The notes: generated by a model not told the origin, from the sequence alone. Positions 1 to 33,839 are shown, numbered from the stretch's first letter. The stretch: 33,839 bases of DNA from Sphingomonadales bacterium (GCA_022360855.1 JAKSBY010000658.1:1-33839); one strand, 5' to 3'. Program-made: numbers and translations.

Positions 1-415
1 CGCCGGTATGTAACGCGATGAGGAGCAGGATCACGATCCCGCCGAAGGCATGAAACCGCCCCAGCAGCTTGGCGTGCTCGAGTGGCAGCGAAGACAATAG
101 CCCGGTTGTCGGCTGCAGCATCATCATGAGATACAGGCTGGTGTGGTTTACTCCGGCGATAAGCCGCACAAGCGCGGTGTGGTTATGCGCCTGAAAGCGC
201 GCGCGTCTTTTGACGCGGCGCCCAAGCCGCCAACAGCCCAGGCCAAAAATGGCGAAGCCGCTGATCGAGTGGATTTTCAGAAGGGCGTTGACATAATCCG
301 GATCTTCCGCAGCGCTGTGCGCTTCCCAGACGGACAGGAACTGCAGAAGAAAGAGCGCGGCCATGGACCAATGCAGACTCCTGTCCGTTCGGTCGTATGG
401 GGTGGCAGAGCTCAC
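1..415 (-). CDS. Cytochrome b561 family protein (3' end cut by window edge)
   Basis: Partial reading frame on the minus strand, open at base 1, about 138 codons visible. Members are four-helix inner-membrane b-type cytochromes that pass electrons between quinones and partner redox enzymes or superoxide. The N-terminus reads YDRTDRSLHW, the usual opening of the bacterial b561 (CybB/YodB-like) family, followed by a hydrophobic helix. Candidate haem-ligand histidines are the one in LHW, one in KIHSISG and two in the last visible helix (RFHAFGG and ALHTG). The start is taken as GTG at 415 because it keeps the conserved YDR-HW segment. An ATG at 364 would lose that segment. It is divergent from the FAD oxidase gene. 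Family assignment is fairly sure; the redox partner is unknown. Confidence 0.75.
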   Translation of the reverse strand, partial: MSSATPYDRTDRSLHWSMAALFLLQFLSVWEAHSAAEDPDYVNALLKIHSISGFAIFGLGCWRLGRRVKRRARFQAHNHTALVRLIAGVNHTSLYLMMMLQPTTGLLSSLPLEHAKLLGRFHAFGGIVILLLIALHTG

Positions 416-522
416 AACCGCGAGCTTAGCGGCCCGTGCCGGAGCCGTCCCATAATGCCGGCTGATACGTAATATAACCGCCCCAAACTCGCTCTGCCCG
501 GGCCCTGGGCGTATCATCCACG
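416..522. promoter_or_regulatory. Divergent intergenic region, cytochrome b561 / FAD oxidase
   Basis: A 107-nt gap between divergent genes. It holds GATACGTAATATAACC at 464-479, similar to GATACGTAGTATTAGCC at 31619-31635 in another divergent control region; both are soon followed by CCAAACT. A GC-rich near-palindrome lies around 497-511. No clear -35/-10 pair was seen. The regulatory role is inferred. Confidence 0.35.
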
Positions 523-1935
523 ATGTGGCGGTTCGCCCGAGGGACGCATCTGAACCGGATGGCTGGGAATATGGACAGAAGTCCGACCGAGATATTGTCC
601 GAGAGATTCGGCGATCGGTTGAGCGTGAATCCAACCATATGCGCGCAGCATGGTGACAGCGAGGGGCACCATCGGTTGCTGCCGCCGGACGCCGTTCTGT
701 TCGCCGACTCGGCCGAAGATATCGCCGCCGCGGTGCGCTGCTGCGCCGAGTTCGGGGTGCCGGTCATTCCCTATGGCGCGGGCACGTCGCTGGAGGGCGG
801 CACGGCCGCGCCCGGAGGAGGGCTGTGCATTGATACAACGCGGATGGACCGCATCGTCGAGGTGCGGCCGGACGACATGATCTGCGTCGTCGAGCCCGGC
901 GTGACGCGGGAGGATCTCAATATCAATCTCAGAGACACCGGGCTTTTCTTCCCGATCGATCCCGGCGCGAACGCGACCCTCGGCGGCATGGCGGCAACCC
1001 GCGCCTCCGGCACCAACGCCGTGCGCTATGGCACCATGCGCGAAAACACGCTGGCGCTGAAAGCCGTCATGGCCGACGGTCGGGTGATCAAAACCGGCAC
1101 GCAGGCGCGCAAATCCTCCGCGGGCTATGATTTGACGCGGTTGCTGGTCGGCTCGGAGGGAACGCTGGGGATCATCACGGAGCTCACGCTGAGGCTCTAC
1201 GGCCGGCCGGAACGGGTGGCGAGCGCCGTTTGCGCGTTTGCAGAGCTCGACGCCGCCGTTCAAACGGCGATTGCGACCATACAATCCGTTATTCCGGTTG
1301 CGCGCATGGAGCTGCTTGACGATACGGCGATCGCGGCATGCAATGCCTATGCGACTCTGGACCTCCCAAACAAGCACGCGCTTTTTCTGGAATTCCACGG
1401 ATCTGACTCGTCCGTTCGGGAGCAGTCGGAAGCGGTTGAGGACATCGCCGCGGCATTCGGCGGTGAGCGGTTCCGCTGGGCGACGGAGGCGCGGGAGCGC
1501 ACGCGTCTGTGGACGGCGCGACATCAGGCCTTGCCCGCCGCCAAAGCCCTGTCGCCCAACAGCCGGGCCTGGGTCACCGATATTTGCGTTCCCATCTCCA
1601 GCCTCGCCGAGGCGATTTCCCTGGCCCGCACGGGAATCGCAGACGCCGGGCTGATCGCGCCGATCCTCGGCCATGTGGGCGACGGGAATTTTCATATCTT
1701 TTTTATTCTGCAGGACGGCGATACCGACGCCTGGGAAAAAGCGGCGGAGATAAACGACCGGCTTATCGCCTATTCCCTCTCCGTCGGCGGAACCTGTACC
1801 GGCGAGCACGGCGTCGGCCTGGGCAAGAGAGATAAGATGCCGGACGAACATGGCCATGAGGCGATGGAGATCATGCGCCGTATCAAAGCCGTGCTCGACC
1901 CGGAGAACATTCTGAACCCGGGCAAGGTGCTTTAG
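523..1935 (+). CDS. FAD-linked oxidase, GlcD / D-lactate dehydrogenase type
   Basis: A 470-residue flavoenzyme of the vanillyl-alcohol-oxidase fold that oxidises a D-2-hydroxy acid (lactate, glycolate or a larger analogue) to the 2-oxo acid. The N-terminal FAD domain shows GAGTSLEGG (about residues 85-93), FFPIDPGAN (about 142-150) and GSEGTLG (about 210-216). The C-terminal FAD-oxidase domain carries GHVGDGNFH near 383 and EHGVGLGK near 427, with the usual ending LDPENILNPGKVL. Length matches single-subunit LDHD/GlcD proteins, and no separate GlcE/GlcF genes follow. The start is uncertain: ATG at 559 or 571 also fits, because conservation begins only after about residue 17. No Fe-S domain is seen, so the electron acceptor is not evident. 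Substrate unknown. Confidence 0.85.
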   Translation: MWRFARGTHLNRMAGNMDRSPTEILSERFGDRLSVNPTICAQHGDSEGHHRLLPPDAVLFADSAEDIAAAVRCCAEFGVPVIPYGAGTSLEGGTAAPGGGLCIDTTRMDRIVEVRPDDMICVVEPGVTREDLNINLRDTGLFFPIDPGANATLGGMAATRASGTNAVRYGTMRENTLALKAVMADGRVIKTGTQARKSSAGYDLTRLLVGSEGTLGIITELTLRLYGRPERVASAVCAFAELDAAVQTAIATIQSVIPVARMELLDDTAIAACNAYATLDLPNKHALFLEFHGSDSSVREQSEAVEDIAAAFGGERFRWATEARERTRLWTARHQALPAAKALSPNSRAWVTDICVPISSLAEAISLARTGIADAGLIAPILGHVGDGNFHIFFILQDGDTDAWEKAAEINDRLIAYSLSVGGTCTGEHGVGLGKRDKMPDEHGHEAMEIMRRIKAVLDPENILNPGKVL

Positions 1936-1976
1936 ATGGTGTTGATTTTAACGGCGGTGATTATGTGGAGGGCGAT

Positions 1977-3605
1977 ATGGTGAGGATAATGCGTCTGCTG
2001 TGTTGTGTGTTGGGAGTTGTTTGCGTTTTCGCCGCGCCGGCCTCTTCGCAGGAGGCGTGCGATGCCGTCGATGCTCTTTTCCGAAGCTGGAGCGGCACGG
2101 AAACGCCGGGCGCCGCCGTTGCCGTCGTAAAGGACGGGCGCGTGGTCTGCGCCGGAGCCTATGGCATGGCCAACCTCGCCCACGGCGTGCCCAATACGCC
2201 GGAGACGCGGTTTACGGCCGCCTCCATCTCCAAGGCGTTTACCGCTTTCGGGGTGGCCAAGCTGGCCGGCGACGGACAGCTCGATCTGGATGCGCCCGTC
2301 AGCCGGTATGTGACGCAGCTCGCCGCGCCGGTCGGCGATGTGACGATCCGCCAACTTGTTGAGCACACATCGGGCGTGCGCGATCATCTTTTCCTGCTGC
2401 GCCTGGCCGGACGGCGGCGCGGAGATGTGGTGATGCGTCAGGATATCCGGGCGCTGCTGTACCGGCAAAACAGCCTCAATTTTCCGGCGGGCAGCCGATG
2501 GATGTACAGCAATGGCGGCTATGCGCTGCTTGCCGACGTTATCGAGCAGGTTACCGGGCAACCATTTCGGGACTGGATGGCGGACAATGTGCTTCGGCCC
2601 CATGGCCTCGCCGCCACGGATTTTCCCGGCTATCGCGACGAGGTCGTTGGAGACCTGGCGACATCCTATCTGCCGAACGCCGCCGGCGATTACGAGGTCA
2701 GAACGTTGAACTCGGACGATATCGGCGGCACGGGTCTGACCACGACGGTCGGAGATCTGGCGGCCTGGATGATTGCGCTGATGGGCGATGAGACCAGCCT
2801 GCCGGGCGCGCTGGCGCTGTTTCGGCAGCCCGCCGTTCTGGCCGACGGAACGGCTGTTTCCCGACACGGCTTCGGCTACCAGCTCTCGCAATTCGGCGGC
2901 GTCGCGGCGGTCGGCCATGGCGGCCGCTATTCCGGCCGCTTCACCATGTTTCCCGAACACGGAGTCGGCATCGCGGTTTTGGTGAACGACGCGTCGATTT
3001 TCCCGGATCACCGTCTCGACCGCATTGCGGCCCTTTTCGTAGAGTCCGAGTCGCCCCGGCTCGGCGTGGATCAGCAGACATGCGGAGCGGCGCTCGCCGA
3101 TATGCCTCTGCGTGAGGGCATTTACGCGATGCCGGGGGCGAATTTCATCGTGAACCTCGAAAGGCGTGAGGGCATTCCGGTGTTCGACTGGTGGGGGTAT
3201 CCGACGGTGGTGCAACAGTGCGACGGCGGCTATTTCGCGCCCGGCTTGGCCTTTCCGGCGTTTTACGACCCTGAGGCGCCGGACAAGATACGCCTCGGCG
3301 GCCTCGCTCTGGCCTATCGTCCCGCCGTGCCGGTAGCGCCGGAGGCGGCGGAGGAGCTTGTGGGCCGCTATTACAGTGCCGAGCTGAACGTGACCTATGT
3401 TCTGTACCGTCGGTCGGACACGCTCTTTGTCCACCAGGATGGGCAGCCCGACATACCACTGGTTGCCGTCGGTCCCGACGCCTTTGCATCCGCCAGCCGG
3501 CGTTTCGATACGCTGACCGTCGAACGGGACGGCGAGGGCCGGGCCACCGGCCTTCTGGTCTCCTCCATCAGCGCGCGAAACCTGCGGTTTCAGCGTTCTC
3601 AATAG
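1977..3605 (+). CDS. Secreted serine hydrolase, beta-lactamase class C-like
   Basis: A 542-residue exported serine hydrolase of the penicillin-binding-protein/class C beta-lactamase superfamily; members include esterases and D-amino-acid peptidases. ATG 1977 is chosen because GGAGG lies 5 nt upstream (1967-1971). A GTG at 1965 gives a longer frame but has no comparable site. Residues 1-24 form a signal peptide ending near PASSQ. Catalytic motifs are S83-I-S-K86 (SxxK), Y177-S-N and H314-G-G. After about residue 370 comes a beta-rich C-terminal region typical of the esterase-like members. It follows the FAD oxidase by 41 nt, so co-transcription is possible. Its end lies 8 nt from the convergent thioesterase gene. 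Substrate not predictable. Confidence 0.85.
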   Translation: MVRIMRLLCCVLGVVCVFAAPASSQEACDAVDALFRSWSGTETPGAAVAVVKDGRVVCAGAYGMANLAHGVPNTPETRFTAASISKAFTAFGVAKLAGDGQLDLDAPVSRYVTQLAAPVGDVTIRQLVEHTSGVRDHLFLLRLAGRRRGDVVMRQDIRALLYRQNSLNFPAGSRWMYSNGGYALLADVIEQVTGQPFRDWMADNVLRPHGLAATDFPGYRDEVVGDLATSYLPNAAGDYEVRTLNSDDIGGTGLTTTVGDLAAWMIALMGDETSLPGALALFRQPAVLADGTAVSRHGFGYQLSQFGGVAAVGHGGRYSGRFTMFPEHGVGIAVLVNDASIFPDHRLDRIAALFVESESPRLGVDQQTCGAALADMPLREGIYAMPGANFIVNLERREGIPVFDWWGYPTVVQQCDGGYFAPGLAFPAFYDPEAPDKIRLGGLALAYRPAVPVAPEAAEELVGRYYSAELNVTYVLYRRSDTLFVHQDGQPDIPLVAVGPDAFASASRRFDTLTVERDGEGRATGLLVSSISARNLRFQRSQ

Positions 3606-3613
3606 AGCGGGAT

Positions 3614-4030
3614 CTAGCCCGCGCGCGTGCTGTATTCGGCGCGGCCGATGGCGACGGGGACGCCGTCGTCGTTGACGACGTCCACATCGGCCACGCCGAC
3701 CGACTTCCCGATGCGCCGGACGGTGGCCGTGGCGGTTGCCGCGGAATTGACAAGGGGACGCAGATAGTTGGTCGAAAACGCGATGGTTGCCACGCCGCGT
3801 CCCCCCAGGCCCAAGCCGACGGCGAAACAGCCGGCGGTATCGATAAGGGACGCGATGGGTCCGCCGTGCATTTGCCCGCTGCCCGCCTGACGTTCTGCGA
3901 TAGCCGTCATCGGCATGCGGATGACAAGTGCGGGCCCCTCATCCGGGCACCAGTGTACAGCCGTCATCCCCAAGGCCTTGATAAAGGGCGATTGGTCCAG
4001 CGCAGCTTGGATTTCCGCCAATGACTCCAT
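3614..4030 (-). CDS. PaaI-family hotdog-fold thioesterase
   Basis: A protein of about 138 residues with the hotdog acyl-CoA thioesterase fold. It shows the PaaI/4HBT-type signature MHGGPIASLIDTAG with H55-G-G and D64 as probable active-site residues, then the strand ATIAFSTNYLRPL. Such enzymes hydrolyse aryl- or acyl-CoA esters and often rescue CoA in catabolic pathways. The start is set at ATG 4030, with TAGG 6 nt upstream. ATG 4036, one base after the preceding gene's stop, is equally possible. It sits directly behind the secreted-protein gene with its start almost touching that stop, so the two are probably co-transcribed. Physiological substrate unknown. Confidence 0.8.
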   Translation of the reverse strand: MESLAEIQAALDQSPFIKALGMTAVHWCPDEGPALVIRMPMTAIAERQAGSGQMHGGPIASLIDTAGCFAVGLGLGGRGVATIAFSTNYLRPLVNSAATATATVRRIGKSVGVADVDVVNDDGVPVAIGRAEYSTRAG

Positions 4031-4037
4031 CGCCATC

Positions 4038-4733
4038 CTAACGGCAGTCTGCGGGCGCATCGGCGGCGCCGAGGTTGCCGTTCAAGGTTATGCTGAGCAA
4101 GTTCACGTTGGCCTGCTCGAAGATCTGTTTCGCCTGGTCGAACCGGATGTTCGCGGGCGCGACAAACATCACCAGATAGGCACTTGAGGATGGCGTAGTG
4201 CTCGGATCGTTTTCATAGTTTCCGGGCCTCTCCGCAGCCCAGAGCAAAGAACCAACGGTCCCATCATCGCGCAAGCTGCGCGCGGTGGGTGTGCCGTAGA
4301 GCGACCCGATGGAGGAGACAACAGTCGTCATGTCCATCTCCGCCGGGAAGCTGAGCGTCACGTTCACCGATTGCAACAGGCCGGCGGCATCGAAAAGCAG
4401 CGCATACCGTTCCTGCTTCGGACCGATGGCCATCAGACGAAAGCCATTGGCGATCCTGTTGTCACCGCACGCCGTGGTTACTGCCGTCAGGTGCTCGGCG
4501 GTCTGGCTCTGCGGATCGATCTTGACGCCAAACCGCTCCTGGGCTTCGTCCAACGGCATACCCAGCCGAAACCCCTTCAGCGTGAAACCGCGAATCTGCT
4601 CGTCCGTATAGGATTTGAGCGCAGCCGCGTCGCCCGTCTCCTTGCCCGGCTTGTCGCCATGAGCCCAAAGCGGGGACGAAAACATAGCGGTGACCGCAAG
4701 GCCGGCTGCCGCGAGTCGATGAACAGGGGCCAT
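4038..4733 (-). CDS. Secreted protein of unknown function
   Basis: A 231-residue protein that I do not recognise. The start is ATG 4733, preceded by GGAG at good spacing. A longer frame exists upstream but has no signal-like start. Residues 1-24 form a clear signal peptide (MAPVHRLAAAGLAVTAMFSS, then PLWA before HGD), so it is probably periplasmic. The mature part has two cysteines, one in TTACGD and one in the C-terminal ADCR, which could pair as a disulfide. A segment around FRLGMPLDEAQERFG resembles short repeats of small periplasmic sensor or adaptor proteins, but this is weak. It is co-oriented with the thioesterase and divergent from the lipoprotein hydrolase. Confidence 0.6.
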   Translation of the reverse strand: MAPVHRLAAAGLAVTAMFSSPLWAHGDKPGKETGDAAALKSYTDEQIRGFTLKGFRLGMPLDEAQERFGVKIDPQSQTAEHLTAVTTACGDNRIANGFRLMAIGPKQERYALLFDAAGLLQSVNVTLSFPAEMDMTTVVSSIGSLYGTPTARSLRDDGTVGSLLWAAERPGNYENDPSTTPSSSAYLVMFVAPANIRFDQAKQIFEQANVNLLSITLNGNLGAADAPADCR

Positions 4734-4927
4734 GAAAGCGTCTCCGTTTGTTCGGCCGAGTGCGTATCGGGAGCAGGATAATCCGAGAACCGAGGCGGTT
4801 TGAGCCAAGCGACGCAAATACCTTGTATTAGGCAGACTAAGGCCCGGCCACCCTGACGGTGGCGCATCGGAGTTGTATAAAAATTCAGGCATTTGATTGA
4901 AAACCTGATGGAAATAGGGAGAGTGCG
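4734..4927. promoter_or_regulatory. Divergent intergenic region, secreted protein / lipoprotein hydrolase
   Basis: 194 nt between divergent genes. It is locally AT-richer, with TTGTATAAAAATTC near 4873-4886. A GGGAGAG ribosome-binding site at 4917-4923 serves the TTG start at 4928. None of the shared motifs found elsewhere in the window occurs here. No convincing -35/-10 pair can be assigned by eye. Confidence 0.35.
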
Positions 4928-6433
4928 TTGAAACCGCCCGTCACGTCGCATGCCGTCGCCCTGGTGCTGATATCGTTGCTGGCCGCCGGCTGTTCCGATT
5001 CATCCGAAAACAATAGGGTGGCGCCGGAATTCAAAGAGCGGCCCTGCGCGTTCCCGGACGGGACGCCCGGGCTTGAGCGCATAACCTGTGGCATGGTGAC
5101 CGTGGCGGTTCGTCCGGGCGATGCGGCCGGCAGGACCGTCGATATCGGTCTGGCGATTGTCGGCGCGGCTAATCCCGAGGCAAAGAAGGACGCCCCGATC
5201 TTGTTCATTCAGGGCGGTCCGGCCTCGCCGGCGGTGATGATGGCGCCGCAATGGGTCGGCTCGGTTATGGCCGAGGATCGCGACATCATCATATTCGACC
5301 GGCGCGGCAGCCATTTCTCCGGGCCGAGGCTTTGTCCCGATACGAGCTTCGCGCTCGTGTCCGACGTGGAGTCCGACCTGACCGCCGAGGAGTCTCTGGA
5401 TTGGTACGTGGAAAAGGCGCGCACCTGCCGTCAGGAGATGACGCAAGCCGGTCATGCCCCGCAGGACTACACGATCACCCGAATAACCGAAGATATCGAA
5501 AGCATCCGCCGCGCGCTGGGCGTGTCGCAATGGAATGTGATCGGCCATTCCGCCGGCGGTCCGCAGGCGCTGGATCTCATGCGGTCGTATCCGAAATCGA
5601 CGCGCGCGGTCATACTCGAATCCGCCGCGCATTTGCGGGGGGACGATTACGGCGCGGTATACCAGCGGCTTTTCGAGCGCTCATTGCGGAAGATCTTCGA
5701 TGGCTGCGCGGCCGAGCCCGCCTGCGCCGCCCAACACCCCGATCCGGAAAAGACGCTGATGGAGGCATTGGCGTCTTTCGAGGAGGCACCGCTGGAGCTG
5801 ACGCTGCCGGGCGCTGACGGAGCCCCGGGCCAAAGCGTCTTCCTCAATCATCAGGACCTGGTCGTCCTGCTGTTCAGTCAGACCTACAACGCGGCCGATG
5901 TGCCGAACATTCCGAACATGATCGCGGCGGCCGCCCAGCGCAATGTGCAGGTATTCGCGCCGCTGGCCGGAATGTTCTCTTTTCTCGAAGCGATGAGCGC
6001 CGAAGACGTGCGGCTGTCCATTGAATGCGATCACTTCCTGACCCGCGAGATAATACCCGCGCCGGCGCCGGCTAACGCGTTGCAGGAGGCGATATCCAGG
6101 GCAAGCCCGGCCGGTCTCCAATATTCCGAGGTTTGCCCCGTCTTCCTTCCCGATGTTGCCGAAAGTGCGCTCGATCCGGAGCTGCCGTCGGTCGATGTGC
6201 CGGTCCTGGTCATGACCGGGGAGTATGACGGCATTATTCCGCCCGCGGTCGGCAAAGCGATGGCCGACGGCCTAAAGCGCGCCTACCACGTGAACTTCGA
6301 CTATGCCAGCCACCAGCTCTTCGTGCCGCATGCCTGCACACATGCCTTGGCGAAATCGTTTTTCGACGCGCCGTCTGTAGCGCCGGAGGCATCATCGTGC
6401 CAGGCGGCGATTACGTCGCCTTTCAGGCAATAG
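4928..6433 (+). CDS. Lipoprotein alpha/beta hydrolase, TAP-like peptidase family
   Basis: A 501-residue alpha/beta hydrolase related to the tripeptidyl aminopeptidases and proline iminopeptidases of the TAP/SlpD type. The start is TTG 4928, supported by GGGAGAG 5 nt upstream. The N-terminus is a lipoprotein signal with LLAAGC, lipidated Cys at 22. The catalytic triad is visible: GHSAGG with S208, D434 in GEYDGIIPP and H462 in ASHQLF. The oxyanion region is the FIQGGP strand near residues 96-101. Six or more cysteines in the mature chain suggest disulfides, in line with an envelope location. It probably releases short N-terminal peptides or cleaves an ester. It stands alone and converges with the LysR gene, 12 nt between the two stops. 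Confidence 0.8.
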   Translation: MKPPVTSHAVALVLISLLAAGCSDSSENNRVAPEFKERPCAFPDGTPGLERITCGMVTVAVRPGDAAGRTVDIGLAIVGAANPEAKKDAPILFIQGGPASPAVMMAPQWVGSVMAEDRDIIIFDRRGSHFSGPRLCPDTSFALVSDVESDLTAEESLDWYVEKARTCRQEMTQAGHAPQDYTITRITEDIESIRRALGVSQWNVIGHSAGGPQALDLMRSYPKSTRAVILESAAHLRGDDYGAVYQRLFERSLRKIFDGCAAEPACAAQHPDPEKTLMEALASFEEAPLELTLPGADGAPGQSVFLNHQDLVVLLFSQTYNAADVPNIPNMIAAAAQRNVQVFAPLAGMFSFLEAMSAEDVRLSIECDHFLTREIIPAPAPANALQEAISRASPAGLQYSEVCPVFLPDVAESALDPELPSVDVPVLVMTGEYDGIIPPAVGKAMADGLKRAYHVNFDYASHQLFVPHACTHALAKSFFDAPSVAPEASSCQAAITSPFRQ

Positions 6434-6445
6434 ACGGCGGACGGT

Positions 6446-7366
6446 TCAATCCCAATCGGCGCACGCGCTGACAATCGCATCCCGCATCCATTTATGCGTC
6501 GGATCCGCTTGTCGGCGCGGGCTCCAGAGCATGGCCAGCTCGATGTCGGGAATTTTGATCGGTGGCGGAGAGAAACTCAGATTGAACGGTTTAAACAGCT
6601 TGTTTGCCAAGCGTTCCTGCGACAGGGCCACATAGTCCGTGTTCGCCACGAGCAGCGGCAGAATCGCGTAATACGGAACGATTGCGATGTTGTCTTGCTC
6701 GTTCCTCAGATTGAACAAGGCCTCGCTGAAGTCGTTCTGGAACTCCGGTATGTCGGGCGAAAACAGGTCCGTCGCGATGTGCTTGCGCGACATGTATTCG
6801 TCCAGGGTCAGCGGCCCGTCCGACGTTCGGCTCTTGGCATCGTAGATGCAAACGAAGCGGTCCCTGTAAAGATGGCGAGACACAAGCGTATCATCACCCA
6901 ATATCAACGGCGGCGCGATAATCAGGTCGACAACGTCGTTACGCAGCTCCAGGACGGAGCTCCGCGCGATGTTTGCCCATTTGAGCACGACGCCGGGCGC
7001 GTGCGCCGAGAGGGTATCGACGAGTTTCGGAAGAAGCAGCGCTGTCACGGTATCGGTCGTTGCGATGACGAACTCTCCGCTCCACTCGTTGGGCTTGAAT
7101 TCGACCTCGCTGAGGGCGGTGTCCACAACGTCGTGAAAATGATCGACGACCTGCACAAGCTGCTCGGCACGGGGAGTCAGTTTCATTTCGCGGCCGACCA
7201 TCGTCAGCAGCTCATCGTTGAACAAGCGCCGCAGTTTCGACAGCGCGTTGCTGACCGCCGCCTGTGTGAGCCCGAGACGGTCCGCCGCCTTGCTGACGCT
7301 GCGCATCTCGAGCAGCACCTTGAGAATGGGGAAGAGGTTCAGGTTGATGTCGCGGATATTGGTCAC
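6446..7366 (-). CDS. LysR-type transcriptional regulator, NodD/PcpR-like
   Basis: A 306-residue LysR regulator. The N-terminal winged helix is complete (residues 8-66; SVSKAADRLGLTQAAVSNALSKLRRLF is the recognition part). It opens with DINLNLFPIL, the opening typical of the NodD/LinR/PcpR branch, whose members respond to aromatic or phenolic inducers. The rest is the two-lobed effector domain. The start is GTG 7366 with GAGAG 5 nt upstream. It is divergent from the SDR-GST pair with only 47 nt between starts, the classic layout for a LysR regulator activating its neighbour. The effector is unknown, and whether it also controls the larger operons is open. Confidence 0.85.
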   Translation of the reverse strand: MTNIRDINLNLFPILKVLLEMRSVSKAADRLGLTQAAVSNALSKLRRLFNDELLTMVGREMKLTPRAEQLVQVVDHFHDVVDTALSEVEFKPNEWSGEFVIATTDTVTALLLPKLVDTLSAHAPGVVLKWANIARSSVLELRNDVVDLIIAPPLILGDDTLVSRHLYRDRFVCIYDAKSRTSDGPLTLDEYMSRKHIATDLFSPDIPEFQNDFSEALFNLRNEQDNIAIVPYYAILPLLVANTDYVALSQERLANKLFKPFNLSFSPPPIKIPDIELAMLWSPRRQADPTHKWMRDAIVSACADWD

Positions 7367-7413
7367 ACGGCTCTCTAAAGATCACTCGGCAAACCCAAAC
7401 CTAGGAATAACAA
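7367..7413. promoter_or_regulatory. Divergent LysR / SDR control region
   Basis: Only 47 nt separate the GTG of the LysR gene from the ATG of the SDR gene, so the promoters must overlap each other or the LysR coding start. TAGGA at 7402-7406 is the ribosome-binding site of the SDR gene. I could not identify a clear T-N11-A box. Confidence 0.35.
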
Positions 7414-8343
7414 ATGACCAACTTGCAGGAAACCATCTCGTTTCAGGATCGGGTCGCCATCGTCACAGGCGGCGGCAATGGCCTCGGGCGGTCCTACTGC
7501 CTCGCGCTGGCTGCGCGGGGCGCGAAGGTGGTGGTCAACGACGTCGGCGTTTCCGTTGCCGGCGATGGCCACTCCTCCGAAACCGCCGTGGCCGTTGTGG
7601 ATGAAATCCGCGCCCTCGGCGGTCAGGCCATCGCCGCGACCGCGGACGTTACGGATGCGGACGCCGTCGCCGGCATGGTCGCAAGCGCCACAAAGGCGTT
7701 CGGCCGTGTCGATATTCTCATCACCAGCGCCGGCATCATCAGGGACAAGAGCTTCGGCAAGATGTCTCTGGATCAGTTCGACCTTGTCGCAAATGTAGAT
7801 ATCAGAGGCGCGGCCTATTGTGCCCGCGCCGCGTGGCCGGTCATGAAAGAGCAAGGCTATGGGCGGATCGTCCTAACGACCTCGGGCAGCGCCCTGTTCG
7901 GCAATTTCGGGCAGGCAAACTACGCCGCGGGAAAGCTCGGCGTCATTGGCCTGATGAACGTCTTGAAGCTGGAGGGCATGCGCAACGATATCCGCATCAA
8001 CGCCATCGCACCGGCGGCGCTGACACGTATGAGCGACGCCTATATGCCGGACGCCCTGAAGCCGCTTTTAGGCCCGGAGCGGGTGGCCGCCCTGGCCCTT
8101 TATCTGGCGAGCACGGACGCGCCCAGCGGCAATATCATCAGTGCCGGCGGCGGTTATTACGGCCGCGTGCAGATCATGGAGGGAGGCGGCGTGGCGCTAA
8201 GGGATCCGACCCCGGAAGACATCCGCGATGCCTGGAGCGCCATCGCGGATATGTCAGCCGCGCGGAGCTACCGTGACTTGGCCGAAGAGCAGGAATACGT
8301 CACCGAATGCGTGTGCGCCGCCGCCGGACAAAGCGATGATTGA
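7414..8343 (+). CDS. Short-chain dehydrogenase, MFE-2 hydroxyacyl-CoA type
   Basis: A 309-residue SDR. It has the NAD(P)-binding loop T18GGGNGLG25 and catalytic S157, Y170 and K174 (YAAGK). A long insert after the second beta strand (VNDVGVSVAGDGHSSE) and the segment NAIAPAALTRM are typical of the (3R)-hydroxyacyl-CoA dehydrogenase part of peroxisomal MFE-2/HSD17B4 and its bacterial single-domain relatives. The usual NAG motif is SAG here. Likely role: oxidation of a 3-hydroxyacyl-CoA or a related alcohol. The 40-residue C-terminal tail beyond the Rossmann fold is also family-typical. It is translationally coupled to the GST gene (8-nt overlap) and is probably under LysR control. Confidence 0.85.
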   Translation: MTNLQETISFQDRVAIVTGGGNGLGRSYCLALAARGAKVVVNDVGVSVAGDGHSSETAVAVVDEIRALGGQAIAATADVTDADAVAGMVASATKAFGRVDILITSAGIIRDKSFGKMSLDQFDLVANVDIRGAAYCARAAWPVMKEQGYGRIVLTTSGSALFGNFGQANYAAGKLGVIGLMNVLKLEGMRNDIRINAIAPAALTRMSDAYMPDALKPLLGPERVAALALYLASTDAPSGNIISAGGGYYGRVQIMEGGGVALRDPTPEDIRDAWSAIADMSAARSYRDLAEEQEYVTECVCAAAGQSDD

Positions 8344-9001
8344 TCTCTATTATTGGCCGACGCCGAACGGCTGGAAAATCAGCATTGCGCTGGAAGAGCT
8401 GGAGCTGCCCTACGAAACGATACTGATCGATATACTGAACGGCGCCCAGCTCGAACCCTGGTTTCTGGCGATCAACCCAAACGGTAAGATCCCGGCCATT
8501 ACGGACAGGGAGGCGGACGGCGGTCCGGCCACCATTTGCGAATCCGGGGCGATTCTGACCTACCTTGCGGAAAAGACGGGCCGCCTGCTGCCCTCCGGCG
8601 GCGCGCAGCGGTCCGCGGTGCTGTCCTGGCTTTATTGGCAGGTCGGCCACTTTGGCCCGACCGTCGGCCAGCTCAGCCATTTCACCAGCTATGCGCCGAC
8701 AACCGAGCTCTATGCCATCGCGCGTTTCTCGGCGGAGGCCGATCGTCTTCTCGGTATCCTCGAGGCCGGCCTGAAAGACCGGGAGTATGTGGCGGGCGCC
8801 TTCTCCATCGCCGACATCGCCATATGGCCCTGGCTGCTGTCGTGCAAATTTCTCGGCAAGACGCTGGACGAACGGCCCAATATTCTGCGCTGGCACACCG
8901 GCATGAAGGCCCGCCCGGCGGTCCGCCGGGGCGTCGACCTGCACAAGGAGGTCCGCCGCTTCGAAGCGGGCGGCCAGCGGGATACGACTATGCCGGTGTA
9001 A
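8336..9001 (+). CDS. Glutathione S-transferase, YfcG/YghU-like
   Basis: A 221-residue GST. The thioredoxin-like N-terminal domain starts YYWPTPNGWKISIALEE, the opening of the nu-class YfcG/YghU proteins, which act as disulfide oxidoreductases, with NPNGKIPAI and the glutathione-binding ESGAI following. The helical C-terminal domain contains FSIADIAIWPW. The start is ATG 8336, overlapping the SDR stop by 8 nt. Its 3' end overlaps the convergent VOC gene by 14 nt. In catabolic clusters such GSTs often carry out glutathione-dependent isomerisation, ether cleavage or thiol protection. Which applies here is not visible. Confidence 0.85.
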   Translation: MIDLYYWPTPNGWKISIALEELELPYETILIDILNGAQLEPWFLAINPNGKIPAITDREADGGPATICESGAILTYLAEKTGRLLPSGGAQRSAVLSWLYWQVGHFGPTVGQLSHFTSYAPTTELYAIARFSAEADRLLGILEAGLKDREYVAGAFSIADIAIWPWLLSCKFLGKTLDERPNILRWHTGMKARPAVRRGVDLHKEVRRFEAGGQRDTTMPV

Positions 9002-9791
9002 TCACCAGGCGCGCGCCGTGGCTGAGCCGCGTATCCAGCTTTTCGGGCAACGAGACCCGCGGCGACGTCAGCGTCACTTCCCGCAGCCCCTCTTCTGCGT
9101 CGGCCGGCCCGATTTCCTCAAGCGTGAGGGTGAAATCCGCAAACCGGTAGACTGCTTCGGTATCCCCCAGTTCATCCGGCCGCCGCCCGAACAGGCGTGT
9201 ATGGCCGTCCACGGCGTCCTGGAGGCTCTTGACGCCGAATCTGAGCGCGGTAACCCCAGCCACCCCGTTCGGATGTTGCCGGCCGAGCCGGTTCGGCAGG
9301 CGCCGGACGCGCGGCGTGACGTCTTCGATGAAAAAGGGTGTGCGCAGGCCGGCTTCTCCGCCCATGCGCCATTTCACCGGCGTTCCGTCGGCCAACTCGC
9401 GGCCATATGCCATTTCGTGGATCCGAAGCCCACGTCCCCGCGCTGCGTCGGCGAAGCCGGCGACCGACGGGACCTCGACGCACCAGTCGATCCATCCTTC
9501 GCGCCGCCGCGGAGCCCAGTGATTCCAGAGCCTGGAGATAAAGGCATCCTCTCGTTCCAGGCTGCGGGAGAGCAATCCGCGCCGCCGGACCCACCCCCAG
9601 ATTTTCAGCGATAGCCAGGGTTTGTAGGCGACGATCTCGAAATAGCTGTCGTCCGAGAACACGACGAGCGCGTTGTGGCGTTCTCGCGTATCGTTGCCCT
9701 GGGAAACGACAAAGCCCAGCGTTTCAAAATCGCGTGTCGCTTCCAGGAGATCGGAGACGAGCAAAACGAAATGGTCTTTGGCTATGGTCAT
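8988..9791 (-). CDS. VOC / glyoxalase-like protein, copy 1
   Basis: A 267-residue protein with a tandem vicinal-oxygen-chelate fold of the glyoxalase-like type. Halves start at KDHFVLLVSDLLEATRDFE (residues 5-23) and at VTALRFGVKSLQDAVDGH (about 180). Such folds bind a divalent metal and act as dioxygenases, isomerases or lyases, or simply bind ligand. Candidate ligands are H7 and E52 in SYFEIVAYKPW. A paralogue lies at 25663-26517 and shares most residues, including the DWCVEV/DWCVKV segment, EDVTPR and LSHGAR. It is the last gene of the thiolase operon, 14 nt after the ligase stop, and overlaps the convergent GST gene. Function unknown. Confidence 0.75.
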   Translation of the reverse strand: MTIAKDHFVLLVSDLLEATRDFETLGFVVSQGNDTRERHNALVVFSDDSYFEIVAYKPWLSLKIWGWVRRRGLLSRSLEREDAFISRLWNHWAPRRREGWIDWCVEVPSVAGFADAARGRGLRIHEMAYGRELADGTPVKWRMGGEAGLRTPFFIEDVTPRVRRLPNRLGRQHPNGVAGVTALRFGVKSLQDAVDGHTRLFGRRPDELGDTEAVYRFADFTLTLEEIGPADAEEGLREVTLTSPRVSLPEKLDTRLSHGARLVITPA

Positions 9792-9805
9792 CGCGCTGGG
9801 CCGGA

Positions 9806-11356
9806 TCAGATCGAGCGCTCCTGCCCTTGCCAGAAACGGCTACGTATCTCCCGCTTGAGCACCTTGCCGACCGCGCTACGCGGCAATGTGTCCCAAACCT
9901 CGACGCGCTTGGGCGCCTTCATGCCACCGAGACGTTCCTTGCAGAAGCCGATGAGCTCGTCCGGCCCGGCTTCTGCGCCCGGTTTGCGCTCGACGACCGC
10001 CACCACCGCTTCACCCCATTTGTCGTCGGGCGCGCCGATCACGGCGCAGTCCTGAACGTCCGGGTGCGTCATGAGCGCGTTTTCGACTTCGCTGGGGTAG
10101 ACGTTGAAGCCGCCGGAAATGATCATGTCGCGTTTGCGGTCGACGATGTAGTAGAAGCCGTCGGCATCGCGGTAGCCGACGTCGCCGGTGTGGTGCCAGC
10201 CGAATTTTCCGGCCGCGGCCGTGGCGTCCGCGGCCCCATAGTAGCCGGACATCACGATATCGCCACGCACGACGATTTCCCCCCGCTCATCGTCGCCGAG
10301 CAGCCGGCCATCGTCGTCCATGATCGCGAGCTCGGCAGAGGGCGTCGGACGGCCGCAGCTGGCGAGCCTTTCCAAGGCACCGTTTGCCACCGCCTGCACA
10401 TGCTCCTCGGGCGTCATGGCGGTCAGCATCAGCGGCGCTTCGGCTTGTCCGTAGGCCTGCAGCATGACCGGACCGAACACGGTCAATGCTTCCTGCAGTT
10501 TCACCGGTGCCATGGGCGAGGCGGCGTAGGTCATATATTCCAAGGAGGAATAATCGTATTTGTCGATGTCCGGGTGGGCGAGCAGCATGTAGATGAGCGT
10601 CGGCGGCAGGAAGATGGTCGTCACCTTCTCCCGCTCGATGGTTTGCAGAATCTCCCCCGGGTCGGCCCTGGGAAGCAAGATGTGCTTTCCGCCCATGGGC
10701 AGAAGCGGATAGACGATTCCCGCCGCTGCATGGGTGATCGGCGCAACGGCCAGATGCACGGGCGTGGCCTTGTGCCGGAACAGCATCAACCCCGCCGCGA
10801 TCATGGCGTTCATCGCCCTGTGCGTCAGCATGACGCCTTTGGGTTTTCCCGTGGTCCCGCCGCTGGAGGCCAGCACGAGCACGTCTTCCGGCGCCGCGGG
10901 GACATCGCCGCCATGACCGGGAAAATCGCCGCAAAAGGCTTCCAGCGAGGGGCAGGCTGGCGTTTGCGCGTCCAGGCAGATCATGCGTTTGACGCCCGGC
11001 GCTCTTCGTTTCAGCGCCTCCGCCGCCGCGGAGAATTCCGTGTGGAAGAACAGCCATTTGACGTCCCTGTCGATGACGCCCTCGACAAGGTCTTCAACCG
11101 TGTCGCGAATGTTCAGGACCACATAGGGCAGGCCCGCGCGCATGGCGCCGACCATGGCGATAAACGCCAGCGGATCGTTGCGGCTGAGGACGCAGGCATG
11201 CTCGCCCGGCGCCGCGCCCGCGGCTTTCAGGGCGTTTGCAACCTGATGCGTCATGGCTTGCACCTGGCGGTATGTCGCCTGATAGGAGCTGGCCACGAGG
11301 CAGGGATTGTCGGGATAGCGGTGGGCGCCCGCGTCGAGAAGCTTCGGAACCGGCAT
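9806..11356 (-). CDS. AMP-dependent acyl-CoA ligase
   Basis: A 516-residue member of the ANL (adenylate-forming) family that activates a carboxylic acid with ATP and joins it to CoA. Visible core motifs: SSGGTTGKPKGVMLTH (about 160-176, phosphate loop), YGQAEAPL (aromatic/TE motif with A replacing T), TGDVGYRDADGFYYIVDRKR, SGGFNVYPSEVE, and PRSAVGKVLKR with the catalytic Lys near 497. The start is ATG 11356, preceded by GGAGG at about 11-nt spacing. A longer frame runs back over the preceding gene and is rejected. It sits between the isomerase-like and VOC genes. The side-chain class is nearest fatty or aryl acids, but substrate choice cannot be read by eye. Confidence 0.85.
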   Translation of the reverse strand: MPVPKLLDAGAHRYPDNPCLVASSYQATYRQVQAMTHQVANALKAAGAAPGEHACVLSRNDPLAFIAMVGAMRAGLPYVVLNIRDTVEDLVEGVIDRDVKWLFFHTEFSAAAEALKRRAPGVKRMICLDAQTPACPSLEAFCGDFPGHGGDVPAAPEDVLVLASSGGTTGKPKGVMLTHRAMNAMIAAGLMLFRHKATPVHLAVAPITHAAAGIVYPLLPMGGKHILLPRADPGEILQTIEREKVTTIFLPPTLIYMLLAHPDIDKYDYSSLEYMTYAASPMAPVKLQEALTVFGPVMLQAYGQAEAPLMLTAMTPEEHVQAVANGALERLASCGRPTPSAELAIMDDDGRLLGDDERGEIVVRGDIVMSGYYGAADATAAAGKFGWHHTGDVGYRDADGFYYIVDRKRDMIISGGFNVYPSEVENALMTHPDVQDCAVIGAPDDKWGEAVVAVVERKPGAEAGPDELIGFCKERLGGMKAPKRVEVWDTLPRSAVGKVLKREIRSRFWQGQERSI

Positions 11357-11376
11357 GGGGATCTTCGCCTCCGGAC

Positions 11377-12021
11377 CTAGGCCCGCGATGACCGACAAAT
11401 ATCGGGTATGTTGGACGGCAGCCGGCCGGTGAGTGCTGCTTCCACGAGGACTAGACGGTCGTTGCCGAAATACATGTCGTCTCCATTGACAAACATGGTC
11501 GGTGAGCCGAAGCCGCCCCGCGCTATCAGCTCGCGGCTGTTGTCCAGGAGGCGCTCTTTGATGTCGTCGTCGCCAATACGGCGCAGCACCGTATCCGCGT
11601 CGAGACCGGCGCGCGCTATGATGGCGCGCAGCACGTCCGGCTGGGAAATGTTCTGGAGGTCGCCCCAATAGGCCTCGAACGCCGCCCAGGCGTAGGCCGG
11701 CAGTTTGTCATGATCGAGCGCCACGATGGCGCCGCGCATCAACGCGACCGCGCGCGCGGGAAAGACCGGTGGCATGCCGATCTTGAGGCCGTAAAGCGCG
11801 GCCCACTTCATGACGTCGCGATCGAAATACGCTTTCTTGACGGCGTTGGGACGTTGTCGCTCCTCATAAACGCCCTCGTTGACTTCGTTGAAGACACCGC
11901 CCACGAGAAGCGGCTTCCAGACAATGGCGGTATCGGTCCGCGCCGCCAGCGCCTCGATCTGGCTGAAGGCCAGGTAGGTCCAGGGGCTTGTACAATCGAA
12001 GTAGAACTCAAGTGTATTCAT
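11377..12021 (-). CDS. 2-hydroxychromene-2-carboxylate isomerase / DsbA-family protein
   Basis: A 214-residue thioredoxin-fold protein of the kappa-GST/HCCA-isomerase group. The N-terminus FYFDCTSPWTYLAF carries the SPWTY motif, with Ser at the usual active-site position; this separates it from CxxC DsbA oxidases. The C-terminal part has ARGGFGSPTMFVNGDDMYFGNDRL, the family's cis-Pro and substrate-loop region. Members catalyse glutathione-dependent cis-trans isomerisation of ring-cleavage products, best known in naphthalene breakdown, though many act in other pathways. It lies 18 nt downstream of the DUF2817 gene and 20 nt upstream of the ligase. The link to an aromatic substrate is an inference. 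Confidence 0.8.
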   Translation of the reverse strand: MNTLEFYFDCTSPWTYLAFSQIEALAARTDTAIVWKPLLVGGVFNEVNEGVYEERQRPNAVKKAYFDRDVMKWAALYGLKIGMPPVFPARAVALMRGAIVALDHDKLPAYAWAAFEAYWGDLQNISQPDVLRAIIARAGLDADTVLRRIGDDDIKERLLDNSRELIARGGFGSPTMFVNGDDMYFGNDRLVLVEAALTGRLPSNIPDICRSSRA

Positions 12022-12039
12022 GGTGCCGTCCGGTATCCT

Positions 12040-13140
12040 CTAAAGCTGGGCGAGCCCGCCGATGGCCTGATCGTACACTGTCAGGCCAGCCTCCAGTGCC
12101 CACGCGCGCCAGCCGGTGTCATGCGGGCAGAACCGCTCGAGCATGAATGTGCGCCAATGCTGCAGGTCGGCCTCGCTTTTGGCCCCCTCTCCGAAGCGCA
12201 GCCACTGGTCGACCAGGATCGCATTGCATACCTCGTCCCAGGGGTGGGTGCCGAACTCGATGACGGCGCTTGCCAGATACCGCGCCTGAAGCATCTCCCT
12301 GACGCCGTTGACCAGCAGGCCCCTGAACTGCGGCCGTTCGTGGTCGCCGTAATTCCGAACCCCATCGGCAATTGTGTCTTCCCCCCACCACTGCGACGCC
12401 CGCCGAAAAGCGGGCGAGCCGGGTTCATCGAAGCAGAGGAACAGCAGAGATTGCGATTCGCCGACGCCGGAATGCCAATCGATTGCCGCCACGTGATCGG
12501 CTCCTGAGAGCTGTTCACTGACGATGCTGTGGACCACGTCATTGGTCCACTCCGGAGCCAGGCCGGCGAAGCCGCTCAGCTTGGGGTGGGCGAACTGCCC
12601 TTCCGACGTCAAGGCGAAGATGCGGCCCTTGCCGTGCCTGTCGAACAGGTCGTCGAGCGTGCCCTTGACACGCTGAAACTCCGTCTCGCTCGGCTCAGCC
12701 ACGCGCAACACATCGACGCAGAGCTCGAAGTCGGGGTCCGTATAGTGCCCGAGATCATGGTCCAGGAAATTGCGGTTGGGGTCGACGTTGTTTTCGGTTG
12801 TGCGCGACATATGCGCGGCGCCGAACGGGTTCACGGCGTGAACCAGCAGCACCGCCGTATCGTTCGGCAATTCGCGATGCCGCTCCTGCAGGACCCAGCC
12901 GATTTGCGTAGCCGCGCCGGCGAAAAACTCCTGGCCGTGCGTTCCGCTGAATACCAGCAGAACGCGCGCCGCGTCCGGGCGCCCGAACCAAGCGGTATCC
13001 GTTACCAGCGCCTCGCCGTCCGGCGTTTTCCCGTTGGGGTTGACATAGGCGGCCATGCGCGCGCCGCTGGCCTGGCAGACGGAAATGAACTTGGACCTTG
13101 CGGCCTCATATGTGGGTGAAAAACACTCTTCGGCCTTCAT
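12040..13140 (-). CDS. DUF2817 (M14-like) metallo-hydrolase, copy 1
   Basis: A 366-residue protein of the DUF2817 family, distantly related to M14 zinc carboxypeptidases. Likely zinc ligands are H and E in SGTHGQEFFAG (about residues 67-77) and H in AIDWHSGVG. VIEFGTHPWDE holds a candidate catalytic Glu. The segment NNVDPNRNFLDHD is a family hallmark (substrate-binding Asn/Arg). The start is ATG 13140, with GGAG just upstream. Prediction: hydrolysis of an amide or peptide-like bond at a carboxyl end. No DUF2817 member has a role I can name with certainty. A close paralogue lies at 26538-27662. It is located 17 nt after the GNAT gene in the operon, and no signal peptide is seen, so it is cytoplasmic. 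Confidence 0.8.
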   Translation of the reverse strand: MKAEECFSPTYEAARSKFISVCQASGARMAAYVNPNGKTPDGEALVTDTAWFGRPDAARVLLVFSGTHGQEFFAGAATQIGWVLQERHRELPNDTAVLLVHAVNPFGAAHMSRTTENNVDPNRNFLDHDLGHYTDPDFELCVDVLRVAEPSETEFQRVKGTLDDLFDRHGKGRIFALTSEGQFAHPKLSGFAGLAPEWTNDVVHSIVSEQLSGADHVAAIDWHSGVGESQSLLFLCFDEPGSPAFRRASQWWGEDTIADGVRNYGDHERPQFRGLLVNGVREMLQARYLASAVIEFGTHPWDEVCNAILVDQWLRFGEGAKSEADLQHWRTFMLERFCPHDTGWRAWALEAGLTVYDQAIGGLAQL

Positions 13141-13157
13141 GGAGCGCTCCGCATCCG

Positions 13158-13700
13158 TCAGCTCTTTCGGTATAATCTGTAAATCTCGTAGTCCATCTCG
13201 CCGCGCGAGGGCAGCACGCGCCGGTCTTCGAACACAAAGTCCGCCCGCGCGGCGACGCGTTTCGAGGGCTCGTTGTCCGGCTCGATCAGCGCCACCACCG
13301 AATCGCGGTCCAGATCTTCGAATGCATGCCGGATGAGCCCCTTGGCGGTTTCGGTGGCGTAGCCCTTGCCGCGATGGCGTTCCAAGAGGAGATACGCGAT
13401 CTCCAACTGCTCCGGCCCCAGCTCCTCCACGTTCCACAGGGCCGCCTTGCCGACGAACCCGTCTTTTCCCGGCGTGCCCTTCTCGAAAATCAGCAGGAAG
13501 CCAAATCCCTGTTGCTCGAACATGTCGGTCCAGGTCTTGAGCTTCTTTGCGATGGTTTCGCGGTCGTAGCGTGTGTCTTTGAAATGATAGTGCATGATGA
13601 GCGGATCGTTCTGCAGCGCCTCGATATAGGGGCCGTCTTCGAGGCGGAGGGGCCGCATGCTCAAGCGCTCCGTTTCGATCCTGTGGCGATCCTCGGCCAT
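13158..13700 (-). CDS. GNAT acetyltransferase, RimJ/RimL-like
   Basis: A 180-residue GNAT-fold N-acetyltransferase. It starts TERLSMRPLRLEDGPYI, the common RimJ/RimL-like opening, with the acetyl-CoA pyrophosphate-binding loop RHRGKGYATE (about residues 112-121) and the conserved helix that follows. The start codon directly follows the stop of the FadJ-like gene, so translation is probably coupled. In this setting it could acetylate a free amine of the substrate or an intermediate, but general protein-modifying members look the same, so the role is open. Confidence 0.8.
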   Translation of the reverse strand: MAEDRHRIETERLSMRPLRLEDGPYIEALQNDPLIMHYHFKDTRYDRETIAKKLKTWTDMFEQQGFGFLLIFEKGTPGKDGFVGKAALWNVEELGPEQLEIAYLLLERHRGKGYATETAKGLIRHAFEDLDRDSVVALIEPDNEPSKRVAARADFVFEDRRVLPSRGEMDYEIYRLYRKS

Positions 13701-15887
13701 TTACCTGTCCTCCTTGTCTATGTCGTAGATGTCCCGCCCGTCTTCCGCCAATCGCCGCAACAGGCCGCAGGTGGCAAACCGCCTTGCCGTTCTTTCGTTG
13801 TAGCCTTCCTGGCGGCGGATCAGCGTCTCGGCGCCAATGGTATCGACATGGCTGAGGGGGCCGCCGGTCCAGCATGGAAACCCGCAGCCCAGCAGCGCAC
13901 TAACGTCGACAGCGCGTGGATCGTTGGTGACGCCACTATCGAGACAGCCAAGCGCGGCGTGGATTTGCGCGTCGAGCAGCCGGTGTTTCAAGGTTTCGAA
14001 ATACGCCGCGTCTTCTGCGGCCTTGCCATGCGTGAACAACTCGCCGAGTTGCGGCCACAGGCGCCGGGAGCGGCCCGCTGCGCCATAATCGTAGAAGCCG
14101 CCGCCGGACTTTCTGCCCAGACGATGCACCTGCACCAGGGCCGTCAGCATGTCGACGATGTCGGCGTGGTCGGCCGCCGCTTCCGCGTCCGCAGGCGGCG
14201 TTTGACGGAGCGCATTGAGCGATGCGTCGTGCCCCACCAGATCGCAGACGGCGAGCGGCCCCATTGGCATGCCGATGGCGCGGCCCGCATTCTCGATCAC
14301 CGCCGGGTGCGCGCCTTCGTTCAGCATGTGCAGGCCTTCCTGCAAATAGGCGGAAGAGATGCGGCTGGTTATGAATCCGCGATCCGCGTTCAAGACCACG
14401 GGGAGCTTGTGGATTTGCCGCGCGAACCCGAAGGCGCGCGACACGGTTTGTGGATCGGTCTCCTGGCCCGGCGCGATCTCGACCAGCTCCATCCGCGGAA
14501 CCGGGGAAAGGAAATGAAGACCGACAAAGCGGCCCTTGTGCCTTAGGCTTTCACCGAGCGGCGTGATGGCCAGGGTGGACGTGTTGGTGCAGATGATCGC
14601 TTGCGCGGGCAGGAGGGCGTCGACGGCGCCGAGTACGCCTCTTTTCACCGTCTCGTCCTCGAAAACGGCTTCGATGACGAGCTCGGTTTCGCCGAGGCTG
14701 TCGAGACTGTCCGTGGCGGCAATGCGCCGCAGGACCTCGTCTTTGTCCCGCGCTTGCGCAAGACCGGCGCGCACGAGGGAATCGTAGGCCGCCGCGGCGC
14801 GATCATGGCCCGCCCGCGCCGCGTCGTGGGAGGTATCGGAGACGACGACTTCAAGCCCGGCCAGGGCTGCCGCCAACGCGATGCCAGAGCCCATCTGCCC
14901 GGCGCCGACGACGCCGATACGCCGGACAGCTTGGTCCGGCGCTTTGTGGCGCTTGCGCAATTCGCGGGGCGACAGGAACGCCGAACGCACCCTATTGCGC
15001 GATGTCGCATGGCGGGCGAGGCGGGCGAATTGCGCGGACTCGATGCGGCACCCCTTTTCGAAGGAGGTCAGCGTCCCCTCATAGATACAGGCGAGAATGG
15101 CCGTCGGCGCGGGGTCGTTTCCGCGATAGACCGACCCGGCGCGGGCATTAGCGAAGATAAACGGCCAGCGGGCGCCGCCTTGTACGCCGCCGCCTGGAAT
15201 GCGGAAGCCCCTACGGTCCCAGGGCTGCGCGGCGTTCTCGGCGGTCTTAACGAACGTCTTGGCCGCCTCCATCAGCTTGTCGGCCGGCACCACGCGGTCG
15301 ATGAGACCGCAGGCCTCGGCCTCGGATGGAGTCAGCACGGCTCCGAACACCATGATGTCGATGGCTCGTTCGATGCCGATGAGCCGGGGCAGGCGCTGCG
15401 TGCCGCCGGCATTGGGAAGCAGCCCGAGCGTGGCTTCGGGAAAGCCGAGGCGGATCGTTTCGTCATCGGCGACGACGATCCGGTGATGGGCGGCGAGGCA
15501 GATCTCGAGCCCGCCGCCCAGGGCCGATCCGTTAATGGCCGCCGCGACCGGCTTGCCGCAGGTCTCCAGCCTGCGCAGCGCGTCCAAGAGAGGCCGAAGC
15601 TGGCCGGCTATGGCGCGGGGTGTTTCCCAAGGCGCCTCTCCGCGCCCCGCCGCGGCGCATTTGCGCTACAGCATCTTGAGGTCGCCGCCGGCCCTGAAGG
15701 TCCGCTTGGCGCTGGAAATGATCAGCCCACGGGCGGCGCCGTCCTCGACAAACCGGTTGATGGCGGAGATAAAGGCGTCGAGGCTGGCGTCGTTCAGGAC
15801 GTTGACGTCGAGGCCCGGTGTGTCCCAGATCATATGGGCCACGCCGTCGTCATCCACCGCATAGCGAACGGCTGCCTCGGCCATCAT
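13701..15887 (-). pseudogene. FadJ-like enoyl-CoA hydratase/3-hydroxyacyl-CoA dehydrogenase with in-frame TAG
   Basis: One continuous frame of 729 codons broken by a single in-frame TAG at codon 74 (15666-15668). The start ATG 15887 overlaps the thiolase TGA. Before the stop is the crotonase N-terminus ending TFRAGGDLKML. The frame resumes, reaching GKPVAAAINGSALGGGLE and then a 3-hydroxyacyl-CoA dehydrogenase Rossmann domain (RRIGVVGAGQMGSG) and its helical C-terminal domains. Nothing else is decayed: no frameshift, and all dehydrogenase motifs are kept. Possible causes are a recent nonsense mutation, a base-calling error or stop-codon readthrough. A TTG at 15587 could restart translation and give a 628-residue chain without a full hydratase domain. 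TAG also ends several neighbouring genes, which argues against recoding. Confidence 0.8.
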
Positions 15888-17089
15888 ACGCGCTCCACCA
15901 AAGCGGCGGTGCTCAGGCCCAGACCTGCGCAAAGCGTGACGAGACCGAGCTGCTTGTCCGCTCTTTCCATTTCGTCCAGCAGGGTTCCCAGCAGCATCGC
16001 GCCGGTGGCGCCGATGGGGTGGCCCAGGGCGATGGCCCCGCCATTGACGTTGACGCGCCCGGGGTCGAGATCAAAAACCTTGAGAAAACGCAGTGGCACC
16101 GACGCGAAGGCTTCATTGACCTCGAAGAGGTCGATATCGGCAATGCCCGTGCCGGTTTTCTTCAGAACCCGCGCGCTCACCGTTTCCGGGCCGGTGAGCA
16201 TCAGCGACGGATCGCTGCCCTGAGAGGCGCAGGCGCGGATCACCGCGCGCGCCTTCAGTCCGTGCGCCGCGCCGGCGTCCTTCGATCCGACCAGAACGCC
16301 GGCGGCGCCGTCGACGATGCCGGAGGAATTGCCCGCGTGGTGAATGGGGTCGATGGCCTCCAGCTCCGGGAAGCGCTGGATCAGCACGTCTTCGAAGCCG
16401 CGCCTGGCAAAGCTCTCGAAAGACGGTTTCAGCTCCGCCAGCGACTCTTCGGTGGTTTCCGGGCGAAGATGCTCGTCCCGGTCCAGCACCATATCGCCGT
16501 TGATATCGGTGACGGCCATCACGGCGCCGTCGAAGCGACCTTCATCCCAGGCATGCGCGGCCCGGCGCTGGCTTTCCACCGCATAGGCGTCGGCGGCTTG
16601 GCGCGTAAACCCGTCCATCGTCGCAATGGCGTCCGCCGCGATGCCCTGAAGGACCGAGCCGATATGGGCCGTCAATGTCGGATCCGTCGATACGATGCCG
16701 CCGGAGCCGTCCATCGGCACGCGGCTCATCATCTCGACCCCGCCGCCGATCGCCAGATCCGCCTGGCCGGACACCACCTTCGCCGCCGCGATATTGACGG
16801 CATCGAGCCCGCTTGCGCAGAAGCTGTTGATCTGTATCCCCGCCGTGGAGGGGGCGTAGCCGGCGCTAAGGGCGGCGCAGCGGGCGATATTGGCGCCCTG
16901 CTCGCCGACCGGTTCGCAGACGCCCAGGATGACGTCTTCCACGGCGTGCGGGTCGAGCGCGTTGCGCTCGCGGAGCGTCTTCAGAACCTGAACGACGAGA
17001 TTGAGGGAGGTGACGCCGTGAAGCCCGCCCGTGCGCCTGCCGCGGCCGCGGGGGGTTCGGACGTGATCGTATATGTAGCACTCTCGCAT
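15884..17089 (-). CDS. Thiolase (acetyl-CoA C-acyltransferase)
   Basis: A 401-residue thiolase that splits a 3-oxoacyl-CoA with CoA. The acylated Cys lies in NSFCASGLDA (near residue 90). The other active-site elements are VNEAFA, GGAIALGHPIGATGA and CAGLGLSTA near the C-terminus; the last differs from the common CIGGGQG form but keeps CxG. The start is ATG 17089, reading MRECYIYDHVRTPRG, which matches the usual thiolase N-terminus. Upstream in-frame ATGs at 17101 and 17125 lie in the conserved leader, which is repeated elsewhere without them. It is the first gene of a seven-gene operon and overlaps the FadJ-like gene by 4 nt. With that gene it forms a complete beta-oxidation pair in design. 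Confidence 0.9.
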   Translation of the reverse strand: MRECYIYDHVRTPRGRGRRTGGLHGVTSLNLVVQVLKTLRERNALDPHAVEDVILGVCEPVGEQGANIARCAALSAGYAPSTAGIQINSFCASGLDAVNIAAAKVVSGQADLAIGGGVEMMSRVPMDGSGGIVSTDPTLTAHIGSVLQGIAADAIATMDGFTRQAADAYAVESQRRAAHAWDEGRFDGAVMAVTDINGDMVLDRDEHLRPETTEESLAELKPSFESFARRGFEDVLIQRFPELEAIDPIHHAGNSSGIVDGAAGVLVGSKDAGAAHGLKARAVIRACASQGSDPSLMLTGPETVSARVLKKTGTGIADIDLFEVNEAFASVPLRFLKVFDLDPGRVNVNGGAIALGHPIGATGAMLLGTLLDEMERADKQLGLVTLCAGLGLSTAALVERV

Positions 17090-17138
17090 TAAGCCAAGCA
17101 TCTCCGCCGCAGTCCGGTGCGGCACCGTTCAGATCACT

Positions 17139-17165
17139 CCTACGACCCATCCGGCCGGCGTTCCA
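17139..17165 (-). promoter_or_regulatory. Candidate ECF-like promoter of thiolase operon
   Basis: Reading the minus strand: TGGAAC (17165-17160), a 15-nt spacer, then CGTAGG (17144-17139). The same elements and spacing occur in copy B at 27760-27734. GGAAC plus CGT at this distance resembles promoters of extracytoplasmic-function sigma factors. It lies about 50 nt upstream of the ATG. This is an inference from conservation and resemblance. Confidence 0.4.
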
Positions 17166-17176
17166 TTCAGATGGGG

Positions 17177-17192
17177 AAATATCAGCTATAGG
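17177..17192 (-). promoter_or_regulatory. Shared upstream motif AAATATCAGCTATAGG, site 1
   Basis: A 16-base element, identical at 27772-27787 and 14/16 matched at 24926-24941. It lies just upstream of the candidate -35 element of the thiolase promoter, where an activator would bind. It is not a clear palindrome. The regulator is unknown. Confidence 0.55.
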
Positions 17193-17222
17193 TAGCGCTT
17201 TGCCCGGACCGGCGGGCTGCTG

Positions 17223-17597
17223 CTATACGACCTCTCCGCCGGCGGTTTTCCATGCCTTGAAGCCGCCTTCGAGGCAGACCGCGTCATGCCCCATGTCCTT
17301 GGCGAGTTTCGTCGCGAAGCTCGCGCGCCCGCCGGAGCCGCACACGAGTACAAGGCGTTTGCCCGACGTCAGCTCCGTAACGGCGAAGTCAGACGCCGGA
17401 TCGAGAGCGAACTCCAGCCCTCCGCGCGGCGCGTGGATCGCGCCGGGGATCGCGCCGGCCTCCAATTCCTTGCTGTCGCGGACATCGACGAAGACCGCGG
17501 TATCGTCGTTCGCCAGGGCTTTGGCGTCTTCGACGGAGATAAACTCGATTGCCGCCTTGGCGGTCGCGAGGAGGTCGGCGGAAGTGACTTTGCTCAT
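17223..17597 (-). CDS. Single-domain rhodanese
   Basis: A 124-residue rhodanese-fold sulfurtransferase with the active loop C86-GSGGR and the family motifs VFVDVRDSKE and GAIPGAIHAPRG. It moves a persulfide sulfur to an acceptor such as glutathione or cyanide. The start is ATG 17597. It is the last gene of the dgc-like operon, 52 nt after RidA. The MBL-fold protein two genes upstream belongs to a group often paired with rhodaneses in persulfide handling, which suggests a shared role. A weak GC-rich stem (17204-17217) beyond its stop could help terminate transcription but has no T-run. Confidence 0.9.
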   Translation of the reverse strand: MSKVTSADLLATAKAAIEFISVEDAKALANDDTAVFVDVRDSKELEAGAIPGAIHAPRGGLEFALDPASDFAVTELTSGKRLVLVCGSGGRASFATKLAKDMGHDAVCLEGGFKAWKTAGGEVV

Positions 17598-17649
17598 GAC
17601 GAGTCCTTTCTGATGACCTTTGGTCTGATGGCCTTTGGATGGCTGGGAT

Positions 17650-18003
17650 TCAACGGACCGCGGCGGTCGCCTGAATCTCGATCTTCAATTTCGGATCGAG
17701 AAGGTCGGCGCGCACGGTCGCGCGGGCCGGCAGGTTTTCGTGATCGATCCAGGCGGCATAGGCGTCCTTGAACGCCGCGTAGTCGTCGAAGGACGCGATA
17801 TAGACGGTCAGCGACAAAAGCGTGGACTTGTCGCCGCCGGCCCCGGCCAGCAATTGGTCCATCTGTGTGAAGATCTCCGCCGCCTGGCCGGCTATATCCT
17901 TGTCCCAATCTTCGGCGATCAGGCCGGCCAGATAGATCGTTCCGCCGCTCACGACGGCCTTGGAGTACTGAGTCGGGACGGGATCAAACCTTATGGGCGT
18001 CAT
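17650..18003 (-). CDS. RidA/YjgF family enamine/imine deaminase
   Basis: A 117-residue RidA-fold protein. The family-specific Arg (R94 in LPARATVRADLL), needed for enamine/imine hydrolysis, is present, as is the KIEIQATAAV ending with its Glu. It deaminates or hydrolyses reactive enamines and imines. It overlaps the MBL gene by 4 nt (ATGA). In an operon with an amine dehydrogenase, whose product is an imine or iminium, its presence makes sense as the hydrolysis or clean-up step. That link is inferred from context. Confidence 0.88.
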   Translation of the reverse strand: MTPIRFDPVPTQYSKAVVSGGTIYLAGLIAEDWDKDIAGQAAEIFTQMDQLLAGAGGDKSTLLSLTVYIASFDDYAAFKDAYAAWIDHENLPARATVRADLLDPKLKIEIQATAAVR

Positions 18004-18881
18004 TCGCCTCTCCTCGTGCCATAGACGTTAAGGGGGAGTTTCAGATAGGAAACGCCATTTACTTCCTTGGGCGGTGTCTCGCCGGCGCGGAGGTTCACTT
18101 GAATGGAAGGGATAAAGAGCCGCGGCAGACTTAAGGTCTTATCCCGCGCGATGCGCTGGGCGATAAAGTCTTCGCGCCCGGTGCCGGCGCCGACATGGAT
18201 GTTATGGGCTTTCTCTTCGCCGACGGTCGTTTCGCAGGAATGCGCCCGTCCGCCCGTCGCATAATCGTGGCACATGAAAAGCCTCACATCGTCAGGCAAG
18301 GACAGTATTTTTCGGATGGAGACGTAAAGCGTCTCCGCGCAGCCGCCGGGGAAATCGCAGCGCGCGCTGCCCGTGTCCGGCATAAACAGGGTGTCGCCAA
18401 CGAAGGCCGCATCGCCGACCACATAGGTCACGCAGGCGGGCGTATGCCCCGGCGTTTCGATCACGCGGATTTCAAGGCTGCCAAGCGGCAGGACGTCTCC
18501 CTCGGCGACCAACCTGTCGAACGGCGCGCTGTTCTCGTAAAGGCTTGCGGCCGGGAAAACCGTATCGAAACTCCGCGCAACCTCGTCGATGCGCCGGCCA
18601 ATGACAATCTGGCCCCCCAATTCGGCCCTGAGCGGCGCCGCCCCGCTCAGGTGATCCGCATGCACATGGGTTTCCAAAATCCATTTGACGTTAAGCCCCG
18701 CGTCCCTGATGCGATCGATAACCTGGCAAACGGGGGTGGTGTCCACGGCGCCGGAGACCGGATCGAAAGCGACGGCCGGGTCGACCACGGCGCAGGCCCT
18801 GGACCGCGGATCGCGCACCAGGTGCGTGAAGGTGCTGCTGTCTTTCTCGAAGAAGCTCTCAATGATGGGTGCGCGCGCCAT
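18000..18881 (-). CDS. MBL-fold hydrolase, persulfide dioxygenase/Blh-like
   Basis: A 293-residue metallo-beta-lactamase-fold protein with metal ligands in THVHADHLSG (H72, H74, D76, H77), TPGHTPAC, and GDTLFMPDTGSARCDF, plus CHDY. The pattern, especially DTGSARCDFPGG and the C-terminal LRAGETPPKEVNGVSYLKLPLN, fits the ETHE1/Blh-like group rather than true glyoxalase II. Known members oxidise glutathione persulfide with O2 using one iron. It overlaps the EtfB stop by 1 nt and RidA by 4 nt, so it is firmly part of the operon. An alternative is hydrolysis of a glutathione thioester formed from formaldehyde; sequence alone does not decide. Confidence 0.82.
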   Translation of the reverse strand: MARAPIIESFFEKDSSTFTHLVRDPRSRACAVVDPAVAFDPVSGAVDTTPVCQVIDRIRDAGLNVKWILETHVHADHLSGAAPLRAELGGQIVIGRRIDEVARSFDTVFPAASLYENSAPFDRLVAEGDVLPLGSLEIRVIETPGHTPACVTYVVGDAAFVGDTLFMPDTGSARCDFPGGCAETLYVSIRKILSLPDDVRLFMCHDYATGGRAHSCETTVGEEKAHNIHVGAGTGREDFIAQRIARDKTLSLPRLFIPSIQVNLRAGETPPKEVNGVSYLKLPLNVYGTRRGE

Positions 18882-19678
18882 TACGCCTCTCCTCCGGGTG
18901 TAGCAGGCGCCTCACCCTCGACCACGCCCTCCGCGATGAGAAAGTCCAGCAGGCGGTCCGCTGCCGCCTCGGGCGACAGGCCGACGAGAACGTCGCCCTG
19001 TTTCTCGGTCATCTCGGTGATCGCCTTCAGCCGGTCCGCCGCGCTGGCGTTGGGATCTGCCCCTTTGAGCCGTTTGACGCGCCTTTTTGCCGGCGCTGCC
19101 GTCCATGGAAGGGGTGTCTCGGGCGCGATGGCGACGGTTTCGACATTCACGCGTCCCCGACGCGCCTTGGCGAATGCCGATTGGCGTGGGCCCGGCGCGG
19201 CCGGTCCGACGGTCACCAGAACGGGCAGGGCCGCACGCAGGCGTCGCCGCCGGCCCTTTGGCAAAGCCTGCGTTACGATTGCCCTACCGTCTTCAATGCG
19301 CACGGCGCATGCATCGGGCATAAGCGGCCGTGACAAGGCATGCGCGATCCTGTAGGGCAAAAATCCGCCGTCTTCGCCGCCTTCCGCTTGTCGTCCGGTC
19401 AGGATAACATCCGGCGCCCGGCGCGACAGCCAGTGGATCAGCGCAGGTGTCGGATCTGCATCCAGTGGCAGACTCAGTGACGTCAAGCGGCCTATGCCCA
19501 TCCCGAGGTAGTCTCTTAGCGCTGGCGAGTTTTCGCTACCGGCATGGACAAGGGAAACGCTCGCCTCCGGCAAGCGCAGCGCCAGCTCCACGGCCCGCGC
19601 GTCGCAATCGGCACGGCGCGGACGGCCCGACGTCGGATGACGGCCCTCGCAGACGAGAACGGCGACGGAAAGGGTCAT
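18881..19678 (-). CDS. etfB: Electron transfer flavoprotein beta subunit
   Basis: A 265-residue ETF beta-type protein (AMP-binding partner of EtfA). It shows the family layout: the CDARAVELALRL opening, GRLTSLSLPLDAD, PDVILTGRQAEGGEDGGFLPYRIA (adenine-nucleotide region) and a basic LPKGRRRRLRAALPVLVTV strand. A C-terminal extension of about 65 residues is rich in Ala, Lys and Glu. Start ATG 19678 overlaps the EtfA stop (ATGA). It is more divergent than the housekeeping EtfB, as is usual for dedicated ETFs beside DgcAB-type dehydrogenases. It would carry electrons from the DgcA-like flavoprotein. Confidence 0.85.
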   Translation of the reverse strand: MTLSVAVLVCEGRHPTSGRPRRADCDARAVELALRLPEASVSLVHAGSENSPALRDYLGMGIGRLTSLSLPLDADPTPALIHWLSRRAPDVILTGRQAEGGEDGGFLPYRIAHALSRPLMPDACAVRIEDGRAIVTQALPKGRRRRLRAALPVLVTVGPAAPGPRQSAFAKARRGRVNVETVAIAPETPLPWTAAPAKRRVKRLKGADPNASAADRLKAITEMTEKQGDVLVGLSPEAAADRLLDFLIAEGVVEGEAPATPGGEA

Positions 19679-20823
19679 GGGCGCGCCTCGAGCTTCTCTC
19701 GGAGCGCGGCCAGGATGGCGTTGACGTCGCCGACGATGGCGAAGTCGGCGCGCTTCATGATCGGTGCGGCGGCGTCGATATTGACGGCGACAACGCATTC
19801 GCAGCGTTCAATGCCCTGCACGTGCTGAACGGCGCCGGAAATGCCGAGGGCGACATAGACGTCGGCGTTGACGATGCGGCCCGATGCGCCGACCTGACGG
19901 TCCCGCTCCATCAAACCCCAATCGCAAACGACCCGGGTGCCCGCGCGCGTTGCGTTCAGTCGGGTGGCGACATTTGAGAAGGCGTCCCAATCCGTCACGC
20001 CCGCGCCGGCGGAGAGGATAAAAGGTGCTTCTTCCAATACGATGTCATCGGCGGCGATCCGCTCCGGCCCCAGATCCTCGATGCGCGGGTCGGATGGAGC
20101 GCTTGGCCAGTCAACCTCCAAAGGACGCGCCTCGAAGCGTTCTCGCGCGACCGGTGGGGCGGCGGCGTCCATCACGGTAACGACGCGCGGCGTCGGCTCT
20201 TGCAGGTCCTTTGCCCCGCCGAAGCCGCGCCGCACGCACGCATCGCCGTCGAAGGCATGAACGGCGAAGGCGGGGCTGACATCAAGCGCCAAGGCGAGCC
20301 GCGCGGCGACATCGCGCATGGCCGGCGTCTCCGGAAATATGATATGGCGGGGGCGGTAGGCGTTCGCCGCCGTCTCGAGACGGTCGGTTAGGCGCTCCGC
20401 CGCGAAACCAATGCCCGCGCGCGACGGCAAGACGATCGATCGATCGGCCCCTGCTCCGTCGAGGCCGGGGCTGTCCGGCGCGGTTAGCGCGACAACGGCG
20501 CCCTGGTCTTTGGCGCCCTCCAGATCAGCCAAATGGCGGGCGGCGGCGAGCGCCGCCTGATCGGTATTTGAGGGGCCGCCGCGCGCCTCGAGAACGGCGA
20601 AGATCAAGAAGTCCGGCTTTTCGATGACGCGCAGGGGAACGTCCGGCGCCGCCGGTTCGTCCCTGTGTCGTGGCTGCCCGGCAGGGCCTTGCTCAATCGC
20701 CCCGGCGGATGCCGCCCCGGCCGCGGCCAGCCGCATCCGCCGCGGGTCGCGCCGACGGGACTCGCCGGCGCGGTAGGCGAAGGTCGTGCCGAGATCCAAT
20801 CGTGTGCGAAGCGGCGCGCTCAT
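19675..20823 (-). CDS. etfA: Electron transfer flavoprotein alpha subunit
   Basis: A 382-residue ETF alpha-type protein. The C-terminal FAD domain is well kept: GAGVTDWDAF, CDWGLMERDRQVGASGRIVNADVYVALGISGAVQH, VAVNIDAAAPIMKRADFAIVGD. The N-terminus has an extra 60-80 residues, basic and Pro/Ala-rich, before the alpha-ETF domain begins at KPDFLIFAVLE. Start ATG 20823 overlaps the DgcB-like stop (ATGA). With EtfB it forms a dedicated electron carrier for the amine dehydrogenase encoded at the head of the operon. Confidence 0.88.
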   Translation of the reverse strand: MSAPLRTRLDLGTTFAYRAGESRRRDPRRMRLAAAGAASAGAIEQGPAGQPRHRDEPAAPDVPLRVIEKPDFLIFAVLEARGGPSNTDQAALAAARHLADLEGAKDQGAVVALTAPDSPGLDGAGADRSIVLPSRAGIGFAAERLTDRLETAANAYRPRHIIFPETPAMRDVAARLALALDVSPAFAVHAFDGDACVRRGFGGAKDLQEPTPRVVTVMDAAAPPVARERFEARPLEVDWPSAPSDPRIEDLGPERIAADDIVLEEAPFILSAGAGVTDWDAFSNVATRLNATRAGTRVVCDWGLMERDRQVGASGRIVNADVYVALGISGAVQHVQGIERCECVVAVNIDAAAPIMKRADFAIVGDVNAILAALREKLEARP

Positions 20824-22733
20824 GCCGCCGCCTCCGCCCGCCCGACAGTGACCGCCAGGGCCACGAGCTCGATAACATCGACGACAGCGAGGGGGGCGTC
20901 CGTGACGCCTTCCAGCATCACGGCGCAATTCGGGCACGCGACCGCCACGGATTCGGCGCCCGTCGCTTTCGCCTGTGCCATCCGCAGGTCCGGAACGCGC
21001 GCCTTGGAGGGTATGTCCGTAAGCGCCGCGCCGCCGCCCCAGCCGCAGCAAAAAGAGCGCGGTCCCGACCGCTCCATCTCCGGTCGCTGAAGCCCGAGCG
21101 CGTTTATCAAGGCGCGGGGGGCGTCGAACTCACCGTTGTAGCGGCCGAGGTAGCAGGGATCGTGATAGGTCACCGCGCCCGCATCGATGGGGCTAAGCTG
21201 CAATGCGTCCGTCTCGATCAGCTCCGAGACGAAGGTGGTGTGATGAGCCACTTCGTAACGGCCGCCGAACGCAGGATATTCGTGCTTGAGTGCCTGCAAC
21301 ACATGGGGATCGTTGGTCACGATTCGGTTGAATTGATATTTGGCGAGGGTGGCGATGTTCTCTTCGGCAAGACGCTGAAAGCCCGCTTCGTCGCCGAGCC
21401 GCTGCGCAATGTCGCCGACATCACGCTCCTCCTCGCCCAAAACGGCAAAGTCCACGCCGCCGGCCCGCAGAACGCCGATCAGGGCGCGCAGCGTTTTTTG
21501 TCCGCGCAGGTCAAAGGCGTTTTCGCCAAGCCAGAGAAGAACGTCGAACCGCCTGCGGTCGCGCGCCAGCGGCAAATTCAGATCGCTGGCCCAATCGAGC
21601 CGCTCGTCGCGGTGCCGCCCGGAAGCCGTGTCCGTCTGCGCCAGTGTCTCCAGCGCGACGGCGCCTTTATCCGGCGTCGCGCCCTTCTCCAGAGTTTCGA
21701 AGCGGCGCAAATCGATCACCGCGTCCACATGCTCGATCATCATCGGGCATTCTTCGACGCAGGCCCGGCACGTCGTGCATGCCCAAAGGGTTTCCTCGGC
21801 GATGCCACCGGGCCGACCGATAACAGGAGATCCGGCGGCCGCCGTCGGTGCCCCGGCGTCTTCCAGGCCCGGATAAGGATGGCCGGCGTAGTCCGCCGCG
21901 ACGGGGTCGCCCGCGCTCGTCGCCCACAGATCGAAGATCAGCTTCTTGGGGTTAAGCGGCCCGCCGGCGGCGTAGACCGGGCAAGCGTCTTCGCACCGGC
22001 CGCACTGGACGCAGGCGTCATAAGAGAGAATCTGACGCCAAGTGAAGTCCTGCGGCGTCTCGACGCCGAGTTTTTCCGCCTCGAGATCGAGCGGTTTCAG
22101 AGTGACCGCCCGTTCGCCGCCGAACCGCTCAGCGCGCGGATGAAACGCCAAATGCGCCGCGCCCGCGAAAGCGTGACGCATCGGGCCGATGGTCAAGCCC
22201 GGAAGCAAAAACGCGGTCCCGAAGACCCCGAGCGGCAGCAGTGCCAAGCCCATGGGCCCGCGCCAGTCAAGATCGCTTTCGCCCAGAAGCGGCACGGTCC
22301 CGGCGAAATAGAAGACGGCGAATGCGCCCAGCGCATAAGGCAGCAGGTCGTAAGGCCCGCCAGACAGGCGCGACGGCCGGCCGCTGCGCCGCCGGCGCCA
22401 GGCCATCGCCGCGCCGAGCCCCATAACGCCGGCGCCAAGAAGCGTTGCGAGGACGAAAACCGGCGCCGTTGCCCCCAACACATGCACCACAAAAATCAGC
22501 ACGCAGGTGGCAACGAACCCGCCGCCGGCGAAGATGTGCATGCGCGCCGCACGGCCGTCGCGGACGACGACGGTGTGAACGTCGCGAAAGTAACGCGCGG
22601 GGACCGTTGCCAACGCGGCCAAGATTCCGCCGGTTCCGTCGGAGCGGCCGCGCCGCCATAGGAGAATGCGGCGGACGGCGCCGCCCCCTGCGATGATCAG
22701 ACCTATGAGGAATAGGACGCCGGGAACCGTCAT
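20820..22733 (-). CDS. DgcB-like membrane Fe-S protein (ETF-linked oxidoreductase)
   Basis: A 637-residue protein. The first about 220 residues hold several hydrophobic segments (inner-membrane anchor). Two 4Fe-4S ferredoxin motifs follow, CVQCGRCEDACP near 240 and CTTCRACVEECP near 318. The C-terminal half has two CCG-type heterodisulfide-reductase-like domains, with CYLGRYNG, SFCCGWGGG and CPNCAVM near the end. This order (membrane part, 2x Fe-S, CCG) matches DgcB-type partners of dimethylglycine/N-methylproline demethylases, which feed electrons to quinone. The start is ATG 22733, 8 nt after the DgcA-like stop. It works with the DgcA-like enzyme and EtfAB. Confidence 0.85.
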   Translation of the reverse strand: MTVPGVLFLIGLIIAGGGAVRRILLWRRGRSDGTGGILAALATVPARYFRDVHTVVVRDGRAARMHIFAGGGFVATCVLIFVVHVLGATAPVFVLATLLGAGVMGLGAAMAWRRRRSGRPSRLSGGPYDLLPYALGAFAVFYFAGTVPLLGESDLDWRGPMGLALLPLGVFGTAFLLPGLTIGPMRHAFAGAAHLAFHPRAERFGGERAVTLKPLDLEAEKLGVETPQDFTWRQILSYDACVQCGRCEDACPVYAAGGPLNPKKLIFDLWATSAGDPVAADYAGHPYPGLEDAGAPTAAAGSPVIGRPGGIAEETLWACTTCRACVEECPMMIEHVDAVIDLRRFETLEKGATPDKGAVALETLAQTDTASGRHRDERLDWASDLNLPLARDRRRFDVLLWLGENAFDLRGQKTLRALIGVLRAGGVDFAVLGEEERDVGDIAQRLGDEAGFQRLAEENIATLAKYQFNRIVTNDPHVLQALKHEYPAFGGRYEVAHHTTFVSELIETDALQLSPIDAGAVTYHDPCYLGRYNGEFDAPRALINALGLQRPEMERSGPRSFCCGWGGGAALTDIPSKARVPDLRMAQAKATGAESVAVACPNCAVMLEGVTDAPLAVVDVIELVALAVTVGRAEAAA

Positions 22734-22741
22734 GCCCACCG

Positions 22742-24787
22742 TCACAGATCTTTGCAAAGACGCACGGCTTCATAGAGCGAGCCGTGGATATTGCGCGATG
22801 TCACCGCATCGCCGACGCGGAACAGTTGGAACGCGCCGTCGGGATTGTTGACGACCGATTGCGCCCGCCCGGCGATCAGCGCGTGGAGGTCGACTTCGCC
22901 CTGATTGCTCGACTGTTCCTTCAGTCCGAAGTAAAGCCGCTCGCGCGGCAGCGTGCCGTTCTCGATGACGATCTGGTCGGCAACGCGCTCTTCTTCTTCA
23001 TCCGTGTAGGCGTTTTGCAGAACGGCGACGAGCCGGTTGCCTTCCGGATAAATCTCGATGAGCTTTTGATCCGGCGTGAACAGAATGTCGAGCTTGTAAA
23101 GGTTCTTGCGATAGAGCGCCGCCTCGGTGAGGCCGATATCCTGCCCCATGGCGCGGTCGTGGGTGACGAACTCCACCTTCGCGCCGTGCGACGCCATGAA
23201 CTCCGCGCATTGCGGGGCCTGATGCTCACCATTGTCGTCATAGATGACGACGTGCTCCGCCGGCGCCACCGTGCCCGACAGAATGTCCCAGGTCGATGCG
23301 GCGTGCTCGGCGCCTTTTACGCCCGCCGTCGCCGGATCCCCGCCGGTGGCGACAATGACGATATCGGGGTTTTCTCCCAGCACGGCGCCTTGGTCGGCTT
23401 CGGTCTCCAGGCGCACGTCCACGCCGAGCTTCCTGACCTGCAAATCGAGCCATTGCGCGACGTTCGCCAGAGCCTCGTGCCGCGGGGCTTTGGCTGCCAG
23501 GTTTATCTGTCCGCCGGTGACCGCCTCCCGTTCGAACAAAACGACCTCGTGGCCCCGCGATTTGCACACCCGTGCTGCCTCGAGCCCGCTCGGCCCCGCG
23601 CCGACGACGACGACCTTCTTCTTCTTTTCGGCCGGCGAAAAGACATAAGGGATCTCCCGCTCGCGCCCCATGGCGGGATTGTGCAGGCACCGCGCCTGAC
23701 CGCGAATGTAGAACCGGTCGATGCAGTAATTCGCGCCAACGCAGGGGCGGATATCTTCCTCGCGCCCGTCCTTCATCTTGTTGACGATATACGGGTCCGC
23801 CATATGCGGCCGGGTCATCGCCACCATGTCAATATGGCCGTCGGCAATCGCACGCGCCGCCGTCCGGACGTCGGTGATGCGCTGGGCGTGGAAGATCGGC
23901 ACGTCCACTTCCTGCTTGACGGCGCTCGCCAGATACAAGAACGGCGCGACCGGATAGGACATGCCGGGCATGGCCGTCGGGTGGGAAATGTGATCCTGCG
24001 CTTCGCCGCCCATCACGGAGAGGTAATCGACGAGCCCGCGTTCGGCCAAATCCCTGCAGACGATGAGAGCCTCGTCCTGGGTGAGGCCGCCCTTGCGGAG
24101 CTCGTCGCCGGAGATCCTGACGCCGATAACGAAATCGTCGCCCGCATGCGCGCGCATACTCTCCAAAATCTCGACGAGGAACCGGGTGCGGTTCTCCAGA
24201 TTGCCGCCGTATTTATCCGTGCGCCTATTGGACAGCGGCGACATGAACTGCTCGACGAGATGCATATAGGCGCCGCCGATCTCGACCCCCTGCATGTCGC
24301 CTTGCTTGCAGCGCAACGCGCCCTCGCCGAAGCCTTTGACGAGACGGCGGATGTCCCAGTCCTCCGCCTCCTTCGGGAAGGAATGGTTAGTCGGTTCCCG
24401 GATGGTCGAAGCGGAGATGATGGGCAGCCAATAGTCGCGGTCCCAGATCGCGCGCCGGCCCATATGGCCGAGCTGCGCCATGACCGCCGCGCCGTGGCGG
24501 CGAATGACCTTGGCCAATTCCTGGAAGTAGGGGATGATTTCGTCAGTTGAAATGTCAACGTGACCGGCTTCCTTATTGGGTGAGTCCGGCGTCACCGAGG
24601 AGGTGCCGGCGATCATGGTCATTCCGATTCCGCCTTTGGCCTTCTCCTCCTGGTAGCGCCGATACTGCTCCCGCGGCAGGCCGCCCTGCACAAAGCCCGA
24701 CGAGTGGGCCGTCGACATGATGCGGTTCCGGATCGTGACATTTTTGATCGTCAGGGGCTTTAGAAGTGCGTCACTCGGATTATGCAT
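22742..24787 (-). CDS. DgcA-type flavin amine dehydrogenase/demethylase (OYE-like)
   Basis: A 681-residue protein of the trimethylamine-dehydrogenase/2,4-dienoyl-CoA-reductase architecture. An FMN TIM barrel comes first (LKPLTIKNVTIRNRI, QLGHMGRR, GVEIGGAYMHLVEQFMSPLSNRRTDKYGG). A cysteine cluster and an NAD/FAD-type domain with GAGPSGLEAA near 395 and IVIVATGG near 485 follow. The cysteines are C350, C356 and C368, spaced C-x5-C-x11-C, one fewer than the CxxCxxxC-x11-C of dienoyl-CoA reductase. The segment CVGANYCID is, as I recall, typical of N-methylproline and dimethylglycine demethylases. It would oxidise an N-methyl or cyclic amine. The first gene of the operon, with the promoter directly upstream. 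The exact amine is unknown. Confidence 0.82.
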   Translation of the reverse strand: MHNPSDALLKPLTIKNVTIRNRIMSTAHSSGFVQGGLPREQYRRYQEEKAKGGIGMTMIAGTSSVTPDSPNKEAGHVDISTDEIIPYFQELAKVIRRHGAAVMAQLGHMGRRAIWDRDYWLPIISASTIREPTNHSFPKEAEDWDIRRLVKGFGEGALRCKQGDMQGVEIGGAYMHLVEQFMSPLSNRRTDKYGGNLENRTRFLVEILESMRAHAGDDFVIGVRISGDELRKGGLTQDEALIVCRDLAERGLVDYLSVMGGEAQDHISHPTAMPGMSYPVAPFLYLASAVKQEVDVPIFHAQRITDVRTAARAIADGHIDMVAMTRPHMADPYIVNKMKDGREEDIRPCVGANYCIDRFYIRGQARCLHNPAMGREREIPYVFSPAEKKKKVVVVGAGPSGLEAARVCKSRGHEVVLFEREAVTGGQINLAAKAPRHEALANVAQWLDLQVRKLGVDVRLETEADQGAVLGENPDIVIVATGGDPATAGVKGAEHAASTWDILSGTVAPAEHVVIYDDNGEHQAPQCAEFMASHGAKVEFVTHDRAMGQDIGLTEAALYRKNLYKLDILFTPDQKLIEIYPEGNRLVAVLQNAYTDEEEERVADQIVIENGTLPRERLYFGLKEQSSNQGEVDLHALIAGRAQSVVNNPDGAFQLFRVGDAVTSRNIHGSLYEAVRLCKDL

Positions 24788-24865
24788 TGCAACTTCTCAG
24801 CTCATAGACGGCCATATGGGAAGGTAGATAGCGCACGGCATAAAACCCGACTCAATCTTTATAAT

Positions 24866-24875
24866 TAACATGTTA
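24866..24875. promoter_or_regulatory. Palindromic operator TAACATGTTA, dgc-side
   Basis: A perfect 10-bp palindrome, one base downstream of the -10 element of the dgcA-like promoter, thus over the probable start of transcription. A near copy (TAACATGTTT) lies at 24989-24998 before the GntR gene. Position and symmetry fit a repressor site for the FCD regulator; this is inferred. Confidence 0.55.
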
Positions 24876-24876
24876 G

Positions 24877-24904
24877 ATGATAGTAATATTGCGAATGATG
24901 TCAA
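24877..24904 (-). promoter_or_regulatory. Sigma-70-type promoter of the dgcA-like operon
   Basis: Reading the minus strand: TTGACA (24904-24899, full consensus), a 16-nt spacer, then TATCAT (24882-24877, 5 of 6). Transcription would start near 24870, giving a leader of about 80 nt before the ATG at 24787. It is the best housekeeping promoter in the window. Confidence 0.6.
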
Positions 24905-24925
24905 AGTATGGGCGGATATTCAAAA

Positions 24926-24941
24926 AAATATGAGCTATTGG
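24926..24941 (-). promoter_or_regulatory. Shared upstream motif AAATATGAGCTATTGG, site 3
   Basis: 14 of 16 bases match the sites at 17177-17192 and 27772-27787, in the same orientation relative to a leftward operon and again upstream of the -35 element. A few bases further, TAGCTTGCCC recalls GCGCTTTGCCC beside site 1. Confidence 0.45.
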
Positions 24942-24988
24942 CCCCCCTAGCTTGCCCAACTGCAGAAATCGTGGGAAGATATCGATTC

Positions 24989-24998
24989 TAACATGTTT
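24989..24998. promoter_or_regulatory. Second TAACATGTT operator, GntR side
   Basis: TAACATGTTT, 9/10 identical to the palindrome at 24866-24875. It lies 11 nt before the ATG of the GntR gene and touches its ribosome-binding site (TGAGG). This fits autorepression. Confidence 0.5.
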
Positions 24999-25009
24999 GA
25001 GGCTGAACC

Positions 25010-25747
25010 ATGCCGAACGCGGTTGTCGACATGCAGGGTGCTCGGTCGGCCCGGTCCGAGACGGACGCGGCCACCGGTGACGAACTGGGCTACCAGGCTT
25101 ATGCGCGCATCAAGGAAGATATCGTGCGCTGCATTCTTCCGCCCGGCGCGAATCTCACCGAAGGCCGGCTGACGGACCGCTACGGATTTGGCAAGGGGCC
25201 GATACGATCCGCTTTGCTACGGCTGCGCCATGACGGCCTCGTTCAGTCGGAACGGCGCAAGGGCTATAAGGTCACGGTTGTCACGTTCGATGACGTGCAG
25301 GACGTCTTTCATCTCAGGCTTATCCTTGAGCCGGAAGCCGCCCGGCTCGCGGCGGGACGGCTGTCGGAAGACGATGTGAGAGCGCTGCGCGCCGCGTGCG
25401 AGGTCAGCCTTCGGCCGGATGACCGGGACAGCGACGCCATCTTTCTGCGGTCCAACAAGTCATTCCACGTCGGAATTGCCGAGGCCTCGGGCAATGCCAG
25501 GCTCGCCTATCTTATCTCGAACCTCCTGGACGACGCGGAGAGAATACTGCACCTCGGTCTCGCCAAAGAGCCGAGAAGCCTGGATTTTCAATCCGAGCAC
25601 AAGGAATTGCTTCACCTGTTGATGACCAACCAGGCAGACCGGGCCGCGGAAACCGTCCGGCGTCAAATAGAAGGCGGGCTTTCGATGGTGATGCGCAGTC
25701 TTTTGTCAGGCGACTCCGACGGTGCGACCACGATTCGTGCGCCGTGA
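25010..25747 (+). CDS. GntR-family regulator, FadR/FCD subgroup
   Basis: A 245-residue repressor-type regulator. The winged-helix domain (about residues 27-90) includes EGRLTDRYGFGKGPIRSALLRLRHDGLV and the wing SERRKGYKV. The C-terminal all-helical FCD domain has metal-binding-type His residues in SFHVGIAEASGN and SEHKELLHLL. The start is ATG 25010, with TGAGG 7 nt upstream. It is divergent from the dgcA-like operon and most likely controls it and itself through the two TAACATGTT sites. FCD effectors are usually small organic acids. Its last 85 nt overlap the convergent VOC gene. Confidence 0.88.
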   Translation: MPNAVVDMQGARSARSETDAATGDELGYQAYARIKEDIVRCILPPGANLTEGRLTDRYGFGKGPIRSALLRLRHDGLVQSERRKGYKVTVVTFDDVQDVFHLRLILEPEAARLAAGRLSEDDVRALRAACEVSLRPDDRDSDAIFLRSNKSFHVGIAEASGNARLAYLISNLLDDAERILHLGLAKEPRSLDFQSEHKELLHLLMTNQADRAAETVRRQIEGGLSMVMRSLLSGDSDGATTIRAP

Positions 25748-26517
25748 CTGAGCGTGAGATCGAGAGTTTCGGCCGACGAAACGTTGGGCGACGTTAGAGT
25801 AACCTCCCGCAAGCCTTCGGTTGGATCATCGGCCGTCGCTTTCTCCAAAGTCAGGGTGAAGCCGGGAAGGTCGAAGACCGCCTCTTCTCGGTTTTCGTTG
25901 CTTGGCCGCGCGCCCAATAAGGTGGCGTGCAACGCGACGCTCGCGGCGAGATCCGTGACCCCGAATCGTGCCGCGGCGACGCCGGTGACGCCGTTTGGAT
26001 GACGGCGGTCCAGCCGTTTCGGCAACCGCACCGTTCGCGGGGTCACGTCTTCAAGGAAGAACGGCGCGTCCAATTCAATACCGCCGCCGATGCGCCACCG
26101 GACTTCCACGCCGTCGGCGAGCCTGCGGCTATGGATCATGTCCGATACATCCAGGCCCTTGTCCCGCGCCGTTTCGGCAAATGCCTCGGCCGACGAGACC
26201 TTGACGCACCAATCGAGCCACCCCTCGCGGTGCCGCGGCACCCAGTTGTTCCACAAGCGCGCCATGAAGGCTCTGTCGCCGCGGCCGCAGCGTCGGACGA
26301 GGCCGCGACGGCAGAGCCAGCCCCAGACCTTGAGCCGGAACCAGGGCTTATACGCCACGATCTCGAGATAGCTGTCGTCCGGAAAAATGATCAGGGCGTT
26401 ATACCCTTCGCCGGCGTCGCTGCCCTGCGTGACGATAAACCCGAGCGCCTCGAAGTCCCGGGTCGCCGTGAGCAGGTCGTCGGCGCGCAGAATGAAATGG
26501 TCCTTCGTCACGGTCAT
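25663..26517 (-). CDS. VOC / glyoxalase-like protein, copy 2
   Basis: A 284-residue paralogue of the VOC protein at 8988-9791, alike along its whole length: KDHFILRADDLLTATRDFE, SYLEIVAYKPWFRLKVWGW, EGWLDWCVKV, FFLEDVTPR, RHPNGVTGV, REVTLTSP and LSHGAR. It differs by a C-terminal tail of some 17 residues after ARIVVAP, which lies over the 3' end of the GntR gene (85-nt convergent overlap). The start is ATG 26517. It follows the second DUF2817 gene by 20 nt, so the pair is one transcript. Function unknown; two metal-binding-type half-domains are expected from the fold. Confidence 0.75.
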   Translation of the reverse strand: MTVTKDHFILRADDLLTATRDFEALGFIVTQGSDAGEGYNALIIFPDDSYLEIVAYKPWFRLKVWGWLCRRGLVRRCGRGDRAFMARLWNNWVPRHREGWLDWCVKVSSAEAFAETARDKGLDVSDMIHSRRLADGVEVRWRIGGGIELDAPFFLEDVTPRTVRLPKRLDRRHPNGVTGVAAARFGVTDLAASVALHATLLGARPSNENREEAVFDLPGFTLTLEKATADDPTEGLREVTLTSPNVSSAETLDLTLSHGARIVVAPSESPDKRLRITIESPPSI

Positions 26518-26537
26518 GGGCGTATGCACCGCTTTTG

Positions 26538-27662
26538 TCACCGCAACGAAGCGCCCGCCAAGCCGGCCAGCGTCTTGCCGTAGACGTCCATGCCCGCGCC
26601 AATTGCCCAATCGCGCCAGTCCTTGTCGGCCGGGCAGAAACGTTCGAGCATAAAGTCGCGGCATTCCGCAACGACCTCGTTGCTTTTTTCGCCGGGGCCG
26701 AAACGCAGCCATTGGTCGGCCAGCAGGGCCTTGCGCACCTCCGACCAGGGATAGGTGCCGAACTCGATAATGACTTTCGTATAGGCCTGCTCCGGAGCGA
26801 GGGCCTGGCCGATGCCCTTGACCAGCAGTCCCCTGAACTGCGGACGGACATGGCCGACGAAACTCTGCGTGCCCTGGACGATGGGCTCTTCCCCCCACCA
26901 ATCGCAGGCGCGCCGGAATTCCGGCGAGCCCGGCTCGTCGAAACACAGGTAGAAGAGGGTCTTCGGGTCCCCGACCCCGGAATGCCAGTCGATGGCCGCG
27001 ACATGCGCGGCGTCGGCGAGCTGTTCCGCGACGATGCGGCGCACCGTCTCATTGGTCCACACCGGCGCGATCCCGGCGAAGCCGCCAAGTTTCGGATAAG
27101 CGAACTGGCCTTCGGCGGTCAGCGCGAAAATGCGGTCGTGACCGTGCTTCTCGAACAGCGCTTCGGTCGTGTCTGCGACCCGCTGATATTCCGCCTCGGT
27201 CGGCGCCGACACCCGCAGGATATCGACGACCAGGTCGAAGTCGGGGTCCGTGTAGTGGCCGAAATCGTGGTCCAGGAAGTTGCGGTTGGGATCGACGTTG
27301 TTCTCGTCGTTGCGCGACATCACCGCGGTGCCGAACGGATTGGTCGCATGAACGAACAGGACCGCGCAGTCCTTCGGCAGGGCCTCGTAAGACTTGGACA
27401 GAGCCCAATACACCTGTGTCGCCGCGCCGGCATAAAATTCCTGGCCGTGTGTGCCGCTGGAAACCAGCATCACGTTCCGCGCGTCTGCCGGGCCGAACCA
27501 GGCCGTATCGGTGGCCAGCTCTTCTCCCTCGGGGCCCAGGCCATTTGGGTTGACGTAGGAGCGTGTCGTCGCGCCGGCGTCACGACACGCGGACAGGAAT
27601 TTCGATCGCGCCTCGGCATAGGTCGAAGAAAAACAATCGCTCATGATCGGGTCGGGTGTCAT
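26538..27662 (-). CDS. DUF2817 (M14-like) metallo-hydrolase, copy 2
   Basis: A 374-residue paralogue of the protein at 12040-13140. All key segments are shared: SGTHGQEFYAG, NPFG, NNVDPNRNFLDHDFGHYTDPDF, EGQFAYPKLGGFAG, AIDWHSGVG, CFDEPGSPEFRR, VIIEFGTYPW and LERFCP. Well over half of all residues agree by eye. The start ATG 27662 has TTAGGAGG upstream. An in-frame ATG at 27698 begins MREC, a relic of the thiolase start carried with the repeated promoter, and would give a 386-residue form. Conservation with copy 1 begins near residue 7. Presumed cytoplasmic zinc hydrolase of amide-like bonds. The operon is this gene plus VOC copy 2. Confidence 0.8.
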   Translation of the reverse strand: MTPDPIMSDCFSSTYAEARSKFLSACRDAGATTRSYVNPNGLGPEGEELATDTAWFGPADARNVMLVSSGTHGQEFYAGAATQVYWALSKSYEALPKDCAVLFVHATNPFGTAVMSRNDENNVDPNRNFLDHDFGHYTDPDFDLVVDILRVSAPTEAEYQRVADTTEALFEKHGHDRIFALTAEGQFAYPKLGGFAGIAPVWTNETVRRIVAEQLADAAHVAAIDWHSGVGDPKTLFYLCFDEPGSPEFRRACDWWGEEPIVQGTQSFVGHVRPQFRGLLVKGIGQALAPEQAYTKVIIEFGTYPWSEVRKALLADQWLRFGPGEKSNEVVAECRDFMLERFCPADKDWRDWAIGAGMDVYGKTLAGLAGASLR

Positions 27663-27683
27663 TCCCGCGCCTCCTAATTCGCT

Positions 27684-27797
27684 GTCGCACTCCCGCATGG
27701 AGCCAAGCAGCCTCCGCCGCACTTCACCTCACTCCTACGCCGCATCGGGACGGCGTTCCATTCAGGCGCGGAAATATCAGCTATAGGTGGCGCTTTG
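27684..27797 (-). repeat. Promoter-leader repeat, copy B (second DUF2817 operon)
   Basis: Counterpart of 17075-17202. It carries the shared 16-base motif, TGGAAC (27760-27755), a 15-nt spacer, CGTAGG (27739-27734), the purine-rich GCGGCGGAGG stretch and ATG-CGG-GAG-TGC (MREC) in frame with the DUF2817 gene. Homology to copy A stops right after these codons. Confidence 0.85.
27772..27787 (-). promoter_or_regulatory. Shared upstream motif AAATATCAGCTATAGG, site 2
   Basis: Identical over 16 bases to site 1 (17177-17192). It lies in the 175-nt region between the leftward DUF2817 gene and the rightward MFS gene, so it could serve both. Confidence 0.55.
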
Positions 27798-27837
27798 TTC
27801 CGGCCGTCCGGCCCCGGCGGTTAGGGTGGCGGCCATC

Positions 27838-29133
27838 ATGTCCGGCCCGTCTTCCTCTCTCCATGGCGACGAAACGACGCCCACCGATCGGCCTTCGCGC
27901 TACGCCTGGTATGTGCTAGCCGCGCTGACCGTCGTTCAGATCGTCAGCTATATCGACAGGCAGATCCTCGTCATCCTGGCCGAGCCGATCAAGCGGGATC
28001 TTGGCTTCACCGACACGCAGCTCGGCTTTTTGACGGGTTTCGCCTTTGCGGTCGTCTATTCCACCTTCGGCGTCGTCATCGCCCGGCTGGCCGACCAGCA
28101 CAACCGCATCAACATCGTGTCGCTCACCCTGGCCTTCTGGAGCATCATGACGGCGCTGTGCGGCTTCGCGTCGACATTTGTTCACATGCTGCTCGCCCGC
28201 ATGGGCGTTGCGCTGGGCGAGGCCGGCACGGTCCCGCCGGCGCACTCCCTCATCTCCGATTACTTCAGCGAAAACCGGCGCGCCTTCGCGCTGTCCTTCT
28301 ATACGATGGGCGTCACGGTTGGTGCGGCGCTCGGCTATCTGATCGGCGGCTGGATCAACGATGCGTTCGGTTGGCGCACCGCCTTCTGGGTCGTCGGCGC
28401 GCCGGGGCTGGTGCTGGCGCTGGTGGTGCGTGCCACCGTGCGCGATCCGCGCCCGCCCGGCCCCGTGCGGCGGGGGGGAGTGGTGCTGGGCGCCATCCCG
28501 CGCGACCTGTGGGCGGCGTTCAAGAGCCTGTGGAGGCTGCCGGCCTATCGCTTCGCCGTGATGGGCTTTGCGCTTTACGGCTTTGCCGGCTGGGGCCTGT
28601 CCGCATGGTCCGGCGTTTATCTGATCAGGGTGCATGGCCTGTCCAGCTCCGATGCCGGCTTTTACCTTTTCGCGGCCTCGATGATCGCGGGCACCATCGG
28701 CACGCTCACGAGCGGCCTGGTGACCGACCGTCTGGTGTTGAAGGACCGCCGGTTCTACTTCTGGATCCCCGGTGTCGCCATGCTGGCCATCATGCCCGTG
28801 TCGCTGGCGCTTTTTACCACCGGCGATGCCGGTATGGCGGTCGGCCTGATGTTCCCCTGGGAGTTCTGCTCCATATTCGTCGCGCCACCGGTCTTTGCCG
28901 CCGTCGTCGCCCTGGCGCCGAAGCCCATGCGTGCGACGGCCGTGTCGATCAATCTCCTGCTTGTCAACTTCGTCGGCATGGGGCTCGGCCCGCAAATCGT
29001 CGGTGTGCTCTCCGACGCCTTCGCCGCCTATGCCGGCGACGATTCGCTGCGCTACGCTCTTTGCATCGTCTCCGTGGCCCAACTGGCCGCCGCGGTCGTT
29101 TTCTTTGCAGGCGCCAAAACACTCAGGCGCTAA
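27838..29133 (+). CDS. MFS transporter, Spinster-like
   Basis: A 431-residue, 12-helix major facilitator. The first helix is followed by SYIDRQILVILAEPIKRDLGFTDTQLGFLTGFAF, typical of the Spinster-like/aromatic-acid MFS group. The helix 2-3 loop reads ARLADQHNRI, in place of the usual GxLaDrxgRr. RMGVALGEAGTVPPAHSLISDYF is another hallmark. The start is ATG 27838; an upstream in-frame ATG at 27787 lies in the regulatory motif and is less likely. It probably imports the substrate of the cluster, since no other transporter is present. It converges with the next VOC gene with a 4-nt overlap. Confidence 0.88.
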   Translation: MSGPSSSLHGDETTPTDRPSRYAWYVLAALTVVQIVSYIDRQILVILAEPIKRDLGFTDTQLGFLTGFAFAVVYSTFGVVIARLADQHNRINIVSLTLAFWSIMTALCGFASTFVHMLLARMGVALGEAGTVPPAHSLISDYFSENRRAFALSFYTMGVTVGAALGYLIGGWINDAFGWRTAFWVVGAPGLVLALVVRATVRDPRPPGPVRRGGVVLGAIPRDLWAAFKSLWRLPAYRFAVMGFALYGFAGWGLSAWSGVYLIRVHGLSSSDAGFYLFAASMIAGTIGTLTSGLVTDRLVLKDRRFYFWIPGVAMLAIMPVSLALFTTGDAGMAVGLMFPWEFCSIFVAPPVFAAVVALAPKPMRATAVSINLLLVNFVGMGLGPQIVGVLSDAFAAYAGDDSLRYALCIVSVAQLAAAVVFFAGAKTLRR

Positions 29134-30029
29134 CGTGCGGCCTCAAAAATACAGACCGCATTGGCGCCTTCCCTGGGGTCGACCACGAGACGCCCGTCCC
29201 GCCGCTCGAAGGCGACGCCGTTCGACCGCAGCACCTCCGCCGTTCGTACCAGATCGCCGGCCCAGAAGAACGTCGCCGCGAGATACGGTGTGCGGGGGAT
29301 TCCGATGTTGCCCAGGTAGCGCCGGGCGTCCTCAGGCCGCACGAACACGAGGCGCGATCCGTTGGCGAAGGCGAACCGCGCTTCACCTCCGGCCAGTTCG
29401 TATGACGTTCCCAAAACGGCCGCATAACCGTCGGCCGCTTTCGCGACCTCGTCCACACAGACCAGATTGCCGGCAATCCCGAGCGCCGTATTGGGATGAA
29501 CGAGATAGTCCGCAACATAATTCTCTTCCGGGGCGAGGTGCTTCAGCACCGCATTGAAGAAGCCCGGGCACAAATCGTCCGGAAGTCCCATCACATCCAT
29601 CGGCACGACATGCTCGGCCCCGGTTTCGGCCGAGGTCCACACGCGCGTCATGCGCGTATAGTCGGGCGCAAAGGCATAGCTCTTTTCCACGAAATGCGCC
29701 TTCAACGCCTGGATATCGTCGAAAGCGAACATGATCTTGCCGAGGTGACCGCCCCATTTTTTGAGCCGCCATCCGTAGCCCGCGTCGGGCAGGCCGTCGA
29801 TGGAGACGTTCAGGACTTCGTAGTAGCTGCGGCGTTCGAACATCGCGTAGCGGTTCCTGTTCGCATGCCGGGTGTGACGGTCCTTGCCCTCGAAATGCGC
29901 GCTGACGGGCGTCAGCTTGAAGCCCATGCGCTCATACTTCTCGAATGTCGGCTCGACCTCGCCACTGACCACGGCGACGTTTTCGATCCCGATTGTTCTG
30001 GGGATACGCATCTTTCGCCCGCCAGTCAT
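29130..30029 (-). CDS. VOC / glyoxalase-like protein (third, divergent)
   Basis: A 299-residue tandem VOC-fold protein. The N-terminal half begins GIENVAVVSGEVEPTFEKYERMGFKLTPVSAH, and the second half begins near NLVCVDEVAKAADGYAAVLG (about 190). Candidate metal ligands are H44 or H53-like residues in the AHFEGKDRHTRHANR loop and E in the strand SYYEVLNV. It is much less similar to the two paired VOC copies than they are to each other. Start ATG 30029 overlaps the aldehyde dehydrogenase stop (ATGA), so the two are coupled; ATG 30011 is an alternative. Substrate unknown. Confidence 0.72.
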   Translation of the reverse strand: MTGGRKMRIPRTIGIENVAVVSGEVEPTFEKYERMGFKLTPVSAHFEGKDRHTRHANRNRYAMFERRSYYEVLNVSIDGLPDAGYGWRLKKWGGHLGKIMFAFDDIQALKAHFVEKSYAFAPDYTRMTRVWTSAETGAEHVVPMDVMGLPDDLCPGFFNAVLKHLAPEENYVADYLVHPNTALGIAGNLVCVDEVAKAADGYAAVLGTSYELAGGEARFAFANGSRLVFVRPEDARRYLGNIGIPRTPYLAATFFWAGDLVRTAEVLRSNGVAFERRDGRLVVDPREGANAVCIFEAAR

Positions 30030-31462
30030 GCGGCCGCGCGGCGGGTGACGAGCCGCGGCGCAAGGTAGGCAACCAGGCCCTCGGTACCGCCTTCCGCGCC
30101 GAAGCCGCTTTGCTTGAGGCCTTCATAGGGTGTTTCCGGCGCGGTCAGGACGACGTTGTTGATGCCGATCAGGCCCGCCTCCAATTCCGCGGCAAAGCGG
30201 TCCGCCTTGGTCTGGGAGGCCGTGAAGGCGTAGGCGGAAAGCCCCACCGCCACGCCGCTCGCGCGCGCGATGAGGTCATCGAAATCGCCGAAGCGGGTCA
30301 ACGCCGCCACCGGGCCGAAAACCTCCTCCCGCATCAGCCGCGCGTCGTCGGGAACCTCAGACAGCACCGTCGGCGCGAAAAAGTAGCCTTCGTTGCCGAT
30401 GCGTGCGCCACCGGAAAGAAGCGTAGCGCCCTTGGCGGTCGCGTCGGCGATAAAGCCCTCCATCGCGTCCAGCCGGCGCGGATTCGCCAGCGCGCCCATG
30501 TCGCTGGCCGGATCGATGCCGGGGCCGATTTTGAGACTGGAGGCGCGCGCCACAAAGGCCTCGGCGAAGGCGTCATACACTGTGTCTTCCACAAAGAACC
30601 GTTGCGGGGATACGCAAATCTGGCCGGCGTTGGTGAATTTGGCCTGGGCGAGCTTGTCGGCGGCGTCTTCGACGTTGGCGTCGCCGCAGATGATGGCCGG
30701 CGCGCAGCCGCCGAGCTCCATGGTCACGCGCTTCACCCCTTCGGCGGCGAGCTTCAGCAGATGGACGCCAACCGGTACGGAGCCCGTAAACGAGACCTTG
30801 CGAATGACCGGCGAGGCGATCAAATTCCGGGCAATTTCGTCCGGATCGCCAAAGACGATGTTCAGCACGCCCGCCGGCAGTCCGGCGTCGGCGCAGGCGC
30901 GCACGAGTTCGATGCAGGTTCCGGGCGTCTCCTCCGAGGCTTTGATGATCATCGAGCAGCCGGCGGCCAGCGCCGCAGCGATCTTCATCGCCGGCGTAAA
31001 GGCGGGAAAGTTCCAGGGCGTCAGACCGAGGCTCGGCCCCACGGGCTCGTAGACCAGCATCTGCGAGACCCCGGCGTCATGTCCCGGAATCAGACGCCCG
31101 TAGGCCCGTTTCCCCTCTTCCGCAAACCAGTCGAATATGTCCGCGGCATAGGAGGTTTCCCAAATGCCTTGAGCAATCGGCTTGCCTTGCTCGAGGGTGA
31201 GCGTCTCGCCGATAAGCTCGGCGCGGTCGCGGATGAGTTGCGCGGCTTGCTTCAGGACCGTGGCGCGTTCGGCCGGCGGTGTCCTTTTCCAGATCCGAAA
31301 GCCCTTGTCGGCCGCCTCCAGGGCCGTGTCGAGATCGGCGGCCGTTGCGCAGGGCAGGTCGCCGAGCGGAGCCGCGCGGGCGGGATCGACAACCGGTATG
31401 GTCTCCCGTTGGGCATCCGTGATCCAGTGACCGTCGATATACATCGCGAGCGTTGTTTCCAT
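30026..31462 (-). CDS. Aldehyde dehydrogenase, succinate-semialdehyde type
   Basis: A 478-residue NAD(P)-dependent aldehyde dehydrogenase of the GabD-like group. The motifs are LTPWNFPAF (catalytic Asn), the FTGSVPVG cofactor loop, E249 in MELGGCAPAI, C283 in NAGQICVSPQRFFV and EEVFGPV. ELGGC replaces the more usual ELGGN/GGK, and the QICVSPQR loop fits small carboxylated aldehydes. The start is ATG 31462 with GGAGGAAG just upstream. It would oxidise a semialdehyde made by the pathway to an acid. It is co-transcribed with the third VOC gene and divergent from the EthD-like gene. Confidence 0.88.
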   Translation of the reverse strand: METTLAMYIDGHWITDAQRETIPVVDPARAAPLGDLPCATAADLDTALEAADKGFRIWKRTPPAERATVLKQAAQLIRDRAELIGETLTLEQGKPIAQGIWETSYAADIFDWFAEEGKRAYGRLIPGHDAGVSQMLVYEPVGPSLGLTPWNFPAFTPAMKIAAALAAGCSMIIKASEETPGTCIELVRACADAGLPAGVLNIVFGDPDEIARNLIASPVIRKVSFTGSVPVGVHLLKLAAEGVKRVTMELGGCAPAIICGDANVEDAADKLAQAKFTNAGQICVSPQRFFVEDTVYDAFAEAFVARASSLKIGPGIDPASDMGALANPRRLDAMEGFIADATAKGATLLSGGARIGNEGYFFAPTVLSEVPDDARLMREEVFGPVAALTRFGDFDDLIARASGVAVGLSAYAFTASQTKADRFAAELEAGLIGINNVVLTAPETPYEGLKQSGFGAEGGTEGLVAYLAPRLVTRRAAA

Positions 31463-31734
31463 GGGGCGCTTCCTCCAGGTCGGAAAATCGCCGGAGTGTA
31501 AGCGTGCGGGCGCGGATTGGCGCATTCACGATGCAAATAACTGGCATTGATGATTGTTTGCGCGGCCGCCGGCCTTGTCTGCGCACTGATGTGGAACGCC
31601 GACGGCCCTAGAAAACGCGATACGTAGTATTAGCCAAACTGATATTTCCGGCGGATCGAAACCCTATAGACTTGAGTGCGCCAAGGCGTTCCGGGCTTTG
31701 GCGTCATAGGTGTTCTAACGAGGTTGTTTTTTCC
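31463..31734. promoter_or_regulatory. Divergent control region, ALDH / EthD-like gene
   Basis: 272 nt without a gene. It holds TGGAACGCCG at 31592-31601 (a 10-mer also in both promoter repeats), GATACGTAGTATTAGCC at 31619-31635, CTGATATTTCC at 31639-31649 (11-base reverse complement of part of the shared motif) and a possible -10 TATAGA at 31665-31670 for the rightward gene. The CTGATATTTCC element ends 85 nt before the ATG at 31735, the same distance as the matching element before the thiolase ATG. Confidence 0.45.
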
Positions 31735-32520
31735 ATGAGCTCAGACCGCGACTACTACTTCATCGCGCGCGCGATCGATTGTCCGGGGTCGAATGAAGGT
31801 GCGTTCGTCGACCGGTTGCAGCGTGACGCGCTGCCGGTCTGGAAAGAGCTGTTGGATGAAGGCGCGCTTGCGAACGTGCGCACGTTCCGCAAGGTCGGCG
31901 TTATCGGCCTTGGCGCCGAAAACGCCGTTGACCGCGAGTGGGCGTTTTTCTGCATTGCCGAAATCGGCGAGGGGGTGGACGCGGAAGAGGTTGCGGATCG
32001 CGAGGTCGCGGGGTGGAAGGCGGCGGGCCTTTACGCCACGCCCGGGATCGATATCCTCGCTACCGAGCTGCTCATGCGCAGAGCGGGCTCGGGAACCGCA
32101 CTTCCGCGCTCGAGCGAGCAGCATGACGGTAAGCCGGCGCACTATACGACGGCAGTGGAATACATCTACAAACTGCCCGGACATGAGGACGCCTACCGCA
32201 CATTCATGCATGACGTATTTGGCCCGGTCGGGCAGGCGATGGTGCAAAAGGGCGATGCCTATTCCGTCACAATTACCGAGCGCGTCAAGGTCTTTAACAG
32301 GGACCTCGGCCTGCCGGACTGGAACGACATCCACATACTCGTCGGCGACTTCGACGACCGGGAAAATGGCTTCGCCGCCAAGGCCGGTGAAGCCGTCAGC
32401 ACGGTTTTGGGCGAAGAGAGCGACGCCCTGTCCGCATTGCAGCCCGCCGTCAAGCTGCGCCGCAAGGTGCTGATGAGCAAGAATGTCGAGGTCGCCGAAC
32501 TGTGCCTGGGCCGGATTTGA
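31735..32520 (+). CDS. Two-repeat alpha+beta-barrel protein, EthD-like
   Basis: A 261-residue protein with no family I can name firmly. It consists of two similar halves of about 115 residues, YYFIARAIDCPGSNEGAFVDRLQRD (residue 7 on) and YTTAVEYIYKLPGHEDAYRTFMHD (about 136 on). Each starts with a beta strand and a Phe/His-containing helix and ends in a strand with an L/I-rich core, as in dimeric ferredoxin-like (EthD/Dabb) domains. Such domains sit in catabolic clusters as small isomerases, cyclases or monooxygenase partners. The start is ATG 31735; a longer frame exists upstream but lies in the control region. It is followed by the amidase after 28 nt, so they are probably an operon. Confidence 0.6.
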   Translation: MSSDRDYYFIARAIDCPGSNEGAFVDRLQRDALPVWKELLDEGALANVRTFRKVGVIGLGAENAVDREWAFFCIAEIGEGVDAEEVADREVAGWKAAGLYATPGIDILATELLMRRAGSGTALPRSSEQHDGKPAHYTTAVEYIYKLPGHEDAYRTFMHDVFGPVGQAMVQKGDAYSVTITERVKVFNRDLGLPDWNDIHILVGDFDDRENGFAAKAGEAVSTVLGEESDALSALQPAVKLRRKVLMSKNVEVAELCLGRI

Positions 32521-32548
32521 CCGGACGAACAACGCGCGCAAAGGATTT

Positions 32549-33839
32549 ATGACCATGGGTGGCGACACGGATATTCCCCTCTTGTCCGCCGGCGAGCTTA
32601 CGCAAATGTACCGGGCCGGCACCCTGTCCCCACTGGATGCCGCTCACGCTGCCTTCGCACAGATCGAGCAGGCGAATCCCAAGGTCAACGCCATCTGGGC
32701 GCTGGATAAGGAGGGCGCACTGGAAGCCGCCAGGGCCTCGCAGGCGCGCTGGCGAAAGGATGCTGCCCTCGGTCCGCTTGACGGCGTGCCCGTCACGTTG
32801 AAGGATCATATGCCGGTCAAGGGCATGCCGGCCGCCTTCGGGGTTGTCGGCATGGTGCCCGACGGTCCCGCGCCGGCCGATGGTATCCCGGCAGGCCGTC
32901 TGCGCGCGGCGGGCGCGGTGATGATCGGCAAAACGACCATGCCGGATATCGGCTTGCCGCCGGCCGGCGTCAGCTCCAGGCACGGTGTCACTAGAAACCC
33001 CTGGGGATTTGACCGGACCACCGGCGGGTCGAGCTCCGGCGCAGCCGCCGCACTTGCCTGCGGCATGGGCGCGCTGGCCCTGGGGTCGGACACCGGAGGT
33101 TCCGTTCGCCTGCCCGCCGCCTATTGCGGTGTCGTCGGGTTGAAGCCGACCCAGGGTCTCATGCCCCATGACTTGCCGGGGTCGATCACCGCCTATGGCC
33201 CCATGGCGCGGACTGTCGGCGACGCGGCCTCCATGCACGCCGTGCTGGCGGGCCCCGACGCGCGCGACTACACTTCCGTGCCGGCGCCGGACGATGTGTT
33301 CGTGCCTCCGGCGCCGTTCCAGGGCGGCGGCACCGTGGGCGTCATGCCCGCGCTCGGCCCCGATATCCCAGTCGATGCCGAGGCGGTAGGCGTGGTCGAA
33401 GAAGTGGCGCGGTACCTGGAGGCGTTGGGGCTGAAGATCGAAGAGATGCCGCCGCTCGAGGCGGCGCGCGACATGATTTGGGGGTGTTTCAATGCCATTG
33501 CCTGCCCGGGCCTGTTCCTGCAGTCGGGAATGGCGGCGCAGCAGGGCTTCCTCGAGCATTTGCCGAAGTTCTTTCACGACGGTTTCGGCTACGCCAAGGA
33601 GCTGGAGCGCGACGCCGTATATCGGGGCGTGGTGATGGTCGAGCAGCTCAGGCGCACCATCGCCGGCTTCATGGCGCGCTATGACTTCATTTTGACGCCG
33701 GCGTCCGGTCAGCCCCAATGGGAGGCCGACAGATACGTTCCCGACGACGATTTCTTCAAGATCGTCGACGTCGTGTCGTTCCTCTTCCCCTTCAACGTAT
33801 CCGGCAACCCCGGCCTCACCCTCAATGGCGGCTTCAGCC
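32549..33839 (+). CDS. Amidase-signature enzyme (3' end cut by window edge)
   Basis: The first 430 codons of an amidase-signature (AS) family hydrolase, open at the right edge. The Ser-cisSer-Lys triad is present: K85 in VTLKDH, cis-Ser S161 in GGSSSG and nucleophile S185 in SDTGGSVRLPA. ILTPAS appears near the visible end. Full AS proteins have about 460-500 residues, so only a little is missing. It hydrolyses an amide, carbamate or related C-N bond to release an amine and an acid. The start is ATG 32549 with AGGA upstream; ATG 32555 is an alternative. Together with the DUF2817 enzymes it suggests that the substrate contains an amide-type linkage. Confidence 0.88.
   Translation, partial: MTMGGDTDIPLLSAGELTQMYRAGTLSPLDAAHAAFAQIEQANPKVNAIWALDKEGALEAARASQARWRKDAALGPLDGVPVTLKDHMPVKGMPAAFGVVGMVPDGPAPADGIPAGRLRAAGAVMIGKTTMPDIGLPPAGVSSRHGVTRNPWGFDRTTGGSSSGAAAALACGMGALALGSDTGGSVRLPAAYCGVVGLKPTQGLMPHDLPGSITAYGPMARTVGDAASMHAVLAGPDARDYTSVPAPDDVFVPPAPFQGGGTVGVMPALGPDIPVDAEAVGVVEEVARYLEALGLKIEEMPPLEAARDMIWGCFNAIACPGLFLQSGMAAQQGFLEHLPKFFHDGFGYAKELERDAVYRGVVMVEQLRRTIAGFMARYDFILTPASGQPQWEADRYVPDDDFFKIVDVVSFLFPFNVSGNPGLTLNGGFS

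Follow-up and report, generated by a model that had tools for sequence, protein, structure and literature searches.

Which amine is oxidised by an operon that joins DgcAB-EtfAB genes to genes for an MBL-fold protein, a RidA-family deaminase and a rhodanese, and do the added genes belong to the system? The question is raised by a sequence of 33,839 nt from a Sphingomonadales bacterium (GCA_022360855.1 JAKSBY010000658.1:1-33839; the window, meaning the whole stretch analysed). In Pseudomonas aeruginosa and Vibrio natriegens, the dgcAB_fixAB operon encodes a dimethylglycine demethylase (PMC12093977). The window operon resembles it in placing dgcA-dgcB before the ETF genes, in encoding a DgcB with DUF3483 and an Fe-S domain, and in having a dedicated ETF. 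Unlike dgcAB_fixAB, it has no linked gbc or sox genes, it is accompanied by a GntR gene rather than AraC-type regulators, RidA and rhodanese follow EtfB, and residues of the FMN domain are changed.

Gene organization of the operon

Seven ORFs occupy positions 17223-24787, all on the minus strand and in the order DgcA, DgcB, EtfA, EtfB, MBL, RidA, rhodanese (Table 1), as the original prediction had it. Starts were corrected against relatives; for dgcB, whose ORF as listed begins at 22757, the Parvularcula homologue was used. After this correction the claim that five of the six junctions either overlap or leave a gap of less than 10 nt holds: DgcA-DgcB are separated by 8 nt, DgcB-EtfA and EtfA-EtfB each overlap by 4, EtfB-MBL by 1 and MBL-RidA by 4, and only RidA-rhodanese has a longer gap (52 nt). 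For all operon genes except MBL, comparison with Parvularcula indicated purifying selection (dN 0.08-0.50, dS 1.7 to saturated), with differences mostly at third codon positions.

Genes on the same strand continue 133 nt past the rhodanese (thiolase, ECH-HAD, GNAT, DUF2817, DSBA, CoA ligase, VOC), and a search of this 133-nt gap found no terminator-like site; the operon is therefore possibly longer than seven genes. Thus, while the gene set and order of the predicted seven-gene operon stand, its boundary may have been drawn too short, and conservation does not extend to the MBL gene (see below).

Table 1. Coordinates of the operon, its putative control elements and neighbouring genes in the window
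Feature	Position	Strand	Remarks
dgcA-like flavin amine dehydrogenase, OYE/FMN barrel + Rossmann domain, 681 aa	22742..24787	-	
dgcB-like membrane Fe-S protein, DUF3483 + 4Fe-4S + CCG domain	20820..22733	-	start from Parvularcula homologue
etfA, electron transfer flavoprotein alpha	19675..20823	-	
etfB, electron transfer flavoprotein beta	18881..19678	-	
MBL-fold protein, persulfide-dioxygenase type	18000..18881	-	at this place in the window only
RidA-family imine/enamine deaminase	17650..18003	-	catalytic Arg94 and Glu109 kept
Single-domain rhodanese, loop CGSGGRAS	17223..17597	-	
Sigma-70-like promoter, TTGACA-16-TATCAT, 11/12 matches	24877..24904	-	before dgcA, end 89 nt upstream
Palindrome TAACATGTTA, putative GntR operator	24866..24875		directly downstream of -10 hexamer
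Second palindrome copy, 1 mismatch	24989..24998		near GntR start; possible autoregulation
GntR/FCD regulator, divergent	25010..25747	+	48% identity to gammaproteobacterial one beside dgcB
Thiolase	15884..17089	-	possible transcript continuation
Enoyl-CoA hydratase / 3-hydroxyacyl-CoA dehydrogenase (ECH-HAD)	13701..15884	-	possible continuation
DUF2817 protein	12040..13158	-	62% identity to paralogue 26538-27722
Acyl-CoA ligase	9806..11380	-	

Several features of the flanking DNA were observed. The ECH-HAD gene, otherwise complete, carries an in-frame TAG at residue 73 (15666-15668), which is a nonsense mutation, an assembly error or the mark of a pseudogene. Two VOC (Glyoxalase_3) genes that are 58% identical flank the operon (8988-9791 and 25663-26541), as do the two DUF2817 genes of Table 1; the family of the copy at 12040-13158 was assigned through its identity to the paralogue. 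The two pairs look as if a VOC-DUF2817 unit had been duplicated. A VOC-DUF2817 pair also occurs on a Caballeronia plasmid (L198), where genes for an amidase and an ectoine-synthase-like protein accompany it, and in a gammaproteobacterium a DUF2817 homologue directly follows dgcB. The literature on DUF2817 function yielded nothing useful.

The flavoprotein belongs to the DgcA/HpbA family

The window DgcA has the OYE FMN barrel, the Rossmann domain and the length (~680 aa) that define the DgcA/HpbA family. PDB sequence and fold searches matched it to the TMADH / histamine dehydrogenase / dienoyl-CoA reductase / NCR superfamily, and its structural model reached a pLDDT of 89.9. A tree of 86 proteins placed it within the DgcA/HpbA clade at support 100, separate from the FadH-like rows and so not among the dienoyl-CoA reductases, the placement named beforehand as a refutation. 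The second Fe-S cysteine, present in FadH and TMADH relatives, is absent throughout the DgcA/HpbA family as aligned, the window protein included (motif CVGA-xYC, window residues 349-367). Tree position and this degenerate motif, where four cysteines are expected, rule out a 2,4-dienoyl-CoA reductase (FadH); a serine at the Cys30 position and the missing second Fe-S cysteine rule out a TMADH-type covalent-FMN enzyme. Trimethylamine and histamine dehydrogenases and the 6-HPON amine oxidase HisD share the two-domain fold (TMq 0.85-0.86) and, presumably, amine oxidation with the window DgcA, but identity is only 23-24%, and the window protein lacks a cysteine at the FMN attachment site and one Fe-S cysteine.

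The partners DgcB, EtfA and EtfB are encoded in canonical dgc order. By its sequence, the window enzyme is a member of the DgcA/HpbA family of OYE-type N-demethylases, and the expected combination of a flavin amine dehydrogenase with a membrane Fe-S partner and its own ETF appears to be present as DgcA/HpbA-family, DgcB-type and EtfAB proteins. Within the family, the window DgcA did not group with the DgcA of gbc/sox-linked operons, ten canonical rows of which clustered without it (support 100), and it did not fall inside the HpbA/StcD clade. It has the OYE-type family and the degenerate Fe-S motif in common with the HpbA/StcD N-methylproline demethylases, but belongs to a separate clade (support 100); moreover, the HpbA loci examined have no DgcB homologue, whereas the window does.

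The FMN domain is altered in a four-member clade

A scan of 84,980 genomes for close DgcA relatives found only three other loci in the window clade, those of Parvularcula (87% identity), Henriciella (80%) and the gammaproteobacterium SZUA-142 (68%); the next match was at 56%. The window, Parvularcula and Henriciella proteins group together at support 100, on a long stem (0.71). The gammaproteobacterial DgcA, which was not among the 86 tree proteins and was aligned afterwards, is 66-68% identical to the other three, and the diagnostic changes are common to all.

Positions were taken as conserved at 90% or more in the rest of the DgcA/HpbA family, and changes were counted if fixed in the clade. 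By this measure, 19 of 127 conserved FMN-domain positions are changed in the four-member clade, compared with 0-7 in other multi-member clades; the count for the other domain is 4 of 60, and the excess of FMN-domain over FAD-domain changes is not significant (Fisher p 0.15). The changes include P30S, Y32F, R41Q, T107G, R135H, D166Q and G175M, and at a looser cut-off W182 is replaced by Leu or Met. The sequence motifs STAHSSGF and GGAYMHLVEQF are characteristic of the clade. P30, R41, R135 and D166 are kept in HpbA/StcD. In the model, positions 30, 32, 62, 107, 135 and 175 lie in or just after FMN-barrel strands, on the side that binds substrate in enzymes of this kind. Single divergent, long-branch sequences reach similar FMN-domain counts (18 for L025, 13 for L037), and given the long stem branch the divergence may partly reflect drift or HGT in this clade of four, drawn from fragmented MAGs. 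The window operon is a rare, real variant of the DgcAB-EtfAB system.

In the gammaproteobacterial dgcA homologue, codon 427 is an in-frame TAG (L028, 11267-11269), and this copy may therefore be broken or misassembled. Tandem pairs of DgcA-family genes were seen in a Rhizobium MAG (L036, 10001-14144) and an alphaproteobacterial MAG (L042, 7879-12025).

RidA and rhodanese, but not the MBL, follow EtfB in two relatives

The original prediction treated MBL, RidA and rhodanese as one tail and proposed a neighbourhood survey of DgcA homologues. This survey separated the three genes. RidA-rhodanese come immediately after EtfB in Parvularcula (80% and 66% identity; the contig ends within the rhodanese) and Henriciella (56% and 65%), whereas in the window alone the MBL gene stands between. 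RidA-rhodanese is therefore linked to the system in two other genomes, and the MBL is not: across 86 loci it occurs elsewhere only 4 kb away (Henriciella) or 9 kb away (Rhodomicrobium), and it was rejected as a conserved partner. In a profile survey of the 86 DgcA-family loci, RidA adjoined EtfB at no locus outside the window, Parvularcula and Henriciella, and RidA homologues of 40-47% identity found in order and class surveys stood beside no Dgc genes. In the gammaproteobacterium three contig pieces carry the dgc genes (VOC-dgcA, L028; etfA-etfB and GntR-dgcB, L176; dgcB end-DUF2817, L175), and neither RidA nor rhodanese was found there after EtfB.

A rhodanese near the DgcA homologue occurs at only one other of the 86 loci, which falls on the HpbA side of the tree: in this Acetobacteraceae MAG (L056, 12919-13341) it lies ~0.9 kb after dgcA and is 45% identical to that of the window. 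At the sister locus, L050, it is missing.

The window RidA matches PF01042, and Arg94 and Glu109, which we take to be the equivalents of catalytic Arg105 and Glu120 in reference numbering, are invariant in the alignment, consistent with the predicted role as an imine or enamine hydrolase. From its full-length similarity to persulfide dioxygenase and its HxHxDH metal motif, the MBL is assigned to the persulfide-dioxygenase type (the PDO/SDO part of Blh). The bigR operon, with Blh and MBL-rhodanese pairs (PMC5823870), provides a precedent for a persulfide-dioxygenase-type MBL close to a rhodanese. The window likewise has such an MBL and a rhodanese nearby; in contrast to the bigR operon, no BigR/ArsR or TauE/YeeE genes were found among the identified window genes, RidA lies between MBL and rhodanese, and in two window relatives the rhodanese has no adjacent MBL. 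Thus MBL with rhodanese has a sulfur precedent, while RidA with rhodanese after EtfB is peculiar to this clade. Since the MBL is of persulfide-dioxygenase type and MBL-rhodanese pairs are known from sulfide operons, sulfur is the likelier half of the earlier suggestion that these proteins handle glutathione-bound sulfur or carbon. The literature on RidA together with rhodanese, ETF and demethylase yielded nothing useful.

A conserved palindrome precedes dgcA

The 222-nt gap between dgcA and the divergent GntR gene contains two copies of a palindrome, versus 0.10 expected in the whole window. Upstream of dgcA in Parvularcula, TCTAACATGTTAGA is the sole perfect match in that genome, and in the gammaproteobacterium TGTAACATGTTAGA lies between dgcB and a GntR gene 48% identical to that of the window. 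No copy was found at the Henriciella locus. The palindrome before dgcA, newly described here, is probably the operator of a dedicated regulator. In a regulon scan, sites with two mismatches were hardly above control counts in any genome; there are thus no safe targets beyond the dgc sites, and no wider regulon is claimed. A one-mismatch copy directly precedes an amino-acid-permease-like gene in Parvularcula (L181, 1501; contig C530:4125), which possibly encodes the substrate transporter unless the match arose by chance. An Rfam search gave no match.

Genome context and alternative explanations

At all ten canonical loci, gbcAB and/or soxBDAG adjoin dgcA. Ordinary dgcAB-etfAB loci occur in the alphaproteobacteria Azospirillum, Acetobacter, Komagataeibacter, Gluconacetobacter, Acidiphilium, Breoghania and Rhodomicrobium, often alongside AraC-type (GlxA) genes; their gene set serves betaine and dimethylglycine degradation in V. 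natriegens and Pseudomonas (PMC12093977). No readable locus of the four-member clade has linked gbcAB or soxBDAG.

An ordinary dimethylglycine demethylase no longer linked to gbc/sox genes, with the extra genes as incidental neighbours, would account for the family and for a dgcA-dgcB-ETF order like that of the Pseudomonas and Vibrio operons (PMC12093977). Each of the four clade genomes has a single DgcA-family gene and unlinked SoxBDA genes; sarcosine-type chemistry is thus present, and conversion of dimethylglycine through sarcosine to glycine could proceed. However, the window, Parvularcula and Henriciella genomes gave only weak partial matches to GbcA and no orthologue (the gammaproteobacterium has one, 44%), so the usual betaine source is missing from these three. 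In addition, FMN-domain positions kept in dimethylglycine-context and N-methylproline enzymes are changed here, and the window genome has at least one SoxBDA set of the N-methylglutamate dehydrogenase (mgd-like) type, next to gmaS-like and mgsABC-like genes on contig C614. We therefore regard this explanation as unlikely. That region (L141, 8000-26000), with gmaS-like, mgsABC-like, SoxBDA-like dehydrogenase and purU-like genes, was assigned to the N-methylglutamate (methylamine) pathway from the sequence by eye. The same genes would suit an enzyme that releases methylamine for this pathway by cutting an N-methylated secondary amine at the bond away from the methyl group, as happens when pseudooxynicotine or N-methyl-aminobutyrate is broken down. 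HisD (6l6j), which shares the fold, is a pseudooxynicotine amine oxidase, and a succinate-semialdehyde-dehydrogenase-like ALDH is encoded nearby (30026-31525), although its match is below the cut-off and its family assignment weak. A close gmaS was found in the window genome but not in Parvularcula, Henriciella or the gammaproteobacterium, and we consider methylamine release improbable.

The tail could also be a sulfur-detoxification unit inserted by chance and uninvolved in amine oxidation, its MBL and rhodanese being derived from a bigR-type operon. Plasmids of Bradyrhizobium, Novosphingobium and Microvirga do carry MBL-rhodanese pairs, in three ArsR/TauE operons of this type; two of the three plasmid MBLs share 43% identity with that of the window. 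Yet the clade rhodaneses are closer to each other (57-66%) than to those of other loci (~36-47%), and since Parvularcula and Henriciella have no MBL between EtfB and RidA, the rhodanese, which there follows RidA, did not arrive as part of an MBL pair. Chance insertion accounts better for the MBL than for the rhodanese, and as an explanation of the whole tail it seems doubtful.

Together, the changed FMN-domain positions, the missing gbc/sox linkage and the absence of GbcA from three of four genomes make dimethylglycine and N-methylproline unlikely substrates, while the altered active-site domain, a probable control site of its own and the extra imine and sulfur genes point to a different nitrogen substrate. 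The operon probably breaks down a nitrogen compound other than dimethylglycine-like amines. CoA ligases, beta-oxidation genes and DUF2817 or M14-type hydrolases give a weak hint that the amine is freed from an acylated or amide-linked precursor; such acyl or hydrolase genes lie near the window, Henriciella and gammaproteobacterial loci, with CoA ligases near dgcA in the latter two. The literature on N-methylpyrrolidone breakdown yielded nothing useful.

Discussion

From the gene order, homology, clade, active-site-domain divergence and conserved palindrome established here, we infer a substrate class, a set of catalytic steps and repression. The favoured model, which we hold with some confidence on comparative sequence evidence, is an inducible catabolic operon with a divergent DgcAB-EtfAB amine dehydrogenase at its core, one that probably acts on neither dimethylglycine nor N-methylproline. 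At its FMN, the DgcA-like enzyme would oxidise a C-N bond in an N-methyl amine or another secondary or tertiary amine, giving an imine or iminium. This product would hydrolyse to an amine and a carbonyl compound, which for removal of a methyl group would be formaldehyde, and RidA would accelerate the hydrolysis of an intermediate imine or enamine. From DgcA, electrons would reach the quinone pool by way of EtfAB and then DgcB, the membrane Fe-S protein. The GntR protein encoded divergently may repress the operon at TAACATGTTA until substrate or product appears, and the rhodanese, with the persulfide-dioxygenase-type MBL in the window, would be sulfur-handling additions. Both the divergence of the active-site domain and the lack of gbc/sox linkage favour the notion of a distinct module; a ring-opening function would be conjectural.

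More speculatively, DgcAB-EtfAB could have acquired a new specificity for an N-methyl or cyclic amine not yet described, with RidA serving the imine, rhodanese and persulfide chemistry serving a sulfur-containing or thiol-trapped product, and the GntR/TAACATGTTA switch shared across Alpha- and Gammaproteobacteria; this fuller version is tentative.

DgcAB/HpbA enzymes are central to the bacterial use of methylated osmolytes. If the model is correct, the changed FMN domain, the RidA partner and the probable dedicated regulator would widen the range of amines within reach of this chemistry, and the link to RidA would directly exemplify the pairing of a dehydrogenase that releases an imine with a dedicated imine hydrolase. 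The conserved operator would offer a ready route to the inducer, and hence to the substrate.
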